This document shows, piece after piece, positions 1 through 64,000 of a DNA stretch of 64,000 bases; the stretch's first letter is position 1; each line of letters starts with the position of its first letter. The stretch is from a virus: positions 1 through 64,000 of the IMG/VR virus record IMGVR_UViG_3300042090_003221, one strand, 5' to 3'. Made by a program: the position numbers and the translations under genes. The notes below the pieces were generated by a model. That model saw only the letters and a program-made list of their open reading frames with translations, did not search any database and was not told where the DNA came from.

Positions 1-318
1 ATGGCTTACGCTTTCGCGGCACACGACCAAAATCTGATCGACACACTTTCCTCGGCAAAGTTCGTAGAAGAACAGGAAAATCACGAGCTTTTTATTACAT
101 TCGCGCACCTGACCGGGCGCGTTTGGTTTTCTGATGGCGTGATGTACTGGAAAACTGGATCTGGTAGCGCCAGCGGGGAGAAACGCGTCAACCCGCAAGA
201 CATCGACCGGTCCGCAGCATCGCTGCTTAACTACGGGCGGGCGGCGGTCAAGAACGAACTTGCCAAGACCGCGAAGCGCGTCATTGCCGACGCTCGCGCT
301 CGGATCGCGCGTCAATGA
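1..318 (+). CDS. Hypothetical early-region protein (possibly 5'-truncated)
   Basis: A 105-residue open frame that starts with ATG at the first base of the window, so the true start could lie upstream. No family recognised. The N-terminal half looks beta-rich (LFITFAHLTGRVWFSDG) and the C-terminal half is a basic helix rich in Ala, Lys and Arg. It overlaps the next gene by four bases (ATGA), so the two are probably translationally coupled in the same early operon. Confidence 0.6.
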   Translation: MAYAFAAHDQNLIDTLSSAKFVEEQENHELFITFAHLTGRVWFSDGVMYWKTGSGSASGEKRVNPQDIDRSAASLLNYGRAAVKNELAKTAKRVIADARARIARQ

Positions 319-497
319 CTTCGGCGTCGTTCATCGCGTGGCGCGAGCGGAACGGCTTCAACGTCGTCGCGGCCTCCCGCGCTCTCGGCTGCTCCCGCCG
401 GGCGATCCAGTCATGGGAAGACGGAAAGACCCGCATCCCGCATTACATCGCGCTCGCGTGTCAGGCCATATCGAACGGCCTGCCGCCGATGGCGTAG
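315..497 (+). CDS. Small helix-turn-helix protein
   Basis: A 60-residue protein whose centre (RALGCSRRAIQSWEDG) fits the second and recognition helices of a Cro/C1-like helix-turn-helix, followed by an IP-x-YIALAC helix typical of small phage regulators. It starts at the ATG overlapping the upstream stop. It may bind DNA as a dimer. Its target is unknown; it is one of several candidates to act on the palindromic operators at 42.4-52.4 kb. Confidence 0.6.
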   Translation: MTSASFIAWRERNGFNVVAASRALGCSRRAIQSWEDGKTRIPHYIALACQAISNGLPPMA

Positions 498-532
498 CCC
501 GCCAAGCGCACAGCCAAGAGGGAGGATGAGAA

Positions 533-961
533 ATGAGCGAAATACCTGACCATATTGTGGAGAATGCTCGCATCGCTAGCGGGCTTCCAGACAACACACA
601 CAACCGAGAGAAGATGCGCGCCGCTTTGGCGGTTGCGGGAGTGATGGCGCAATCCAAGGCGTCCAGAGACGTAATCACCGAACGCGAGCGCCAGAAGACC
701 GTCGAGGGATGGACGCCGGATCATGACGATGATCATGACGACGACGCGCTCTCAAAAGCCGCCGCCTGCTATGCGCTCGCCGGCACAAACCAAGACGAAA
801 GCCTTTATATTCACGGGAGTTGGAAAGGCCTGACGGACCTATTTTGGCCGTGGGACGCGGAATGGTGGAAGCCCAAAGACCGCCGTCGCAATTTGGTCCG
901 CGCTGGGGCGCTCATCCTAGCCGAGATCGAACGCCTAGACCGCACGAGGGACGCTCCATGA
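533..961 (+). CDS. Conserved phage protein of unknown function
   Basis: A 142-residue protein with a shape I recognise from many phage and prophage genes: an E-R-x-R-Q start helix, EGWTPDHDD acid cluster, KAAACYALA helix, then a WPWDAEWWKP segment and a final AGALILAEIERLDR helix. No enzymatic role is known to me. A GAGG-type ribosome site lies just before the ATG. It overlaps the next gene by four bases. Confidence 0.7.
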   Translation: MSEIPDHIVENARIASGLPDNTHNREKMRAALAVAGVMAQSKASRDVITERERQKTVEGWTPDHDDDHDDDALSKAAACYALAGTNQDESLYIHGSWKGLTDLFWPWDAEWWKPKDRRRNLVRAGALILAEIERLDRTRDAP

Positions 962-1209
962 TCGGCCTCGGCTCCATCGCCGGCCTCCGCATCGTCGAGG
1001 ACGCGAGCCTATCCGACCCGGTTGAGGATTGGTCGCGCGTGCGGAGCCCGGCGCGCGCGGCGCGGCGCCGGAGGCGAGGCTTCCCGCAACGCATCGTCAT
1101 CCGGCGCGTGCCGTGGCCGGACGTCTACCGGGTCGGCGACGACATGCTGGTGATGCACCCGGCGACGGCGGCCGCGCTACTCGCCAAAATCGAAAGAATG
1201 GCGCCGTGA
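958..1209 (+). CDS. Small basic hypothetical protein
   Basis: An 83-residue protein; the start chosen is the ATG that overlaps the previous stop (ATGA), matching the coupling used throughout this operon. Residues 28-43 are very Arg-rich, which suggests nucleic-acid binding. The C-terminal half (VYRVGDDMLVMHP) looks like a compact beta-alpha fold. No family recognised. Confidence 0.55.
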   Translation: MIGLGSIAGLRIVEDASLSDPVEDWSRVRSPARAARRRRRGFPQRIVIRRVPWPDVYRVGDDMLVMHPATAAALLAKIERMAP

Positions 1210-1379
1210 GCAACAACCCCGACGACGACAGCCCGACTTGCTCCGTGTGCGGGGGATACCTGACCTACGACTGGCATGCGAGCCGAATGGTCTGTGACGC
1301 CTGCGAAGACGAGCGCGAGGCGCGTGAGGCCGAGATCATGACCGACAATTTCGACCTGTGCCGGGAGCCCGAAGCATGA
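1206..1379 (+). CDS. Small zinc-ribbon protein
   Basis: A 57-residue protein starting at a GTG that overlaps the upstream stop (GTGA). It has two CxxC pairs, CSVC and CDAC, spaced as in a zinc ribbon, then an acidic helix. Such proteins are common in phage early regions, and the role here is unknown. Confidence 0.55.
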   Translation: MSNNPDDDSPTCSVCGGYLTYDWHASRMVCDACEDEREAREAEIMTDNFDLCREPEA

Positions 1380-1615
1380 CGACCGAATGGAAGGACCTCC
1401 CGAAAGAGGTCCTCGAGGACATGGAATGGCTCGGCAGCTTCGGGCCGACGGTGCGCGTCGAGAATCGCGAGCTGAAGGGCCGCGTGGTCGACTCCGACGG
1501 CGAGGTCGGGAAGACCTATCTCGACGCCGGCAGCGCGCGCCGGCTCGCCAAGAGCCTTTGCGCGGCGGCCGATTGGCTCGACGCGCGCGACGAAGCGAGG
1601 CTCGCCGCCGGATGA
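1376..1615 (+). CDS. Hypothetical protein, 79 aa
   Basis: Starts at the ATG that overlaps the previous stop by four bases. The sequence begins with a short acidic segment, has a beta-like middle (PTVRVENRELKGRVVDSDG) and ends in an amphipathic Ala/Arg-rich helix. No family recognised. Confidence 0.55.
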   Translation: MTTEWKDLPKEVLEDMEWLGSFGPTVRVENRELKGRVVDSDGEVGKTYLDAGSARRLAKSLCAAADWLDARDEARLAAG

Positions 1616-1839
1616 CGTTCGGCTTCCCATTCGATCAGGAATCCTCGACGTGCCCGCGCTGCGGAAAACCGGTGGCTTGGAAATGGGCGACCGGCCCGCG
1701 CGGCGGGTTCGTCAGCGAGCCGCACAACGCGCTGATCGCCGACTGCGTCTATCACGCCGAGTGCTGGGACGCCCTGGTCGCCGAGCACCCGCCGGGCGAA
1801 CCGGCGCCGACCGAATACAAGCCCGAAGAGGATTTTTGA
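1612..1839 (+). CDS. Small zinc-binding hypothetical protein
   Basis: A 75-residue protein coupled to the gene before it by an ATGA overlap. CPRC near the N-terminus and a later HAEC could form a Cys3His zinc site. The tail is Pro/Glu-rich. No function can be assigned. Confidence 0.55.
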   Translation: MTFGFPFDQESSTCPRCGKPVAWKWATGPRGGFVSEPHNALIADCVYHAECWDALVAEHPPGEPAPTEYKPEEDF

Positions 1840-1840
1840 C

Positions 1841-2137
1841 ATGACCGGAGCCTGGGGCGACCCTGAGGACCTTATCGCCGATCGCGAGCAGGAATTGCAC
1901 GAGCGGGCGGCCGGGCCGTCCGCGCCGAGCTCCCCGATCACGGACGCTATCGGCGACAACGAGCTCCTGCGCCGCGCCGTGCATCACGCGATCCGCCGCA
2001 GAGGCAAGAGTCGCTCTCAGATGAATTGGGTCAGCATCATGGAGACGTTCGCGCTCGGCTCCACGGCCACGCACGAGCTCTGCCACCGGTTCGGGGTCGA
2101 CCCCGACGGGAAGGGCTTGCCCGGGGGCGCGTCATGA
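1841..2137 (+). CDS. Hypothetical protein, 98 aa
   Basis: Follows the previous stop by one base. The N-terminal half is acidic and probably flexible; the C-terminal half is helical (ELLRRAVHHAIRRRGKSR) and ends in a segment seen in small phage proteins (HELCHRFGVDPDG). No family recognised. It overlaps the next gene by four bases. Confidence 0.55.
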   Translation: MTGAWGDPEDLIADREQELHERAAGPSAPSSPITDAIGDNELLRRAVHHAIRRRGKSRSQMNWVSIMETFALGSTATHELCHRFGVDPDGKGLPGGAS

Positions 2138-2607
2138 CGCCCTTGACGCCCGCAGACTTCCCGCTTTTGGCGATCGGCGCCTGCGTCTACCGGCGCACGC
2201 TCTCGAGCCCGCTGTTCACAGCGCTGTCGGCGGAGATCGCCGCCGACCTTGCGTTCCGGCTGAACAGTCAGGAGTGCGAATACAAGCGTCTTGCCAGCAA
2301 GGCGCGTGCGGAGGCCGAACGCGAGCGCGACGAGGCGAGGGTCAGCGAAGCAAATCTCCGTACGGCGTCTATAAGGTGCGGAAATGCTTTGTCCGAGGCG
2401 CGCGCCTCAAACGCCGCCCTCTCCGGGCTACTGAAAAGGGCGGGGGAGGCGATGATGGCAGCTATTGCAGACCTCAGTTTGTGGTCGGAGCAAGAGACGG
2501 GCGAAAGGATCAACAACCCGGGATGGAACGCCATTCTCTGCGAGATAGAGGCGGCGACATACGCGAAAACCGCCCCGCCGCCGGGTGAGGGCGACGGGGC
2601 GGCATAA
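2134..2607 (+). CDS. Coiled-coil hypothetical protein
   Basis: A 157-residue protein starting at the overlapping ATG. A hydrophobic N-terminal stretch (about residues 8-35) precedes a long charged coiled coil (about 45-110) and a C-terminal segment with WSEQETGERINNPGW. This is the last gene of the left + cluster; transcription converges with the lysis-side genes that end at 2624. Confidence 0.6.
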   Translation: MTPLTPADFPLLAIGACVYRRTLSSPLFTALSAEIAADLAFRLNSQECEYKRLASKARAEAERERDEARVSEANLRTASIRCGNALSEARASNAALSGLLKRAGEAMMAAIADLSLWSEQETGERINNPGWNAILCEIEAATYAKTAPPPGEGDGAA

Positions 2608-2623
2608 AGTGAGGGGCGAACGA

Positions 2624-2773
2624 TCAGCTGTGCGAAGCGACGTCCGCCAGCATGCCCGCCATGAACAGGACGGCGAGCCCGAGCCCGGCGAGGCGCAGCG
2701 CGCTCGCGATGAGCGCGGTGACGATGATGACGCGGAGCTGCACCCGCGACCTCAACCGAAAAGCGCTTTCCAT
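2624..2773 (-). CDS. Small single-pass membrane protein
   Basis: A 49-residue frame with a basic N-terminus (FRLRSRVQLR) and one or two hydrophobic stretches (VIIVTALIASALRLAG and GLAVLFMAGML). It starts inside the 3' end of the gene at 2752, overlapping it by 22 bases, which suggests coupling. Size, topology and position at the end of a lysis-type cluster suit a spanin or holin accessory, but there is no lipobox and no firm family match. Confidence 0.4.
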   Translation of the reverse strand: MESAFRLRSRVQLRVIIVTALIASALRLAGLGLAVLFMAGMLADVASHS

Positions 2774-3093
2774 AATACCTCCGGAGTCACCTTGCCTTTG
2801 ATCATCAAGACGACCCCGATCAAAGCGCCGAGTGCATAGAGGGCGTTTCGGCCAAGAGTCGCGACCGACCCCATGGCCGAGACGCCGCGCCAGATCCGGA
2901 TCAGATCGGTTAGGACCAAGAGGTCGTCCTCGGAGAAAGTCGGCGCTGAGTGAGAGACCGGCGTGCCGGCTGACCTCAGAGCGTCTGCTTCCGCGCGCGG
3001 GATGAGAACGAAACCGCCGCCAGCGACCGCGTCCTCAAGTTTCTTGATGACCGACGAATCCAATCCAGAGCGCCTTTCGGGCTGGAGAGACAC
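2752..3093 (-). CDS. Hypothetical membrane protein with C-terminal anchor
   Basis: A 113-residue protein starting with GTG that overlaps the upstream TAG by one base. The first 70 residues are soluble and helical (SSVIKKLEDAVAGGG); a hydrophobic segment near the C-terminus (ALYALGALIGVVLMIKG) should cross the membrane. It belongs to a run of small membrane proteins around the lysis genes. Function unknown. Confidence 0.6.
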   Translation of the reverse strand: MSLQPERRSGLDSSVIKKLEDAVAGGGFVLIPRAEADALRSAGTPVSHSAPTFSEDDLLVLTDLIRIWRGVSAMGSVATLGRNALYALGALIGVVLMIKGKVTPEVLWKALFG

Positions 3094-3569
3094 TATTCGC
3101 CTCCGATGGCGCCGGAGGGGTTGTCGACGGGCTGCGCCTTGGGGAACCCGTGCGACCAGTCCGCCCCCGAGATAGCAGGCCCGGTGCTTGTCGCGAAGAA
3201 GCTGGGATTCGAGCTGAACAGAATCTTGCCGCCGTCATAGGCCAGCTTCAGCACGAAGAGGGCCGTCGCGATCAGTCCGGCCGCCGGAATGAAGGGGGCG
3301 ATGAGCGCGGCGACCTGCTCGGTGACGTCGAGGTCGTTGTCGACGTCACCGAAGTCGGTGATCAGCTTGTTGAAACCCTCGCCGAGCTTGGAGCCCTCAA
3401 GCGCCTTCGACGTGGTGACAAGCTGGCCGAACGTGATCTTGACGCCATCGAGCGTCGCAACGACAGCGCCTGCCGCCGGAGCGCCGGGCGTGACGATTCC
3501 GGTCGCGGCCTGCAAGCCCGCACGGGCAACGTTCAGCGCCTCGTTTTCGATAGTGCCTAAAATGCTCAT
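3093..3569 (-). CDS. Hypothetical protein with hydrophobic segment
   Basis: A 158-residue protein, rich in Ala, Gly and Val. The centre (AALIAPFIPAAGLIATALFV) is hydrophobic enough for a membrane segment. A GAGGGTG-type ribosome site precedes the ATG. The 3' end overlaps the next gene. No family recognised; the setting suggests a structural or lysis-associated membrane role. Confidence 0.6.
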   Translation of the reverse strand: MSILGTIENEALNVARAGLQAATGIVTPGAPAAGAVVATLDGVKITFGQLVTTSKALEGSKLGEGFNKLITDFGDVDNDLDVTEQVAALIAPFIPAAGLIATALFVLKLAYDGGKILFSSNPSFFATSTGPAISGADWSHGFPKAQPVDNPSGAIGGE

Positions 3570-3573
3570 GTTA

Positions 3574-4206
3574 TCACCCTCTTACGAGATGGAACTGACC
3601 AGCGAAGTCTTCGACAAGCGCGCTGCAGGCGTCCGTCCAGTCGCCGCAATCCGCGTGGACGCCCCCGCACGGAAGCGGGCGGATTCCGGGGTCGTGGAAG
3701 TGGCCTGTGATGACGCCGGCGGCGCCTTCCGCGCGCGCGAGCGCGGACAGTTTCGCGGCGAACTGGCCGCCGGTGGCGAGCCGATTCACGACGCGGGTGG
3801 CGGCGTGCGGCGCGACATAGCGCGCATAAGATCCGAGCCAGGGCAGCGGCCCAAGCAGCGAGCGGTCTAATTCATCGCCGTGCGTGACGACATAGCGGCG
3901 ACCGTCGGCGGCGTCGTGGATTGCTCGCAAGCAGATCTCGACGTGTCCGAATTGGCCGATGAAGCGCCGGAACAGCGCGTCATGGTTGCCGGGCGCGTAA
4001 ATTATCCGAGGCGCGCAGGCGAGCCCGCGAAGAGTGTCGATCAGCTCCGCGGCGCGCAGCGCGTGGAGCCCGTCAAACAAGTCGCCGACGATGTAGAGCA
4101 TCCAGGCGGGATTGTTCGCGAGCCATGCGCGCAGGCGCTTGGTCTTGCTGGCGCGGGCTCCTATGTGGACGTCCGAAACGAACGCCGCGCGCCAGCGGGG
4201 GGTCAC
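3574..4206 (-). CDS. LpxH-like calcineurin-family phosphoesterase
   Basis: A 210-residue metallophosphoesterase. The family metal site is complete: SDVHIG (D12, H14), GDLFD (D42, D45), GNHD (N74, H75), THGDELD (H109, D111) and GHFH (H169, H171). Order and spacing resemble UDP-2,3-diacylglucosamine hydrolases (LpxH), which cleave a pyrophosphate in lipid A synthesis, but several other phosphoesterases share these motifs. The GTG start overlaps the lipoprotein stop by four bases. Nearby GT21-like and lipoprotein genes support an envelope role, by inference. Confidence 0.85.
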   Translation of the reverse strand: MTPRWRAAFVSDVHIGARASKTKRLRAWLANNPAWMLYIVGDLFDGLHALRAAELIDTLRGLACAPRIIYAPGNHDALFRRFIGQFGHVEICLRAIHDAADGRRYVVTHGDELDRSLLGPLPWLGSYARYVAPHAATRVVNRLATGGQFAAKLSALARAEGAAGVITGHFHDPGIRPLPCGGVHADCGDWTDACSALVEDFAGQFHLVRG

Positions 4207-4574
4207 TTGACCGCGGTCGACAAGGTTGTCGCGGTCGGCGGCACGGTGACGGCGGAGCCGGCGATCTCGCCGCCGAGCGACAAGCAGAGATCCTCGGAGA
4301 TGACATAAACGACGCCGGTGTCGGTCGCGACCATGGCGTTGCCCACGTTCATTTGAGCCTTGAGCTGCGCCTGGACAGTCGACGCGAGACCGGAGAGCGA
4401 GCCGAGACCGCAGACGAAACCTTGCGTGAATGCATTGACGTTGGTGGCCGCCTGCGTTGCCTGTTTGGACGAAAGCGCGCCGGTGACATCATTGATGCCG
4501 GCGGTGACCTGGGCGCATCCGGCAGCGCCGAGAGACCCCGCGAGCGCGGCGGCGAGCGCGATCTTGTGGAACAT
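4203..4574 (-). CDS. Small lipoprotein
   Basis: A 123-residue protein with a signal peptide and lipobox (LAGSLGAAGC, lipidated Cys at residue 20). The ATG chosen has GGAGA six bases upstream and gives a normal signal length. The mature part is Ala/Thr/Ser-rich with two Cys. It is coupled by GTGA overlap to the phosphoesterase. It could be a superinfection-exclusion or spanin-like lipoprotein; nothing in the sequence decides this. Confidence 0.7.
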   Translation of the reverse strand: MFHKIALAAALAGSLGAAGCAQVTAGINDVTGALSSKQATQAATNVNAFTQGFVCGLGSLSGLASTVQAQLKAQMNVGNAMVATDTGVVYVISEDLCLSLGGEIAGSAVTVPPTATTLSTAVK

Positions 4575-4588
4575 GATGAATCTCCATG

Positions 4589-4612
4589 AAAAAACCCGGC
4601 ACAAGGGCCGGG
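4589..4612 (-). terminator. Rho-independent terminator (leftward)
   Basis: Read on the minus strand, a six-base-pair stem CCCGGC/GCCGGG with a six-base loop is followed directly by six T. It lies just before the lipoprotein gene, so it should stop leftward transcripts crossing the HicAB insert and would require a separate promoter, or readthrough, for the lipoprotein and phosphoesterase. Confidence 0.6.
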
Positions 4613-4629
4613 AGGTTGCGGAACTGACC

Positions 4630-4666
4630 TTGACAGCTGAGATAAAATGCGCCTATATTGGCGCAT
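4630..4666 (+). promoter_or_regulatory. hicAB promoter with overlapping inverted repeat
   Basis: TTGACA (4630-4635), an 18-base spacer and TATATT (4654-4659) form a strong sigma70-type promoter. A perfect inverted repeat, ATGCGCC-TATATT-GGCGCAT (4647-4666), covers the -10 box and runs into the hicA start codon. HicB antitoxins usually repress their own promoter, so this is the likely operator. Confidence 0.75.
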
Positions 4667-4859
4667 GACGCAGGAGCTGACCAGAGCCAAGATCGTCGCC
4701 CGCTTGGAGCGGGAGGGCTGGGCGAAGGAGGGCGGCTCCAAGCACGAGAAGTTCGGCAACGCCGCCAAGCCCGGGATCAAGATCATGGTTCCGAGACACA
4801 AGACCCTGACGCCCGGCGTCGCTCGCAACATCGCTAAGGCCGCCGGCTGGACGGCTTAA
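4665..4859 (+). CDS. hicA: HicA-type mRNA interferase toxin
   Basis: A 64-residue protein with the HicA double-stranded-RNA-binding-like fold signature: KIVARLEREGW, a G-S-K-H-E motif carrying the catalytic His, and a final P-x-HKTLTPGVARNIAKAAG segment. HicA cleaves mRNA and arrests growth until bound by HicB. The ATG at 4665 lies almost at the expected transcription start, so translation may be leaderless; in-frame alternatives upstream would lie inside the promoter. The pair sits on the + strand inside a minus-strand cluster, consistent with transfer. Confidence 0.9.
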   Translation: MTQELTRAKIVARLEREGWAKEGGSKHEKFGNAAKPGIKIMVPRHKTLTPGVARNIAKAAGWTA

Positions 4860-4869
4860 AGGAGGTCAA

Positions 4870-5277
4870 ATGGCTCGATATTTCGCGGTTCTGGACGGAA
4901 AGCCGGGGGCCTTCGGGATCTCGGTTCCTGATTTGCCGGGATGCACCGCAATGGGTCACGACGAAGACGAGGCTTATCGCAACGCCATCGAAGCGGTTGG
5001 TGAATGGGTGCGTGATGCGCGCGAAAGCGGGGCCGCGCCTCCCGAACCTCGCCCTCTTGCCGCGATCCGCCGCGACGCGGAAGTGATCGAAACTCTAGCT
5101 GAAGGCGGCGCCTTCATCTCCGTCCCGCTCATCATCGAAAGCGGCCGCCCCGCGAAGGCCAATCTTTCGTTGGACTCCGGATTGCTCGACGCGATCGATG
5201 ACGCTGCGCGCGAAAGCGGGCTGACCCGATCGGGTTTCATCGCCTCAGCGGTGCGCGCGAAGATCGTACAAGCCTGA
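4870..5277 (+). CDS. hicB: HicB-type antitoxin
   Basis: A 135-residue antitoxin. The N-terminal domain has the partially degraded RNase-H-like HicB core (FGISVPDLPGCTAMGHDEDEA), and the C-terminal part (ANLSLDSGLLDAIDDAARES, then GLTRSGFIASAVRAKI) is a ribbon-helix-helix DNA-binding domain. A strong AAAGGAGG site precedes the ATG, which favours antitoxin excess. It should neutralise HicA and repress the promoter at 4630. The 173 bases between its stop and 5451 show no recognisable element. Confidence 0.92.
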   Translation: MARYFAVLDGKPGAFGISVPDLPGCTAMGHDEDEAYRNAIEAVGEWVRDARESGAAPPEPRPLAAIRRDAEVIETLAEGGAFISVPLIIESGRPAKANLSLDSGLLDAIDDAARESGLTRSGFIASAVRAKIVQA

Positions 5278-5450
5278 TCGCCCGTTGCGAGGCTCCGGTT
5301 GCCGTGGTAGAGCGCCGGCGCGCGGCGGAAGTGGGTGAAGCCGGCCCTTAACGGGGAGGCTTGCGTCCTGTTCAACTCAGGAGCCGCAGGGTCTGATCAA
5401 CCCGCGCGCGAGAGACGCTCGGCCCTTTCAGGCGCCGGGCGTTTCGCTTT

Positions 5451-6008
5451 TCAGGCCGCCATCGCCGTGAATTCGACGTCGGACACCGCGACGGGGTCGC
5501 GCCCACGCTCGGTCAGAAGCCAATCGCCGGGCTTCAGATAGATCGGCTTGAACCCGCGGCCGTACTGCCCGTCGACGACGCGGATCTCGATGCGCGGCGG
5601 CAGCGGATTCGTCCAGCCCTCGGCGGCGAGGAAATCGACGAACGTTTCAACCAGCGCGGCGTCGGCGCGATCGAGATAAACGGCGTGGTGATCTCGCTTG
5701 ATGCTCGCTTCCGACTTCACGCTCCAGAACGCGAACGGGTAGACCTGACGCCAGTATTTGGAGCCGTCCTGACGCGTGATTCCGAGGCCGGAACACATGA
5801 AATCGAGCTTCTCTGGAGCGGACGTTTCGCGCACCCTCGCGTCGATCCAGTTATGCGGATGCAGATCAGCGTACGTGAAGTAGACAAGGCCACGGTCCGC
5901 GCTCCAATGCACTTCCGGGCGGCAAACATGCGAGCCTTCGAGAATTATGCGGACATCGCCCGCCCACTGCTCGGCCTCGATCTCGCGTTTGATGACAACT
6001 TTGGTCAA
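5451..6008 (-). CDS. Conserved phage hypothetical protein
   Basis: A 185-residue protein starting at a TTG that overlaps the glycosyltransferase stop by four bases (TTGA). The C-terminus (KPGDWLLTERGRDPVAVSD) resembles a segment common to small phage proteins found near lysis genes. The middle carries two Trp/Tyr-rich beta-like stretches. No enzymatic motif seen. Confidence 0.6.
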   Translation of the reverse strand: MTKVVIKREIEAEQWAGDVRIILEGSHVCRPEVHWSADRGLVYFTYADLHPHNWIDARVRETSAPEKLDFMCSGLGITRQDGSKYWRQVYPFAFWSVKSEASIKRDHHAVYLDRADAALVETFVDFLAAEGWTNPLPPRIEIRVVDGQYGRGFKPIYLKPGDWLLTERGRDPVAVSDVEFTAMAA

Positions 6009-7123
6009 AGCCCGTCCTTTCGGTTGATGTTCAGAGCCCGAGACCCTCGCTTCTCAGCTGTCATCGATGTCCCGCGCCATTCGAACCCGGCCCCGGCCCA
6101 AGCTGCACACCAAAGGACAGGCAAGAGGGCATCGCGCGCGAGCAGCGCAGGAAGCGCCCAGGCGCCGAACGGCCAGTGATTTTCAAAGGCGAGCGCGACC
6201 TCGACGAGATACCAAAGCGTAGCGACGAGCAGCGCCGCCATGGGGCCGCCATCGGCCCCGGCGGCTACGATCGGCAGGAGCGCGCTCGTCAAAATTTCCG
6301 GCAAAAAAGCCGCCGGAAAAGTCGTTCTCCGCAGTCGCGCCCAACGGACCTGCCGGCGCCAGACCTCGCGCACCGCGCGCTCATCGAGCGGCTGCTCCGA
6401 CGCGCGGTCGGCGAGATGAACCTTGAGCCCGAGGCCGCGCACGAGCTTGGTCAGCGCAGCGTCTTCGGCCGGCTCCGAGGCGAGCGTTGCGATTCCGCCG
6501 CCGCGCTCGATGATGTCCCGGCGCGAAAACAAGCACTTGCCTTGTGCGAAACCAAACCCGACCGCGTCCGCGGCGTACTGCCAGCGCGCCTGATAAGTGT
6601 TGAGGAAGGCGCATTCGAGGTTGGCGCCGAACCCGCGCGGCCTCGATCCGAACGCCGGCGCGGTCACCGCGCCCGTCGACCCCTCTTCCCAAGCATCGAA
6701 GAGACGCTCGATATGGTCGCGCGGGAGAAGGACGTTGGAGTCGACGAAGCAGATCCAGGCATGGCGCGCAGCCGCGTAGCCGCGGACCATGTTGCGCAAT
6801 TTCGGATTGGCGTAAGCGCCAAGGTCGCCGATGAGGAGCTGAGCGGGAGCGCCCTGCGCATCACGCACGGCTTCCCGCACGAGCGTTATCACGGGATCGT
6901 CGCTTTGCGCAACACAGAAAATGACCTCATATTCACCGTCGAGGCGCAGCGCTGCGCGGAGCGTCTCGAAGGAGTGCGGCTCGGCGCCGCAAAGCGGGAT
7001 GATGAGCGAGACCGGCCCAGGAACCCCACCGCGCCCGCGCGGAGGCGACGCCGCACAGAGCGCGCTGACGTAGTGCGCCGCCAGCGAGGCGGCCGCGAAG
7101 ACGGAGGGGAAGGGGGCCAGCAT
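6005..7123 (-). CDS. GT2-superfamily glycosyltransferase, GT21 (ceramide glucosyltransferase)-like
   Basis: A 372-residue inverting glycosyltransferase. It has an N-terminal hydrophobic segment, a nucleotide-sugar fold beginning PVSLIIPLCG, a DxD-type motif in FVDSN (D128), an ED pair (E220, D221) and the family motif RRQVRW (about 256-261), then two or three C-terminal membrane segments. This arrangement matches GT21 enzymes, which move a sugar onto a lipid acceptor at the membrane. In a phage it may alter the host surface after infection. The start chosen is the ATG before the hydrophobic segment. Confidence 0.8.
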   Translation of the reverse strand: MLAPFPSVFAAASLAAHYVSALCAASPPRGRGGVPGPVSLIIPLCGAEPHSFETLRAALRLDGEYEVIFCVAQSDDPVITLVREAVRDAQGAPAQLLIGDLGAYANPKLRNMVRGYAAARHAWICFVDSNVLLPRDHIERLFDAWEEGSTGAVTAPAFGSRPRGFGANLECAFLNTYQARWQYAADAVGFGFAQGKCLFSRRDIIERGGGIATLASEPAEDAALTKLVRGLGLKVHLADRASEQPLDERAVREVWRRQVRWARLRRTTFPAAFLPEILTSALLPIVAAGADGGPMAALLVATLWYLVEVALAFENHWPFGAWALPALLARDALLPVLWCAAWAGAGFEWRGTSMTAEKRGSRALNINRKDGL

Positions 7124-7127
7124 AGCG

Positions 7128-7523
7128 TCAGGCCGCCTTGGCGGCCGCCGCCGGCGCGGCAGCCATGAGCTTCCCGAGTTCGCCGGCGACCATGACCGCG
7201 ACATGCGAGGGCGTCAGCCCGGCGGCGTCGAGCGCCTCCGGCATAGCCGTGATGATGCGCGAGGCCGCCGAGGCGACCATGGAGTTGCCGATGGTAATCG
7301 CGGCGCCGGCGAGGTTGTTGGCGTCGGCGGCGATCATCGCGCCAGCTTCGGCCTGCGCGGCGCGCGTCACTCGGTCGAGCGCGCCTTGCGCGAGCTTTCT
7401 ATGGGTCAAGCGGGAAAACTGCGCGGCAGCCCAAGTGAAGCCGGCGGCGATCACGACGGCGGAGACCTGAATCGCAACCGGCGCGAGCGCGGTGGCGAGC
7501 GGTGCGAGAGAGACATCAGTCAT
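7128..7523 (-). CDS. Holin-like membrane protein
   Basis: A 131-residue protein with one N-terminal membrane segment (VAIQVSAVVIAAGFTWAAA) followed by a charged, helical cytoplasmic domain. This resembles the single-pass LLH-type phage holins in size and topology, and it sits in the lysis cluster with an amidase. The identification rests on topology and context, not on a sure family match. Confidence 0.5.
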   Translation of the reverse strand: MTDVSLAPLATALAPVAIQVSAVVIAAGFTWAAAQFSRLTHRKLAQGALDRVTRAAQAEAGAMIAADANNLAGAAITIGNSMVASAASRIITAMPEALDAAGLTPSHVAVMVAGELGKLMAAAPAAAAKAA

Positions 7524-7536
7524 AAGATCTGCTCCT

Positions 7537-7773
7537 TCAGGGATTGCAGGCGGGGATGAAGCCGAAGAAATGGATGCCGAGCCCGAAGATCAGCGCGCCG
7601 GTCACGAAGCCGAAAAGCATGCCGAAAAACGGGTATCGCGCCTGGATCCGCCAGACCGTGCGGGAGAGCGTGATGTTCGGCGGATTTTTCCACCACGCCC
7701 GGGCTTCCAGATAAGCGAACGGCGCGAGAACGGCGGTCAGCGACCACAGGAACCACAACAACCAAACGTTCAT
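7537..7773 (-). CDS. Two-pass small membrane protein (candidate holin or antiholin)
   Basis: A 78-residue protein with two hydrophobic segments (WLLWFLWSLTAVLAPFAYL and FFGMLFGFVTGALIFGLGI) separated by a basic loop. Start ATG overlaps the stop of the 29-residue gene before it. Topology fits a class II holin, but similar proteins have other roles. Confidence 0.55.
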   Translation of the reverse strand: MNVWLLWFLWSLTAVLAPFAYLEARAWWKNPPNITLSRTVWRIQARYPFFGMLFGFVTGALIFGLGIHFFGFIPACNP

Positions 7774-7859
7774 GGGGCGTCTCGAAAAAGGTTGCGGATG
7801 AGGATAGCCGCCGTCACGGCGGCGAGCGCGATGGCGACGAAGGCGAGGGCGACGTTCAC
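7770..7859 (-). CDS. Micro-membrane protein, 29 aa
   Basis: A GTG-started frame of 29 codons joined at both ends by four-base overlaps (GTGA upstream, ATGA downstream), which is strong evidence that it is translated. It encodes one hydrophobic helix (ALAFVAIALAAVTAAILI) and a short basic tail. Possible holin regulator. Confidence 0.5.
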   Translation of the reverse strand: MNVALAFVAIALAAVTAAILIRNLFRDAP

Positions 7860-8251
7860 GGCAGTTTGGCGAGCCAAGCTTCGATCTGCGGCGCGATGGC
7901 TACGCGCCGTTCCACGGCGTTGCCGGCGCTCGCGCGCTCGAATCCGGAGGCCCAGATGCGCGTCGCGTCGACGCCCGTCGTCGCCGCCTCGAGCGCAGCG
8001 CGCGTCGCGGCGTTCGCCGGCATGTCGAAACCGAAGAGGACCGCGGCGACGTGACGCGCGAGGTCCGGCTCGGTCCTGATATCGACGCCAATTCCCGCCA
8101 TGATCAGCTTGCCGTTGACGAAGTAGCCGTCGCGGATCGCTTTGCCGTAGAACTGGAATTTCAGCCGCCAGGGGCCGAAACTCTCGTCGTTATCGCCCGC
8201 GATATCGGGGCGCCACGCCGATTCCGCGTAGCCGTTGGCGACGGCGCCCAC
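7856..8251 (-). CDS. Phage tail-lysozyme-like protein, 5' end cut by an amber codon
   Basis: From the GTG at 8251 this gives 131 residues, but homologous-looking sequence continues upstream in the same frame (ARAATIVGALRAKGKSEPYI) with no start codon until a TAG at 8312-8314. The body (NGYAESAWRPDIAGDNDESF, then GPWRLKFQFY) matches the phage tail lysozyme fold, whose catalytic Glu lies in the AES segment. Beyond the TAG the frame continues to ATG at 8353 (MSAIILPPPTDKS), which looks like the original start. Either the gene is broken, the stop is read through, or GTG 8251 is used. Confidence 0.6.
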   Translation of the reverse strand: MGAVANGYAESAWRPDIAGDNDESFGPWRLKFQFYGKAIRDGYFVNGKLIMAGIGVDIRTEPDLARHVAAVLFGFDMPANAATRAALEAATTGVDATRIWASGFERASAGNAVERRVAIAPQIEAWLAKLP

Positions 8252-8311
8252 GATGTAGGGTTCGCTCTTGCCCTTCGCGCGGAGCGCCCCGACGATCGTT
8301 GCTGCGCGCGC

Positions 8312-8449
8312 CTAGGACTTGTCGGTCGGCGGCGGAAGAATGATGGCGGACATGCAGCGGCCCCATTTATCGATGTTGCGAGAGAGCCACGCGAGGGCGG
8401 CGGCGATAGCCGCCACGCAGGCGACGGCGGTTATGCCGACGGCGATCAC
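8312..8449 (-). CDS. Small membrane protein, 45 aa, in frame with the lysozyme ORF
   Basis: A GTG start overlaps the upstream stop by four bases (GTGA). It encodes one hydrophobic helix (VIAVGITAVACVAAIAAALA) and a short soluble tail ending at TAG. Because the next ORF lies in the same frame, the last 13 residues may really be the beginning of the lysozyme, and this gene may be only the 5' part of a fused frame. Confidence 0.45.
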   Translation of the reverse strand: MIAVGITAVACVAAIAAALAWLSRNIDKWGRCMSAIILPPPTDKS

Positions 8450-8667
8450 GCGGGCGGCGCGCCGTGCGGCCAAATCCAGAGCGCGACACCGACGCTGATC
8501 GCGAGGGTGAGCACGAGGCCGCCAGCGCGCATTATGCGGAGCCCCTCGACGTGCTCCCGCTCGCCGAGATCGCCGCCGACGAGTCGGGCGCCGAAGGATT
8601 CGAGGAAGCCGCACCCGATCACAAACACGGCCGCGAAGACGAGCAGGATGAGCAGGGCCGTATTCAT
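8446..8667 (-). CDS. Two-pass small membrane protein (candidate holin)
   Basis: A 73-residue protein with membrane segments at both ends (ALLILLVFAAVFVIGCGF and AGGLVLTLAISVGVALWIW) around a charged loop. The ATG overlaps the stop of the amidase by four bases. Direct coupling to the endolysin makes a holin or spanin role likely, without a family match. Confidence 0.55.
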   Translation of the reverse strand: MNTALLILLVFAAVFVIGCGFLESFGARLVGGDLGEREHVEGLRIMRAGGLVLTLAISVGVALWIWPHGAPPA

Positions 8668-9515
8668 GCGGAGGCCATCGCGGCGTCGATCGCCGTCCAG
8701 CTTTCCGGCCCGATTTGACCGTCGATGTCGCAGCCATGCGCGGCCTGGAAGCGCTTGAGCGCCGCGGTCGTCAGCTCGCCGAAGCGGCCATCGACGAGCA
8801 GGCCCGCGTTGGTGAGCTTGTTGAGGTCGGCCTGCAGCGCCGCGACCGAGTGCTGAGTGAAGCCGCTCGGCGTCGGGTGCGCGTGGGTGTCGCCGGGCTC
8901 GCAGCGCGGCGCGCCGCCGTGGCTCGGCGCGGGCGTGACGTCCGGCGCCGCGACGACCTCATGCGGCGCGGGGAGCCCGTATAGAGCGAAGGCCGGAAGG
9001 CTCGCCAGCTTGCCGATGTCCTCGTAGGCGCCCTGCGTGTATTTCACGAGCGTCGCCCACGTCGACCCGTTGGGGTCGCCGACGTCCATGTGACCGCCGC
9101 CGGCCCTGCCGAGGTGGCGGTGGCTGACGATTCCGCGGCCCAGGCCGCCGGGGGCGAGGACGGGCGGGATATTGTAGGCGCGGCAGACCCACGCACCGAT
9201 CGTCGCGGCGAGCTGCAAGCGCGTGTCGGGCAGCTTGTCGGCGTAGCCGGGGATTTCGAGCGAGATCCCCGCCGAATTGAACGCGCACTGCGCCCAGGCC
9301 TTGTATTGCAGCGGCACGAGCTGCGAGAGCTCATTCGAGCTGTCCGTGCCCATGGCGAGATGCGGCGCCGCCTTCGCGCGCGGGTCGCACAACCAAGCGA
9401 GCGAAGGGTCAGCCTCGCCCTCCTCGTCATGATAGATGAACAGATCGTGCCGGATTGGCGTCGGCGTATAATTCGGCGTCGGCCGCTGAATAACGCGCGG
9501 GAGCAACAGGCCCAT
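8664..9515 (-). CDS. Endolysin: N-acetylmuramoyl-L-alanine amidase with peptidoglycan-binding domain
   Basis: A 283-residue enzyme. Residues about 20-160 are an Amidase_2-type domain; likely zinc ligands are H29 (IYHDEE), H142 (GGGHMD) and D147 (GDP). After a Pro-rich linker, residues about 220-280 form a PG_binding_1 domain (LQADLNKLTNAG, FGELTTAALKRFQAAHG, QIGPESWTAI). It should cleave the amide between muramic acid and L-Ala at lysis. No signal peptide, so it needs a holin. A perfect GGAGG site precedes the ATG. Confidence 0.9.
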   Translation of the reverse strand: MGLLLPRVIQRPTPNYTPTPIRHDLFIYHDEEGEADPSLAWLCDPRAKAAPHLAMGTDSSNELSQLVPLQYKAWAQCAFNSAGISLEIPGYADKLPDTRLQLAATIGAWVCRAYNIPPVLAPGGLGRGIVSHRHLGRAGGGHMDVGDPNGSTWATLVKYTQGAYEDIGKLASLPAFALYGLPAPHEVVAAPDVTPAPSHGGAPRCEPGDTHAHPTPSGFTQHSVAALQADLNKLTNAGLLVDGRFGELTTAALKRFQAAHGCDIDGQIGPESWTAIDAAMASA

Positions 9516-9537
9516 TTTAACCTCCAGATTGTGGGAT

Positions 9538-10017
9538 TCAGAGCAGCCCGGCAGCCATCAGGTCAGCAGCGCCGATCGGGGCCGCGAAGCCGTTGGCCTG
9601 CCACCATGGAATCGATGGCTGCGCGAGGGCGAGCAACCCAGCGCCGATTGACGAGCTGACGCCGGTGCGTGCGTCGCCCTCGAGCGCCGTAACGAATCCC
9701 GCCATTCGTGAGAAAAGCGAGCTATCCGACGTAGCGAACGTCGGATAACTCGCGTCGGTCAGGATGAGAGCGAGATACTGCGCTGCTTGGATGGCTTGCG
9801 GAGGCGCCCCCGCAGGGGGAGAAGCCGCGTAGGCTTCGATAGACGCAAGAGCGCCTGCGCCCATCAGGTACGACGACACGGATGAGGTCGTGACGTCCTG
9901 AAGCGGGCCGGGCGACGTGCGCGCGTTGAGGGAGACAAGGCGATCGGCGAGAGAGGAGCCCGCGAGGGCTCCCCACGCGCCGCCCCATGCCTGGGCTAGG
10001 GCGGCGTGGTTTGCCAT
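9538..10017 (-). CDS. Hypothetical virion-associated protein
   Basis: A 159-residue, Ala/Ser-rich protein; start ATG overlaps the stop of the gene before it by one base. No family recognised. It lies between the endolysin and the fibre genes and is likely a minor structural or fibre-associated product. Confidence 0.55.
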   Translation of the reverse strand: MANHAALAQAWGGAWGALAGSSLADRLVSLNARTSPGPLQDVTTSSVSSYLMGAGALASIEAYAASPPAGAPPQAIQAAQYLALILTDASYPTFATSDSSLFSRMAGFVTALEGDARTGVSSSIGAGLLALAQPSIPWWQANGFAAPIGAADLMAAGLL

Positions 10018-10676
10018 CAGACCGGAACTTCGGCCCACATGATGGAGGCGTCGATGCCTGCGGTTGCGAGCGCGTTGGCGGCGCCGAAAGCCATATAGGA
10101 GCCCGGCGAGATAATCAGCGCGCCCTTGATGTCGTCGATGAACGACGCCGCGTTCAAGCCCGCGGTCGTGGTCACGTTGCCGACGCTGAAAGACGAGCGG
10201 CGCAACGTCGAAGCAAGCGCGCCGGTGTTCGCGGTGTTGACCATGCCCCAAGCGACAGAGCCCGTGTTCGCCTGCGAATAGGCGTTGGCCGCGGGGGTCT
10301 GCGTTCCCGAGACGGCGACGCCGCCCTGGTTGACTCCGAACCAGTTAAAAGCCAGCGCGGCCGCCGTGGCGCCAGTGGTGCGGATGCCGAGCGAGGCGAG
10401 GAGCAGGACCAAGTCCTTGCCGGAGTTGGCCGGGTTGTAGAGGCCGAGAATCGGCGTGCCCGCGGTGCCGCCGGAGAACGCCGTGAGCGTCGCCAAGCCG
10501 AGGGCGGCGAGCGAGAACACGACGCCCGACTTCGCAAGCGAATAATACTGAGGCAGCGCCTCGGAGACGACAAGCTCGCCGAGGATGCCGGCGGGCGAGC
10601 TGAGGATCTGGCCAGGGGGGCGCGACGTCGGGAGAAGTCCGCTGGCCGGGGGCGAGGCGGGCTGAAGAGTGGCCAT
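10017..10676 (-). CDS. Hypothetical structural protein
   Basis: A 219-residue protein with a Pro-rich N-terminus followed by long Ala/Gly/Ser/Thr-rich stretches, as in beta-helical or fibre-tip proteins. GGAGC lies upstream of the ATG. No signal peptide and no catalytic motif. Confidence 0.55.
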   Translation of the reverse strand: MATLQPASPPASGLLPTSRPPGQILSSPAGILGELVVSEALPQYYSLAKSGVVFSLAALGLATLTAFSGGTAGTPILGLYNPANSGKDLVLLLASLGIRTTGATAAALAFNWFGVNQGGVAVSGTQTPAANAYSQANTGSVAWGMVNTANTGALASTLRRSSFSVGNVTTTAGLNAASFIDDIKGALIISPGSYMAFGAANALATAGIDASIMWAEVPV

Positions 10677-10687
10677 AAGTTAAGCTC

Positions 10688-12379
10688 CTAGTTGAGCGAG
10701 GGAAGGTTCATTGCATCGGCGATGAGCTGTTCGGCGTCATCGCTGATTCCCAACTCGATACGCGCGCGTTCGAGCTCGATTTGCAGGCGGACCTTTTCGA
10801 CCGCGAGCAACTGGTTGAGGAGCTCGGCGACGGACGGTCCCGCCGCCGTGCCAGCCTCCTGCGAAATCATGGTCGAGCCCTGCGGCGACAACAGATTGCG
10901 CTGCGCGCGACCCTGAGTGTCTCCGCCGCCAACCATGACCGGATTGATTGTTGAGAGCGTAGCGCTAAGCGATGCCGCCGCGGTCGTGTAAGGGGTATAG
11001 CTGACGTTGTAGTTGCCGAACGACCAGCCGGGTGGCAACACGCCAGCGCCGATCAGGTTTCCGTTGACGTCGGTCTGGAAACGGCGGGTGAGACCGCCGG
11101 TGTCCTGCCCGGATACGGAAACCGGGAAGGAGGTCGTGGCGGCGCCTACAGCTGTGGATCCAACCGTAGCTGCAGCGACCTGTATCGCCGCGGATCTCAG
11201 GTAAACGATTCCCGATGCCTGGGAGCCATTCGAGTATATCCTGAGATACCGGGCCATGACGGGGAAGGTGTAGTTCCCCGTGACCTGAGCGATAGCCATT
11301 GAAGCTGGGGGGCCGGAAGTGCCGGTGCCCAAAAAACCGAAGTAACTTCCCCAGCTCTGCTTATCGTTGGAGTAATATGCCGAAATGGGAACGCTGCTTG
11401 TAGTGATATTGACAGACGAATACCCGGCGGTGTCGATTAGGATCGACGCGTTTGCGGGGAGGGGGCCGTAGGGAATCGCCATCGGCGCGTCTGAGGGGAT
11501 AGACGCGCCGTTGATATCGGCCAGCGGCCCGTTGATCAGCCTCACGCTCGCCGCTTCGCCCGAGCTGGGGTCCATCAGTCGCTCGACGAGGTCGACGCCC
11601 GCGAAGTCGCCGTCGGGGTTGCCGACAAGGCGCGCCTGGAGTGGGGTCGCCGCCTCCGGTTGCTGCGCGTTCATCACGGCGTTGGCGAGCGCGGCGAGGT
11701 TCCCGCCCGCCTCCTGCGCGCCGTTCGAGAGCGAGAACGCACCAGAGACAGGAATCGGGACGCCGGACGCATTGCCCTGGACTGTGACCGCGGCCGTCTG
11801 CGGTGTCCCTGGGGCGCTCTGAACGTTGGTCAGATGCGCGTCCTGCGCGAGCGAGGACGGCGCGGAAAGCACATTGGCGTTGACGCCGGCGACGTTGCCG
11901 GACGGCGCGGTCCCCCAGGAGGTCGCGGCGCCGAGCGTGGCTCCGCCCCATTTGGTGATCGCGGCCGTCAGAGTCCCGGCGAGCAGCGCGTAAACGCCCT
12001 TCGCCGCGGCGATGATCGAGGACGTGCCCGAGCCGCCATAGGCGGTGTCAGCGGTCGTCCCCGCAGCCGCGGCGACGGCGGCAAGATTGCCGCCGGTTTC
12101 CTGGGCGAGGCCGGCGGTATTGGCAGCGACGGTTGCGAGGCTCGACGCCGCGGCGGCGAGGTTGCCGCCAGCCTCCTGCGCGGCTCCGGCGGGCAACGGC
12201 AAGCTCGTCGCGCTGACCGGCATCGTGCCGCCGGAAACGATGGCCTCCGGAGACGAGTCCGCCCCGCCGCCAAGGTCGAGCAAGACGACTTGCGTTTTCG
12301 CGCCGCCGGTCGCCGTCTTGGCGGCGGTGCGGATCTGATCGCCGCCCAATCCAACGTTAAGTGTCGTGTTGTCGGTCAT
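10688..12379 (-). CDS. Tail-fibre-like protein with QE-GGNLAA repeats
   Basis: A 563-residue protein. The first 260 residues repeat a helical motif (AQEAGGNLAA, AQETGGNLAA, AQEAGGNLAA), suggesting a trimeric coiled-coil shaft. The middle is a beta-rich domain, and the C-terminus is a charged helix (EKVRLQIELERARIELG). Probably part of the receptor-binding apparatus at the tail tip. Confidence 0.65.
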   Translation of the reverse strand: MTDNTTLNVGLGGDQIRTAAKTATGGAKTQVVLLDLGGGADSSPEAIVSGGTMPVSATSLPLPAGAAQEAGGNLAAAASSLATVAANTAGLAQETGGNLAAVAAAAGTTADTAYGGSGTSSIIAAAKGVYALLAGTLTAAITKWGGATLGAATSWGTAPSGNVAGVNANVLSAPSSLAQDAHLTNVQSAPGTPQTAAVTVQGNASGVPIPVSGAFSLSNGAQEAGGNLAALANAVMNAQQPEAATPLQARLVGNPDGDFAGVDLVERLMDPSSGEAASVRLINGPLADINGASIPSDAPMAIPYGPLPANASILIDTAGYSSVNITTSSVPISAYYSNDKQSWGSYFGFLGTGTSGPPASMAIAQVTGNYTFPVMARYLRIYSNGSQASGIVYLRSAAIQVAAATVGSTAVGAATTSFPVSVSGQDTGGLTRRFQTDVNGNLIGAGVLPPGWSFGNYNVSYTPYTTAAASLSATLSTINPVMVGGGDTQGRAQRNLLSPQGSTMISQEAGTAAGPSVAELLNQLLAVEKVRLQIELERARIELGISDDAEQLIADAMNLPSLN

Positions 12380-12382
12380 GGT

Positions 12383-12859
12383 CTAGATCTGCGCTTGAGC
12401 GGTGATATGGGCGTAGAGCGAAATCGTTGCCCCGCCCGCGGTTCCGCATGTGAGCGTGAGGCGATAGATGACGCCCGGAATCCAGCCCGGGCCTGCCGTT
12501 TGGGTCACAACAGTTCCAGCAATCGTGGCGGGGCCGTATAGGAGGCCGGCCGCGTCGTCGTCCGTTCCGACGTAGGCGGCGAGGGCGGAGCCCAGGATCG
12601 AGGTGAGCGAGTCCCCGGCAGGGATCTGCGCCGCAAAATCGATGCTGAACGGGAGGCGTTCAGGCGGATCAACTGACGAAAAGCTGCCGACGACGGGCAT
12701 ATAGGTGGCCTTGAGCGAGAGAATGCGCGGCTGCGCTGTGATGAGGACGGCTCGCTGAGGCGCGGGGATGAAGACGTTTCGCTGCAATGCGATGAGTAGG
12801 CGCGCGGGAGCGATTATTGCAGCCGGCCCGACCTGCAGGTTGAGCTGGAATAGGAGCAT
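12383..12859 (-). CDS. Beta-rich fibre-associated protein
   Basis: A 158-residue protein ending in an Ig-like beta segment (IPGVIYRLTLTCGTAGGATI) seen in phage fibre or upper-baseplate proteins. Four bases separate its stop from the start of the gene at 10688. Exact family not recognised. Confidence 0.55.
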   Translation of the reverse strand: MLLFQLNLQVGPAAIIAPARLLIALQRNVFIPAPQRAVLITAQPRILSLKATYMPVVGSFSSVDPPERLPFSIDFAAQIPAGDSLTSILGSALAAYVGTDDDAAGLLYGPATIAGTVVTQTAGPGWIPGVIYRLTLTCGTAGGATISLYAHITAQAQI

Positions 12860-12896
12860 GAGAGCGCCTTCAGGGAGCCCGGCTCATCGAGGCGCC

Positions 12897-13400
12897 TTAT
12901 GTGTGGATGAAGGCGCTGACCGAGCGCAGCGAAATCACCGCGCGAGAAACGCGATGCGACCAGTTGCCGCTAACCATCACAACGCGACCGCGGTCCCACC
13001 CGGCGAAAAAGCCAACATGCGAGGCTCCGTGCCGACCGCCAAGAACGATCAGGTCGCCGGGTTTCGGGTTGCTCGTGCGCGGCCCATAGGAGAGAGCTGA
13101 CGCCGCCGTACGGTTCGCAAGCGGGCGATGGCCGGTCTTCTTGAGAACCATCGCGGCGAAATCGGCGCACCAGGGGCCGCGCGTACCCGCGACGTTGCCA
13201 GCGCCCAGGAATCGCATCGCTAAACTGATGATTCCGGACCCGAAGCGCAGCGCGCGGCCGCCGTCGTCGGTCACGGGCAGGACGCGCGGCGCGGGTGGAT
13301 CATCAAACAAGGTCCAATAATGCCGCGGAGCCGCCGCCGCCGACCCAGCGAGGGCGAAGAAAAGCGCGCATGCGAGCGCGTGGCGCGGGATGCGCGACAT
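12897..13400 (-). CDS. Exported NlpC/P60-CHAP-like cysteine hydrolase
   Basis: A 167-residue protein with a Sec signal peptide (about residues 1-23, cleavage after AAAA). The catalytic set is visible: Cys in GPWCADFAAMV (C78), His in ASHVGFFAG (H128) and a polar third residue, probably Asn in SGNW (N146). This resembles the TIGR02594-type NlpC/P60 family that cleaves peptide stems of peptidoglycan. GAGGAG lies just before the ATG. It lies among fibre genes, away from the endolysin, so it may act during entry or be a second lysin that bypasses the holin. Confidence 0.8.
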   Translation of the reverse strand: MSRIPRHALACALFFALAGSAAAAPRHYWTLFDDPPAPRVLPVTDDGGRALRFGSGIISLAMRFLGAGNVAGTRGPWCADFAAMVLKKTGHRPLANRTAASALSYGPRTSNPKPGDLIVLGGRHGASHVGFFAGWDRGRVVMVSGNWSHRVSRAVISLRSVSAFIHT

Positions 13401-13468
13401 GAAATCTCCTCTTGAGGTTTAGGGGAACGTGGCGGACGCTGCAGGAAGCAGTCCAACCATGAGCCTGA

Positions 13469-14470
13469 TCACATGACCATGTAGTTGCCGGCGCCGTCGC
13501 ATCGCAGGCGCACGGCGCCTTTGGCGGTCGAGATCACGTAAGTCGCAGCGCCTTCGATCGTGCCGGACGTTGGCGTAATGGTGATATTATAGGTTGCGGC
13601 CGTTCCCTGCTCGTCTTTGACAAAGATATCGGCGCGAACGGACGTCGAGCACGCGGGAATGCTCTCAGCTTTCGCGGCGGCGGTCACCGAAGCCCATACG
13701 ATCGTCTGATCGTTAGCCCCAGCCGCGTCGGAGGATCCTGTCGTGATCCGTCGGGCCGTCGACGCCAGCGGCGTGGTCAGCCCGTTCAGCGACGTGATGT
13801 CGCCGTTGGCGCCACTCTGGGCAGCCGACATATTGGCGCGCCCGCCGCTGGCCGTGGTTGCGCCCGTGCCGCCCTCGGCGATCGGAAGCGCGGTCGTCAG
13901 CCCGTTTAGCGCCGTGATGTCACTGTTCGATCCGCTTTGGGCCGCGGACAGGTTGGAACGCGCGGTCGGCGCGGTCGTAGCGCCCGTGCCGCCTTCGGTG
14001 ACGGGAAGCGCCGTCGTCAGGCCGGAGATCTGAGTGATGTCGCTGTTCGCGCCACTCTGGGCCGCCGATAGGTCGGCGCGTGCGGCGCTCGCCGTGGTCG
14101 CGCCCGTGCCGCCCTCGGTGACGGAGTAGGGCGTGCTGACGGTCGCTGAAGGGGTAGTGCTCACCCCGGGCGTCACGATCGCAGCGCTGGGAGTCGACCC
14201 GGCCGCTTCCGCCCAGACATGGCGGTAGCCAACGATCGCCTCCGGGGCGTCGCCGGGGTAAAGAATCGCGCCCGCGGACGTTGCGCGCGGCTGGCTGTCC
14301 GAAATCTGATAGGACAGCGCCCTTCCGGACGCCTGGATCGTCATCGGCCCGGCTCCGAGGTCTTGGTAGACCCTAGTCAGCGTGACCGTGGAGCTTCCCG
14401 CCGAGGCCGCGCTAGTGAACGCGACGAGCAGCGCGCAAGCAGAAATGAGACACAGCGAGCGCGGATCCAT
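13469..14470 (-). CDS. Exported fibre-like protein with tandem EGGTGATTA repeats
   Basis: A 333-residue protein. From the ATG at 14470 it has a clear signal peptide (SLCLISACALLVAFTSAASA), a beta-rich head, three repeats of about 40 residues (EGGTGATTA, LSAAQSG-N-DIT, GLTTALP) and a C-terminal beta domain with two Cys. The repeats are the kind that form tail-fibre shafts, yet fibres normally lack signal peptides. It may be displayed on the host surface or in the periplasm. Confidence 0.7.
   Translation of the reverse strand: MDPRSLCLISACALLVAFTSAASAGSSTVTLTRVYQDLGAGPMTIQASGRALSYQISDSQPRATSAGAILYPGDAPEAIVGYRHVWAEAAGSTPSAAIVTPGVSTTPSATVSTPYSVTEGGTGATTASAARADLSAAQSGANSDITQISGLTTALPVTEGGTGATTAPTARSNLSAAQSGSNSDITALNGLTTALPIAEGGTGATTASGGRANMSAAQSGANGDITSLNGLTTPLASTARRITTGSSDAAGANDQTIVWASVTAAAKAESIPACSTSVRADIFVKDEQGTAATYNITITPTSGTIEGAATYVISTAKGAVRLRCDGAGNYMVM
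13770..14129. repeat. Three tandem 120-bp repeats
   Basis: Three units of exactly 120 bases begin at about 13770, 13890 and 14010, inside the fibre-like gene. They code for the 40-residue fibre repeat. Recombination between them could change shaft length. Confidence 0.75.
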
Positions 14471-14546
14471 ATTGCGGCTCCTTTGGATATTGATCAAGAG
14501 ATAGTCGCGGTCGCGGCGGCCCGCGCATCGAGCGGCGGTTCGGACA

Positions 14547-14951
14547 TTAGCTCGGCGCCTGACCAGCGAGAATGGCGGCAACGCGGGCGCTTGCGATGGC
14601 GCCCGAAATTGCGAGATAGTTGACACCGGAAATGACGTCCGAATTCGTCAACTGGAGGGCTCCCGCGCCTGACGCCATCAAACAGAACAGGCGGACCCTC
14701 GGATCCGTCGAGTTCATAATCGCGGTTTGCTCGGACGTGGAGAACAGGTCCATGAACTCGAAGAAGCTCCAGTCCACTTTCGGCGCCACATAGACGCCGG
14801 GCGCGTGCGCGTTGATCGAGGCGAGGGCGACGGCCTCGGCCGTTCCCGCCGGAAACGAGACGCTGAGGCCTGGGAGGGCGTAAACGTCGCTCCCATCGGA
14901 GTCTGTTGAGATTGTGACTGTGCGCCCGAATGCGTCCGTGATCGTGCTCAT
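14547..14951 (-). CDS. Hypothetical protein, possible fibre assembly partner
   Basis: A 134-residue protein whose ATG overlaps the stop of the 827-residue fibre gene (TGATG). The N-terminus is a beta segment, and the C-terminal part is helical (YLAISGAIASARVAAILAG). The coupling to the fibre suggests a chaperone or fibre-bound partner. Confidence 0.55.
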   Translation of the reverse strand: MSTITDAFGRTVTISTDSDGSDVYALPGLSVSFPAGTAEAVALASINAHAPGVYVAPKVDWSFFEFMDLFSTSEQTAIMNSTDPRVRLFCLMASGAGALQLTNSDVISGVNYLAISGAIASARVAAILAGQAPS

Positions 14952-17434
14952 CAAAGGCTCGCTTGATTGGTTCCACCAGCTCCGCCGCCGCCACCGACAA
15001 GCGTGCTGTTTGCTGATCCGGCTCCGCCGGCGTTGTATGGCGCCGTCACTGTGATCGCGGAGGCCGCGACATTGATGGTCGTGATCACGCCCGACGCGCC
15101 GCCGCTTCCGCCATAACCTCCGCGGCCTCCCGATGAGACGTATCCGTTTCCGCCCGTCCCGCCGCCGCCGCCGCTGGCCTGCATCGCATTGGTCGCAGCT
15201 GTCCCTGTGAGGAACCGATAGACAAGATAGATCATCCCACCCGCGCCGCCGCCGCCGGCTCCGCCGCCGCCCGTGGTCTGTCCTGATGTTCCAGCCGCGC
15301 CGTTGCCACCGATTCCGCCGGCGGCCTGCATGGCGTTGGCTGCAGTTGACGAGCTGCGATTGATGGTGCGCGCGAAGACGGCGAGCACGCCTCCTCCGGC
15401 CCCTCCAGATCCACCGCCGCCTCCGCCGTATGTGGAGAATCCAGCGCCCCCGCCTCCGCCTCCGCCGCTCTGTCCGCCCGAGACGATGTTCGGAGAACTG
15501 AAGTCGGCTGACAGGTAACGCAGTGGAACGAGCGTCGGCGCAGCTGCGCTCCCGCCGTTTCCGCCAGGGTTAACGGCGGAGGCCCCGCCCGCACCGCCGG
15601 ATCCGCCAGCTCCAGCCTGCCCGCCGAAAACATAGATCGACGAGACCGAGCCGCCATTGTCGGGCAACGTAACGCCGTTGTAGTAGTTGCCGCCGCCCTT
15701 GCCGCTCGCCGTCGGTGCCGCCGTGTCGCCGCTGGGAGAAGATACTGAAGACGACTGGCTTACACTGCCGCTAGCGACGTTTCCGACGTTTCCGACGACG
15801 CCGTTGCATGTCAGCGCGCCCGCGCCCGCGGCCGAAATGTCCAGTGTCCCCCGGACGAAAGCCCGGAATCCCGCCGTGTTGACGACGCCGGTCCCCGAGA
15901 TCGTCAGGTTGTTGTAAAACATATCGCGGGTGAGCGTCGTCGTTCCCGACGAAACCGTAACTGTGCCGTCGGAACCGTCGCCGAATAGCATCAAGTCGAG
16001 GTTGTCGCCGCTCGCCGCTAGCGCAGCGCCGCTCGCGCGCTGATAAAAATACACGGTCCAGTTACCGGACCCATTCGCAACCGCGAGACAAGTGTCGCCG
16101 GGCGCTGTCGTGATATTCGCACCGCCGGGCAGCGCCAGCGCTCCCGAATTCGTCAGCGTCAGCGCGCCGCTAAACAAGACCCACGCGAAGCCGCCGGCGA
16201 CCGCTGTGGCGCCGAACGACGTGACGGCCGTGGTTCCCGTGATGGTGACGTCGTTCGAGGTCTGCGCGCCGAGATCGACGGTTGCGGCCGAGGCGACGCT
16301 CGCCGGCGCGGTCCAGCTCACGGGGCCGGAGAAGTGGCCGCCGGCGGCTGCGATGCCGCCCAAAACCGCGAGCGCAGCCGCAGAGGTCGCTGAGGTCAGG
16401 AGCGACTTTCCGACCGCCGAAGCGTCGCTGATGTCGGTCGAGGCGATGCCAAGCGCGGTCTTCTGGAGCGCCGCGGTCGCCGCGGTAAGGAGCGCGCGGC
16501 CCGGCGCCGTCGAATCCGTGAGATCGGTCGAGGCGACGGTCACAGCCCCGGTGCGGCCGGCGACGCTCAAGACCTCAGCCGAGGTCCCATCGAGCTTGCG
16601 CCAGACCGTGCCGTCATAGACCGCCCAATCGCCGACAACCCACGACGAGATGCCGTTTAGCGAGGTCGAGCCGGCATTCGATACGACGTAAGCATAGCCC
16701 TTCGTGCCCGTGGAGGACGTCAGCGTCGGCGAATTGCCCGAGGCGTCCCAATTGCCCTGGAGCGCGACCAAGCCAGCTGATGTCGGGATCTGCCCGGCCG
16801 GAACCTTGCCGGAGCCGTCAAGGCCGGCGTAGCCGTTCGCGGCGCCCTTATTCGACTGGACCTCGACGCCCGTGACGACGCCCGTGAGGCCATTGACGGA
16901 GGCCACCGGGCCGCCCGCGATGGAAGCGACCGAGCCGGCCGCGGCGGTTGCTGACGCTGCGGCGTTTGTCGCGCTCGTCGACGCCGCGCTCGCGGAACCT
17001 GCGGCGCCGGAGGCGCTTGTTGACGCCCCGGACGCGCTCGTCGACGCCGCGCCAGCGGACGCCGCCGCCCCGGTGGCGGAAGCCGCCGCCGCTGCCGCTT
17101 GGGCCGTAGCCGTGGAGGCGTAGGTGCTCGCCTGCGAGACGAAGGGGACGACCTGCCCGTTGATCAGGCCGGAAATGACGCTCTGGACGCCGTTCACGAC
17201 CTGGAGCTGCTGCTCGGTCTGCGCTGCCGACGTCGCCGCCTGGGCGGCGCTTTGAGCTGCGGCCGCCAGCGCTGCCGTCGCGGCGACCGCGCCCGCGGCA
17301 GCCGCCGCGGCGCTGGTGGCCGCGGCCGTCGAGGCGCTCGCGGCCGTGTTCGACGACGACGCCGCGCTCCCCGCGTAGGTCGACGCGGCGTTAATCGCGT
17401 CCTGAAGTGTTGGGGTGATCGGGCTGCCGCTCAT
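14951..17434 (-). CDS. Long tail fibre with Gly-rich C-terminal domain
   Basis: An 827-residue fibre. Residues about 10-175 are Ala/Ser/Thr repeats typical of fibre shafts. VNGLTGVVTGVEV and VLSVAGRTGAVTVASTDL are common phage-fibre motifs. The last 250 residues carry long Gly runs broken by short motifs (GGAGGSGGAGG, GGGGGAGF), as expected for a polyglycine-II-type adhesin region. It is likely the main receptor-binding fibre. Its start overlaps the upstream stop by four bases. Confidence 0.8.
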   Translation of the reverse strand: MSGSPITPTLQDAINAASTYAGSAASSSNTAASASTAAATSAAAAAAGAVAATAALAAAAQSAAQAATSAAQTEQQLQVVNGVQSVISGLINGQVVPFVSQASTYASTATAQAAAAAASATGAAASAGAASTSASGASTSASGAAGSASAASTSATNAAASATAAAGSVASIAGGPVASVNGLTGVVTGVEVQSNKGAANGYAGLDGSGKVPAGQIPTSAGLVALQGNWDASGNSPTLTSSTGTKGYAYVVSNAGSTSLNGISSWVVGDWAVYDGTVWRKLDGTSAEVLSVAGRTGAVTVASTDLTDSTAPGRALLTAATAALQKTALGIASTDISDASAVGKSLLTSATSAAALAVLGGIAAAGGHFSGPVSWTAPASVASAATVDLGAQTSNDVTITGTTAVTSFGATAVAGGFAWVLFSGALTLTNSGALALPGGANITTAPGDTCLAVANGSGNWTVYFYQRASGAALAASGDNLDLMLFGDGSDGTVTVSSGTTTLTRDMFYNNLTISGTGVVNTAGFRAFVRGTLDISAAGAGALTCNGVVGNVGNVASGSVSQSSSVSSPSGDTAAPTASGKGGGNYYNGVTLPDNGGSVSSIYVFGGQAGAGGSGGAGGASAVNPGGNGGSAAAPTLVPLRYLSADFSSPNIVSGGQSGGGGGGGAGFSTYGGGGGGSGGAGGGVLAVFARTINRSSSTAANAMQAAGGIGGNGAAGTSGQTTGGGGAGGGGAGGMIYLVYRFLTGTAATNAMQASGGGGGTGGNGYVSSGGRGGYGGSGGASGVITTINVAASAITVTAPYNAGGAGSANSTLVGGGGGAGGTNQASL

Positions 17435-18438
17435 TCGTCGTTCGTCACTTCAAGAGTCGCGGTGAAGATTTCGGCATTGCCGGGCGTATAGGCGGCGGCG
17501 GCGCTCAAAAGCCCATAAATCGTGACCTGCGAGCTGCCGGGCTGGAACATGACGTCGGTGCCAACGGCAGGCGCGCCGAAGCCCACGGAACCGTCGCTGA
17601 AGGCCGAGGTGATCGTCACCGGAATTTCCGCGACATAGCCCAAGGACTGGTTGGTTAGCCAAACTCCACCGTCGCCGTTCGCGCAGCCGGGAGACACGGT
17701 GTAGAGGCGCAGAACAAACTGCGCGTTGGTCAAGGTCGCCGTCGACTTCTGAAGTCGGACGCGCTTCAGGCGGCACGCGAGCCCGTTCGAACGGGTGACC
17801 GTGAAAATCATCGGCGCAACCGAGCCGGAAGATATACTGTTGGCGACCAGCGTGCCGGCTGAGTAAGCCGTCGTGTTTCCCGGGCGCGTAAAGGCCGCCT
17901 GCGCAATCGTGTCTCCAGGGAGCGAGACCTGGAGAAGACTGTTTGCGTTCGGAAGCAGAGAACCAAGCCAGCGCAACAGCCCCATGATGCCCGAGGACGA
18001 GCCCGGCAGCGACGGCGCCGCGGATCCGATCGTTCCGAGCGCGGTGTTCGTGGACTGGACGCTGGTATCCTGCGCAAGCCCGGACGCTTGGGCGTCGACC
18101 GCGACCGGAAGCGAGTTGGAGGCCGAAACGAGCTGCCCATTGTAGGCGACAGCGACGTTCTGCACCGCCGCCGACGTCGCCTGATCGCTGTCATCATAGA
18201 TGATCATCAGCGAATCCGTGGCCGCGCAATTCACGAGCGGGCCTTCGAGCGTCAGCGTGGTTCCCGCGATCAGCGAGTACCCGAGTCCAGGCGCCCCAGC
18301 CGCGTAGACGATGACGGACGCGGTGACGTCGACGATGGCGAACAGCTTGCGGATATCGAAATTCGGGATCCCCGCGAGATTGATCGTATTCAGGAGCGGC
18401 GAAAACGTGTTCCCGCTGTAGGTGACTGCGCGCTTCAT
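17431..18438 (-). CDS. Tail-fibre or baseplate-associated structural protein
   Basis: A 335-residue beta-rich protein without catalytic motifs. The middle contains a short shaft-like segment (AVDAQASGLAQDTSVQSTN), and the C-terminal half looks like a jelly-roll (RVRLQKSTATLTNAQFVLRL). It lies four bases after the gene at 18443 and overlaps the long fibre start, so it is probably part of the fibre module. Confidence 0.6.
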   Translation of the reverse strand: MKRAVTYSGNTFSPLLNTINLAGIPNFDIRKLFAIVDVTASVIVYAAGAPGLGYSLIAGTTLTLEGPLVNCAATDSLMIIYDDSDQATSAAVQNVAVAYNGQLVSASNSLPVAVDAQASGLAQDTSVQSTNTALGTIGSAAPSLPGSSSGIMGLLRWLGSLLPNANSLLQVSLPGDTIAQAAFTRPGNTTAYSAGTLVANSISSGSVAPMIFTVTRSNGLACRLKRVRLQKSTATLTNAQFVLRLYTVSPGCANGDGGVWLTNQSLGYVAEIPVTITSAFSDGSVGFGAPAVGTDVMFQPGSSQVTIYGLLSAAAAYTPGNAEIFTATLEVTNDE

Positions 18439-18442
18439 GAGG

Positions 18443-18889
18443 TCACCCGAATAGGAGAGCGTTGATCATGCTGGTCGTCTGCGCCACATAGGCGAGCGTC
18501 GGCACGTTTTCCGGAGTCGCATAGTTGTCGCCGTAGACGCGAGTGACGCCCTGGTCGAAAGTCAGCGTGCCGCCAAACAAAATGAAGAAGAGCGAGCCCT
18601 GATATTCGAAGCGGACGTCATAGACGTATTGGCCGCTCAAGCTCTCGACGGTCGCGAGCGGCATTTGCAGCGTCAGTGTCGCGACAGCTCCCGCGACCGA
18701 GAGGGCGGCGCCGCCGTTCGCCAGATTGAGTTCGATGAGAGGTTCGGGGTCCGTCGCTGCGGTGCGGATCTGCGCTCGGATAAAGCCGCTCTGCAGCGGA
18801 TAGACGCCGAGATATAGGCTGATGTCCTGCGCCCAAACAAACGAGGCGGTATTGAATGCCTCAATATCAACCTCGTTTGCGTAGCTCAT
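18443..18889 (-). CDS. Beta-sandwich structural protein
   Basis: A 148-residue protein. ALSVAGAVATLTLQMPLATV and GQYVYDVRFEY suggest an Ig-like beta-sandwich of the type found in upper-baseplate or fibre-attachment proteins. No family recognised with certainty. Confidence 0.6.
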   Translation of the reverse strand: MSYANEVDIEAFNTASFVWAQDISLYLGVYPLQSGFIRAQIRTAATDPEPLIELNLANGGAALSVAGAVATLTLQMPLATVESLSGQYVYDVRFEYQGSLFFILFGGTLTFDQGVTRVYGDNYATPENVPTLAYVAQTTSMINALLFG

Positions 18890-18892
18890 CTC

Positions 18893-20569
18893 TTACACCC
18901 AGCCGAAGAGGACGATTCCGTTGGGGCCGACGGTGCCGCGGCAGCCGTTGGGCGTCCCGCCGCGCCGGTCGAAGGCGCTGCCGACGGTGAAGTTCTGCGT
19001 GGACGCGGGGGTGAAGTAGCCATTGGCGACTACGGTGACCGCGGCGCCGTTCGCCGCCGCATTCTGCGCGACACCAACGACAGAGGACCCGCTGACGTTC
19101 GTTGTCGTCGTCACAGGCACGTTGACGGCGACGGTCGTCGTAAAGAAGTAGGTGAAGACCATGCCGTCGACGTCGCAATGCGGAATCGGGGCGTTGCAGT
19201 CGTTTGGCCCGAAGGGAAGATGGTTGAACGGATTCGGGCAATCCGGAGTGCTTCGGATGATGACGCCGCGATGGTCGCAGTGGATCGCGCGCACCTCGAT
19301 GCTGCCCGCGATGGCGACATAGCGGTTGATGCAAATCGAAGCGCCCGCGAGGCCGCAGTAGAAATGCAAGACCGGAGCGGAGCCGGCCGGAGGCGAGTGA
19401 GCGGACGAATCGATCAGGACATTGATCGCGACGTTGTTGCCGCTGAAATCGAAGAAGGAGCCGTAGGTGTTCGGCGCGTTGGCGTTGCCGTGGAAACAGG
19501 CGAACCCCGCCGGGGTCAGCGTGATCGGGCACGCATATCCGCTGTCGTGATACTGGTTGCCGAAGTCGCACTGCTTGACGAGGACGCCGAGCGCGCTGAG
19601 GACGAAAATATTCGCGTAAGCGTTGGAGGAGGACCCCGGCAACACCCAGGCGATATTACCGTTGGGGAGCTCGATCAGCCGCATGTGCTGCGGATGCATG
19701 CGCGCCTGATCTGGAGCGCCGAATGGCGCCGTCGCCGTCGACGGCATTTTCGGACCCCAGGAGATGACGCCGACGTTCGTCAGTCGGTACATCTTATGCA
19801 GCGAATGGTTGCCGTCGAAGCACGAGATCAGGAAATCGCCATTCGCGCATGGCGTGCAGCCGTGATATCCGCCGTTGATTGAGGTGTCGACCTGAATGAC
19901 CGCGGTCACCGCGGTTCCGCCGATGGTTTCGAAAATCTGCGTGCGAAGGACGCCCGACGTCGTACACCACGACAGGGCGATGTTGCCGTTCGGAAGCAGG
20001 CAGTGCCCGTGCCAGGGCACGAGGCCGGCGACATAGACCGAGGTCTCGACCGTGACCGGGGAGACGATCTGGACGCCCTGCGGGGTATGCACGGCGAACT
20101 TGAGGCTCGACCCGACATGCCACAGGGTAGCGACGTTGCCGTTGGCGAGCGCGATCACGTAGGGAACGCAGTTCGAAGAGTCCGACGACACCTGAAGGAA
20201 GTTCGTGCTCTGCGCGCCGGAAGAGCTGTGGCGGCAGAAGCCGATGCCGGCGGAGGTCTGCATCGCGATGATGTACGAAAGGTCGAGGCAGCGAATCGGG
20301 TGACCCATGCACCTCGCCGTGGTCATGCCGGCAAGCACGATGTTCTCGATCACCGTCGTTTCGGTGATCTGGGTCACGAGGCCGCCGTCGCGATTGATGA
20401 TGTCCCAGCCCAGCGTCTGATCGGTGCGGCGGACCGCGCCGGACTCGAACAGCGTGCAGAGCTCGCCGGCTGCAATGGGGCCGTTGGCGATGGCGTTGAG
20501 AATTCCGGTCGAGAGGAACCCCGAATTCTGGGCGTAGACGCTATCGGGGCGCCACTGGAAACGAGACAT
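18893..20569 (-). CDS. Tail protein with beta-propeller-like repeats
   Basis: A 558-residue protein with at least four repeats built around a turn (ALANGNVATLW, LLPNGNIALSW, PCANGDFLISC, ELPNGNIAWVL), spaced about 50-65 residues apart, as in beta-propellers. The protein is rich in Cys and His for a virion protein. A C-terminal domain of about 100 residues is Val/Thr-rich. Likely receptor-binding. Confidence 0.65.
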   Translation of the reverse strand: MSRFQWRPDSVYAQNSGFLSTGILNAIANGPIAAGELCTLFESGAVRRTDQTLGWDIINRDGGLVTQITETTVIENIVLAGMTTARCMGHPIRCLDLSYIIAMQTSAGIGFCRHSSSGAQSTNFLQVSSDSSNCVPYVIALANGNVATLWHVGSSLKFAVHTPQGVQIVSPVTVETSVYVAGLVPWHGHCLLPNGNIALSWCTTSGVLRTQIFETIGGTAVTAVIQVDTSINGGYHGCTPCANGDFLISCFDGNHSLHKMYRLTNVGVISWGPKMPSTATAPFGAPDQARMHPQHMRLIELPNGNIAWVLPGSSSNAYANIFVLSALGVLVKQCDFGNQYHDSGYACPITLTPAGFACFHGNANAPNTYGSFFDFSGNNVAINVLIDSSAHSPPAGSAPVLHFYCGLAGASICINRYVAIAGSIEVRAIHCDHRGVIIRSTPDCPNPFNHLPFGPNDCNAPIPHCDVDGMVFTYFFTTTVAVNVPVTTTTNVSGSSVVGVAQNAAANGAAVTVVANGYFTPASTQNFTVGSAFDRRGGTPNGCRGTVGPNGIVLFGWV

Positions 20570-20580
20570 GCGTCAATCCT

Positions 20581-20889
20581 TTAGATCGGGAGACCTTGAA
20601 CGGTGATGCTGACGCCCGGCGCTGAGGGGTTCGCGTAAATCGCGTCGCCGTTGCCCATCGAGATGCCGGCGCGCTCGTAGGCGCAATTCGCGTCCAACGA
20701 CAGGGCGTATTCGAAGGCGTGCTTGACAGCGGGCGCACCAACTCCGTTCGGAACCCAATACAGGGTCACATTGATCGCGGCGCCCGAGCGATTGGTCAGC
20801 ATGACCGTGACGAGGTCGCCGTTCGCGTCTCCGGACGTGAAGACGCTGTTGTTCGTGGCTGCCGTCAAATCGGCTTGCGCGAAAATCAT
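20581..20889 (-). CDS. Small beta-rich structural protein
   Basis: A 102-residue protein. The ATG at 20889 is preferred because the upstream part is unlike a protein. A beta-rich core (VTVMLTNRSGAAINVTLYWV) and an ending ISITVQ-like strand suggest a fibre or cement role. Nothing is seen in the 86 bases before it. Confidence 0.55.
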   Translation of the reverse strand: MIFAQADLTAATNNSVFTSGDANGDLVTVMLTNRSGAAINVTLYWVPNGVGAPAVKHAFEYALSLDANCAYERAGISMGNGDAIYANPSAPGVSITVQGLPI

Positions 20890-20975
20890 CTTCGCCTCAT
20901 GGGAACATGGGTTGTCGGCCCCCCGCGTCGCCATGACGCGGGGGCTGGGCTGGTTTTCTTCGAATTCTTAGGGAG

Positions 20976-22178
20976 TTAGCCGAAGCATCCCGAAATGTAG
21001 GCGAGCCGCCCGAGCGTCGGGACTTGGACCTCGACCCAGGACGTGCCGTTGTTGTTGAAGAAGCGGTTGGTGTCGGACATGCCGATCAGCGACCCTTCGG
21101 GGTAGTTGCGATAGACCCAGGCGCTGCCCGTCCATTGGCAGAGCTTGCCGCCTTGCCCGGACCACGCCCCCGTAGCGCCGGAGGGGATCAGATAGGCGTC
21201 GCCTGGATACGGGCTCACGGGCGGCGAGAGGATGCTCTTGGAGTTGAGCGCGAGCCAATAAGGGCGGAGCTGGCCGAGGATATCGTTCCAGTCCGCCGGG
21301 TTCCCGCCTCCGGTCGATCCGATCGCGAGCGGGTTCAGGAGCTGACACTCGACGCCGTCGTAGCAGAGCCACGCAATGAAGCCGGATTTGAGGTCGTTGG
21401 CCTGGACGGGGGAGCCCGCGCCGCGCACAACCGGGGTCAGGCCGAGGTTGTTGATGTTGATCTGCGTCGCGCCGGTGTTCGTGTTCGCGATGTAGACGCC
21501 AATCCACAACGGGGTTGAATACGCCGCGATTGTCTGATCGGTCGCGACGATGATCTGGTTCGGCGTCACCGAGACGTCGCGCCCGTAGTGGACGACCATG
21601 TTCGGGTAGGGATTGTTGCCGATATTCGAAAGCAACTGAAACTGGACGCCGTCATAGCTGACAAGAATCTTGCCGCCGGCGGTGAGGTCGCCCGCATTGA
21701 GCGGGTTGAGCAGGGTCGACTTCAGAGGCTTCGGCGCCATGCCGTTGACCGAAATCGTCGTCGCCCCGCTGGCGCCAATGAGCTGGTTGGTGGCGAATAC
21801 GTCGATCAGGAAGCTCATCGGAACCGCGTATTTGGTGTACGCGGGGCTCGGGTTGATCGCGATGGCGTTGGCGACGCCTCCGTCCTGACAGTCGGGGATA
21901 CCGACGAACATTTCCTTCAGCGCAGCGACGAAGTTCGCTTCGAAGTTCGGGATATTGCCATCGTCGGTGACCGAGTTCGGGCCGTAGTCAGCGGTGAATT
22001 GCCCGATCATCGCAGCGACGAATGACGTCTGCCGCAACACGGTGTTGAACTGATTCGACGCGACCGTTCCGGACTGAAAACCTTGCTGGAGCGCGGTCAG
22101 TGCGGCGTAAATCTGCGGGGAAACGACGTTCGCCGCCGCGCCCGTGGCGAACGGCAGGATTTGGTTGATGTTCGGCAT
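20976..22178 (-). CDS. Tail fibre with DUF2793-like C-terminus
   Basis: A 400-residue fibre. The N-terminal helical part (PQIYAALTALQQGFQSGT) should attach to the baseplate. The C-terminal 80 residues (PGDAYLIPSGATGAWSG, KLCQWTGSAWVYRNYPEGS) match the DUF2793 domain found in tail fibres. It follows the DUF2612 baseplate gene, the usual fibre position. Confidence 0.75.
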   Translation of the reverse strand: MPNINQILPFATGAAANVVSPQIYAALTALQQGFQSGTVASNQFNTVLRQTSFVAAMIGQFTADYGPNSVTDDGNIPNFEANFVAALKEMFVGIPDCQDGGVANAIAINPSPAYTKYAVPMSFLIDVFATNQLIGASGATTISVNGMAPKPLKSTLLNPLNAGDLTAGGKILVSYDGVQFQLLSNIGNNPYPNMVVHYGRDVSVTPNQIIVATDQTIAAYSTPLWIGVYIANTNTGATQININNLGLTPVVRGAGSPVQANDLKSGFIAWLCYDGVECQLLNPLAIGSTGGGNPADWNDILGQLRPYWLALNSKSILSPPVSPYPGDAYLIPSGATGAWSGQGGKLCQWTGSAWVYRNYPEGSLIGMSDTNRFFNNNGTSWVEVQVPTLGRLAYISGCFG

Positions 22179-22181
22179 GGG

Positions 22182-22931
22182 TTATCCCAACTCAGACAGG
22201 GCGAGGAGCGCGGCGTCGGAGGCGGCGAGCGTCGACGCGTCGACGCCCCACGCGGCGTGATCGAGGCCGCCGACATAGTCGTTGTCGACGTCCAGGCCGA
22301 AGATTGGCTCGCCGTTGACCGAGGTCACAAGATAGGTCACCGTCACCGTCGCCGGCTTGATGCCGAGAATGTCCTGCGAGAGAACCTCGACGTCGACGAT
22401 ATTGGGGATCACGCCGGAGATTCCGACGACCATCTGCATTTCGAGCGCGGTTCCGGACGCGACCGCAAACCCCTTGTCTTCGACGAAGGTGAAAGTTCCG
22501 GTCCCGGGCAGCATGAAGGTGTCGATCACCGTCTTGGCGACCGGAACCGAGCCGTCCCATTCGTTCGAGATGGCGACCGCCTTGAGGACACGGCGGAAAG
22601 CGTCGTCGTCCATGAACGAATAGGTGACGCCGGGATTTATGTCCTCGTCGTACCAGATGCTCTGGTCGGCGCCTCGGAGCGGATCGTCAAAGGCGAAGAA
22701 CACATTTTGCAGCGGCAGCGGAACCGCGCGCGTGCGCCCCACGCGCGCGCCGACGGCGTCGAGCTGGACGCCGACGGCGGTGTCGATGTCGAAATAGTAG
22801 GTCGGCAGCTGCGAGACGAGGGTTGCCGCGTCGATAAGAGGCTGCAGGAGCAACGCGAGTTCGGCGTTGAACAGCGGCTTATTCGAATGGAGCGGCGGGA
22901 CCTTCGAGAGATAGTAGGAGACGTCTCTCAT
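22182..22931 (-). CDS. DUF2612 baseplate protein
   Basis: A 249-residue protein matching the DUF2612 family: an N-terminal helical segment (NAELALLLQPLIDAA), LDAVGARVGRTRAV, and a long beta-rich end. DUF2612 proteins follow baseplate J in contractile phages and link the wedge to the fibres. ATGA overlap with the J gene. Confidence 0.85.
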   Translation of the reverse strand: MRDVSYYLSKVPPLHSNKPLFNAELALLLQPLIDAATLVSQLPTYYFDIDTAVGVQLDAVGARVGRTRAVPLPLQNVFFAFDDPLRGADQSIWYDEDINPGVTYSFMDDDAFRRVLKAVAISNEWDGSVPVAKTVIDTFMLPGTGTFTFVEDKGFAVASGTALEMQMVVGISGVIPNIVDVEVLSQDILGIKPATVTVTYLVTSVNGEPIFGLDVDNDYVGGLDHAAWGVDASTLAASDAALLALSELG

Positions 22932-24109
22932 GCCAGCGCGACTGTGATCTTCACGCTATCGGGCGTGCAAGTGAACAGGTCGGTGAACTTCGCCGAGACG
23001 TCGGCCGTCGACGCCGCCGCGTTGGCCCTCGCCACCGCCAGCGACAGGATCTCGTATTTCAGGCTCGCCGGGGCGCCGTTCAGGTTGGCGGGGACGTTGA
23101 GGCGATTGGTCAGGAGGCTGACGCCGGCGCCGAGCCCGTTGATGTAGGCGGAGACAGCTTTCTGGATCTGGACGCCGACGTCGACCGTGTAGCCGGAGAG
23201 CGCGCGGATGCGGATCGAGGGATAGATCGGGACCAAAGTCGGAGCAAACCAGTTGATCGCGTGGCCGATGCCGTAGGGGTCGACATAGGTCCCGCCGACC
23301 GTCCCGTAAGTGTTGGACCCCGGGCTCTTGCTGGCGCCGATAGCGCGGGCGATCGACGGCGCATCTCCGCCCGCGACCACGAAAGCCATCGCGCGGCCCG
23401 GGATGCCATTGGCGTCAGGCGAGTCCGTGTCGTTCTCGTAGCCTTGGCAGCTCGTCACCGTCGAAATCGCGAGAATGTTGCCGACAATGCCGGCGAGCGT
23501 CGACATCGAGGGGCCGCCCGTCGAAAGCGACTGGCGCTGGCGCAATTGGGCGTCGTTTTCCACGGGAAGACCAAGGCTCGCCGCCGCCACCGCGGTCGCG
23601 GACTGCCAGCCGATCGCTTCCAGCGAGATCGAGAACGTCGCCCCCACGGAGACGGAGATCGCGCCAGCGACGGTGCATGTCGCGGTCACGTTGATGACGC
23701 CGGCGGCCGGGATCGTGACGCTTGCGGGAAGCGCCCAATCGTTGCCGGCCTCGTCGGTGATGACGCCGTTCGGAATCGGGGTGTAGGCGACACCGACGAT
23801 GGCGACGGTGACCGTCGAGTAGGACGGCGCTTTGCGCGCCATGCCGTTGGTCTTGATGATGCTGGAGAGACCCGCGCCCTGCGCGGTCGTCGGGGAATAG
23901 GCGTTGTACGAGGAGACGATGCCGGCGTTGACGTCGTCGATCGCGACCGAGAACAGGCCCAGGAGCTCGCCGTCCTGGGCGTCGCTACCCAAGTAAGTGT
24001 CAGACCCGTAAATGCCCTGATATCCGGACACAAAGTATTCGAGGATGGCCCCAAGCGTAGGCCGCTCGATACCCGCCGCGGAGATCGAGCAAATGGGCGT
24101 ATTTCCCAT
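22928..24109 (-). CDS. Baseplate J-like wedge protein
   Basis: A 393-residue baseplate J protein (gpJ/gp47 family). Diagnostic features are the N-terminal DDVNAGIVSSYNAYSPTTAQ segment, GLSSIIKTNG, and the ENDAQLRQRQSLSTGGPSMS block, followed by a beta domain that forms the wedge. It acts in the baseplate rim that holds the fibres. Confidence 0.9.
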   Translation of the reverse strand: MGNTPICSISAAGIERPTLGAILEYFVSGYQGIYGSDTYLGSDAQDGELLGLFSVAIDDVNAGIVSSYNAYSPTTAQGAGLSSIIKTNGMARKAPSYSTVTVAIVGVAYTPIPNGVITDEAGNDWALPASVTIPAAGVINVTATCTVAGAISVSVGATFSISLEAIGWQSATAVAAASLGLPVENDAQLRQRQSLSTGGPSMSTLAGIVGNILAISTVTSCQGYENDTDSPDANGIPGRAMAFVVAGGDAPSIARAIGASKSPGSNTYGTVGGTYVDPYGIGHAINWFAPTLVPIYPSIRIRALSGYTVDVGVQIQKAVSAYINGLGAGVSLLTNRLNVPANLNGAPASLKYEILSLAVARANAAASTADVSAKFTDLFTCTPDSVKITVALA

Positions 24110-24125
24110 GAAAAGACGCCCCTAG

Positions 24126-24479
24126 TTAGATAGGTCCCGCTATGGTGATCTGACCGTAAAGCGTGCTGATATCAGCGTGCGCGGTCCAGGCGCGGCTCTG
24201 ACGGTCTAGTTCGCTGTTATAGCCGTTGATTTGCGTCACGCCGGGCGTCGCGTAAATGCGATCCTGCACCGCCATGTCGCGCAAGCTATCGGTGTACTTG
24301 CCCAAGACTTCAGTCGCCCAAGGCATGCCGTCGGCGACATTGAGGAACCATTGCCCTTTCCAGAGCTCCAGTCGCGTCAACACCGCCTGCCCGACGCCCT
24401 CGCGCTGATTGACCCAAAAGTCGGCCTGACTGTGCCCGAAGGTTCTGTCTCCGGTCGGCGAAAGCTTGCGGTAACGCAT
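24126..24479 (-). CDS. gp25/Mu gp46-like baseplate wedge subunit
   Basis: A 117-residue protein in the gp25-like wedge family, with an internal GVGQAVLTRLELWKGQWFLN block and a final Thr/Ile-rich strand. Start ATG at 24479 overlaps the spike stop; a GTG one codon earlier is possible. It should contact sheath and baseplate J. Confidence 0.8.
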   Translation of the reverse strand: MRYRKLSPTGDRTFGHSQADFWVNQREGVGQAVLTRLELWKGQWFLNVADGMPWATEVLGKYTDSLRDMAVQDRIYATPGVTQINGYNSELDRQSRAWTAHADISTLYGQITIAGPI

Positions 24480-25948
24480 CACATGCCCCCGGTCGCGCCC
24501 GGCTGCGTTGCGTCCGCATCCGGAAACGCCTGGGCGGATGCCGCGTCAGTGTCACTCAGCGCGAAAATCGAGTTGATCGCAGCCGTCAGCGCTGCGAGCT
24601 GCGGCGTCGAGATCGCCGCGGCGATGGCCTGCTCATTCGCGTCCAGGCCCGCGCCGGCGCCGGCGATGGCGAGCGCTGTATTGAGCAGCGGCGCGGCGTC
24701 GTTCATGGTCGAGATCGCGGCTGAGGAATTCGTCATCAAGGCGGCGATCTGCGCCGTCCAGCTGTTGACCGTCGCCGTGGCGGCCGTCGGCGTCGTCGCG
24801 CCAGCGACTACGGAGGCGGAGAGTGTGGTGAGGCTCGATGTCAGGCCCGAGAGGGTTGACCCACTCTGCAACGGCGCCAGAACAGTCGAAAGCGAGACGC
24901 TGGACGGCGCGGTCGACGAGCCGAAGAATTGCGAGAGGCTCTGCGCGTGGCTAAGCAGGTCCGTGAGGCCGAAGCCGCCGACGCCGGCCGCCGTGACGCC
25001 GGAAAGCGCGCTGACGCCGCCCATGAGGCCGCTGAGCGCATCCGAGAGGCCACCCGAGCCCGACAGCGCGGACATGAGTCCGCCGGCTCCGGAAACGCCG
25101 CCAAGCGCGCTAACGGCCGACGTGATGGCGCCCGAGAGCGCGCCGCCAGCGGCGGCGATCGGTGACGCGAACATCGAGCTCGCGCCGCCGCCCATAAGGC
25201 TGGACATAATCGAGGCGATTCCGCCGCCGCCAGCGCCCCCAGCGCCTGCGCCGATCGATTTCGTGGCGATCTGCTTACGGTTCGCGAAGCTGTCGCCGGG
25301 AGGGGGGAGGGGGTCTTGCTTGATGCAGTTGATAAGGACTTTGGCGGCGTTCTTCAGGATTTTGCCCGGAAGATGCAATGTCCCAGCACCTCCGCTACCG
25401 GAGCCGCCGACCTGGGTCAAGTGCTTTTTCGTCGAGACCGATGACAGGCCGTTTTGCGGGTGATAGTCGCGGACGTGATTTCCGTCGTCGCTTCGGTCTT
25501 GGCCGGACGATGTCGACGGTGGCGGATTGAGCTTGCGCGGGTTCGAGCGCCCGCCCGGGATCCATCGGCTGTCCGAGAGGTGATGCCGGCGCCCGTCGAC
25601 GGGGTCCTGAACGCCGCCCTTGTCGTGCCACAAGTCCTGCGGCATGCTCAAAAACAGCGAGACGCCCTCGTCGTCTTTCTTGACCGGATGCGTGGCGGTG
25701 ACGCCCCCGCCGCCGGGATAGTGGACCGGCGAGGTATCGAAGTCAGGAAACGGGACCGTCGTCGTCGAGCCGTCGGGAAAAGTGATGATCTGCTTGACAG
25801 TGCTCTGATGCGTCGCGGTGTGCCCGTCGCTATCTTTCGTGATGCTCGACGGGAGAGCGGTCCAAACCTCTTTGAGGACGCCACGAATAGCTTCACGCAA
25901 AGCGGACTCTTCCCGCCCCGATAGGGCGGTCAGGCGCATAACGTCCAT
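24479..25948 (-). CDS. Baseplate central spike (Gp138/gp45-like)
   Basis: A 489-residue protein. The N-terminal 170 residues look like the Gp138/gp45-type OB fold plus spike neck (TVKQIITFPDGSTTTVPFP, VSLFLSMPQDLWHDKGG, RRHHLSDSRWIPGGRSN). The C-terminal 290 residues are an Ala/Gly/Ser low-complexity extension, unusually long for the family. The spike pierces the outer membrane. Confidence 0.75.
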   Translation of the reverse strand: MDVMRLTALSGREESALREAIRGVLKEVWTALPSSITKDSDGHTATHQSTVKQIITFPDGSTTTVPFPDFDTSPVHYPGGGGVTATHPVKKDDEGVSLFLSMPQDLWHDKGGVQDPVDGRRHHLSDSRWIPGGRSNPRKLNPPPSTSSGQDRSDDGNHVRDYHPQNGLSSVSTKKHLTQVGGSGSGGAGTLHLPGKILKNAAKVLINCIKQDPLPPPGDSFANRKQIATKSIGAGAGGAGGGGIASIMSSLMGGGASSMFASPIAAAGGALSGAITSAVSALGGVSGAGGLMSALSGSGGLSDALSGLMGGVSALSGVTAAGVGGFGLTDLLSHAQSLSQFFGSSTAPSSVSLSTVLAPLQSGSTLSGLTSSLTTLSASVVAGATTPTAATATVNSWTAQIAALMTNSSAAISTMNDAAPLLNTALAIAGAGAGLDANEQAIAAAISTPQLAALTAAINSIFALSDTDAASAQAFPDADATQPGATGGM

Positions 25949-25952
25949 GTCG

Positions 25953-26909
25953 TCAGGTCCCGTAGTCGATCGAAACGGGCGTGGTGTCGCCCGGTTTCAG
26001 GACAAGCATGTCCATATACCAAGGTTGACCGCGCGAATCCGCTTCGACGTCGATCTTCACGATGCGGTAAATGCCGTCGGCGGCGATATGCGCGATCAAC
26101 TTAGAATCGGTGTTGTAGTTGTATCCGCCAAGGACATCGCCAGTGACGGGGTTAGTCTGCGGCAAATATCCCTGGATCGCGGATTGGTCGATATGCACGA
26201 GCCCATCGACGATCAGCTGCGAATTGATCAACGACCGCACATAGACGCCTTCCGGCGCCAGCGTCGGCATTCCGATCATGCCCGTCGCGGAATTTAGATC
26301 GTAAGCGCCCGGGATGGAATCCGACGGCTTCAGGATATTGACCAATAAGTTTTGAATCCCCCAGGTCGCGCCCTTGCTCTTGGCGATGTCCTCGACGACC
26401 TTCTTCGCCATGCCGAACAGTGTCACCGAGCGCGGATAGACCGGCTGCGAGAGATCGACGCCTTGCCCGATGAACCCGAGATTGACCGCGTATTTCTGAA
26501 AGGACTGAATCGCCAAATTCAGGTGATCTTTCGGCGTCGAGCCGGGCGGGAAAGTCTTGCTGACGGTGGCGTGAGAGGTGGCGAGATGCCCGTCGGTGCA
26601 GAATATGGTTGTCAACGTGTCGGTCGGGTTCTCGCGGCCATAGATCGGCCACGCCACATGGCCCTTGAACAGGATCCCCGCGTCGCCGCTGTAGCCGGCC
26701 GAGATCGTGACCGGCTGCCCGATCGAGCCCGGGTTTTTGCAGAACGCCTCCGCGGCGCTGCGCAGGTTATTGGTTAGCCGGACCGTGGCGTTGTTGGGGC
26801 TATGAACGGTCCCTTGCTTGATCGAGAACCTGACTCGGATCCCGTCGGTGGCGAAGGTCCCGAGGCCGCCGATCGTGATGTTCCAGGCGCGGAGATAGAA
26901 TTGCGACAT
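25953..26909 (-). CDS. Baseplate hub protein
   Basis: A 318-residue hub protein of the gp27/gpD type. LRAWNITIGG opens the first beta domain, and ATVRLTNNLRSAAEAFC, VTISAGYSGDAGILFKGHV and TTIFCTDGH are the usual hub blocks. It should form the trimer between tube end and spike. Confidence 0.8.
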   Translation of the reverse strand: MSQFYLRAWNITIGGLGTFATDGIRVRFSIKQGTVHSPNNATVRLTNNLRSAAEAFCKNPGSIGQPVTISAGYSGDAGILFKGHVAWPIYGRENPTDTLTTIFCTDGHLATSHATVSKTFPPGSTPKDHLNLAIQSFQKYAVNLGFIGQGVDLSQPVYPRSVTLFGMAKKVVEDIAKSKGATWGIQNLLVNILKPSDSIPGAYDLNSATGMIGMPTLAPEGVYVRSLINSQLIVDGLVHIDQSAIQGYLPQTNPVTGDVLGGYNYNTDSKLIAHIAADGIYRIVKIDVEADSRGQPWYMDMLVLKPGDTTPVSIDYGT

Positions 26910-26912
26910 GAC

Positions 26913-27224
26913 TTAGTTGCTGATCCACAAATGCGCGGTGACGCCAAGGTTCCACCACTTCGGAACCGCGAACCTGTCTCCGTCGGTCGTGCAATAGAGC
27001 GAGCAACCAAACCCAAGATACGCGTACTGCGCGAACAGGTCCGCGCCGGTGACCAGCGGAACTCCGCACAGGATTGGGTTGCCGGAAGAATCGCTGATGT
27101 CGAGCAGCCAGCAATCATCGGAGCCGAACTCATAGATGAGGCGGAGCTGGTACGTGACGCCGTTCGGAAACTTGACGGAGACGGTCTGCGGCTGCGGCTT
27201 GAGCGGGATCTCGTAAACGCTCAT
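26913..27224 (-). CDS. Baseplate plug protein
   Basis: A 103-residue protein of the phage baseplate plug family (DUF6983-like): it starts YEIPLKPQPQTVSVKFPNG and contains LRLIYEFGSDDCWLLDISD and GVPLVTGADLFAQYAYLG. Start ATG overlaps the stop of the gene before it (ATGA). Confidence 0.8.
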   Translation of the reverse strand: MSVYEIPLKPQPQTVSVKFPNGVTYQLRLIYEFGSDDCWLLDISDSSGNPILCGVPLVTGADLFAQYAYLGFGCSLYCTTDGDRFAVPKWWNLGVTAHLWISN

Positions 27225-27889
27225 AGTGCTGCCTGCAGCTGAGATGCGAGGGACTGCCAGTCCATGCCGCTCGACGCGCCGGGGAGGCTCAACGAGGGGG
27301 TCCCGCTCGACGCGGGATCGTTCGGCCAAGTGACCGCTCCGGTGGAGTCGGGGGTAACGGAGCCCGGATCCGCCGCCGCCGCCGCCCCGCTGTCGATCGC
27401 CGCGCTACCGCTTGTGGGTGACGACGAGCTCGTCGCCGACGACCCGACGATGATGATTTGCTGTGCGATGATCGTGACCATGAGCGCGTATTCGCTGTCC
27501 GGGTCGGTCTTGACGCCAAGCGACGCCATCAGCATTGACGTGTAAGCGCGCTTTCCGGTGCGGACTGCAAACGGCTGGCGCGACGCCTGGAGCGCAAGGA
27601 GTTCCTGGTAGACCGTCTGGACGAAGCCCTGCGTCGCCGCCGTGGAATCCGACCAGCCGCAACGGATCTCGACCGTGTACGGCTGCATGAAGGAGTGGTC
27701 GGTGACGGGAGTCCCGGTGTCGATCGGGTGTTGGGTGATCTGGAGCCGGTCCTCGTGGACCTCCTCCATGGTGACGTGCGGATAGATACCGCCGATGCTC
27801 CGCTGGCCGCCGGCGATCAGCGCGACGTTGCCGACGATGTCGCCGATCAGCGCGCCGAAGGTCGACGTCGCGGTGAGTTGCGCGGCCAA
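27221..27889 (-). CDS. Dit-like baseplate protein
   Basis: A 222-residue protein starting at TTG, with an AGGA site next to the tape measure stop. The first 150 residues (HVTMEEVHEDRLQITQHPID, then FMQPYTVEIRCGW) match the Dit-like N-terminal fold of contractile phages, which links tube to hub. The last 70 residues are Ser/Ala-rich and probably disordered. Confidence 0.7.
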   Translation of the reverse strand: MAAQLTATSTFGALIGDIVGNVALIAGGQRSIGGIYPHVTMEEVHEDRLQITQHPIDTGTPVTDHSFMQPYTVEIRCGWSDSTAATQGFVQTVYQELLALQASRQPFAVRTGKRAYTSMLMASLGVKTDPDSEYALMVTIIAQQIIIVGSSATSSSSPTSGSAAIDSGAAAAADPGSVTPDSTGAVTWPNDPASSGTPSLSLPGASSGMDWQSLASQLQAAL

Positions 27890-27899
27890 AGCTCTGTCC

Positions 27900-30284
27900 T
27901 TAGTTTGTCGCCCCGGTCAGGTTTCGGGTGATGTCGGCCGTCGAGCGGCCCATGTTCACCCCGACCATTTGCGCCGCGGCGTGCGGGTCGCCGGCGCCGT
28001 CGATATGGAACGTGTTGTGCTGTTCGACGCTCACGTTCTTGTCGCCGGTCGTATTGCCGCCGAGCGGTTGCGGGTTCGCGAAGGGGTTCGAAAGCGAGCC
28101 CCACGGGCTGCGAGAGCCACCGACGCCGGCGCCCTTCCAGGCCGGAATCGAACCAAAAGCGTCCGACGCCTTTTTGGACGCCGCAGCACCGATCGCATCG
28201 TGAAAGCGACTGGCGCTGTCGTTCCCGTTCCATTGGAAATGAAGGTGCGGACCGGTCCCGCCGCCCTCTCCGGGCTCGATCGAGTAGTCACCGGCTCCGG
28301 TGCCGAAAGCACCCTCCTTGAAGCCCATTGCGGCGAGCTTTTGGCGAACGATCGTCTTGTCCGCCTCGATGTCTCTCATGGTGGCGTCGAACGCGCGGCC
28401 CTGACCGTGCGCGCCATAGGGGCCGGAGCCGAGGCCTAAGACATGCGCGCCGTCGTTCAGCGCAGAGAAGGCGACGCTTGGGTCTGCACGCTGAAGCATG
28501 CGCGCGACATCGATCAAGCCGAGCTGCGCCGGGCCGCCAGCGACCGCTTGCCTGCCCTTGAGGTTCAGCCCGGAATAGTCGGTTCCGCTTGTCGCCGCCC
28601 CCGCCGCGCCGTCCGCCGCGGGAGCGGCCCCAAGCGGCTTGCCGCCAAGAGCCGCCGCGATCTGCTCGGGCGTATAGGGCGAACGGCCGCCTTCGATGTT
28701 TGTCATGCCGGCGAGCATCTTGGCGCGCGACGCGGGGTCGGAACCGACGGGTTGGTCTGGGTCAAGCCCGGTGAGCCGCTGGAGCTTGCGCGCGTAAGCC
28801 GCAGGATCGTTTGCGCCGTCACCAGCCGGAGCCCAGCGCTGCACGATCTGCGAAGGCGTAACCAAGCCCTTTCTGGCGTAGCTGTCCAAGTTTCGGTTCG
28901 CGGCTCTGTAGCCGTTCTCCATCGTGTCGAAGGTCGCAAAAGTGCCGTCAGAACCGGTGTATCCCGGCAGACCGCGCGCGAAATCGCCGTCGACAATGTT
29001 GCCCGGGTTGTTGTTGCGTAAGTTGCGGGGCTGGTTTCCGGTCAACTTCGGCAGAACACCGTCCTGACCCTCGCCGCCGGCTGCGGCCGGCGCGTCTTGG
29101 CCGCCTAGGAACTTGGGCGCGATCCTCTGCCACCAATTACGATTGTCAGCGGGCGGCTTCGCAAGCCGCTGCAGCTCCTCGACTTCGCCTGGACGGGCCG
29201 GGCCACCGCCAAGCTCCGGATGGTTCTTTCTGAGAATGCCCATCATGCCGGCGTTGCCGCTCGCGTCGCCGTAATTCATCAGACCGCCAACGGCGCCGCC
29301 TACCAGACCAGCGGCTCCAAGGGCTAATCCAAGCGTCCGGATAGCCGCAAGCGCGCCAAGAAACTTCGAACCGACCCAGATCCCGAAGAATACCTCAAAG
29401 GCATTCGTCAAGCCGCCGACGGCGTCGGTCATCTTGAAGAAAGTGTCCTTAACGTCCGTGAATTGCTTGTCGACCTTGTTCCAGTCGATGCCTTCGAACC
29501 ACTTGTCGAAACGCTCTGCGAGCCTGCCGACCGCGTCGGCGACTTTATTCACGACCTGCTCAATCTGCGGAGCATGATCTTCGATGAACTTCGTGAGGTG
29601 CTGCAGAGGCCCGTCCAAGGCCTTCATGATCTTGGTGAAAAGGTCGTCGGCGACGACGCCGAGGTCGTTGCTGACGCGGCGCCACGTCGTCATAAACGCG
29701 TTGGCGTCCTTGGAGGCCTGATCGGGGTCGAAACCCATGCGCTTGCGCGCCTCTTCGGCCTCTTTCTTGAATTGCAGGTAGCGCGGGTCGCGGCGCGCCA
29801 AAAACGTGCGCTCATCCATGCCGGCGAGCCCGCGGTAGATCTCCGCAGTCGTCGACGGCATCTTCTGAAACTTTTCCAGAAGGTCGAGATTATCCTCAAG
29901 CTTCCCCGTGACCTTGTTTAGGCCAAAGCCGACCGCGTTGAAATAGGCGATGTTACCTGGATTTTCGCGGAGCTTTTGCCCCATCGCCTCCAGCGAGGCC
30001 TGCGCCGCCTCAGCTGAGCCTCCGAGCTGCTCGACGGCGTAGCCCATATCGCGGATCGAGGCCGCGGTTGCCCCGGTGCGCTGCGACGAAAAATAGAGGC
30101 GATCGAACGTCTGCGCGACGTCTGCGACGGCTTCCGCCGCCTTGCGTGCGAGGGCCTCAAGAGCGTCAGTGAGGAGCTTGGCCTGGATCTCAGCGCCCCT
30201 CATCGCCTTGATGAAGCGGTCTTGCCCTTGCTCGTCGATTTTCCAACCGAGGCCAACCAAGAAATCTTTGATTGTCTCTGTCAC
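27900..30284 (-). CDS. Tape measure protein with two putative peptidoglycan-hydrolase domains
   Basis: A 794-residue protein starting at GTG. Residues 1-295 are helical tape-measure sequence. A hydrophobic segment lies at about 295-335. Residues about 415-510 look like a structural muramidase domain (RNLRNNNPGNI, FATFDTMENGYRAA, IVQRWAPAGDGANDPAAY). Residues about 585-690 resemble a LAS-type D-Ala peptidase (GAHGQGRAFD with H626 and D633, GPHLHFQW with H680, H682). The protein sets tail length and may open the cell wall during DNA entry. Confidence 0.8.
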   Translation of the reverse strand: MTETIKDFLVGLGWKIDEQGQDRFIKAMRGAEIQAKLLTDALEALARKAAEAVADVAQTFDRLYFSSQRTGATAASIRDMGYAVEQLGGSAEAAQASLEAMGQKLRENPGNIAYFNAVGFGLNKVTGKLEDNLDLLEKFQKMPSTTAEIYRGLAGMDERTFLARRDPRYLQFKKEAEEARKRMGFDPDQASKDANAFMTTWRRVSNDLGVVADDLFTKIMKALDGPLQHLTKFIEDHAPQIEQVVNKVADAVGRLAERFDKWFEGIDWNKVDKQFTDVKDTFFKMTDAVGGLTNAFEVFFGIWVGSKFLGALAAIRTLGLALGAAGLVGGAVGGLMNYGDASGNAGMMGILRKNHPELGGGPARPGEVEELQRLAKPPADNRNWWQRIAPKFLGGQDAPAAAGGEGQDGVLPKLTGNQPRNLRNNNPGNIVDGDFARGLPGYTGSDGTFATFDTMENGYRAANRNLDSYARKGLVTPSQIVQRWAPAGDGANDPAAYARKLQRLTGLDPDQPVGSDPASRAKMLAGMTNIEGGRSPYTPEQIAAALGGKPLGAAPAADGAAGAATSGTDYSGLNLKGRQAVAGGPAQLGLIDVARMLQRADPSVAFSALNDGAHVLGLGSGPYGAHGQGRAFDATMRDIEADKTIVRQKLAAMGFKEGAFGTGAGDYSIEPGEGGGTGPHLHFQWNGNDSASRFHDAIGAAASKKASDAFGSIPAWKGAGVGGSRSPWGSLSNPFANPQPLGGNTTGDKNVSVEQHNTFHIDGAGDPHAAAQMVGVNMGRSTADITRNLTGATN

Positions 30285-30303
30285 ATCGCCGTTCCTGTAA
30301 TAG

Positions 30304-30331
30304 AAAAAGGCGGCCCTAAGGCCGCCCTTTT
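30304..30331. terminator. Bidirectional rho-independent terminator
   Basis: A perfect seven-base-pair stem GGCGGCC/GGCCGCC with loop CTAA has five A on its left and CTTTTGAGTTTTT on its right. It can end leftward transcription from the antirepressor unit. It separates the accessory block from the tape measure. Confidence 0.75.
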
Positions 30332-30353
30332 GAGTTTTTCCAATTCATAAGTA

Positions 30354-31127
30354 TCAACTCGCCCGCGCAACAATTGGTCTGAACAGCTTTGCTAGTTTGG
30401 CCAGACCCTGCGGTGTGACGCGGACTTGCTCAGTGATTTTTTCCGTACCATCAGATCTGAGGACGGTCGTCACCTTGTGTTCAAGGTCGCCGTTCTGAAG
30501 CCGCTGTTGGTATCCAACCCAGTGATCAGATCCTACTCGTCGGTAAATCCAGTTGTGTGACTGTAGATATGAGATCAGGTCTTTCGGCCGCTGTTGGAGC
30601 GCTTTGGCGGCGTCCGTCATACAGAGCGAGCCGTCGGCCTTGGCGATGCGGTCAAGAGCCTCGGAATCGCCGAGCAATTCCTTGTTGCGTTCCTCCAGCG
30701 CCAGCACCTTCTCGGAGTAGGTGAGGAGTAGCCCACGCATCGCCGCCGGGTCGTTCAGGACCTGCATCGGGTCAACCGCGGGGCGCGCGCGCAGCTCAAT
30801 TTCCATGACGTTGAAAGCTTCGATGTAGCGCAGCTTCCACTTCAACGCCTTCTCGCCGGTGAAGCCCATAGCGAGCAGGGTGAACCCATCTCGGTCCATC
30901 TCGTAGTGGGACGTGCTTTCGCCGGTTAAGTCTTTGATTTTGAACGACGCAAAATTGCGTCGGCCCAATTCCGGCTCCTTCGAAATCAACTCGCGTATCG
31001 CGCGCAGCACTTCAGTGTGTCGGCGCCCGAAAAATTCGGCCACATGCCGGCTATCGGCGAAGACGCCGCCGTCCTTGATCGCGACGACGGGCTGTCGTTC
31101 TGCGTTTATGCTCGCCTCGGGTTCCAT
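30354..31127 (-). CDS. Rha/KilAC-type phage antirepressor
   Basis: A 257-residue protein. Residues about 12-105 match the Rha N-terminal domain (VFADSRHVAEFFGRRHTEVL, then HYEMDRDGFTLLAMGFTGE and ALKWKLRYIEAFN). A coiled coil follows (about 125-155). The C-terminal 90 residues match the KilAC/ANT domain (MTDAAKALQQRPKDLISYL, WIYRRVG). Such proteins counter repressors. The ATG has GGAG upstream. Its position inside the tail operon, followed by a terminator, suggests an inserted unit with its own control. Confidence 0.9.
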   Translation of the reverse strand: MEPEASINAERQPVVAIKDGGVFADSRHVAEFFGRRHTEVLRAIRELISKEPELGRRNFASFKIKDLTGESTSHYEMDRDGFTLLAMGFTGEKALKWKLRYIEAFNVMEIELRARPAVDPMQVLNDPAAMRGLLLTYSEKVLALEERNKELLGDSEALDRIAKADGSLCMTDAAKALQQRPKDLISYLQSHNWIYRRVGSDHWVGYQQRLQNGDLEHKVTTVLRSDGTEKITEQVRVTPQGLAKLAKLFRPIVARAS

Positions 31128-31261
31128 TTTCAGTCTCCATCGGCGCCCGGCCTTGACCGGCCCGCAGCGCACGGGTTCGCGATTCGCGAAACCGGGGCCG
31201 ATGAAGCCTCGGAACTTCGCGCTGATAATCCGCCCGGTCAAAGGCAGAATTCGTGTTCGGT

Positions 31262-31672
31262 TCAGATCGCGAGCAGATCGCGAACGATGCTGGCGGCGAC
31301 TACGGCATCGGTGGTGTAGCCGAATGCGCCGTCGCAGATTTCTTCGGTATCGCTGCCGCGGCACCACAGAATGGTGCGAGCCTTGACGCGGACCCCGTCC
31401 AAGGTCCTCGCCGGCATCGCCCGAATGCGCTCAACTAGTGCTTGAGTAGCCCGGTAGGACCTTCGGACGCCTGACTCATCGTCTTCAGATTCCTCGCCGG
31501 TGCAGGTTGTCCAAAGCGCGGTTTCGCGCGCCCATGCCGCCTCGAATTCCTTGCCAAGGGCGAGGATAGCCCAGTCCACAGAGGTCGGAACTAAGGCCGC
31601 CTCGGCGACCTTCGGCGAAACGGCGATGCTGCCAACTAGAGCAAGTGCCCGGCGGCGAGTTGCGGTCTCCAT
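31262..31672 (-). CDS. Hypothetical protein with twin-Arg-like start
   Basis: A 136-residue protein beginning METATRRRALALVGS, which looks like a short Tat or Sec signal, but the hydrophobic part is brief. The rest is helical and acidic (EESEDDESG). The ATG follows the stop of the gene at 31674 by one base. Family unknown. The 134 bases between it and the antirepressor hold no clear element. Confidence 0.5.
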   Translation of the reverse strand: METATRRRALALVGSIAVSPKVAEAALVPTSVDWAILALGKEFEAAWARETALWTTCTGEESEDDESGVRRSYRATQALVERIRAMPARTLDGVRVKARTILWCRGSDTEEICDGAFGYTTDAVVAASIVRDLLAI

Positions 31673-31673
31673 C

Positions 31674-31868
31674 TCACGCCTCCACGAGCTGGCGGCCGGC
31701 TCCGGCCGGCGACCGCGGCGACCGCGGCACGGGGATCGCGATCGCGGAGCCATTGTCGCGCTCGGAGCGCTCGAAGAACGCGCGCAGCACGGGATCACGG
31801 AACATGTCGGAGAGGCGGATGTCGTCAAGACGACGGGGAGAATTCGTGGTATCGGCGCGGTTAGCCAT
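31674..31868 (-). CDS. Small hypothetical protein
   Basis: A 64-residue polar protein with a helical centre (DIRLSDMFRDPVLRAFFER). TGGAG lies ten bases before the ATG. It is the first leftward gene of the divergent pair and may be controlled from the same intergenic region as the CopG-like gene. Confidence 0.45.
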   Translation of the reverse strand: MANRADTTNSPRRLDDIRLSDMFRDPVLRAFFERSERDNGSAIAIPVPRSPRSPAGAGRQLVEA

Positions 31869-31898
31869 GATCGAACTCCAGACGTTCGGTTTTGGTTA

Positions 31899-31932
31899 GG
31901 GCCGGCTTGGTGGTAGGACACCTTGCCGGCCC
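31899..31932. repeat. Long inverted repeat in divergent promoter region
   Basis: Arms of 14 bases (GGGCCGGC-TT-GGTG and CACC-TT-GCCGGCCC) match at 12 of 14 positions around a six-base loop. It lies between the two divergent transcription units. No T run follows on the minus side, so a regulatory or protein-binding role is as likely as termination. Confidence 0.5.
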
Positions 31933-31939
31933 GATTTGT

Positions 31940-31985
31940 TCGTGATAACACGATAGCATGAGCACGTCAACTGGTGATAACACGA
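31940..31985 (+). promoter_or_regulatory. Twin operator sites of the CopG-like gene
   Basis: The palindrome TCGTG-ATAA-CACGA (31940-31953) sits five bases before the start codon, and GTGATAACACGA recurs at 31974-31985, inside the first codons. The two copies are 32 bases apart, about three helical turns, so proteins bound to both would face the same side. Ribbon-helix-helix proteins commonly bind such paired sites and repress their own gene. Confidence 0.65.
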
Positions 31986-32146
31986 AAGCGCGAAAAAGGC
32001 GCCCCGAGGCTACCGGCACGCTAGTCGGTGTTCGGCTGCAGGATACTTTCCTAGCGAAAGTCGATGCTTGGCGGAAAAGTCAGGGCGATCTTCCGGGCCG
32101 CCCCGAGGCGATCCGCCGCCTTGTCGAGAAGGCGCTGGAGAAATAA
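31958..32146 (+). CDS. CopG-like ribbon-helix-helix protein
   Basis: A 62-residue protein. After a basic tail, GTLVGVRLQDTFLAKVDAW reads as a beta strand plus first helix and RPEAIRRLVEKAL as the second helix of a ribbon-helix-helix. It probably represses its own promoter through the repeated sites over its start. No toxin partner is obvious; the next gene may be the regulated partner. Confidence 0.7.
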   Translation: MSTSTGDNTKARKRRPEATGTLVGVRLQDTFLAKVDAWRKSQGDLPGRPEAIRRLVEKALEK

Positions 32147-32175
32147 CCTTCTCAACCAGAAAAAGGGGGATCGAC

Positions 32176-32763
32176 ATGGCGCTAAAGGCGTGCCGAGAAT
32201 GTGGGAAAGAAGTCAGCACTGAAGCCGACAAGTGTCCTCATTGCGGAGTTGGGGACCCGACTTGGTCTATCCGCAATGACAGGACAAAGCGAGGAAAAGC
32301 ATGGGCTGCATTTCTTTCTTTTGCCGTTGTTGTATTTGGCGTCGCGAGATTTCTGGATAGTAACAGCGCGCAGCATTCCGAAGGTCAGGCCGATATTCAG
32401 CGACCGGAAGCGCTTTCGCCATCAGTCAAAGCGTCGCCGTCCCCGTCTTGCGCTTCAGATTGGCGTCTTTGTAAAGATAACACCGATTTTGTGGAAAACA
32501 ATTTGTTTGGTTGGGGACGAGTTAAGGGAGAATGCAAGGAAGCCGCAGAAACAAAATCTAAATTTGGCACTCCAGAGTGGCCGTGGCTCGCTTTTCATTC
32601 CTATATTGGAGGCGATAGCATCCACAATACTGGAACAATATTTGTAAGCGAAGACGACGCTAAATTTTCCAATGCATTTGGAGCGATGGAAAAGGTATCA
32701 GTTGAATGTGTATACGATCTAAAAGGGTCGATGGTAAAGGAAGCTATAATCATTCAGCGTTAG
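32176..32763 (+). CDS. Zinc-ribbon membrane protein (accessory cargo)
   Basis: A 195-residue protein: an N-terminal zinc ribbon (CRECGKE, CPHCG; C6, C9, C20, C23), one membrane segment (about 42-60) and an external domain with four Cys. GGGGGA lies before the ATG. Base composition is clearly lower in GC than its neighbours, which suggests recent transfer. Single-pass cargo of this kind may alter the host surface or block superinfection; this is inference. Confidence 0.7.
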   Translation: MALKACRECGKEVSTEADKCPHCGVGDPTWSIRNDRTKRGKAWAAFLSFAVVVFGVARFLDSNSAQHSEGQADIQRPEALSPSVKASPSPSCASDWRLCKDNTDFVENNLFGWGRVKGECKEAAETKSKFGTPEWPWLAFHSYIGGDSIHNTGTIFVSEDDAKFSNAFGAMEKVSVECVYDLKGSMVKEAIIIQR

Positions 32764-32764
32764 A

Positions 32765-33004
32765 CTAGCGCCCGCCCTGCGCTTTGGAGGCAGTCCGGGC
32801 GCGATCTTGGTTCTCCGCCTTGGCGTCGAGCATGTCATTCATGAGCGCGATGTCAGCGAGGTCGAGTGTGCCGTCTTTCAGGCTTTCGTACTTGCAATAC
32901 CCGGCGTCGACCGGCCGCAACAGCCAGTCCAAGTTGTCGGGGAGCAGGACCGGATCGTAGGTTAACCCTGCGCCCCGCCGCGGGAAGCGGAGAGGCTTGC
33001 GGGC
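32765..33004 (-). CDS. Frameshift extension of the tail assembly chaperone
   Basis: This frame has no good start of its own and overlaps the 3' end of the chaperone gene in the -1 frame. Entered by slippage at 33004-33010, it adds 79 residues (ARKPLRFPRRG, then YDPVLLPDNLDWLLRPVDAG and LADIALMNDMLDAKAEN) to give a 221-residue fusion. This is the conserved gpG/gpGT-type organisation of tail chaperones that bind the tape measure. Confidence 0.75.
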   Translation of the reverse strand, partial: ARKPLRFPRRGAGLTYDPVLLPDNLDWLLRPVDAGYCKYESLKDGTLDLADIALMNDMLDAKAENQDRARTASKAQGGR

Positions 33005-33429
33005 AAAAAATTGGAGAAAACCTCCTGCAGCGCGAGCGCGACAACGCGGAGCATCACCGCCAAGTCGCTGTTGATCTCCTCGAACATGGAGCGGTTGGCG
33101 TCCGAGCTCCAGACCCGCGCCCAGCCCTCCCTGCCGTCCTCCTTGCGGTCGACGAGCTCGAGGCAGGAGCCGATGATGAGGCGACGGTCCTCTTCGCTCA
33201 TCTTGGCGAGCTCGCGGGAGACAGGCGTGATGATCTGCCCCAGGCGATCGAGCGGCATAGCGGCGAGGTTGCCGAGGCCATCGCGGCGCAGCTCGATTAG
33301 CAGCGGCGCGAGCTCGCCGACGCCGGATGCGATCAGCGGCGAGATCTTGGACGCCACCGCCAGCTGCCTGAAGGCGTCCATCTTGCGCGCGACGCGATAG
33401 GTCGCGCCGTTGATTTGAAGCGTAGCCAT
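32962..33429 (-). CDS. Tail assembly chaperone (short form)
   Basis: A 155-residue helical protein encoded just before the tape measure side and just after the tube gene, the standard place of tail chaperones. ATYRVARKMDAFRQLAVA opens the fold. Translation in the zero frame ends 13 codons after the slippery site. It should keep the tape measure soluble and recruit tube subunits. Confidence 0.8.
   Translation of the reverse strand: MATLQINGATYRVARKMDAFRQLAVASKISPLIASGVGELAPLLIELRRDGLGNLAAMPLDRLGQIITPVSRELAKMSEEDRRLIIGSCLELVDRKEDGREGWARVWSSDANRSMFEEINSDLAVMLRVVALALQEVFSNFLPASLSASRGGAQG
33004..33010 (-). promoter_or_regulatory. -1 ribosomal frameshift site T-TTT-TTG
   Basis: On the minus strand the heptamer T TTT TTG falls at codons 140-142 of the chaperone in the phase needed for -1 slippage, where both tRNAs can re-pair. 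The downstream -1 frame stays open for 79 codons with conserved-looking sequence. This matches known tail-chaperone frameshifting. Confidence 0.8.
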
Positions 33430-33432
33430 CTA

Positions 33433-33903
33433 TCAGACCCCGCCGGTCGACTGGTAGTTGTCGCCGAGGATCTGCTCGGAGGCGATGCAGTCGAATTCCC
33501 AGACGTTCATCGCGCCCTCGGTCTTGTAGCCAAGGTTCGTCTGCTTGATGAAGGCGCCGCCCGTGCAAACGATCGAGTCGCCGGTGACGGCGTTGGTGAT
33601 CGTCAGCACGTTCTGCCCCCAATAGGCCGAGGAAACCGCCTGATGGCGATAGAGCGCGTTGAGCTGCGCGTTGCCGGTGGCGGTCTTGAGCAGCGAGACC
33701 GATACGCGCACCGCGGTCGAGGCGCGCAACGAGTGCATGCCATCGCCGCCGGCGCCGACGGTCATTGTGTTCTTGTCGGCCACCTGGGAGAGGCTGATGC
33801 CCTCGTCGGAGAGGCCGGCCGACGAGAGGCTGAACGAGCCCCCAGGGCCGGAAATCGACGCGTTGACGTCAAGGAACGAATAGGCGCCCATCTGAACAGC
33901 CAT
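33433..33903 (-). CDS. Tail tube protein (DUF3277-like)
   Basis: A 156-residue protein of the DUF3277 type: YSFLDVNASISGPGG at the start, AVRVSVSLLKTATGNAQLNA in the middle and GYKTEGAMNVWEFDCI near the end. It lies directly after the sheath gene, as in other phages with DUF3383 sheaths, and should form the inner tail tube. Confidence 0.85.
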   Translation of the reverse strand: MAVQMGAYSFLDVNASISGPGGSFSLSSAGLSDEGISLSQVADKNTMTVGAGGDGMHSLRASTAVRVSVSLLKTATGNAQLNALYRHQAVSSAYWGQNVLTITNAVTGDSIVCTGGAFIKQTNLGYKTEGAMNVWEFDCIASEQILGDNYQSTGGV

Positions 33904-33931
33904 TTTACCTGCCTCCTAAAGTTGGGCGCAA

Positions 33932-35446
33932 TCAGGGATTAACCGAAAGCAGCACGTTGACGGTCTGGACCGCGCCAGCGAGTTTTACTGCAACTTGGAA
34001 AGGAACCGAAACGCGCTCTTCGCGCAAATTCTCGGCCTGCGTTGCGACTGGAGGGTAATATATGTAATACCCCTTCGACAGCGTGCCGCCCTGCGCGAGC
34101 ATGCCGAAGCCGGCAGCGTTCCATTGCCCCGGGGCGAGCAGACCGTTGTTGATGCCAGCCTCGCAGCCCTGCGCGATGGCGTTGGCGATAAGATCGGAGC
34201 CCGCGTCGGTCTGCGGGACCTTGGTCGTGATCGTGTAGAGCAGGTTGAAGACGTCGGTCTGGATCTGGTTTTGCAACCAATCGACGCCCTGGACCTCGTC
34301 GAACCAGTAGCCGTTCGTCATCTGCCCGTTCCAGAGCATGACGGCGCCGTTGTTGACTTTGATGTTGCAGTTCCCGCCCTTGGCGATCAGCGTCGAGAAT
34401 TGCGTCTCGTTGAGGTTCTCGCCCTGAAGGCCCGGCGCCTGCTTATAGGCGAGCGTCAGCGTCGAGTTGTTCGCTGTGAAGTCGACGGTGAAGCCGCGGC
34501 CAAACAGCGTCGCGACCGCATAGGGGTTGTAGCCCGAAAACATCCAAAAGACGCGGCGGTTGTTGAGCGACTGCAGCACGCTCGCGAGGTCGCTGGTCTG
34601 CGTCGGATCGAGGCAGGCGGTGTTGGTGATCGTGGTGCCGAAAATCCGGGTGCGCGATCCCGCGAGGATGAAGGAAGCCACGGCGATATAGTCGGCCTGG
34701 GCCAACGCGACCGTGGTGGCGTCCATCATGCCGTACCAAGCCGACGTCGCCCCGGCGAGCGCCTGAACCGCGGTCAGCGCGGCCTCCGCAGCGGAGCCGA
34801 TGACGGGCGCGGAGGCGCCGGAGGCGGCCGTGAGGCCAAGCAGGGTCGAGATATCGGTGGACCCGCCCAGCGTCACCAGCGTCGAGCCGTAGCTGACGCT
34901 CGACGTCGCGCCTGTGGTTCCGGAGCGGATCTCGAAGCGGCCGAAGCTCGAATTCCAGACGCACGTCACGCCGGCGCCGAACGAGGTGACGAGCGCGGTC
35001 TGGATGATGGCCGCGACGCCGTTGATGTTGATCGCACCGCTGAAATTCAGCGCAGTGATATCGTGCGGAGTCCCGTTGACCACGATATGGAATGAGCCGT
35101 TAGCGACGGCGGTGAAGACGCTGAGAAGCTGTTGCAGCGCCGTCAGCTGCGCGGCCTTGAGCAAGCCGGCGGTCGCCGTCGACGCCCAGCGGCCGATGTA
35201 GAGAATCGCCGGCTGCGGCGACTGCTCGAAGAACAGCGTCGCGGCCTGATACTCCGGCGTGATCGACGTGAAATCCGCCGAGACCTGCAGAATGTTCGAA
35301 TACATGCGATAGCGCTCGCCGAGGTCGATGACGGCGGAATCACCCAGGATCATGAGCGTGCCGAAATTCTCGAACGGCACAGCGTTCGGCGTGAAGGCCA
35401 CGCTGACATTGACGAAATCCGAGACGTCCACGGTTATTGCAGACAT
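33932..35446 (-). CDS. Contractile tail sheath (DUF3383-like)
   Basis: A 504-residue sheath. FGTLMILGDS, DFTSITPEYQAATLFFEQSP with YIGRWAST, WYGMMDATT, FWMFSGYNPY and the C-terminal GYYIYYPPVATQ-A-LREER are typical of DUF3383 sheath proteins. It wraps the tube and contracts on adsorption, and it identifies the virus as a myovirus-like phage. Confidence 0.92.
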   Translation of the reverse strand: MSAITVDVSDFVNVSVAFTPNAVPFENFGTLMILGDSAVIDLGERYRMYSNILQVSADFTSITPEYQAATLFFEQSPQPAILYIGRWASTATAGLLKAAQLTALQQLLSVFTAVANGSFHIVVNGTPHDITALNFSGAININGVAAIIQTALVTSFGAGVTCVWNSSFGRFEIRSGTTGATSSVSYGSTLVTLGGSTDISTLLGLTAASGASAPVIGSAAEAALTAVQALAGATSAWYGMMDATTVALAQADYIAVASFILAGSRTRIFGTTITNTACLDPTQTSDLASVLQSLNNRRVFWMFSGYNPYAVATLFGRGFTVDFTANNSTLTLAYKQAPGLQGENLNETQFSTLIAKGGNCNIKVNNGAVMLWNGQMTNGYWFDEVQGVDWLQNQIQTDVFNLLYTITTKVPQTDAGSDLIANAIAQGCEAGINNGLLAPGQWNAAGFGMLAQGGTLSKGYYIYYPPVATQAENLREERVSVPFQVAVKLAGAVQTVNVLLSVNP

Positions 35447-35461
35447 GGGGCGAAGCTTTCC

Positions 35462-36070
35462 TTATTCGACGAGCGGAGAAACGGATTGCGGTGTTTGCAG
35501 CGGGTCGCTGACGCCGAGGTCGGTGGCGACGGTTCCCTGCATCTGCAGGAGGTTTAGGATCGTCCAATTGAGGACCGTGCGACGGCGGAAGCGCATCGAG
35601 ATATCGACGCGCCGCAGCGTGCGTTGGTTGACCATGTCAGGCAGGAATCGCGACTTGCCGGGGATCTCGACGAGCGCGAGGCCTACGAAGTAGAGCTTCT
35701 CGCGGTTCTGAGGGATCATCAGGCCGGTGCGCAGCACCTTGGCGTTGCCGCGCGCGCTTGGTCCGTAGAAGCTCGCGAGGACCGTGATGATGTCGTTGTC
35801 GACCGAGGTCGACGACCCTTGCCCGACGCCGCTGTGCAGGAGCGAAATGTTCGGGTCCGGGTCCTCGTCGACGACGCCGATCGCGCACCAGTCGGTCGAC
35901 GCCTCGGGCTGCGTCGGCGGCACGAGCTGCCAGCGCGGCCGCACAAGGTTTCCGGGCAAGCCGACGACGCCGGCGACGAGCCCAACTAGGATAGCGTCGA
36001 GCGCGGCGTCTTCGGCCGGCAGCGCCGTCGTCGGCGCGAGATAGCCGCCCGTGCTCGAGTCGTTAGCCAC
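35462..36070 (-). CDS. Neck/tail terminator protein
   Basis: A 202-residue protein starting with GTG. LIPRPRW-type N-terminal residues (NLVRPRWQLVPPTQP), WCAIGVVDEDPDPN and VDISMRFRRRTVLNWTILNL match the phage neck terminator (LIC-type) family found before DUF3383 sheaths. It should cap the tail and join it to the head. Confidence 0.75.
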   Translation of the reverse strand: MANDSSTGGYLAPTTALPAEDAALDAILVGLVAGVVGLPGNLVRPRWQLVPPTQPEASTDWCAIGVVDEDPDPNISLLHSGVGQGSSTSVDNDIITVLASFYGPSARGNAKVLRTGLMIPQNREKLYFVGLALVEIPGKSRFLPDMVNQRTLRRVDISMRFRRRTVLNWTILNLLQMQGTVATDLGVSDPLQTPQSVSPLVE

Positions 36071-36083
36071 GGGCGCGGCGAGC

Positions 36084-36395
36084 TTAGAACTTGACCGCGG
36101 AAATCAGGCGCGCGCCGTGCGGCGTCCCCGCCCACGGATGCGGCGCCTTGACGCCCGCCGCGGCGCGGCCGGGGCGGCTGATGCGGGCGAGAACGTGCCG
36201 CGCCTTGAGGTTAAGCGGAGGCTTTTCGAGCTGGTGCATCACGAAGGCGATCTGCACGATGGCGAGCGTGCGCGGGTCCTTGACGCGCTCGACGTGGATC
36301 GTCACGTTCGCGACGTCGACCCAGGTCTGTATCGCGGTCTCGTCATAGCGCGAGGCGTGCGGAAACGCCGACTTGACGTCGTCAGTCGAGATCAT
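36084..36395 (-). CDS. Hypothetical head-tail joining region protein
   Basis: A 103-residue protein with a helical N-terminus (DVKSAFPHASRYDETAIQTW) and a basic, Pro-rich C-terminus. Its place between head-closure and tail-terminator genes suggests a connector role. Family uncertain. Confidence 0.55.
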   Translation of the reverse strand: MISTDDVKSAFPHASRYDETAIQTWVDVANVTIHVERVKDPRTLAIVQIAFVMHQLEKPPLNLKARHVLARISRPGRAAAGVKAPHPWAGTPHGARLISAVKF

Positions 36396-36408
36396 CGGTC
36401 ATTCCTGT

Positions 36409-36801
36409 TCAGGTTGGCGGGTTGAGGGTCTGCAGATCGCAGGAGGCGTGAATGAAGCCGGCGCCGAAGGATGAGTAATCCTCGGTTGCGCAGACCACGT
36501 AAGCGGCGCCGTGCCATGTCACGACATCAGCGACGCGCTCGCTGACGTCATCGATGCGATGGCCCGACGTGAGTGCGTCGCCGCGGAGATAGACGTCAAT
36601 GAACGCGGTCACGCGCGTACCGTCGTCCAAACGGCGAAGGCTTCCCTTCCCGGGGACGACGATCGCGGACGTGATCGTTGTTGTGGTCGACGCCGTCGCG
36701 CTCACGCCGCCAGCGCCGATGATCTTGGTTTCGGACGTGATGCCGATCGTGTCGTTGAACTCGCGGGAACCGAGAACGTCGCTAAAATCCATATCAGGCA
36801 T
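36409..36801 (-). CDS. Head-closure-like protein
   Basis: A 130-residue beta-rich protein (FNDTIGITSETKIIGAGG, then TRVTAFIDVYLRG and VVTWHGAAYVVCAT). Size, beta-barrel-like pattern and gene order fit a head-closure or stopper protein. Assignment is by context. Confidence 0.6.
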   Translation of the reverse strand: MPDMDFSDVLGSREFNDTIGITSETKIIGAGGVSATASTTTTITSAIVVPGKGSLRRLDDGTRVTAFIDVYLRGDALTSGHRIDDVSERVADVVTWHGAAYVVCATEDYSSFGAGFIHASCDLQTLNPPT

Positions 36802-36804
36802 GGA

Positions 36805-37305
36805 TCACGGTTCCTTTTTCGCGATAACGTAAGTGACCGCCTGCCTCATCGCGCCGGTGTCACGCAGCGGGTCCGTTCTGGTGACGCCTCTCGCTACGCG
36901 CTTGGCGATCGTGAGCGGCGCCAGCGGCGCGAACGGACCGTCAACAATCTTTTGCTGGACAGCCGCAGCCGCTATCAGGCCGACCGCCGTCATTTGCTGG
37001 TCGACCTGCGAGAGGTCGCCGTCGAGCGCCTTGACGCCCGCCTTCTTGAACCGCGCAATGGCGTCGGGGAGGATCTTCTCGACGCCCGGGATCAGGAAGG
37101 GGCGAGCTGGGATATTTCTCTCGGGGACGCCGAATTCATGGATATAGCCGAGCTCGGAATTAGTGATCGGCTCCTCGTCGTCGTCCGGATCTCGGGGGCG
37201 CTCCGCGCTCTCCTTCGGGATCCCGACGAGCACCTCCTTCGAGGTCAGGGATTTGATGGCGGCGAGGACGTCGTTGAGGCGCCCCTTCGTGACCTTGACG
37301 CCCAA
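36805..37305 (-). CDS. HK97 gp10-like tail completion protein
   Basis: About 166 residues from a TTG at 37305; no ATG or GTG in frame gives a sensible start, and the TTG lies next to the stop of the gene before it. KEVLVGIPKES, GYIHEFGVPERNIPARPFLI and the following helix are typical of HK97 gp10-like tail completion proteins. Confidence 0.75.
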   Translation of the reverse strand: MGVKVTKGRLNDVLAAIKSLTSKEVLVGIPKESAERPRDPDDDEEPITNSELGYIHEFGVPERNIPARPFLIPGVEKILPDAIARFKKAGVKALDGDLSQVDQQMTAVGLIAAAAVQQKIVDGPFAPLAPLTIAKRVARGVTRTDPLRDTGAMRQAVTYVIAKKEP

Positions 37306-37307
37306 CG

Positions 37308-37727
37308 CTATCCGCGCCTCACGCCATAGACGTGCGGCCGCTGCGGCGTCGATGAATAGACCATCAAGCCAACGCTCGCGCGCGCGAGCATCGCGGCGAG
37401 GCGCTGCCCGTAACTGGTCGCGTTCCAGTCCCCGGCGCCGGCGGTTGTGATCGAGCCCTCGTCGTAGGAGACGCTCAACCCGCCCGCGCTCTTTGACGAG
37501 ATCGGGCCGAGCGTGTCCCCAGGAAGCGCGCCGCCTTGTGCATCGCGCGCGTCCTGCGCATTGAGGACCAAGTTGTGAGCGACGAACAGATAGCACGCCA
37601 AGTCCGCGTTCGCGCCCAGGGCGCTGAGCGCAAGTTGGTTTTGTGCCTGAGTGAGCCAGAAATCCGCGGAGGCCGCGGAGTTCACGAATTCAGGGAAAAC
37701 CGTGACGAACGTGGCGGTATTTGCCAT
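37308..37727 (-). CDS. DUF4054 head-tail adaptor
   Basis: A 139-residue protein: FPEFVNSAASADFWLTQAQN at the start, CYLFVAHNLVLNAQDARD in the middle and GLMVYSSTPQRPHVYG at the end, as in DUF4054 adaptors that dock beneath the portal. Confidence 0.8.
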   Translation of the reverse strand: MANTATFVTVFPEFVNSAASADFWLTQAQNQLALSALGANADLACYLFVAHNLVLNAQDARDAQGGALPGDTLGPISSKSAGGLSVSYDEGSITTAGAGDWNATSYGQRLAAMLARASVGLMVYSSTPQRPHVYGVRRG

Positions 37728-37731
37728 AGCG

Positions 37732-38337
37732 TCAGTTCGCCCAGAAGCCCTGGAAGGCCCAAAGCGCAGCGTCCGCGGCGAGGGTGGCGCAGTTGATCGT
37801 GACCGCGACCGTGACCGTGGCGGCCTCGGTCAGGGTCAGGGACTGCGGATTCGTCAGCGCCGCGGAAGCGGCGCCGACCTGCGTCGCGAAATGAATCGCG
37901 CTCTGCGTGTTGGAGCCGAACGCGCCGGTCTTGGTGAGCTGCGCCTCCATCGACCAACCCTGACCGTTGGTCGTCACCGCACCCGAGGTCGCGACCGTCG
38001 TGCCGCCAACGACGGCGGCGCCGATGTTCGCGGTCGTCGGGGCGACGATAAGCTTCACCGTCTTGGTGTTGGCGTTGGCGCCGAAGGAACCCGCGGCCCA
38101 GACCTCGATCGTGCGGCTCGCCTGATCGAAGGCGGCCGCCGGGATCGTGGCGGTGGCGACGACATAGTCAGCGGCCGTGCCCGCCGGCGCTGCGCCACCC
38201 GCCGGCGCCTGCATCCACAGGTTGCCGGATGCCCTGAAGGAGCCCGGCGCGGCGGCGCCGCCGGCGAGGGCGGCGGTGTCATTCGGAAGAGCGTTGGACG
38301 GGACGTCGCCAACGTTGGTCGTCATGATTCGGAACAT
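37732..38337 (-). CDS. Capsid-decoration-type beta-rich protein
   Basis: A 201-residue Ala/Thr-rich protein with a jelly-roll-like C-terminus (SLTLTEAATVTVAVTINCAT, then LWAFQGFWAN). The same type of end is seen in phage head-decoration proteins. An ATG four codons later is an alternative start. Confidence 0.55.
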   Translation of the reverse strand: MFRIMTTNVGDVPSNALPNDTAALAGGAAAPGSFRASGNLWMQAPAGGAAPAGTAADYVVATATIPAAAFDQASRTIEVWAAGSFGANANTKTVKLIVAPTTANIGAAVVGGTTVATSGAVTTNGQGWSMEAQLTKTGAFGSNTQSAIHFATQVGAASAALTNPQSLTLTEAATVTVAVTINCATLAADAALWAFQGFWAN

Positions 38338-38366
38338 TGGCCGAGATCCTTGATCCTAAGAGGAAA

Positions 38367-38810
38367 TTACGAGTCCTTGGTGACGCCGGCGAACTCGGCC
38401 GGCACGGCGTCCGGATTGACGGGCTCGAAGCCGGAGATGAGCGAGCGGCGGTCGCGGGCTTCGCTTTCCGTGCCGCCGGCCTTCGGCGTCGCGAAGATGA
38501 GACCCTTCTCGACCGGCGGGAATTCGCCGTTCTCTGCGAGCCATGTGTTCCAGAATTCGGCGTCGACGTTGTGCGTCAGCGCGAAGCCGCCAACGAGCTG
38601 CTTCTCGCTGTCGACGCCGACCGGCCTCGAGCAGCCCTCGATGACGAGGGTGCGGCCGTCTTTGATGCGCGAGACCACCTCGCGGACGCCGCCGCCGAAG
38701 GCGTCCTCGGTCCTGCTCAACTTCTTCTGGAGCTGGAGACGGAGCGAGAATGGAAGCTTCGAGGCAACGGTAACGGTCGACGCGGAGGTCGAGGCGGGAG
38801 CAGTGGACAT
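38367..38810 (-). CDS. Hypothetical capsid-region protein
   Basis: A 147-residue protein; the ATG at 38810 has GAGAG upstream and precedes the protein-like part. A charged centre and a partial WNTWLAENGEFPPVEKGLIF segment are visible. It follows the major capsid gene, so it is probably a minor head or connector protein. Confidence 0.5.
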   Translation of the reverse strand: MSTAPASTSASTVTVASKLPFSLRLQLQKKLSRTEDAFGGGVREVVSRIKDGRTLVIEGCSRPVGVDSEKQLVGGFALTHNVDAEFWNTWLAENGEFPPVEKGLIFATPKAGGTESEARDRRSLISGFEPVNPDAVPAEFAGVTKDS

Positions 38811-38890
38811 GAAATCTCTCGGAGAATGGCCGTGGCGGGATTGCCGCATCCCGCGTCGTGACAGACGCGGGAGCTGTTTGGTCGGCGCGG

Positions 38891-39928
38891 TCACACGCCG
38901 GTCATGGTCGAGATGGCGATCGGCTGTTTGATGATCGCGCCCCAGGAACCCGCCGTCTTCTTTTGCTGGTAGCTCGAGAGCTGGCGGATGATCGGATGGT
39001 CCTTCATCTTGACGTTGAAGGAGCAGAAGCCCGGCGACTTGCCGTCGTAGTTGTCGGCGATGAGCTGAACGTTCTCAATGCTGTTGACGGTGTAGCGCGG
39101 CGAGGTCTTCACCTTCAGATTCGGGTAGGCCTTCTTGATGGTGTCCATCGCCGAGATGCCGAAGGAGTTCGTCGACACCAGCGCGGCCTCGCGGGACGGC
39201 GAGCACGCGAAAGTCAGCGAATCCTTAGTCTTCACGCGACCGAAGGTCCGGGTCACCAAGTCGTTGAAGAGGATCTGGAAGTCGTTGAGGATCTCGGTCG
39301 GGGCCGCATAGGCGCCGTTCGTGCCCCAGCTCGTGCCGCCCATCGCCTTGGTGACCGGAGTCACGGCCGCCGGCAACGAGGGGTCGTTGAGGAGGCCGTA
39401 GCATTGGAGGCCGGAAACGCCGAAGTGATAGATATAGTCCATGAACTTGTCGAGCGTCGAAGCCGCCGACGTGTTCTGCTCCTGCACCCAATTGATCTTC
39501 GCTTCGCCCGCCTCGTCGATCTCCTTGTCGCCGATGTCGAGCACGGTCTGGAACAAGAAGCTCTGGCGCTGCGGGAAGATGGCGTTGACGTTGGAGCGGC
39601 CGTTGGTGTTACGGTCGCCGTACGCGGAGATCTCGCCCGTGTTTTCAACCACGGTGAAGGTCGCGGTGCGGGTCGTCCAGTCGCCCGTCTTGCGCTCGCC
39701 CAGAATGTTGGCGCCTTCGTTGGGGGCCTGGAGGACACGGACCGTCTCCGGGTCCATGTAGTTGGTCATCCAGAACGGGATGCCGGCAGAGCTCGTGGTG
39801 ACGAGCGTGGGCAGCGCATCCAGCGCACCCTGCCAATCGCTGCGGAACTCGTCGGGGACGTAGTCGTTCGCGTCGGTATGGATGCCCCACTCGCGTTCAA
39901 GGCGCGGGAAGTCCTTATGCTTGTTCAT
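38891..39928 (-). CDS. Major capsid protein (DUF2184-like)
   Basis: A 345-residue capsid protein. The start at 39928 has AAGGA upstream. IPFWMTNYMDPETVRVLQAP, GERKTGDWTTRTATFTV and GEISAYGDRN are typical of DUF2184 capsid proteins, which adopt the HK97 fold. Neighbouring cement and scaffold genes support this. Confidence 0.88.
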   Translation of the reverse strand: MNKHKDFPRLEREWGIHTDANDYVPDEFRSDWQGALDALPTLVTTSSAGIPFWMTNYMDPETVRVLQAPNEGANILGERKTGDWTTRTATFTVVENTGEISAYGDRNTNGRSNVNAIFPQRQSFLFQTVLDIGDKEIDEAGEAKINWVQEQNTSAASTLDKFMDYIYHFGVSGLQCYGLLNDPSLPAAVTPVTKAMGGTSWGTNGAYAAPTEILNDFQILFNDLVTRTFGRVKTKDSLTFACSPSREAALVSTNSFGISAMDTIKKAYPNLKVKTSPRYTVNSIENVQLIADNYDGKSPGFCSFNVKMKDHPIIRQLSSYQQKKTAGSWGAIIKQPIAISTMTGV

Positions 39929-39954
39929 GTTTGATTGATCCTTGTAACGCGCGA

Positions 39955-40461
39955 TTAATCGATCGACGTCGAGGTGATCTTCACGAGGCCGTTGATTGTT
40001 CCGATGGTCGCCGCGTACCACTTGGTCTCGACGTAGCCAGTGACGGTCGCGCCGGTATTGGCGAACTGGACGGTTCCGTCGGCGAGTTTGGCGAACGCCT
40101 TCTGGCCGACGGCGGCGGTGGCGATGGTCGCCTTGACCCAGACATCAGCTTCAATCAGCGGCAATCCGACGGGCATACCCTGCGGGATGGTCATGCCGCC
40201 TTCGGCGAGGTACGTGGTGATCATCGGGTCGCCGAACTCGCGCGCGACGATGCAGCTCGGCGCGCCGGACGCGGCGCTGTTGATCAGCACGGAGTCGGTG
40301 GCGGCGACGTCGCCCCAAGCAAAGCGGCCGACCGTGACGCCGCCAGCGCCAGCGACCCAGGAGCCAGCCGCGCCGGGAAGAACGCGGCGGGGGTTGAGCG
40401 AAGCCAGATCACCCTCAACGGCAGGCGCCTGGGTCATCTGCATGGAATTCGGGAAAGGCAT
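39955..40461 (-). CDS. Capsid cement protein
   Basis: A 168-residue Gly/Ala-rich protein located between scaffold and capsid genes. TVGRFAWGDVA, IVAREFGDPMITTYL-GGMTIPQG and GYVETKWYAA match the structural cement protein family that locks capsomers after expansion. Confidence 0.8.
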   Translation of the reverse strand: MPFPNSMQMTQAPAVEGDLASLNPRRVLPGAAGSWVAGAGGVTVGRFAWGDVAATDSVLINSAASGAPSCIVAREFGDPMITTYLAEGGMTIPQGMPVGLPLIEADVWVKATIATAAVGQKAFAKLADGTVQFANTGATVTGYVETKWYAATIGTINGLVKITSTSID

Positions 40462-40496
40462 GGGGAGTTACCCTTGATTGATGAGGAGGGAGGAGG

Positions 40497-41630
40497 TCAG
40501 CGCACGAGGCGGTTCGCGTTGGGGTAACGCTTCGCGTATTCCGCAGCTGCGGAAGCGTCCTGCGCGATCTTCGGAGTCGGCTTGACCGCGGCCCCCTTGC
40601 GGGCCTCAGCAAGCGTATCGAAGGTCACCTTCAGTACGGCCGAGGGCAGGGTGTCGACGCCCTTGACGCCGAAGGCCTTGAGGCCGAGGCGGTAGTAGTC
40701 GGTCGCGCTATCGCAGGTCACGACCTTGCCGATCGCAGCCTCAACGGACTCCTTCGCGGAGAAGGTCGCTTTGTTGAAGGCGCGCTCCGCCGCGACGGCG
40801 GCAGTGAGAGCCGCGTCCATCGCGGGTCTGGTGACCATATCGTTGTCCTCTTCATCGTTGGCGTTGGGATCGACTTCGCCGTCCGCCGGGCTGGCGGTTT
40901 CGGTTTGGGCGCCGGGGTCGACCTGCTCTTCACTGTCGGTCGCGGGCGTCTCCTCGGCGCCGATCTTGGCGACGAGCGAGTTGAAATGGTTCATGTCTTC
41001 GGGGGAGAGCTTCGAGGCGAGGAAAGAGCGCGCCATCGCGATGGCGTCGCCGTCGCCGTCACCCTCGACGTCTTCGTTGACGGCGCCTTCGCCTCCGCCC
41101 TCGACGCCGCCTTCGCTCTCGCCGACAGCGGCGGGGTCAACCGCGGGGTCCTTGCCCTTGTTTTCGTCGAGCTCTCCGGCGCTGGGCGGCGGCGCAGCGC
41201 TCGGATCCGTCACCGGTTCCGCGTCGTCCTTGGCCTCGATCGGGGCCGAACCCGCCAGCGCGTCGAGCAGCTTCGCGAGGCCCTCGGCGTCCGCGTCGAC
41301 CGCGAGCCGGCCCTCGACCGCCTTGAGCGCAGCCGCGGACAGCACCGGGAGACGCTCCGCATAATTCTTGTGGTTGATGCCGGCGACGATCGACGTGAAG
41401 TCGATTGCTTGATCCTGGGCGAAGCGCGGGGCGAAGTGAGCCGTAATGCCCCCCAGCACCAGCGCCGCCTTGCGAGTAAGGGGCTTACGAGCCATCTGCG
41501 AATTTTCCTTTTCGTTGAAACCGCCGGCTCCGCCGGCCTCCGCGAGCAGAGAAGCGTCCAGCCCCAGGGCCTTCATCGCTTCCTTTGGACTTGCGAAATT
41601 TTGACGCAGAGCCGCGCCGAGAGGGCTCAT
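40497..41630 (-). CDS. Scaffold-like protein (C-terminal part of DUF2213-type proteins)
   Basis: A 377-residue acidic protein. KPLTRKAALVLGGITAHFAP, IVAGINHKNY, and a later block ending AKRYPNANRLVR match the scaffold-like second half of some DUF2213 proteins, in which protease and scaffold are fused. A long Asp/Glu-rich disordered stretch (about 150-270) fits a scaffold. AGGAG lies before the ATG. The frame remains open for about 40 codons upstream without a start codon. Confidence 0.7.
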   Translation of the reverse strand: MSPLGAALRQNFASPKEAMKALGLDASLLAEAGGAGGFNEKENSQMARKPLTRKAALVLGGITAHFAPRFAQDQAIDFTSIVAGINHKNYAERLPVLSAAALKAVEGRLAVDADAEGLAKLLDALAGSAPIEAKDDAEPVTDPSAAPPPSAGELDENKGKDPAVDPAAVGESEGGVEGGGEGAVNEDVEGDGDGDAIAMARSFLASKLSPEDMNHFNSLVAKIGAEETPATDSEEQVDPGAQTETASPADGEVDPNANDEEDNDMVTRPAMDAALTAAVAAERAFNKATFSAKESVEAAIGKVVTCDSATDYYRLGLKAFGVKGVDTLPSAVLKVTFDTLAEARKGAAVKPTPKIAQDASAAAEYAKRYPNANRLVR

Positions 41631-41654
41631 CAGAGCGATCTCCTGATTGGAGGA

Positions 41655-41819
41655 TTGATTTGCGTCGCCAAGCTGACCCGTGACCAGCTCGCCGAGAACG
41701 GAGCAAAGGGCGCCGAAGCCCTCAACTCGAAACTGACCCCCGAGCAGCGAAGCGCCTCAGCACGGAAAGCCAGAGCCGCGCAGTTAGCGAAACGACAACA
41801 GTGCTGCCTCAATGACTGA
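41655..41819 (+). CDS. Possible small inserted ORF on the opposite strand
   Basis: About 54 residues from a TTG at 41655. The sequence ([20 protein letters not shown], then [14 protein letters not shown]) resembles a recurrent type of small basic phage protein. It runs against the capsid genes and overlaps the protease gene end by 36 bases. The ribosome site is too close to the start, so it may be a remnant or a chance frame. Confidence 0.3.
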
Positions 41820-42371
41820 CCAGCCGATTTCGGCAGCCGAGTCCCCGACGATGCAGTCCGGCCCGGCTCTCCCCTCTTCGACGAGGGCAAGGTGATTGCC
41901 TATCAAGTCGCGCATGACTCCGTCGTAGGACTCGCCTTGGTAGGTCCCCGGCGTCATGTCGGGGCGGTAGCGATAGCCGCACGATAGTTGTTGCTGTTTG
42001 CCGCTCTTGATGCGGTTGATTGCTTCGCCGTCCCAGAGCGTGAGGGGCGCCTTCAGGTACGGGCGAGCGAAAGAAACATCGGTTCCAACCGCGCCGGCGA
42101 CCTTGTCGTGAGGGTGATCCTCGGCGTCGATCGGCGTGTGCTGGATCAAGATCGGCTTCCCGGCGAAGGAAGGGGCCGCCTTTTCGAGCTCGTCGGGGTG
42201 ACGCAGGAGCTTGTAAATCCGGTTGGATTCGAGCCCGAGCTCGCGCCATCCGGGGATCTCTTTGCCGAGATACGGATTGATGGCCGCCTTGCTGATGTTC
42301 GCCGTGGAGACGCGCAAATGGCCGTCTTCGTCGAAGGTTCGAACCGACGACCTATCGAGCGCGATCAGCAT
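41784..42371 (-). CDS. DUF2213 prohead protease
   Basis: A 195-residue protein from the ATG at 42371. [58 protein letters not shown] and [15 protein letters not shown] are hallmark DUF2213 segments; the His in GNHLALV is the likely nucleophile partner. It matures the prohead. In this phage it is separate from its scaffold. Confidence 0.85.
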
Positions 42372-42413
42372 TTCATGGGGTCCGAGGGGTTGCGGGTGCG
42401 GCAAAATCGCCGC

Positions 42414-42443
42414 TTGACACGTTAGGACTTTTTGTCCTAATCT
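42414..42443 (+). promoter_or_regulatory. Operator-promoter 1 of the early region
   Basis: TTGACA at 42414-42419 and TAATCT at 42438-42443 (spacer 18). The spacer holds the palindrome TTAGGAC-TTTTT-GTCCTAA (42422-42440), which runs into the -10 box. Drives the genes from 42491. Confidence 0.8.
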
Positions 42444-42490
42444 GTGTTTTGCGGGGTTGAGACGTTCTCCCCCGGGCCGGAGATAGGAAC

Positions 42491-42724
42491 ATGAGGACTG
42501 AACGGATCGCGGACCGCGCCGTGGCGTTCGCCAACAACGTCCGGAAGCTCAATCGCTTCCTCGTTTCGGACCGCGTCACCGACGAGCTGTACGGGTTCAG
42601 GCGCTTCGTCTTGGATGAGCGGAATCTGCGGAGCTACTACGAGCGCCACGAGCCGATCGCGGAATGGCGCGACTTCGAGACCTTCCGGGTCGTGATCGAG
42701 CGGCGCATCGAGTGCGTCGCGTAA
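42491..42724 (+). CDS. Hypothetical early protein, 77 aa
   Basis: First gene after operator-promoter 1; GGAGATAGGA precedes the ATG. The protein is basic and helical ([20 protein letters not shown]). No family recognised. Confidence 0.6.
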
Positions 42725-42731
42725 CCAGCCC

Positions 42732-42749
42732 GCGCCGCTGCGGCGGCGC
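42732..42749 (+). repeat. Intergenic GC hairpin, copy 1
   Basis: GCGCCGC-TGCG-GCGGCGC, seven base pairs with a four-base loop, starting seven bases after the stop codon. The same design recurs at 46122 and 46383. Confidence 0.6.
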
Positions 42750-42773
42750 TATTCCCAGAGGATCGACCCGACG

Positions 42774-42947
42774 ATGCGCCAACCGACGATTTACGAAGCG
42801 CTCAAGGCCCGCCTGGGCCGCGAGCCCAGCAACGCCGAGCTGAAGGCCGACGTTCAGCGAATTCTGCAAGAGGCGTCCGACGTGGCGCTCGTCGCCGCGG
42901 CCGAAGCCGGGCGGCTACCTCACCAGCGAAAGGGAAAACGGAGATGA
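42774..42947 (+). CDS. Small conserved early protein, 57 aa
   Basis: Starts TIYEALKARLGREPSNAELK after Met-Arg-Gln-Pro, a pattern I recognise from small alphaproteobacterial phage proteins, and ends in a basic tail (QRKGKRR). It overlaps the next gene by four bases. Confidence 0.6.
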   Translation: MRQPTIYEALKARLGREPSNAELKADVQRILQEASDVALVAAAEAGRLPHQRKGKRR

Positions 42948-43144
42948 AACCCGAAATCTTCGCAGTTATTTGGTGCGATTTCGTTCCGCTGTCTCTGCCG
43001 TATCCCGGCGCCGGCGAAGCCGTCGCGGCGGCGCAAGCGATGCGCGCCAAAGCCGGGAAGAACGGCGTCACGCTTCAACACCTTCGCGCGGTCCGCTTGG
43101 ACGCGGCGAACAAGCTTCACACTCTTTGGCAACCGGAGAACTAA
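42944..43144 (+). CDS. Hypothetical early protein, 66 aa
   Basis: Coupled to the previous gene by ATGA. A hydrophobic start (IFAVIWCDFVPLSLPYPG) precedes an Ala-rich helix. No family recognised. Confidence 0.55.
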   Translation: MKPEIFAVIWCDFVPLSLPYPGAGEAVAAAQAMRAKAGKNGVTLQHLRAVRLDAANKLHTLWQPEN

Positions 43145-43147
43145 CAG

Positions 43148-43390
43148 ATGACGACGGGCTTTTACTGCACCGTGAAGCGCGGCGAGAAGACCGCATGGCT
43201 GCTCGGCCCGTTCGCCGAGCACGAGAAGGCGAAAGAATGGGCGTTCGCCGCGTCATGCAAGGCGAGCGATATCGACCCGCGCGTCGCCTTCGACCCCTAT
43301 GGGACGGCGGCGATCACCCGCGAGGGCGTCGAGATCGCCGAGCTGCCGAAGGGCAAACTCAATCACCTTTTCCCGAAGCTTTTCAACTAG
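43148..43390 (+). CDS. Hypothetical early protein, 80 aa
   Basis: A small alpha/beta-like protein (YCTVKRGEKTAWLLGPFAEH, KAKEWAFAASCKA). The layout of strand, KAKEW helix and strand resembles the protein at 44099, so the two may be distant paralogues. Confidence 0.55.
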   Translation: MTTGFYCTVKRGEKTAWLLGPFAEHEKAKEWAFAASCKASDIDPRVAFDPYGTAAITREGVEIAELPKGKLNHLFPKLFN

Positions 43391-43399
43391 GAGGCGTGC

Positions 43400-43897
43400 A
43401 TGGCCGAGGCCGCGAAGCCCAGGATACGGGTCCGATATTCTTCGGTCGACGGGTACGGCAAGACCGACTCGTTTTGCGCGATCGAAGGCGCCCGCAAATT
43501 CGCCTTCCACCACGTCGGCAAGCATGCCGAGTTCGGTACGGACTACGCCGTGAGCTGTGACGGCGTCGGCAAAATCAGGGTCGAGGGCTGCACGCTGGCC
43601 GAGCTGTTCGGCCGCGTCGAGCCCGAGGAACCGACCGACCTCGAGCTCGAGATCGCCGAATTCGGCGACGGTCAGGCCGTGTGGGAAAGCGGCTACGCGC
43701 AAATGTGCGGAATGCCCGCCAAGCGGCTCTTCAACACGAAGGAAGACGACGCCCGCCGCGCCGCGGAACATGCGGCCTGGATGGCGGTCGAGCGCGACAG
43801 CAACGGCCAGCCGGTCCACCGCTCGCCCGGCTGCACATGCAGCGCGATGCAGTTGGCTCTCGTCGGGTGCGAATGCGAAGCCGACGGCCCGTTCTGA
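43400..43897 (+). CDS. Hypothetical early protein with N-terminal paralogue at 44360
   Basis: A 165-residue protein. The first 70 residues (RVRYSSVDGYGKTDSFCAIE, GARKFAFHHVG, DYAVSCDGVGKIRVEGCTL) are clearly related to those of the gene at 44360. The C-terminal part has several Cys and may bind metal (SPGCTCSAM, VGCECEADG). Function unknown. Confidence 0.6.
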   Translation: MAEAAKPRIRVRYSSVDGYGKTDSFCAIEGARKFAFHHVGKHAEFGTDYAVSCDGVGKIRVEGCTLAELFGRVEPEEPTDLELEIAEFGDGQAVWESGYAQMCGMPAKRLFNTKEDDARRAAEHAAWMAVERDSNGQPVHRSPGCTCSAMQLALVGCECEADGPF

Positions 43898-43925
43898 CCG
43901 TGGCGGTTTGTCGCGTGTTCTGCGC

Positions 43926-43955
43926 TTGACTTATTAGGACAAAAAGTCCTAATCT
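43926..43955 (+). promoter_or_regulatory. Operator-promoter 2 of the early region
   Basis: TTGACT (43926-43931), spacer 18, TAATCT (43950-43955). The palindrome has arms ATTAGGAC/GTCCTAAT around AAAAA (43933-43953). Drives the genes from 44003. Confidence 0.8.
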
Positions 43956-44002
43956 AGCTCTGCGGGGCGGAGTGGTTCGCCCCCGGACCGGGAGTTCCCG
44001 AG

Positions 44003-44086
44003 ATGACCGCGTTTTTCGAGACCGCCGCTTGGTTCTTCGTCTTCGGCATGCTCGCCCGCGAATATCTGACCGGCAACGTGCGGTAA
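44003..44086 (+). CDS. Micro-protein, 27 aa
   Basis: First frame after operator-promoter 2, with GGAG upstream of the ATG. It encodes a hydrophobic peptide (AAWFFVFGMLAREYLTG). Could be a tiny membrane protein or a translated leader. Confidence 0.4.
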   Translation: MTAFFETAAWFFVFGMLAREYLTGNVR

Positions 44087-44098
44087 CAGGAGGTCGCG

Positions 44099-44347
44099 AT
44101 GGCTTACGAGATCGTCAAGGGCGCCGGAAAGACCATGTGGCTGATCGAGGCCGCCGCCGGCGAGGGTTACATGCGCTTCTATTCGAAGCGGGAGGCGCAG
44201 GCCTGGATCGACCGGGCGCTGAAGTCCGAAGCCAAGGACGCCGAATTCGAGGTCTACCGCCGCGCTCGCCGGCTCGAAAACGCCCACGAGTATCTCGCTC
44301 GCCGCGCCGTGCGCACCGCGCGCCCCGTTCAGCTCGAATTGTTCTGA
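44099..44347 (+). CDS. Hypothetical early protein, 82 aa
   Basis: Strong AGGAGG before the ATG. The protein starts with a short beta segment (YEIVKGAGKTMWLIEAAAG), then a helix (SKREAQAWIDRALKSEAKD), then a basic helical tail. No family recognised. Confidence 0.6.
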   Translation: MAYEIVKGAGKTMWLIEAAAGEGYMRFYSKREAQAWIDRALKSEAKDAEFEVYRRARRLENAHEYLARRAVRTARPVQLELF

Positions 44348-44359
44348 GGAGCCCCGCCC

Positions 44360-44779
44360 ATGCTGACCGTTCGCTACAGCGCCGTTGATGGCGCCCAGAT
44401 CACCCGGAAGTTCAAGACGCCCGAGGGAGCCCGCAAGTTCGCGGTTCGCTACGTCGGCGAGACGCCGGAATTTGGCTCGCGCTACGCGGTCAGCTTCGAC
44501 GGCGTCGGCAAGGTGACCGTCGAGGGCTGCACGGTCGCCGAGCTGTTCGCCGGACCCGTAAAACCCGAAATGGTTCCGCTGCACAGCGAGGACTGCGACG
44601 CGCCGACCGAATACGCGCTCAAGAGCGAGTGCGAAGAGATCGTGGTCGACGCGGACAGCGACGAGTGGGGCACTCACCTTCATTACGGCTGGGCTCGCAA
44701 GACCGATCTCGCGCGCTGGAAGGCTGAGCACGAGGCCCGCCTCGCCGCCGACCTCTACGCCGACGACATACCGTTCTGA
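44360..44779 (+). CDS. Hypothetical early protein, paralogue of 43400
   Basis: A 139-residue protein whose first 65 residues (LTVRYSAVDGAQITRKFKTP, GARKFAVRYVG, YAVSFDGVGKVTVEGCTVAE) parallel the gene at 43400. The C-terminal halves differ. The 107 bases after its stop show nothing certain. Confidence 0.6.
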   Translation: MLTVRYSAVDGAQITRKFKTPEGARKFAVRYVGETPEFGSRYAVSFDGVGKVTVEGCTVAELFAGPVKPEMVPLHSEDCDAPTEYALKSECEEIVVDADSDEWGTHLHYGWARKTDLARWKAEHEARLAADLYADDIPF

Positions 44780-44887
44780 AGCTGAAAAGGACCTCGGCCG
44801 CGAAGGCGCAAAGGTCCCTCGCAAGCTAAGTCAGGTTTTCGAAACTGCGTCAAGAAACTTTGCGCCCCAACCATGAGGAACCTGATC

Positions 44888-44977
44888 ATGATCAGCAAGA
44901 TACAGAGAGAGGCGCTCGACGACGAGCGCGCAATCGAGGCGTGGAACGAGCGCCGTGCGCTGGGGCAGCCGCTGTGA
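44888..44977 (+). CDS. Micro-protein, 29 aa
   Basis: A charged helical peptide (QREALDDERAIEAWNERRAL) with GAGGAA upstream, coupled to the next gene by GTGA overlap. Confidence 0.45.
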   Translation: MISKIQREALDDERAIEAWNERRALGQPL

Positions 44978-45195
44978 GTCGCGCACCAAGGCGCCCGAGC
45001 GACGATGCCCTCCGCACCGCGGCGGAGTGGCTCGATGTCAACGAAGGTGATGAAGGGGAGGGGGACGACTGCCGAGCGGTCGCCGACTGGCTTCGCCGGC
45101 AAATCGAAGAGGCCCGGGTCAGGAAGATCGCGCGCGAGACGGGCTTCCCGGTCAAGGTTGTGCGCAAGCTGCTTGCGGAGGACGAAGGCCCATGA
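44974..45195 (+). CDS. Small helical early protein
   Basis: A 73-residue protein from the GTG that overlaps the previous stop. The C-terminal 20 residues (KIARETGFPVKVVRKLLAE) look like a helix-turn-helix. Possible DNA-binding role. Confidence 0.55.
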   Translation: MSRAPRRPSDDALRTAAEWLDVNEGDEGEGDDCRAVADWLRRQIEEARVRKIARETGFPVKVVRKLLAEDEGP

Positions 45196-45512
45196 CCTTC
45201 GACGACGCCTTCCGCGAGATCGGCCGCCGGAGCCTGCCCGGCGGCGGCAAGACAATGGGCGCCGACGAGATCGCGTTCCGAGGCCGCCCGTTCGGTCGCT
45301 GGCTGTCCGCGGTCTCGCGTGTGCGCCTGCGCGACCCGCGCGAGAGCTACATGACGAACGCCGCGCACAGGATCCGCGACTCCAAGGTCGGCGGGGCCGG
45401 CTATTGGGTCGACCTGCGCGTCGCCGGCGACGTCACCGACGACGAGCTCGCCGAGATCCGCGCCCTTGCCCAGGCCGAAGACGCCCGCCCGGTCCGCGTC
45501 CGCCGCGCATGA
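45192..45512 (+). CDS. Hypothetical early protein, 106 aa
   Basis: Coupled to the gene before it by ATGA. Basic in the middle (RGRPFGRWLSAVSRVRLRDP), with an acidic C-terminal helix. No family recognised. Confidence 0.55.
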   Translation: MTFDDAFREIGRRSLPGGGKTMGADEIAFRGRPFGRWLSAVSRVRLRDPRESYMTNAAHRIRDSKVGGAGYWVDLRVAGDVTDDELAEIRALAQAEDARPVRVRRA

Positions 45513-45550
45513 ATTTTCGCACGCTGCGACAAAAAGCCCGACTTTCCCTC

Positions 45551-45579
45551 TTGACCATTAGGACAAAATGTCCTAATTC
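45551..45579 (+). promoter_or_regulatory. Operator-promoter 3 of the early region
   Basis: TTGACC (45551-45556), spacer 17, TAATTC (45574-45579). The palindrome has nine-base arms ATTAGGACA/TGTCCTAAT around AAA (45557-45577). Drives the LPD29 gene. Confidence 0.8.
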
Positions 45580-45603
45580 TGTTTCCGGAGAGAGGAACCT
45601 GAG

Positions 45604-46113
45604 ATGACCAAGCACTATTCCGTCACCGAGACCGCCAAGCTCATCCGCGCCGCGCTCAAGGAAGCCTTTCCGGAGACCAAGTTCTCCGTCCGGTCTTCGA
45701 GCTATTCCATGGGCGCGTCGATCGACGTCTCTTGGACTGACGGCCCGATCAGCGCCCAGGTCGATCTGATCGTGAAGGGCTTCGCCGGCGCTTCCTTCGA
45801 CGGGATGCAGGATCTCAAGAGCCACCACAGCTCGATGCTGAACGGCGAAAAGGTCAGCTTCGGCGCCGACTACGTCCACACCAGCCGCGAGGTTTCCAAG
45901 GCCAAGGTCGCCGCCATCGCCGCGCTGCTCGAGGCCAAGGGTCGAGACCACTGGCTGACCATTTGCGTCCAGGCCGGTCATCCGTTCCCGACCCGCGCCG
46001 TCCAGCGCCACGACAACGCCCAGGACGTGGCGCGCTCGATCCTCCAGCACGTCGCTGACGCCAAATTCGAGGGCCGCAAGGCCTCCGCCGTCGCCGAGCG
46101 GCTCGCCGCCTGA
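45604..46113 (+). CDS. LPD29-domain protein
   Basis: A 169-residue protein matching large polyvalent-protein-associated domain 29: LIRAALKEAFPETKFSVRS, SYSMGASIDVSWTDGP and FDGMQDLKSHH. LPD29 occurs in phages and plasmids, often as stand-alone small proteins; its biochemical role is not established. It follows operator-promoter 3 closely, so it should be expressed early. Confidence 0.8.
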   Translation: MTKHYSVTETAKLIRAALKEAFPETKFSVRSSSYSMGASIDVSWTDGPISAQVDLIVKGFAGASFDGMQDLKSHHSSMLNGEKVSFGADYVHTSREVSKAKVAAIAALLEAKGRDHWLTICVQAGHPFPTRAVQRHDNAQDVARSILQHVADAKFEGRKASAVAERLAA

Positions 46114-46121
46114 CACAGCCC

Positions 46122-46139
46122 GCGCCGCGCCAGCGGCGC
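46122..46139 (+). repeat. Intergenic GC hairpin, copy 2
   Basis: GCGCCGC-GCCA-GCGGCGC, same stem as copy 1, starting nine bases after the LPD29 stop. Confidence 0.6.
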
Positions 46140-46158
46140 TCACCCGAGAGCCTCCGCC

Positions 46159-46374
46159 ATGATCAAGCCGACCGCCGAAGACATCGCCGCCCAGATCCGC
46201 GCCAATCCCGACCTGCGCCGCCGCGTCGCCTCCGCGCTCGCCGAGACCGCCGCCTACGTCGAAAAGGAGGGGCGCCGCTCCGCTGACCTCCGCCCCGCGG
46301 ACGTCACCAAAATATTCGAGTTCTACAAGGCGCACGCCGAGAAGCTGCGCACCGCGCTCGATCTCGCCGCCTGA
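46159..46374 (+). CDS. Hypothetical early protein, 71 aa
   Basis: A helical protein (PTAEDIAAQIRANPDLRRRV, then KIFEFYKAHAEKLRTAL). No family recognised. Flanked by intergenic hairpins. Confidence 0.6.
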   Translation: MIKPTAEDIAAQIRANPDLRRRVASALAETAAYVEKEGRRSADLRPADVTKIFEFYKAHAEKLRTALDLAA

Positions 46375-46382
46375 CATTCCCC

Positions 46383-46400
46383 GCCCCGCGCGAGCGGGGC
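46383..46400 (+). repeat. Intergenic GC hairpin, copy 3
   Basis: GCCCCGC-GCGA-GCGGGGC: seven base pairs closed by a GNRA-type loop, nine bases after a stop codon. The stem differs from copies 1 and 2 at compensating positions, which suggests that pairing is kept. Confidence 0.6.
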
Positions 46401-46420
46401 TCATCCGAGGAACGCGGACC

Positions 46421-46597
46421 ATGCCCAGAGACAAAAGCGACGTGCGCACCGACATAAAGCGCGAGAACGCGGCGCGGAAGCGGCTGCTCGATCGCATAGT
46501 GCTGGCGAAGCAAAACTTGGCCCTATGCAACGGGCGTTTGGCGTCGCTGAAGCAAGAGCTGGCGAATGCGCCGGAGCCTCCGAAATACTTCTATTGA
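46421..46597 (+). CDS. Small coiled-coil early protein, 58 aa
   Basis: A basic coiled coil (KRENAARKRLLDRIVLAKQN) ending in EPPKYFY. GAGGAACG lies before the ATG. No family recognised. Confidence 0.5.
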   Translation: MPRDKSDVRTDIKRENAARKRLLDRIVLAKQNLALCNGRLASLKQELANAPEPPKYFY

Positions 46598-46605
46598 GGT
46601 CGACC

Positions 46606-46845
46606 ATGCACAACCCCGCCCCATGCAAGCGCCGCAAAGGCCTCTATCTCCGCTACAGCGCGAAGAATTGGTCCGACGAATTCGTGTGCTGCGCGTGCGG
46701 CAAGGCGCGCAGGTTCAGCCTCAATTATCTCGGCTTGCGCCGCGTGCCCATGTGCGACGGCGAAAGCATCAAGGCGGGCGAGGCGCTGGAATGGGAAGCA
46801 TGGCGAGCGCTCACCGACCAAGCCAATCGAAAGGAAACCGCCTGA
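46606..46845 (+). CDS. Small Cys-rich early protein
   Basis: A 79-residue protein with VCCACGK and a later MCDG; may bind zinc. The start ATG lies nine bases after the previous stop. No family recognised. Confidence 0.55.
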   Translation: MHNPAPCKRRKGLYLRYSAKNWSDEFVCCACGKARRFSLNYLGLRRVPMCDGESIKAGEALEWEAWRALTDQANRKETA

Positions 46846-47066
46846 TGCGCGGCATGAACCTTTCAGCCGTCTTCCGTCAGGGCACGGGCAAGCGCTACGA
46901 GCAGCGCCCGCCGGCCAATTGCGTCGCCGCGCGCCGCGCCTGGGACCACTTCTCGACGCTCGGCGAGATCGAGTGGCTTCAGTTGCTCGACGGCTATTGG
47001 GGCGCGCAGCTCCGCGGCGAGCGCGACGTCACCGAGATCGAGGCGATCGAGTTTCGCCGTTACTAA
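46845..47066 (+). CDS. Hypothetical early protein, 73 aa
   Basis: Its ATG overlaps the previous stop (TGATG). The C-terminus is acidic and helical (ERDVTEIEAIEFRRY). No family recognised. Confidence 0.55.
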   Translation: MRGMNLSAVFRQGTGKRYEQRPPANCVAARRAWDHFSTLGEIEWLQLLDGYWGAQLRGERDVTEIEAIEFRRY

Positions 47067-47079
47067 AAGGAGACGCATC

Positions 47080-47280
47080 ATGCACAACTACGGTTCAACC
47101 CCTTCCGACTTTCGCGTCGGCCAGCGCGTCGAGATCTCCCCGCACTTCGATCTGTGGATGAGGGGCGCCCGGTGCGGCGCCGTCGTCAAGATCGGCCGCG
47201 AGCGCGTCCATGTCCGCCTCGATCTCTTGCCGGGCCGCGCGCTCCGCTTCTCGGCGACTGACCTAATCGACCGGAGCTGA
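47080..47280 (+). CDS. Small SH3-like early protein
   Basis: A 66-residue protein built like a small beta barrel: FRVGQRVEISPHFDLWMRG, GAVVKIGRERVHVRLD, then FSATDLI. Many small phage proteins with this pattern have KOW/SH3-like folds. Strong AAAAGGAGA site. Confidence 0.55.
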   Translation: MHNYGSTPSDFRVGQRVEISPHFDLWMRGARCGAVVKIGRERVHVRLDLLPGRALRFSATDLIDRS

Positions 47281-47284
47281 CGCC

Positions 47285-47710
47285 ATGACGACCATCGACC
47301 TGATCGACAACGCGATTCACACACTGGAGAAGGTCGCCCACGACCTGACGGCGCTGCATAATCTGCGCGCCACAGATCTGGACGCGGAAGCCTTCGAGGC
47401 GAAGCTGAAGGGCGGCGCTCCGCGAGACAGCCTCGAATGGATGACGGACACGGCCACGAGGCTCGCCGAGGTCGACGCCACAATCGCCATCTTGCGCAAG
47501 GGCGTCTCCTATCGCCCGATCGAGACAGCGCCCGTCGACGAGTGCGTGATCCTCGCCACGACCGGCGGCTGCGTCGGCGAGGCCGTCTATGGCGAGAACG
47601 CCGAGGATCCGACGTGGCGCTGGATCCACGCCGACCAGCCGCTGCATCCCAACTTGAAGCCGCTCGGCTGGATGCCGCTGCCGCCGGAGATCGAAACCCC
47701 CGCAACCTGA
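47285..47710 (+). CDS. Early protein with DUF551-like C-terminus
   Basis: A 141-residue protein. The first 70 residues form helices; the rest (YRPIETAPVDECVILATTGG, then NLKPLGWMPLPP) resembles the DUF551 family common in phages. Function unknown. Confidence 0.6.
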   Translation: MTTIDLIDNAIHTLEKVAHDLTALHNLRATDLDAEAFEAKLKGGAPRDSLEWMTDTATRLAEVDATIAILRKGVSYRPIETAPVDECVILATTGGCVGEAVYGENAEDPTWRWIHADQPLHPNLKPLGWMPLPPEIETPAT

Positions 47711-47726
47711 CCCAGGAGCCCGAGAG

Positions 47727-48005
47727 ATGCTCACCAAGGCCGAACACAACCGTCTCGTGAAGTGGGAGACGCGCGTCAACGAGATCGTCGAGCAGCTCCG
47801 CGCGCTCGTCGAGGCGAAGCGCGGGGCGATCGAGGCGCGCCGCGAGAAACACGACGCCCGGTCCGAGAAGTGGCTCGAGAGCGAGAAGGGGCTGGAGGCG
47901 ACCGAGAAGCTCGAGGCCGACGAAAGCCGCCTCGCCGAGCTCGACCAATGCGCCGACGACCTCGAGAACGCGATCAGCACCTTGCCGACGGAAGAGGAGG
48001 AATGA
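47727..48005 (+). CDS. Coiled-coil early protein, 92 aa
   Basis: Almost wholly a charged coiled coil (NEIVEQLRALVEAKRGAIEA). Last gene before operator-promoter 4. Confidence 0.6.
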   Translation: MLTKAEHNRLVKWETRVNEIVEQLRALVEAKRGAIEARREKHDARSEKWLESEKGLEATEKLEADESRLAELDQCADDLENAISTLPTEEEE

Positions 48006-48014
48006 CCGCGACAG

Positions 48015-48035
48015 CGAGCCGCACGAGGCGGCTCG
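48015..48035 (+). terminator. Hairpin terminator-like element before operator-promoter 4
   Basis: Arms CGAGCCGC/GCGGCTCG pair over eight bases around ACGAG, followed by GTTGTTGTTT. The T-rich tail is imperfect, but its position between the end of one unit and the next promoter fits a terminator. Confidence 0.55.
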
Positions 48036-48043
48036 GTTGTTGT

Positions 48044-48073
48044 TTGACACGATAGGACTTTTTGTCCTATCGT
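48044..48073 (+). promoter_or_regulatory. Operator-promoter 4 of the early region
   Basis: TTGACA (48044-48049), spacer 18, TATCGT (48068-48073). Nine-base arms CGATAGGAC/GTCCTATCG around TTTTT (48050-48072). The outer bases differ from other copies but remain paired. Confidence 0.8.
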
Positions 48074-48094
48074 AGGCGCGAAGGGATTTTGCAG

Positions 48095-48757
48095 ATGACG
48101 CACCCGTTCACAGTCTCCGGCCTTGGCGAGGCGCCGTTCAAGCTCGTCGCCGTGGCGCAGATCCCGCCGATCTCGCTCGCGGAATCGAACCCCGCGGCCT
48201 ACCAGCGCGGAATCGCCATGCTCCCGCCCGGTTGCGGGACGTGCAAGCATTGCGGCATGGCGATCATGCTTAATTTCATCGTTGAATCGGCGGAAGGCCG
48301 CCGGTCCGCGATCGGATGCGACTGCATCCGCAAGCTCGGCCACGTCGACAAGCCGCTCGTCAAGGCCGTTGACGAGGCCGCCCGCAAGCTGGCGCGCGAG
48401 AAGCGCCAAGCGGCCGCCGCCGTAAAGCGAGAGGCCAGGGCGGCCGCGTGGCGCGCCGAGAGGGCGCAATGGGAGATCGACAACGCCGAGCGGCTCGCGC
48501 GGGAGAAGGCCGAGCGCGAGGCGGCCGCCGCGGCGCTCGTCGCCCGGGCGCAGCGGTTCGCCTTCATGCTCCCGGCTCTGCGGAGCGCGGAAAGCTCATG
48601 GTGCAGCGAGATCGCCGACGCGATCGAGGCGGGGCGCCCGCCGACCGGCCGCGCCGTCGAGATCCTCCGCGACATTTACGGGCGCCGGTTCGGCCGGAAG
48701 GGCTCGGCGAAGTTCGAGGCGGCCGCCGCGCGGTTCGACGAGACGGTCTCCGCCTGA
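48095..48757 (+). CDS. Zinc-finger coiled-coil early protein
   Basis: A 220-residue protein. CGTCKHCGM and GCDCIRKLG form a probable zinc site in the first third. Residues about 100-165 are a long Ala/Arg/Glu coiled coil, and the last 50 are helical. AAGGGA lies before the ATG. Similar proteins occur in phage early regions without known function. Confidence 0.6.
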   Translation: MTHPFTVSGLGEAPFKLVAVAQIPPISLAESNPAAYQRGIAMLPPGCGTCKHCGMAIMLNFIVESAEGRRSAIGCDCIRKLGHVDKPLVKAVDEAARKLAREKRQAAAAVKREARAAAWRAERAQWEIDNAERLAREKAEREAAAAALVARAQRFAFMLPALRSAESSWCSEIADAIEAGRPPTGRAVEILRDIYGRRFGRKGSAKFEAAAARFDETVSA

Positions 48758-48804
48758 CACAATCCTCGTCGGCTCACGGGGTCGGCATGATCAAGGAAAA
48801 CGCC

Positions 48805-49011
48805 ATGGCAAAGACATTCAAGCTCCACTGGATTCGCGCCGACGGTCAGGGATCGCTCCCGATGGGCGCGTTCCCTTCACGCACCGCGGCGGAAGCCGCC
48901 ATCCCTGCCGCGAAAACCGAGATGCTCGATCAATGCGCCGTCGGCGAAGGGCACGAGGCAGGGATCGAGGCCGGACGGTTCGAGGTCAACGAAGTCGAGG
49001 AGTCCCAATGA
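48805..49011 (+). CDS. Hypothetical early protein, 68 aa
   Basis: The ATG at 48805 is preferred over one at 48787 because AAGGAAA lies directly before it. Beta-alpha pattern (FKLHWIRADGQGSLPMGAFP, then RTAAEAAIPAAKTE). No family recognised. Confidence 0.55.
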   Translation: MAKTFKLHWIRADGQGSLPMGAFPSRTAAEAAIPAAKTEMLDQCAVGEGHEAGIEAGRFEVNEVEESQ

Positions 49012-49208
49012 CCGACCAAATGCTCGCCGCCCTTGTCGGCGCGATCTCCGGCATCTCGATCGGCGTGTTCTGCGCGGCGACCGGCTATTCCTTCGGATAC
49101 CGCCACGGGATCCTCGCCGGTTGGACGGCGGGTTTCAAAGCGCAGCGCGCGCGGCTCCGGGCGGAGGGCTTCGTCGTGACGGGGCCGATTCCGAAGGCTC
49201 CGGAGTGA
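49008..49208 (+). CDS. Single-pass membrane protein, 66 aa
   Basis: ATGA overlap with the gene before. N-terminal membrane segment (MLAALVGAISGISIGVFCAA) and a basic cytoplasmic tail. Function unknown. Confidence 0.6.
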   Translation: MTDQMLAALVGAISGISIGVFCAATGYSFGYRHGILAGWTAGFKAQRARLRAEGFVVTGPIPKAPE

Positions 49209-49266
49209 TCTACCGAGGCGCAATGTCGCGGCCCTGATTTAGGGCGCCGGAGCGGCTCAGCTCGAC

Positions 49267-49294
49267 TTGACATTAGGACAAAAGGTCCTAATGT
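49267..49294 (+). promoter_or_regulatory. Operator-promoter 5 of the early region
   Basis: TTGACA (49267-49272), spacer 16, TAATGT (49289-49294). Longest palindrome of the set: ten-base arms ACATTAGGAC/GTCCTAATGT around AAAAG (49270-49294), touching both promoter boxes. Confidence 0.8.
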
Positions 49295-49315
49295 AAGGGC
49301 GAGGAGAGTTTCGCG

Positions 49316-49558
49316 ATGACCAAGCTTCAGGCCTTGCTAGACGAATCCAACGCCGCCGCCAACGGTTCCGTCGCGTATCTTGCCGGGAACCTGATCGAAG
49401 AGGCGGAAGACAACGCCAATCAGACGGCGTTCATCGAAAAGGCCGTTCCTGTCGAGGAACGCGACCGCATGGCCGAAGCGAGCCTCGTTGATCTTCTCGC
49501 CTACTGCAAGGAACCCGAAATCTTGGCGTGGTTCGCCCAGCGTGGGATCGTCGCGTGA
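49316..49558 (+). CDS. Hypothetical early protein, 80 aa
   Basis: First gene after operator-promoter 5, with GAGGAGAG upstream. Acidic and helical. No family recognised. Confidence 0.6.
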   Translation: MTKLQALLDESNAAANGSVAYLAGNLIEEAEDNANQTAFIEKAVPVEERDRMAEASLVDLLAYCKEPEILAWFAQRGIVA

Positions 49559-49797
49559 TGCCCGCCACCGCCGAGCAGGTCTTCGCCGTGATCAAGAACA
49601 ACGGCGCCGTGCCGTTCCGCCAGCAGCCGACCGAAAAGGCGCTGCGCTACTACGCCGCCCTGATCGTCAAGAGCGGCGCCCGGTTCGCGGCCGACCAGCA
49701 CGCGCGGGACGCTTGGACCGGAATCACGAATTGGGCGCTGTCCAAGAACATCGCCCGGCTCGAGGCCGAAATCGCCAGAAAGGGAGCCCAGGCATGA
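49558..49797 (+). CDS. Hypothetical early protein, 79 aa
   Basis: Its ATG overlaps the previous stop (TGATG). Helical, with TEKALRYYAALIVKSGARFA. No family recognised. Confidence 0.55.
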   Translation: MPATAEQVFAVIKNNGAVPFRQQPTEKALRYYAALIVKSGARFAADQHARDAWTGITNWALSKNIARLEAEIARKGAQA

Positions 49798-50039
49798 CCC
49801 GCCTCACCGAAACAACCCCGGTCTACCTGATCAACACAAAGGCGAACCGCATCGTTCGCAAGTTCGGCAACTTCGACGCCTTCGCCCGCTTTGAGGGCAT
49901 TGCGCTCGGCTCGAACATGCACCTTTTCACAATGCGCGAAATGTCGACGGCCGGTTTCGTCTACGCCGAATGCGACGACACCGGCGACACGATCGCGACG
50001 ATATCGTCCTACCACGTCAACAAGGCGCTCGCCGCCTAA
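49794..50039 (+). CDS. Hypothetical early protein, 81 aa
   Basis: ATGA overlap with the gene before. Beta-rich (VYLINTKANRIVRKFGNFDA). No family recognised. Confidence 0.55.
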   Translation: MTRLTETTPVYLINTKANRIVRKFGNFDAFARFEGIALGSNMHLFTMREMSTAGFVYAECDDTGDTIATISSYHVNKALAA

Positions 50040-50059
50040 CCTCGGAGGTACAAATCTGA

Positions 50060-51433
50060 ATGTCCAACCGCACGATCGCCCTGCCGGTCACCGTCGCTGA
50101 TATCGTCGAGGAATACGACGCCAAGATTGCCGGGCTCGGCGAGTCCATCGCCCGCTTCGAAGCCGCGCAAACCGCGATGAGGTCGGCGACCTGCATCCAA
50201 GGCGTCTATGCCGAGAGCGTGTTCACCGACGCCCGGTTCTACGAGAACGCGATCAAGCTGAACTTGCGCAAGTCGGGCTGGAAGGCGGTCTATCGCCGCC
50301 TGGACGTTGAGCGCCTCGCCAGCGCCAAGGACAAGAAGCTTTTCGAGCAGACGCTCGCGGATCCGCCGGCGCTGACGCTCGACAACGCCAAGGCGACGTT
50401 CGGCAAATACCTGTTGCAGCCGCGCTTTCATGCGCTGCGCGGACTGGCCGAGGTTTTCAGCGGGCTCGATCCTGCCTACAAGTCGCACAGCAAGGTCAAG
50501 ATCGGCGTCGCCGGCTTGCCGAAGCGGGTCATCATCGGGAACGTCGGCGGCTATGGCTCTTGGGGCCGCGACCGGCTGCGCGATATCCTGAACGCGCTCG
50601 CAGCCGCCCAGGGGAAGCCTCTCGTCGAGCACGACGAGCTCACGCGCGTCGACCGCCTGGGCGGGTTCGAGCACCGCGCCGGCGAGGTCGCCTTCGACGG
50701 CTCCCCGATCAAGGCCTATCGCGACGGCAAGGACGTGGAATGGACGCCGCCGGCGCGCGGTGTCACGCTCAAGAAATTCCTCAACGGCAACGGGCACGTC
50801 ATTTTCGATGCCCCGACGCTGCTCGACATCAACCGCGCGCTGGCGGAGTTCTACGGCGAGGTCTTGCCGGACGCCGAAGACGACGCGCCCAAGGCGAAGC
50901 GCGCCAGCACGAACGTCTCGGCTGATCTCCAGTTCTACCCGACCCCGCGCAAGGCGATCGAGACCGTGCTTGACGAGATCGGGCTGGCGCCGACGCGCGA
51001 CCGCTGGAATGACGCCACGCCGGCGCGGGCGGTTCTCGAGCCCTCATGCGGCGACGGCCGGATCCTCGACGTGATCCGCGAGCGCGGCCACCGCGGGCTC
51101 GGCGTCGAGGTCCACCCGGCCCGGGCCGCCGCGGCGAAGACCAAGGGGCACGCCGTCATCGTCGCGAACTTTCTCGAGCGCCCGGCGGAGCCGCTCTTCG
51201 ACTTCGTGGTTCTCAACCCGCCCTTCAGCGGCCGCCACTGGATGAAGCATCTCGCCCACGCGAAACGCTTCGTGAAGCCCGGCGGGACGCTGGCCTGTAT
51301 CCTGCCGGCGAGCGCGGAATATGACCACGGGGTCGCCAAGGAACACGGCGGCGAGTGGCACGACCTTCCGGTCGCCAGCTTCAGCGAGAGCGGCACGAAT
51401 ATCCCGACCGGCTTCTTGGTCTGGCGGGCATGA
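50060..51433 (+). CDS. DUF4942-type DNA adenine methyltransferase
   Basis: A 457-residue protein. Residues about 1-290 match DUF4942, the N-terminal partner domain of some phage methyltransferases. The C-terminal domain has SAM motif I (EPSCGDG, 327-333), an acidic GVE (348-350) and the catalytic NPPF (386-389), as in N6-adenine methyltransferases. FYPTPRKAIETVLDE is a usual lead-in. It may protect phage DNA from restriction or mark it. No cognate nuclease is nearby. Confidence 0.85.
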   Translation: MSNRTIALPVTVADIVEEYDAKIAGLGESIARFEAAQTAMRSATCIQGVYAESVFTDARFYENAIKLNLRKSGWKAVYRRLDVERLASAKDKKLFEQTLADPPALTLDNAKATFGKYLLQPRFHALRGLAEVFSGLDPAYKSHSKVKIGVAGLPKRVIIGNVGGYGSWGRDRLRDILNALAAAQGKPLVEHDELTRVDRLGGFEHRAGEVAFDGSPIKAYRDGKDVEWTPPARGVTLKKFLNGNGHVIFDAPTLLDINRALAEFYGEVLPDAEDDAPKAKRASTNVSADLQFYPTPRKAIETVLDEIGLAPTRDRWNDATPARAVLEPSCGDGRILDVIRERGHRGLGVEVHPARAAAAKTKGHAVIVANFLERPAEPLFDFVVLNPPFSGRHWMKHLAHAKRFVKPGGTLACILPASAEYDHGVAKEHGGEWHDLPVASFSESGTNIPTGFLVWRA

Positions 51434-51621
51434 TCTGGCCGACCCGCTACGAGGTCGTCCGGGTCCTGCAAGACGGCGACGGCGGCAGGACCTGGACCGT
51501 GCCGCACAGCTCGGCCCGCACCCTGGAAGAGGCCCGCCAGCTCGCCGAGCGCGAGCTCGCCCACTGGATTGTCGTCGAGAGGCGCGTCGTCGCCTCGTCA
51601 AAGAAGCAGGAGAAACCTTGA
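51430..51621 (+). CDS. Hypothetical early protein, 63 aa
   Basis: ATGA overlap with the methyltransferase gene. Compact beta-alpha pattern (YEVVRVLQDGDGGRTWTVPH, EARQLAERELAHW). No family recognised. Confidence 0.55.
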   Translation: MIWPTRYEVVRVLQDGDGGRTWTVPHSSARTLEEARQLAERELAHWIVVERRVVASSKKQEKP

Positions 51622-52298
51622 TGCGAACGGAACCGACCTTCACATGGATCGAACCCCCGATCGGGCCGCAGCCGCTGCCCGCCTGGGCGAAGGGCGTCGA
51701 GATCGAGTGGATGGGCCACTTCTGCAACCCTCCGCATCTCAAGGTCAAGACGGTCGGCAGCCCTATGCCGGAGGGCGTGTTGTGGCACAAGGACGGCGCC
51801 CGCTACTGGCGCCGGAGCCCCGAGGGCTTCCACGAGGAGAATTCGCACGCCGGTTCGCTGACATGGAGCCAAGTGGATGAGGCTTGGCTGACCTCGCGCG
51901 ATGACGGCTATGGCGGCCGGTGCTGGCGGATCCGGATGGCGCCCGAGGGGCAGTTTGAGCCGCCCTTCGACGTGGTGTTGCTGCGCGGCCCGTGGAACGG
52001 CGACTATCCCGCGGACTGCGACGCGGTCGCCTACTTCGACATGCGGAAGCGCTACGGGCGCGCCGACAGCCGGCCGCGCCCTTGGCACAAGGAAACGTTC
52101 ACCGGCGGTGTCTACATGACGCACGACCTCATCGTGCGCTTGCTCGCGCGGTTTCAGCCGCATCTGCGCATCGCGCGCGTCGAGCATCACGGCCGCGTCA
52201 GGATCGAGCCGGTGAAGCCCGAATGGGACGCTCCGAAGTTCGTCATCATCGAGCGCGAGCGGCAGGAGTATCTGGCGAAGCGCCAAGCCGCGGAGTGA
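51621..52298 (+). CDS. Hypothetical early protein, 225 aa
   Basis: Starts at the ATG that overlaps the previous stop. Trp-rich and beta-rich with repeated W/Y positions; the C-terminal 60 residues are basic. Some resemblance in length and Trp/His layout to the protein at 5451, but I cannot confirm common origin. Confidence 0.6.
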   Translation: MRTEPTFTWIEPPIGPQPLPAWAKGVEIEWMGHFCNPPHLKVKTVGSPMPEGVLWHKDGARYWRRSPEGFHEENSHAGSLTWSQVDEAWLTSRDDGYGGRCWRIRMAPEGQFEPPFDVVLLRGPWNGDYPADCDAVAYFDMRKRYGRADSRPRPWHKETFTGGVYMTHDLIVRLLARFQPHLRIARVEHHGRVRIEPVKPEWDAPKFVIIERERQEYLAKRQAAE

Positions 52299-52310
52299 GG
52301 CGGGCGAAAA

Positions 52311-52339
52311 TTGACAAACAGGACAAAAAGTCCTAACAT
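52311..52339 (+). promoter_or_regulatory. Operator-promoter 6 of the early region
   Basis: TTGACA (52311-52316), spacer 17, TAACAT (52334-52339). Shortest palindrome: AGGAC-AAAAA-GTCCT (52320-52334). Drives the HD hydrolase gene. The weaker palindrome may mean looser repression. Confidence 0.75.
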
Positions 52340-52375
52340 TCCCCGTACGGGGTTTTACGCAAAAGGACGGAACCG

Positions 52376-52822
52376 GTGACCCCAACCCTGATCGAGACCG
52401 AAGCCTTTGTCCGCCGCCTGTTCTTCGGCGTCGTCGACAAGGCCGGGGAGCCTTACGTCGAGCATTGCGTCCGCGTCATGGAGGGTCTGCCCGCGGCCGC
52501 GACGGACGACGAGCGCCACGCCGCGCTCTTGCATGATGTCCTCGAGGACACGGACCTGACCGCGCGCGACCTGCACTTGAGCGGCTACAGCGAGCGGACG
52601 GTCTGGCTTGTCCAGCGCTTGACGAAGTGGAAAGGCGCCGACTATGGCGCCTACGTCGCCGCGATCACAGCCTCGCGCGACGCCGGCCTGATCGCCATCA
52701 AGCGCGCCGACCTAAAGGATAATTCCGACCCGGCGAGGCTCGCGTTGCTGCCGGCGCGCGAGCGCGAGCGGCTCGCGGCGAAATATGCGTCGGCGCGGGA
52801 GATCTTGGAGGCATGGAAGTGA
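52376..52822 (+). CDS. Single-domain RelA/SpoT-type HD hydrolase (MESH1/SAH-like)
   Basis: A 148-residue protein starting at GTG. The HD metal site of (p)ppGpp hydrolases is visible: H30 (VEHCVRV), H53-D54 and E57-D58 (LLHDVLEDTD), D112 (ADLKDN) and N116. Length fits small alarmone hydrolases, which remove the 3' diphosphate of (p)ppGpp, though some MESH1-type enzymes act on NADPH. It sits behind its own operator-promoter and next to the gene for a RelA/SpoT-like fold. Confidence 0.8.
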   Translation: MTPTLIETEAFVRRLFFGVVDKAGEPYVEHCVRVMEGLPAAATDDERHAALLHDVLEDTDLTARDLHLSGYSERTVWLVQRLTKWKGADYGAYVAAITASRDAGLIAIKRADLKDNSDPARLALLPARERERLAAKYASAREILEAWK

Positions 52823-53121
52823 AAACCTCGCACCCGGTAGACGGGCGGACGCTGAGGCGCACGCGCCCGCTGCCTCATGACCCCGCGCTGCGCAAGAGGG
52901 CGAGAAAGTTCTCGGCTCTCCTCAAGGTGCTCGATATGTCCCAGACGCAAGTCGGGCGGTTCCTCGACTTGGACGGGCGCACGGTGCGCCGCTGGGCGTC
53001 CGGCGACAGGCCGATTCCGATCGCCGTCGAGATCGTCCTGACCTACATGGCGAGGAATGGCCTGACGCCGAAGGAGATCCTCGCCGCCTGCAAGATCAAG
53101 CGACAGCTGGACGTGAGATGA
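52813..53121 (+). CDS. Helix-turn-helix regulator
   Basis: A 102-residue protein whose centre (MSQTQVGRFLDLDGRTVRRW) is a helix-turn-helix of the XRE/YdaS kind. It starts inside the end of the HD gene, overlapping by ten bases, so it is in the same transcript. It could be the regulator of the AGGAC operators, or a separate control switch; nothing in the sequence proves either. Confidence 0.65.
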   Translation: MEVKTSHPVDGRTLRRTRPLPHDPALRKRARKFSALLKVLDMSQTQVGRFLDLDGRTVRRWASGDRPIPIAVEIVLTYMARNGLTPKEILAACKIKRQLDVR

Positions 53122-53152
53122 GCAGGTTCCTACCGAAGAAAAGGAGACTGAA

Positions 53153-53377
53153 ATGCAATTCAAGATCACGAACTACTGCGACCTCGACGGGGTGCCCGCC
53201 GTAGTCGCGACGCTGGACACGCCGAAGGGACTCGGAACCTACTGCTTCGAATACGTCGAGGGCCGGTGGCGGGAGCCGGAAGACAACGGCGCCGACGTCA
53301 TGAGCAAGTCCCGGGTCGTGACCCAGGACGTCTTCGAGCGCATGTTCCCTGACGTCGGCCTCCCGACGGCGCCGTAA
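53153..53377 (+). CDS. Hypothetical early protein, 74 aa
   Basis: AAGGAGA precedes the ATG. Beta-rich first half (FKITNYCDLDGVPAVVATLD). The last + strand gene; its stop is one base from the stop of the convergent effector gene, so no terminator lies between. Confidence 0.6.
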   Translation: MQFKITNYCDLDGVPAVVATLDTPKGLGTYCFEYVEGRWREPEDNGADVMSKSRVVTQDVFERMFPDVGLPTAP

Positions 53378-53378
53378 A

Positions 53379-56300
53379 TCAGGCGACGTTCGGTCGGAAG
53401 ATCGAATGCCAAGCCGGATCGAGCTTGTCCTGAACGCCCTTGTAAAGCGCGCTCATCTTGTTGGACAGCTCGGTCCGGGCGACCGGATCCTTTGACTTCT
53501 GCCATTCCTGATACATATCGTGGCCGCCTTGCTTTTCCTTGGCGTCGAGCATGCCGGGCGCCCACATTTGGACCTCGCCGATCTGGCCGCTCTTGAAGCG
53601 CACCATCACCTTGCGGTCGAAATAGCCCTCTGGCGTCTTCGTCCAGCCCTCGTCGGCGACTTCGAAGTGACGCGCGAGCTGGCGCACCACCTTGTCGCTC
53701 TGGTCGGGCATCGGGGTGTCGAAGCCGCCGCGCACCGCGTCGTTGACCTCCTGAACGGTCTTGCCGCGCTCGAGCTTCTCCATGATGCGATCGGTCTTCT
53801 TGACGCCCGGATCCTTCCACTTGAGCCCGATGTCCTGGGCGGCCGCGGCGCAGACGTCGGCGAGCGCCTTCTGATTTTCGGGCGACATCGCGATGAGCTT
53901 GTTGACGTCCGACGGCGCGGACTTGCGCCAGAGGTTCTTGCGCTCCGACGCCCATTCGGGGCCGTGCGCCTTCAGGCCGGGGCGGTAGGGGCGCGCCTCG
54001 GCGACCGCGGGCGCCGCAGGAGCCGCAGGAGCTGCAGGAGCTGCAGCGGGTTTTGCGGCCGCTGGCGCGGCGGGCTTGGCCGCCTGGGCGGGGGCGGGCT
54101 TTGCCGCGGCCGTTGGCGTCGGCTTCGCGGCGGGGCCGCCAGCGGGCTTCCCTACGGCTTTGGACACGTCAGCCTTCGAGGGCATGGGCTGGTAGCCGGA
54201 ATGGCCGGTGAAAATCATGGGGCGGCCCTTGGCGTCTTTCGGCGGCGTGATGGCCTTTTCGCCGCCCTTGGCCTTCGACGCGGGCTTGGCCTCCGACTTG
54301 CCGCCCTTGGCCGGCTTCGCTTTCGCGCCGCCGCCGCCGGATCCGAACTGCCCGGCGTTGCCCGGCTGGCCGCGCTTGTGCTTGCCTTCGTCCCATTTGC
54401 CGGCATCGAGCGCGAGGGCGCGCAGGCCGCGGCGGAGCGGGTCGGCGTCCATCGCCGGCGCCGGGCAGTCGCGCGCAGGCGCACGCGAGGGCTTGGCGGC
54501 CGCGGCGAGCTTGCGCAGGCCGGCGGCGATAGGGCAGGCGTCCATAGCGGCGTCCTTGGCTTTGGGGCGGGCTGCAGGCTTATTTTCTATCGGCGAGACG
54601 TTGTATTCAGCGCCGCCGCGGGCGAATCCTTGCTTCTCGCGCTCGGTCGGGACGTAGGGCTTGCCGGTGCTCGCGTCGATCGGGCCTCCGCCAGATTTAG
54701 GGGAGGCCGCTCCGAATTTAGCCAGTGTTCCCTCGATCTGGCGCTGCAGGTCCGGGCTCTTGCCGTGAACGTGGCCGAGCGCTTGCTGAAGCGCGTCAAT
54801 GGTCGCCTTGCGGTCGCCCTTGGCGTTAAACTCGCGCGCCGCGTTGATCGCTGTGTGAGCCGCGACCTCGTGCTGCGGCAAAGGCTTGTCGAGATCGCTC
54901 TCGGCGGGCTTGGCGGGGGAGGGGGAGGCCGCAGCGAGCTTTTCCGGATCGCCACGGCTAAGCCGATCAACAATACCGTGCATGCCGGCGTTCTTCAGCG
55001 CCTCAATCGAGCCGTGCTGCTTCAGGGCCTCGTAGTCTTTGTCGGTCGGCGCTGGCAAATTCGGCGCGCCGGTGATTTGCTGGCGGCCGAGCGACCCCTC
55101 CTTGTTCTGCATGCGTTGGATATCGGCCCACTCGTGCCCGAAGATCTTCCCGCCGTCGTGGTGATCTTTCGGCGGCGTAGCCGGCTTACGCGCTGTGGCG
55201 GGAGCCTTGAACTCGGCGGGCTTGGCGGCGGTGCTGCGGTTCGCGCGCGACCACTCTTGTACCGCGTCAACTTGGCTGCGGCCCTTGGCGCGTTCCTGAC
55301 GGACGTAGTCTTGCACGCTCATGGACGTCGGCGAACCGCCCGCGGTAGCCTCGGGCTTGGCCGCAGGTTCCTTGGGGTCCTGCGACCCGACCGCCTGCGT
55401 CTTGCGCAGCTGGTGACCGCGCTCGCCGCCGGCGCCCTCCGGGGCGGCTTCGAAGGTGTGCTCGCCGTTCGACCACTGCGGCAACCGGCTGTGTTCGACC
55501 GGGTTGAAGCCGTTTGCCTTCATGTGCGCGTCGAGCTTGGCGAAATGGTCCTTGTCGGAGAAGGAGGCTTGCGACTTGTGGCTCTCGATCGCGCCGCCTT
55601 CGCCCGCGACCCTGCGGTAGCCGAGGCCGCCGAGCTTCAGGCCGGCGCCCTTGCCCTCAGCCGGCTTGCCCTTGGCCGACTGTGAGAACTTCGCGGCCCA
55701 GGCGACGTCTGGATTTCCGGCCGGTTCTTGAGCCGGGGCGGCGTTGCCGGACGCGCCGGCCGCCTCCTTCGGCGGGTCGACCTTCTGGACCTCCCACTTG
55801 CCGCTGCCCGATCGCTTGTCCGCGTCGCGCTCGGCCGCGGCTTTGTTCACGCTCCAGCCGACGACGTGACCCGCCGGCTGCTCGCCACCTTGGCTGACGA
55901 CGGCGTAAAGCGGCTGAGGCTTCGCGCCGCGCTCGGCTTGGCCTGCCCAGAACTTGCGCATCAGGTCGTTGGGTTTAGCCGGCACGCCAGTGCTGGCGCT
56001 GGCGGGCTTGGCGGCTTTGGCGGCGCCCTTGGCCAGGGCGGGGTCGTCGCTGCCGCGCATCTGCTCGTCGAGCAAGGCCTTCTTGTTCTTCAGCGTGGCG
56101 TAGCTCTCGCCGCCGAGCTTTTCGATCTCGGCGTTGGCCTTCGCGTAGTCGCTGAAGTGCTTGTCGCCCTTCGCGCGCGCGGCCCGCGTCGGGCTTCTGA
56201 TCGCGGCCTCATAGGCGCTGTAGGCCTCATGGGCACGGCGCGTTGCGTTTGCGAGATCCTTATCCACGTTGCGCCCGCCCGCGCGCATGGCCTCTTTCTC

Positions 56301-57005
56301 GGCGTTGCGGGCGGCGACGAACTCCTGTTCCAGGGCCTTCATTTCCGGCCCGTTCATCTTCTCGTCGTGGCGCTTGCCGTTCGCGCGCATCGCCTCTTCG
56401 TGCATCTTCTCGGCGGCGGCGACGTCTTTCGTCCGCGTCATGTGCTCGTGCGCTTTGGCGTAAGCCGCCTTGTCGGCCTCGTCGCGCTCCTTGAAGTGCT
56501 TGGCGGAGAGCTCGGAGATCGCGTTCTTGATCTCGTGCGAGGGGCGGGGCGCCTTCGGCTTCGGCTTGTCGCTCAGATGCTCGGAGCCCGGGCCGGAGAA
56601 CGCGGCGTGCGCGCTCGTGCGCGAGTTCGCGCGGCCCTTGCCGGCGCCGCGCGCCTCGCCGATCGGCTTCCCGTTGAACTTGCCGCCCATGCCGCCCTTG
56701 ATCTCGCCGTTCTCGCCGATCAGGACCGGTGTCCCGGGGCCGTTCGCGTTCGGGTGGACGGTGATCCACTTGTCGGCATCCATCGCGAGCCGCGCGAGGC
56801 CGCGCCGCACCGCTGTATCAAGCGCCATCGTTCCGTCGCCCGCCATCTCTTCCCCCGCGTCATCGTTGTCCGGATAATCGTCCCAGCCGCCGGTCGCGGT
56901 GAGCATCTTGTCGGTGTCGCCGGCGTCCGGGTTGCTGAACTCTTCCTCGGAGATCTCCGGCAGCTCGTAATTCGGGTCTTTCGGGACCGGCATGAGCTTA
57001 CGCAT
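53379..57005 (-). CDS. Large modular head-associated protein with C-terminal RelA/SpoT-like domain
   Basis: A 1208-residue protein from the ATG at 57005 (AGGGG upstream). Order: acidic start; shared module at about 68-115 (LARLAMDADKWITVHPN, GGMGGKFNGK); coiled coil at about 150-340; a long Ala/Lys/Pro-rich middle; a second tag at about 815-895 (LALDAGKWDEGKHKRGQPGN); a Pro/Ala linker; and a C-terminal domain. In the last 160 residues TPEGYFDRKVMVRF and GQIGEVQMWAPGMLDAKE look like the RelA/SpoT synthetase core, with EVQ as the possible catalytic Glu. Likely a virion-packaged effector. The synthetase call is tentative. Confidence 0.7.
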   Translation of the reverse strand: MRKLMPVPKDPNYELPEISEEEFSNPDAGDTDKMLTATGGWDDYPDNDDAGEEMAGDGTMALDTAVRRGLARLAMDADKWITVHPNANGPGTPVLIGENGEIKGGMGGKFNGKPIGEARGAGKGRANSRTSAHAAFSGPGSEHLSDKPKPKAPRPSHEIKNAISELSAKHFKERDEADKAAYAKAHEHMTRTKDVAAAEKMHEEAMRANGKRHDEKMNGPEMKALEQEFVAARNAEKEAMRAGGRNVDKDLANATRRAHEAYSAYEAAIRSPTRAARAKGDKHFSDYAKANAEIEKLGGESYATLKNKKALLDEQMRGSDDPALAKGAAKAAKPASASTGVPAKPNDLMRKFWAGQAERGAKPQPLYAVVSQGGEQPAGHVVGWSVNKAAAERDADKRSGSGKWEVQKVDPPKEAAGASGNAAPAQEPAGNPDVAWAAKFSQSAKGKPAEGKGAGLKLGGLGYRRVAGEGGAIESHKSQASFSDKDHFAKLDAHMKANGFNPVEHSRLPQWSNGEHTFEAAPEGAGGERGHQLRKTQAVGSQDPKEPAAKPEATAGGSPTSMSVQDYVRQERAKGRSQVDAVQEWSRANRSTAAKPAEFKAPATARKPATPPKDHHDGGKIFGHEWADIQRMQNKEGSLGRQQITGAPNLPAPTDKDYEALKQHGSIEALKNAGMHGIVDRLSRGDPEKLAAASPSPAKPAESDLDKPLPQHEVAAHTAINAAREFNAKGDRKATIDALQQALGHVHGKSPDLQRQIEGTLAKFGAASPKSGGGPIDASTGKPYVPTEREKQGFARGGAEYNVSPIENKPAARPKAKDAAMDACPIAAGLRKLAAAAKPSRAPARDCPAPAMDADPLRRGLRALALDAGKWDEGKHKRGQPGNAGQFGSGGGGAKAKPAKGGKSEAKPASKAKGGEKAITPPKDAKGRPMIFTGHSGYQPMPSKADVSKAVGKPAGGPAAKPTPTAAAKPAPAQAAKPAAPAAAKPAAAPAAPAAPAAPAVAEARPYRPGLKAHGPEWASERKNLWRKSAPSDVNKLIAMSPENQKALADVCAAAAQDIGLKWKDPGVKKTDRIMEKLERGKTVQEVNDAVRGGFDTPMPDQSDKVVRQLARHFEVADEGWTKTPEGYFDRKVMVRFKSGQIGEVQMWAPGMLDAKEKQGGHDMYQEWQKSKDPVARTELSNKMSALYKGVQDKLDPAWHSIFRPNVA

Positions 57006-58611
57006 GGTCGCGCCCCTTGTGATCGAACAGCCAGTCGACATGATCTTCGAGCTCTTTCGGCAACGTGCCGCGCTTGTATTCCGGCGACGTTACCAGCGCG
57101 GCGAGCTCCGCGTCGGTTTCTTTGATGTTCGTCGTCGCGTATTCACTGATATTCTCGCGGATCCACTTCTGCCGCGTCGTGTAGTCGATATTCAGCTTTT
57201 GCAGCACGCCCATAAGCCGGTCGGCTGACCGAACGCTCGATCGTAGGCCAAGGGCGTGCGCGAGTTCATGAACAATAGTCGCGCGCGCTTGGTCTTTGCT
57301 CGATGCGCTGACGGACCAATTCGCCTTTCCCGCAGCGATGCGCGCGTCGTTGGCTTCGGCTTGCCCTTGATTGAATTCGCCCCGCTTCGACGGGCTGATC
57401 GAAAAATACCCGACATCACCCTTGCCGGGCTCATTCCTGTACCATGCATGGCCGCAGGACTTGCCCGTCGAGCCCGCCGCCAAGACGACATGAGCCTTCG
57501 ACAGCGCCTTCTTGACGTCGAAGCCGTCGGCTTCCAACTTCGTCAGCGCGTCATTCACTTGCGAGACGATCTCCCGCATGCCCTTCGCCGAGGCGCCGGA
57601 CTGCGTGATATCGATCGGGGTGTGCCCCTTTATGCGGTAGCCCGGGTCGCTTCGCTTGGCCTCAATGATCTTATTGTATTGCTCACGCTTGGCCTTGCCA
57701 TCTTCGCCGTCCTTATCCGGGTGTTTATACCACTCGGAGAACGCCTTCTTGTCGTCGCCGTGCTTAACGCCGTTGATGAAACCGAGGCCGAAGCGCTCTT
57801 TCATGTAGTCGTGAATTTCTTTTGGCGTATCTTTGGCAAACGATTTTCCGCCCGTCGATTCAGCCTTTTTCTTAGTCTTGGGCTGATCCTTTTTGGCTTC
57901 TTTTTCGAGGCGCTTAATTTCGCTTTTGTGTTTATTGTAACCAAAAGCGTGGTTGTTCATTTCATTTCGGCGGGTCTTCGCCCAATCCTTCCACGACAAA
58001 TAAGCCGCATGGTGCGCGGCCATCGCCTTGCGGTGTTCGTCGAGCGTTTTGGCGTTCTCGCTGAGTTTGTTGGCCTCATCCGACAGATGGGCCTTCTTGA
58101 CCCTCTCGAACTCGTACGCTTCCTTGCTGCCGTAGGGGTGCGGGTTCTTGGCGCGCGGATCGAACGGCGGCGCTTCCGGCGGCTTCGGCGCTTCGGCGGG
58201 CTTCGGAAGCGCGAGCCGCTTCTCCGGTCCAGGGCCGAGCCAAATCGCCGGCGAGTGCTGGCTGGTCGAGCCGGACTTCGCCGCGCTCTTGCTGCTCGGA
58301 TTGACGAACTTGCCGTTGAGCTTGCCGCCGGCGCCGCCGATGATCTGCCCTGCGCCGTTGATCAGCGCGGGCTGACCCTTGTTGTCGGGGCCGTTGGGAT
58401 GGATCGTGATCCAGTGCTCGGCGTCCATCGCGAGCCCGCGCCAGCCCGCGGCGTCGTGCGCCGCGCCGCCGAAGCCCGTGAGATCGACGATCTCGGACGT
58501 CCCGCGGAAGACGACGCCGGCGGCGATCTTCGGCGCGGCGTCGGCGGCAAGGCGCGGCTTTCCCAGCGTAGCGGCGAAAGATCGCCAACCGCTTGCGGAT
58601 GCGTCGGTCAT
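56998..58611 (-). CDS. Modular head-associated protein with zincin metallopeptidase domain
   Basis: A 537-residue protein from the ATG at 58611. It starts with a motif shared with the protein at 58945 (ASGWRSFAA, KPRLA), then the shared module at about 57-105 (GWRGLAMDAEHWITIHPNG, GGAGGKLNGK). The middle is charged and helical. The C-terminal domain has HELAH (H448, E449, H452) and NIKETDAE downstream supplying the third ligand, as in gluzincins. Its gene overlaps the next by eight bases. Probable packaged peptidase effector. Confidence 0.75.
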   Translation of the reverse strand: MTDASASGWRSFAATLGKPRLAADAAPKIAAGVVFRGTSEIVDLTGFGGAAHDAAGWRGLAMDAEHWITIHPNGPDNKGQPALINGAGQIIGGAGGKLNGKFVNPSSKSAAKSGSTSQHSPAIWLGPGPEKRLALPKPAEAPKPPEAPPFDPRAKNPHPYGSKEAYEFERVKKAHLSDEANKLSENAKTLDEHRKAMAAHHAAYLSWKDWAKTRRNEMNNHAFGYNKHKSEIKRLEKEAKKDQPKTKKKAESTGGKSFAKDTPKEIHDYMKERFGLGFINGVKHGDDKKAFSEWYKHPDKDGEDGKAKREQYNKIIEAKRSDPGYRIKGHTPIDITQSGASAKGMREIVSQVNDALTKLEADGFDVKKALSKAHVVLAAGSTGKSCGHAWYRNEPGKGDVGYFSISPSKRGEFNQGQAEANDARIAAGKANWSVSASSKDQARATIVHELAHALGLRSSVRSADRLMGVLQKLNIDYTTRQKWIRENISEYATTNIKETDAELAALVTSPEYKRGTLPKELEDHVDWLFDHKGRDHA

Positions 58612-58729
58612 GTGTTGAGCTTCCCCTCGAATGATCAAAACTTCGGCCGATGCGTGGCAGAGGCGAAAAACGCCTTTGACTGCCGAGAGTCTGTGTGTGA
58701 TGCTCCAATCAACCAGGGAGCGTTATGTG

Positions 58730-58948
58730 ATGAAATATACCAAACAAGAATTGGACGAAGCAGCTATCTACGACTTAGCGATCGATGCCCGCACTTCGCG
58801 GGAGCAGGCAGAGAACGGCCCGTATTTTCCAGAAATCGGCATTACCCGCGAAAGCTGCATTGCCTACGCTGAAAAGTGCGAGCGCTCCATTGAGAGATAC
58901 AAAGACGGTGGGGCGCACGCGTTTGTCTTGGGCAAAGAATCGCTTTAG
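58730..58948 (+). CDS. Small protein on the opposite strand, possible immunity partner
   Basis: A 72-residue protein from ATG at 58730 (GTG one codon earlier possible; AGGGAG upstream). Acidic, helical (YTKQELDEAAIYDLAIDART), with two Cys-bearing helices. Base composition is less GC-rich than its neighbours. Its stop overlaps the convergent peptidase gene by four bases. Its place between two effector genes suggests a partner role, by position only. Confidence 0.5.
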   Translation: MKYTKQELDEAAIYDLAIDARTSREQAENGPYFPEIGITRESCIAYAEKCERSIERYKDGGAHAFVLGKESL

Positions 58949-59715
58949 GTCTTCCGGGCCGTCTTAATCAGGTCCGACCACATGGCGTCAGCTAATTTCT
59001 GCGCGTGGTCGGAAAACATGCCGGCAGAGGATTTCTTGGTTTCATACGCGACGAAGCTTTCGGCCATGAACTCGAAAATGTTCTCCGCGCCATACGCTGA
59101 GGTCTGATTGTTAACAATGTTCAACGGACCTTTCCCACTATAACCCAGGTGCCCGTAGACGATTTTCCAGAATTTCTTGAAGCCTATCTTGTCTTCTAGT
59201 TTCGACGCGAGCAGGTGCCCGAATTCATGCGTCATGACGCCGCCGACGGAAGGGTCATTCATCATTCCGTCCCATTCCTTGGCGTATTTTTCTAGGCCTT
59301 CTTTTGTCCATGCTTTAGGACTCAGATTTATGTTGTTTCCGGAGCGATAAGCCAGCGCTCCCTCGCGTTCGTTTTCTTCTACCTTCGGTGACCCCGCCTC
59401 CGGATATTTTTTCGAAAGCTCGGCGACCCTGGAGTGCGCGACGGTCTTATGGTCATTCTTTCCCCGGACCTCGGAAATGTTTTTGCCCGTAAATTTTCCG
59501 CCTAGACCGCCTTTGACTTCGCCGTTAGCGCCGAGCAATACAGGGGATCCGGGGCCTTCTTTGTTGCCGTGAACTGTGATCCACTTCTCGCCAGCATCCA
59601 TTGCCAGGGCGCGCCATCCTGCCCGCGCCGCCCTCACCTTGCCGTCCTGCGCAAGGCGCGGCTTCGCTACAGCGGCGGCAAAGCTTCGCCAACCGCTCGC
59701 AAGTGCGTCGGGCAT
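58945..59715 (-). CDS. Modular head-associated protein with zincin metallopeptidase domain, short form
   Basis: A 256-residue protein. Same opening as the gene at 56998 (ASGWRSFAA, KPRLA), then the shared module at 33-78 (GWRALAMDAGEKWITVHGN, GGLGGKFTGK). The C-terminal domain has MTHEFGHLLA (H163, E164, H167) and NIFEFMAES (E215, E219) for the third ligand. The catalytic part is of moderately lower GC than the shared N-terminus, consistent with domain swapping. Confidence 0.78.
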   Translation of the reverse strand: MPDALASGWRSFAAAVAKPRLAQDGKVRAARAGWRALAMDAGEKWITVHGNKEGPGSPVLLGANGEVKGGLGGKFTGKNISEVRGKNDHKTVAHSRVAELSKKYPEAGSPKVEENEREGALAYRSGNNINLSPKAWTKEGLEKYAKEWDGMMNDPSVGGVMTHEFGHLLASKLEDKIGFKKFWKIVYGHLGYSGKGPLNIVNNQTSAYGAENIFEFMAESFVAYETKKSSAGMFSDHAQKLADAMWSDLIKTARKT

Positions 59716-59750
59716 GGTGTAGAGGTTCCCTGTTTCAGGAGGCGGGTCTG

Positions 59751-60104
59751 ATGATCGACGCGGCGACGCTTGCCGAGGCGCTCCAAATTCCGGAGCGGTT
59801 CTTGACGGCGACGGATTCGGCGCTTGGCGATTTTGTCGAGGCGCTCAATCTCGCTTCAGAGGCCGTGACTGTGGACACGGGGCGCGGCGCGCGCGCAATA
59901 CTCCGTCCCGACGGGAGCCCTGCCGAAGCCGGCGACTTCCGTCAAGGGGAGCGCATTGAGCTCCGCGAATATCAAGTAGGGAATATGGTCGCGAGCTCGA
60001 CCGCCGGCCCGGTCTTCTGGAACGACGGCAGCTTCTTTATCGACGGCGGCGGCAACCGGAAACAGCGCCGGGCGGCGCGGTCTTCGCGCGCTGGTACGCG
60101 ATGA
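59751..60104 (+). CDS. Hypothetical protein on opposite strand
   Basis: A 117-residue protein with a strong AGGAGG site before the ATG, divergent from the peptidase gene at 59715. A helical N-terminal part and a beta segment (AILRPDGSPAEAGDFRQGER) are visible, and the end is basic (RKQRRAARSSRAG). Function unknown. Confidence 0.55.
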   Translation: MIDAATLAEALQIPERFLTATDSALGDFVEALNLASEAVTVDTGRGARAILRPDGSPAEAGDFRQGERIELREYQVGNMVASSTAGPVFWNDGSFFIDGGGNRKQRRAARSSRAGTR

Positions 60105-60141
60105 CCGACTCCGCGAGGGGGCCGTTCAGAGGCGCCGCGGC

Positions 60142-60369
60142 TTAGTTGACCGTGGGCGCCGGCGTGGCGGGCGGCGACACCGGCGCCGCGGGATCGCGCG
60201 GGACAGCCGGGACGTTGACCCAGAACTCGCCGTCCTGACCCTGCCATTTCTGTTTCAGGCTGCCGTCGGGGCCGAAGCACAGATAGGCCGTCGGGGTCGG
60301 ATAGGCGCCAACCGCGGCGTTGACCGCGGCCTCAGTCGCCTCGATGCTCTCGCGCATTGCATCAACCAT
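60142..60369 (-). CDS. Hypothetical protein downstream of MuF
   Basis: A 75-residue protein with a helical start, a beta core (TAYLCFGPDGSLKQKWQGQD) and a Pro/Ala tail. GGAGAAGAG lies before the ATG. Family unknown. Confidence 0.55.
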   Translation of the reverse strand: MVDAMRESIEATEAAVNAAVGAYPTPTAYLCFGPDGSLKQKWQGQDGEFWVNVPAVPRDPAAPVSPPATPAPTVN

Positions 60370-60384
60370 AGTCTCTTCTCCTTG

Positions 60385-61158
60385 TTAAAACGGGATAATC
60401 GGCTCTCCGACGCATCGGCAATTGAAGATCTGGCCGGGCAGGGAGTGATGGTCCGGGGGATCGCAGAGCGGCGGGTTGAGGTATTCAAACGCTTTGCCGT
60501 TCAGCCTGCGGTGACCGGGGCGGACATCGGAGTCGCCGATCGTGCGCCAGATGAAGTGGGTGCATCCGATCGACTGCGCCCGGGTCTGCGTCAGCACGCT
60601 CCCGGTGCGGGCAACCTCGGTGCGCGCGATCAGCGTCGCCCTCGAGCGCGAGACCTCGCCGGTGCGCATGATCTCGGCGATGTAGGCCGCGGGTCGCTTC
60701 CCCTCGGTGATGCCGGCGAGCGTGACCTTGCGGACGCGCTCCGCGGCCTCGCGCGGAATCGAGGTGATGAGCGAGGTCTGCTCGTTGAGCAGCGCCTGCA
60801 TGACGCCGCCGACGGGGGTGTCGTCGATCTCGCGCCGCAGGTTGCGGCCGATGCGCGCCGCGGCCTCCTTCCAGCCCTGGAGGTCGCGCGAAGACATCTC
60901 GGTGATCATGCGCGTCGTCACGGAGCGCGCCCAGGGATCAAGGATCTTGGCGTATTGCTCGAGCTGGATCTGGACCGCCTCATAGACCGCGGGGTCGGTG
61001 AGGTCGAACCCCGCGATGAGGTCTTGAACGACCTGCGCCACCTTGCGGAGCTGGCGCGCGTACTTGCCCTCGACAACGCGGGCGCGCTTGTACGCCTTGC
61101 CGGCCGGAGTGTCTCCGGCGCGGTCGAAGGCGTGGTCGAGGCGGACGAGGGCGTTCAC
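60385..61158 (-). CDS. MuF-type phage head morphogenesis protein
   Basis: A 257-residue protein from the GTG that overlaps the upstream stop (GTGA). SRATLIARTEVARTGSVLTQ, HFIWRTIGDSDVRPGHRRLN and the C-terminal LPGQIFNCRCVGEPII are the defining Phage_Mu_F segments (R-T-E, H-R-x-L-N-G, N-C-R-C). MuF proteins are minor head proteins bound near the portal, and their genes often neighbour toxins or effectors delivered with the DNA. Confidence 0.92.
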   Translation of the reverse strand: MNALVRLDHAFDRAGDTPAGKAYKRARVVEGKYARQLRKVAQVVQDLIAGFDLTDPAVYEAVQIQLEQYAKILDPWARSVTTRMITEMSSRDLQGWKEAAARIGRNLRREIDDTPVGGVMQALLNEQTSLITSIPREAAERVRKVTLAGITEGKRPAAYIAEIMRTGEVSRSRATLIARTEVARTGSVLTQTRAQSIGCTHFIWRTIGDSDVRPGHRRLNGKAFEYLNPPLCDPPDHHSLPGQIFNCRCVGEPIIPF

Positions 61159-61349
61159 GAGACGGCCCGCATCCGCAGCTCGCGCCGGCGTCTTGCGATG
61201 GCAGCCTTGACCTCCTCGACGCCGAGAACCGACGGAAAGCGAGCGCTCATGCAATGACCCGTCACGTCGTCGAGATACGTTGCTGTCGTGCCGTATTGAT
61301 CGCCGTAGACGTAGGGACGAACGATAATCATTGAAATAAAGTCGTTCAT
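61155..61349 (-). CDS. Small hypothetical protein upstream of MuF
   Basis: A 64-residue protein (MIIVRPYVYGDQYGTTATYL) with a basic helical end, coupled to MuF by four-base overlap. No family recognised. Confidence 0.5.
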   Translation of the reverse strand: MNDFISMIIVRPYVYGDQYGTTATYLDDVTGHCMSARFPSVLGVEEVKAAIARRRRELRMRAVS

Positions 61350-61427
61350 GGTCCTACCCGTTCAAAACGCGCCTTACGAGGGCGCCGTGGATCCAGTCGA
61401 CGTTGAGCCACCACGCCATTGCCCCGC

Positions 61428-61841
61428 TCAACCGAAAGGATACCCCGCCCCCGCCATGAGCGGAGAGACGTGCATGCCGGTGAACATGGCGAGCGACTGC
61501 CCCGGCCCGAGCGCGAGGACGAATGTCTCGCGCGGTTCCCCCGCTGCGGCGCCGTCCCTGTCCGCGCCGAGGATTAGCAGAGGGGAGGCCTCAAGATCAG
61601 CGCTGCGGGTCGCTGCGCTGACCGTCAACCAGAAGCCCGGCAGATAGGCGTGTACGGTGACGGTCTGGCTGTTGCCGAACTCGTCCGTCGCCGTGGAGGT
61701 TGTGTCGCCCGCATCAGACCAGACCTGCAGGCCAAGATTGACGACGTCGAGTCTCCAGCCCTCAGCGGTGACGTAGGCGGCGAGTGCCGGGTCGGCGATG
61801 GCGTCGGCCGGCGTCAGAGCGCAGAAGAGGTAGTCGATCAT
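61428..61841 (-). CDS. Hypothetical structural-region protein
   Basis: A 137-residue protein. TPADAIADPALAAYVTAEGW and the beta-rich middle suggest a phage structural or fibre-associated protein. No family recognised. Confidence 0.55.
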   Translation of the reverse strand: MIDYLFCALTPADAIADPALAAYVTAEGWRLDVVNLGLQVWSDAGDTTSTATDEFGNSQTVTVHAYLPGFWLTVSAATRSADLEASPLLILGADRDGAAAGEPRETFVLALGPGQSLAMFTGMHVSPLMAGAGYPFG

Positions 61842-61850
61842 CTCATCGCC

Positions 61851-63635
61851 TCAATTGTTCAAGAGATTGGGACCGCAAGATAAGGCCACGCGAGAAATTA
61901 GGCCATTGTAGGGGTTGTTGCCCTGTGCGTTGCCGATTGTGATTGGCGAAGCAAATGCGGGGAGGGCCGCTGCAACGGGAGCTGATAAGACACCATTGAA
62001 GCGGGACGTGAGCGTCGTTGTCGTGATGGAAGACGCAAACCTGCCAGAAACTCCCACGGACTGCGCCGCTTGCACTGTAGTGGCAAGGGTTGTCCCATTG
62101 TAGGACCACGCCGAGGGAATGCCGATAGTTCCATAACGTCGGTGCAGATAGTAACCAGAGCCAGCGGGCCAGTATAGCGCGACTTGATCCTGTGCGGTGC
62201 TGCCGGTGATTGGTTCATAGGGCGTCGAAACCGTCAGCATCGAACGCGAGGTAGACGCGCCGCAATTCGGGGCCGGGAGGTTGATTATCGTAAGCGCCCG
62301 TGTCACTGCGCCTGAACTCGTCAGTATCGGACCCGTGGCGAAACCCAGCGCCGAGTTGTCGGTTGGCGTCAGGTTGACGGTCGGGTTCGTCGTGAATAGC
62401 GCGCCTGTTATCCCAATCGAGCCGACGTTCTGCGAGTTGTTGACAGTCCAACTAAGTCCGCTGCCGCCAGTGATGACGGTTCCGGCCGAAATTCCAGTAC
62501 CAGTTAGTGTCTGCCCGATGACGATTGAGCCCAGTGAAACCGACGAGACGGTAAGCGTAGTTCCGGAAATGGCGCCTTGGAAATATGAGTCAAACAGGTA
62601 CGCGCCAGCGGGGGGCAGGGAAGAGTAAGAACCTCCAACCGGGACAGAATTGACGCTTGCGACGCCGCCAGAAATGCTGACGTTGACCTGGGCGGTTGTA
62701 GTGCTCGTACCGAACGCAACGTACATATTTCTCGGCGTTGTGCCCGTTCCGCCAGCGCCGCCACTCGCAATCGCCGCGCTCGCGACGGTGGCGGGCAGGT
62801 TGGGGTTAAGCTCGATCTGCGGTTGCCAGAAACGTACCGTGACATCGACTGTAGCGGTCGATGAGTTTAAATTCACAACGAAAGCTGGATAAACAAAAGC
62901 CGTCGCGGACAGCAAGGGAGTCGCTGAAACGACCATCAATTGTCTATTAGCAAGAGCGGCTACCGACGTCGAAGACGTCTTGTTAGAGACAAACGATCCA
63001 CCACTGTTGACGAAGTCAACATTGTAACCTATTGAATTTATATTTGCGACATTCGGTGATGCGATAATCTGCGCATAAACGGACTGACTCCAAGTCTGTC
63101 CGTAACTCGCAGTGATCTGCGTTGACGCCTCGAATGATAAGCCAGGAAACTGATACGACGCCGTGCCGTAGAAGCGCACGTCGACGTAGTTCATGCCATA
63201 GCTGACGCCGGTCGAGACGATCTGCGTCGATAATCCCGGGGCGTAGAGAGACCAATACTGCGGCGGCGTACCCGGGGTTCCAACAACCGCACCCTGCATT
63301 GTTGAATTGCGAATCCCGTTCGTCCGCGCCTCCCACGCCCACAAGCCACAGCCCAGCGTGATCGCGGGAGTATTGGCGGGGAACGGGCCGTAGAGTTGGG
63401 CGTTGCAGACTTCATATTCCTGCGAGGCGCGCGAGACGTTAAGCTGGCTGGGCGTCAGGCCCCAATAGCGGGAGTGAGCGAAGTCCATGTCCGGGTTCGC
63501 GGCGGGCAAGATCCAGCCGGGCGGATTCCCGATCACCGGGAAGATATTTTTCGAGACCGCGGCCGCGGAGCCGGCGCTGAGCAGCGCGCAAACCGCCGCG
63601 AATAGGCTGAGAGCCCTGATCAAACGCGAGGTCAT
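61851..63635 (-). CDS. Exported fibre-like protein with LamG-like C-terminus
   Basis: A 594-residue protein. The ATG at 63635 begins a clear signal peptide (LIRALSLFAAVCALLSAG, cleavage after SAAA). The rest is beta-rich and Ser/Thr-rich, and the last 110 residues (ITIGNAQGNNPYNGLISRVAL) look like a LamG/ConA-type lectin domain. A Sec signal on a fibre-like phage protein is unusual and matches the gene at 13469. A longer open frame upstream is rejected because it lacks protein character. Confidence 0.65.
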   Translation of the reverse strand: MTSRLIRALSLFAAVCALLSAGSAAAVSKNIFPVIGNPPGWILPAANPDMDFAHSRYWGLTPSQLNVSRASQEYEVCNAQLYGPFPANTPAITLGCGLWAWEARTNGIRNSTMQGAVVGTPGTPPQYWSLYAPGLSTQIVSTGVSYGMNYVDVRFYGTASYQFPGLSFEASTQITASYGQTWSQSVYAQIIASPNVANINSIGYNVDFVNSGGSFVSNKTSSTSVAALANRQLMVVSATPLLSATAFVYPAFVVNLNSSTATVDVTVRFWQPQIELNPNLPATVASAAIASGGAGGTGTTPRNMYVAFGTSTTTAQVNVSISGGVASVNSVPVGGSYSSLPPAGAYLFDSYFQGAISGTTLTVSSVSLGSIVIGQTLTGTGISAGTVITGGSGLSWTVNNSQNVGSIGITGALFTTNPTVNLTPTDNSALGFATGPILTSSGAVTRALTIINLPAPNCGASTSRSMLTVSTPYEPITGSTAQDQVALYWPAGSGYYLHRRYGTIGIPSAWSYNGTTLATTVQAAQSVGVSGRFASSITTTTLTSRFNGVLSAPVAAALPAFASPITIGNAQGNNPYNGLISRVALSCGPNLLNN

Positions 63636-63643
63636 GCTCGATC

Positions 63644-64000
63644 TCAGTTCTGCGGGCCGGATAGCGACAAGGACAGCGTCGCGGAGGCGCCGGGAACGTC
63701 GGCGGCGACAGTTTGCAGGCAGGCGTAGAGGTTCTGCGTCGACGTGCCGTCCGCGTTCTTGTAGTCCCACGACAGATTCGTGAGGGGCGCGTAGGTTTTG
63801 GCGTCGCCGGTTGTGATCTGGGGGGCGGCAAACGAAATCGAGACCGGGCCAGCGCCGATGAGATAGGCGTCGTCGGTTGTGCTCGACGCGAAAGCTGCGT
63901 TGTCGGCGCAGGTCGTGTTGGTTGGGTTTTTGTTCCACACCCGCACGACATAGGTCTGCGTCGAGCCCCAAGAGGTCCAGGCGAGCAGCGACGTGATTAT
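63644..64000 (-). CDS. Hypothetical structural protein, cut by window edge
   Basis: The frame runs off the right end of the window without a start; at least 118 residues are present. The visible part is beta-rich with two Cys (CADNAAFASSTTDDAYLIGA, then LSWDYKNADGTSTQNLYACL). Likely a fibre-associated or secreted partner of the gene at 61851, whose start lies nine bases after its stop. Confidence 0.55.
   Translation of the reverse strand: MITSLLAWTSWGSTQTYVVRVWNKNPTNTTCADNAAFASSTTDDAYLIGAGPVSISFAAPQITTGDAKTYAPLTNLSWDYKNADGTSTQNLYACLQTVAADVPGASATLSLSLSGPQN

Follow-up and report, generated by a model that had tools for sequence, protein, structure and literature searches.

Six phage promoters sharing one palindromic operator and a candidate Aca-like repressor encoded in the last operon

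What controls a block of small phage genes whose six promoters all carry the same palindrome, and what would such shared control serve? The window, the whole stretch of DNA that was analysed, covers the first 64 kb of a virus record of 115,811 bases and has a GC content of 0.65. A sequence-only reading had proposed that one repressor could silence the whole block and explain stable lysogeny or timed expression, and had named two HTH proteins of the window, at 315 and at 52813, as possible regulators.

Six promoters and the genes downstream of them

The −35 boxes that had been read at 42414, 43926, 45551, 48044, 49267, and 52311 are all present at these positions, and each is followed by an exact copy of AGGAC-N5-GTCCT. 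These six are the only exact copies in the whole 115,811-base contig and they all lie at 42.4–52.3 kb. The number is not random, as 0.035 copies are expected from a first-order shuffle, and copies with a −35 in front were found 0 times in 200 shuffles. The six palindromes are all intergenic and in the same orientation, and each of them fills the spacer between −35 and −10. The −35 hexamer is TTGACA at four sites and TTGACT and TTGACC at the other two. The −10-like hexamers are TAATCT (twice), TAATTC, TATCGT, TAATGT, and TAACAT, and the spacers of sites 1 to 6 are 18, 18, 17, 18, 16, and 17 bp long. The −35 box and AGGAC are separated by 2–4 bases at the six sites, a narrower range than the 1–6 bases first given. 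The five-base centres are A/T tracts (AAAAA, TTTTT, AAAAT, AAAAG), in line with the earlier description. The outer arms had been said to vary while staying paired, and this holds in part. The arms reach 7–8 bp at sites 1–3 and 10 bp at sites 4 and 5; the outer arms of site 4 (ACGAT/ATCGT) differ from those of site 5 (ACATT/AATGT), yet both are paired. Site 6 has the five-base arm only and no outer extension. The distance from the operator to the downstream start is 26–52 bp at five of the six sites; at site 2, the closest ORF in the gene calls is antisense and spurious.

The promoters belong to six consecutive operons on the + strand, which make up a block of about 11 kb (42.4–53.4 kb). We counted about 29 small genes in it, slightly above the earlier estimate of about 27 downstream genes. 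Most of the proteins are 60–220 aa long and have no family match. The flanking head genes are on the − strand, opposite to the block, with a DUF2213 protein (41784–42371, − strand) on one flank; on the other flank come large genes, also on the − strand, and after them the portal gene. Promoter/operator 1 (42414–42443, +, TTGACA-N18-TAATCT) contains the palindrome TTAGGACTTTTTGTCCTAA at 42422–42440 and precedes operon 1 (42491–43897, +), which has five small ORFs; one of them (43400–43897) is a paralog of the ORF at 44360–44779. Promoter/operator 2 (43926–43955, +, TTGACT-N18-TAATCT, palindrome ATTAGGACAAAAAGTCCTAAT) is followed by operon 2 (44099–45512, +), with four small ORFs and a possible short ORF at 44004. 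Downstream of promoter/operator 3 (45551–45579, +, TTGACC-N17-TAATTC, palindrome ATTAGGACAAAATGTCCTAAT) is operon 3 (45604–48005, +) with about eight ORFs, the first of which (45604–46113) encodes an LPD29 protein (Pfam E 4e-24). Promoter/operator 4 (48044–48073, +, TTGACA-N18-TATCGT, palindrome ACGATAGGACTTTTTGTCCTATCGT) precedes the three ORFs of operon 4 (48095–49208, +); the first encodes 220 aa and has a weak match to a PHROG of unknown function. Promoter/operator 5 (49267–49294, +, TTGACA-N16-TAATGT, palindrome ACATTAGGACAAAAGGTCCTAATGT) precedes operon 5 (49316–52298, +), whose six ORFs include a DUF4942 and DNA methyltransferase protein at 50060–51433.

Promoter/operator 6 (52311–52339, +, TTGACA-N17-TAACAT, palindrome AGGACAAAAAGTCCT) lies in front of the operon with the HTH gene; its palindrome is at 52320, between −35 and −10 and 41 bp ahead of the operon. 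The gene upstream of the HTH gene (52376–52822, +) encodes a SpoT-like HD phosphohydrolase (PHROG 990 E 1e-33; RelA/SpoT model E 7e-11) and overlaps the gene of the Aca-like HTH protein (52813–53121, +), which has the helix DGRTVRRW and is the candidate repressor of the six promoters. The third gene (53153–53377, +) encodes a 74-aa protein.

Apart from the methyltransferase, the block genes tested had no match among curated defence families. No anti-CRISPR was recognised in the block by sequence, and acr genes are hard to recognise in that way. A megablast of the block against phages gave no match, and no related phages were found among viral contigs through the protein at 40497–41630. The closest DUF4942 relatives are on alphaproteobacterial plasmids, from which the palindrome is absent.

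The HTH protein and its link to the operator

Viral contigs were scanned for TTGAC followed by AGGACN5GTCCT, and a control scan used a composition-matched scrambled palindrome. Since such a scan holds many chance matches, only the spacing and the gene context were used. The test set was 120 loci among the matches listed (1.03 Mb), selected by this motif alone, and the control was 120 loci (1.02 Mb). The gap between TTGAC and AGGAC was 4 or 5 bases in 96 of the 124 test matches listed, while the control was much flatter. When the 52813 protein was used as a phmmer query, 13 homologs were found in the 120 test loci, 11 of them with E up to 0.004, and all 13 are within 1.5 kb of an AGGAC site; the same query gave one spurious match in the control (E 0.47). 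The homologs have a common recognition helix, R-T-x-R-R-W/Y.

Among 21 independent loci, which take in phage G281 and the IncL/M plasmids and leave out the window, 18 have the HTH gene downstream of an AGGAC promoter and on its strand (the exceptions are L054, L080, and L092). This conserved arrangement makes the protein at 52813–53121, one of the two that the sequence-only reading had named, the best candidate repressor of all six promoters. The other, the HTH protein at 315, is not supported, as it has no RTxRRW helix and no site nearby. The helix does not fix the operator, because relatives of the family exist without an AGGAC site: the site is absent in 10 other viral relatives of the RTSRRW homolog (the HTH protein of L054) and at 30 chromosomal Rhizobiales loci (family-profile matches in 249 genomes of one order). 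Likewise, the operator alone does not name its repressor, because other repressor types, CI-like (YKQYE) and Clostridial (SLYSKYE), were found at the same palindrome in other loci. The main evidence for the pair is the in-operon arrangement, since helix and operator are each insufficient as proof. A broad HMM built by iteration came to match the XRE superfamily at large, and no family claim was based on it.

The operator also occurs in Clostridia, in a Burkholderiales/Pleomorphomonas mobile element, and in IncL/M plasmids. Most elements with the operator have one to three sites. Six sites occur in phage G272, of which one falls within the terminase gene and five lie elsewhere, and phage G281 has four, together with an HTH protein of identical helix (RTVRRW). 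The sites of these two phages are dispersed over 7–12 kb, and an R-T-x-R-R-W gene is downstream of the last site in each. In G281 the sites adjoin an integrase-like gene and head a recombination operon, and thus the regulon there may reach core phage functions. A search by protein alone led to the IncL/M plasmids, which carry an HTH homolog. There, TAGGACAAAATGTCCTA is in a promoter-like stretch directly before a JAB-domain gene and the HTH homolog, and this AGGACN5GTCCT is the sole exact or one-mismatch copy in the 59-kb plasmid. A DUF4942 gene is also present in the same plasmid region. No viral relatives of the IncL/M HTH protein were found.

The 52813 protein is a small single-domain HTH protein of 102 aa with Aca-like sequence and fold, and the HTH core of its AlphaFold model has a pLDDT of about 95. 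When the family profile was compared with all PDB chains, Aca1 came first (E 3e-8), and later matches were the 65-aa regulator 7xi5 (which we take, from its length and chain number, to be probably Aca10), HigA-2, Aca2, and Aca3. Foldseek with the 52813 model placed Aca2 and Aca1 on top at E 0.05–0.07, with no match at E < 0.001. A phmmer search of the PDB with the single 52813 sequence gave no Aca1 match up to E 5. Because Aca1 and Aca2 were reached only through the profile and not directly by the single sequence, we call the protein Aca-like.

Aca proteins repress acr-aca operons (PMC9410906, PMC9410881), and in every Aca family the core promoter that the Aca represses reportedly contains an inverted repeat (PMC9410906). 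An inverted repeat is likewise present inside the core promoter of the HTH gene's own operon (site 6). The published Aca1 operator TTAGGCACAATGTGCCTAA (PMC9410881) is like TTAGGACAAAAAGTCCTAA in its outer arms and −10 context. This Aca1 operator, TTAGGCACAATGTGCCTAATCT (PMC9410881), resembles the phage operator TTAGGACAAAAAGTCCTAATCT, and in the form ATTAGGCACAATGTGCCTAATCT (PMC9410881) it agrees with site 2 (ATTAGGACAAAAAGTCCTAATCT) in its 19-bp frame and its outer arms. The inner half-site, however, is AGGCAC in the Aca1 operator and AGGAC here. Like the acr-aca operons known from phages of Pseudomonas and Pectobacterium (PMC9410906, PMC9410881), the phage block has a small HTH gene in an apparently self-controlled operon and an inverted repeat inside a strong core promoter. 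Unlike them, it has six promoters and about 29 genes instead of one operon, and no recognised acr. By its profile and fold matches, the repressor family resembles Aca-type autorepressors more than prophage repressors.

A self-limiting regulon and its alternatives

Our best reading is a phage version of Aca or plasmid-establishment regulation that is spread over six promoters. We think it probable, though by no means certain, that the block is a single self-limiting regulon in which the Aca principle was extended from one operon to six promoters. When naked phage DNA enters the cell, the strong host-RNA-polymerase promoters would fire, and about 29 small proteins, probably with accessory or counter-defence functions, would be made along with the 52813 HTH protein. 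A dimer of this protein would then bind the 15–25 bp palindrome in all six promoters, including its own. Since the operator sits in a spacer of optimal length, the dimer between −35 and −10 would be expected to exclude RNA polymerase, and since the repressor is self-encoded, all six promoters would give a brief early burst and then shut off together before the opposite-strand head operon must be transcribed. The shut-off may also spare the opposing head operon antisense transcription. The earlier proposal of one repressor for six promoters with timed expression is well supported. The promoters and operators, their non-random number, the conserved placing of gene and operator, and the Aca-like sequence and fold were observed here, and from this point we infer binding, repression rather than activation, the timing, and a counter-defence role.

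Lysogeny, the other purpose that had been proposed, would have a CI-like protein silence the block in the prophage and induction open it. The phage is probably temperate, as its contig has a RecT gene and an integrase-like gene elsewhere. YKQYE CI-like repressors adjoin AGGACN5GTCCT in numerous other viral loci, some of which have a divergent Cro-like gene. Dispersed operators in many promoters that answer to one phage repressor are known from the conserved inverted repeats of phiC31 and the stoperators of L5, and both repressors are lysogeny repressors. Here, in contrast, a separate CI/Cro-like module exists: a divergent pair (90012–90248, −, and 90321–90848, +), one member of which has HTH_31 while its partner is a Cro-like ORF. 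A palindrome of the same geometry and another sequence, GCTAC-N5-GTAGC, is at 90257, 90306, and 91773 (90.26, 90.31, and 91.77 kb). From its anatomy, the pair at 90.0–90.8 kb is likely to be the lysogeny switch. The HTH gene at 52813 is outside this region (90–91.8 kb, different operator), and a search of the contig for a YKQYE-type protein gave none. Because the separate pair has its own palindrome, stable lysogeny is a less likely purpose of the six operators, and we consider it unlikely.

The regulator might instead come from the host or from a co-resident element, so that expression would follow the host state or prior occupancy. The operator occurs widely enough for a repressor already resident in the cell to act on it in trans; yet a suitable gene is inside the regulon under its own operator, and the HTH gene travels with the operator in other loci, which leaves this reading a slimmer chance than lysogeny. 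It is very improbable that operon 6 is a toxin-antitoxin-like pair of HD enzyme and HTH antitoxin, with the HTH protein also controlling the other promoters. The two genes do overlap within one operon, and HigA-2 and MqsA are among the profile matches, but the upstream SpoT-like HD hydrolase is not a known toxin family, and Aca1 outscores the antitoxins. The least probable reading is an activator that acts on the spacer in the fashion of MerR. Although the palindrome sits between −35 and −10, MerR-type promoters need a spacer of 19–20 bp, and the spacers at all six sites (16–18 bp) are already optimal.

Related regulons and implications

The nearest described multi-promoter cases to the self-limiting regulon proposed here are the p576 regulon and the early genes of SIRV2. 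On p576, a Gram-positive conjugative plasmid, a single repressor acts on the promoter of its own gene and on further, dispersed ones, and on entry the regulon gives transient expression of mostly unknown counter-defence genes (PMC8708921). The two are alike in having several dispersed promoters including that of the repressor, whose repressing action in the phage we infer; they differ in that the Reg operators flank the promoters and are not in the spacer, and three promoters have been described (PMC8708921). In SIRV2, numerous small early genes have a regulatory sequence in common, and an Aca-like protein, Aca8, is believed to switch them off (PMC11065993); the phage block would be similar in all three respects. 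SIRV2, however, infects archaea, its promoters are of the TATA/BRE type, most of the genes stand singly, and Aca8 is a winged-HTH protein. No bacterial phage with an Aca-type operator over several promoters was found in the literature searched, with most subscription journals outside it, and the operator strings tried were absent from the literature searched.

A tentative reading, somewhat short of probable, is that a single Aca-like protein has master control over the shut-off of an entire counter-defence island in a bacterial phage. If it is true, the approximately 27 small proteins, encoded under six operators that are nearly identical, would amount to a catalogue of new anti-defence genes, and more cases, as in G272 and G281, could be sought with AGGAC-N5-GTCCT in a promoter as the bait motif. 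The operator would thereby give a sequence handle for counter-defence genes without recognisable homologs. The HTH/operator module and the DUF4942 gene, common to both, also link the phage block to the IncL/M leading region. In published descriptions, an Aca protein represses one operon, the one in which its own gene lies. If this control extends to six promoters, bacterial phages would join conjugative plasmids and archaeal viruses in running one-switch early accessory regulons.

Palindromes at loci of other elements

One element is common to five Burkholderiales and Pleomorphomonas contigs (L135, L140, L148, L150 and L154). It carries two near-identical promoters with the candidate operator AGGAC-N5-GTCCT, spaced 2118 bp apart. 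A gene for an HTH protein with the R-T-x-R-R-W recognition helix sits between these promoters, and ParA/ParB-like genes lie farther out, past the pair. One AGGAC site of this element is also present in L143. At the Clostridial loci L136, L141, L142, L146 and L151, TAGGAC-N5-GTCCTA is repeated in tandem (two or three copies) around the -35 box, and the XRE regulators of these loci have the helix DQSLYSKYE. The HTH homolog of a Bradyrhizobium phage (L284) has an RTARRW helix. Upstream of this homolog, at a distance of about 330 bp, the palindrome takes the variant form TAGGGC-N5-GCCCTA (L284:1337-1353), which hints at operator drift.

Later stretches of the same contig

GCTAC-N5-GTAGC occurs three times at a divergent CI/Cro-like pair (L006:6012-7787, contig 90012-91787); it is a second putative operator family, with the same 5-5-5 geometry as AGGAC-N5-GTCCT. 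A Hint/LAGLIDADG intein interrupts the reading frame of a minus-strand ORF (L005:15821-17710, contig 79821-81710), the start of which appears to resemble a cytosine DNA methyltransferase. Towards the contig end, L007 (contig 104-115.8 kb) contains a second plus-strand gene set, including paralogs of window genes 8664-9515 (54% identity) and 14547-14951 (49% identity).

HD hydrolase of the HTH operon

The first gene of the operon under the sixth AGGAC promoter of the window encodes a SpoT-like HD hydrolase (52376-52822), which is possibly an alarmone-degrading counter-defence enzyme.
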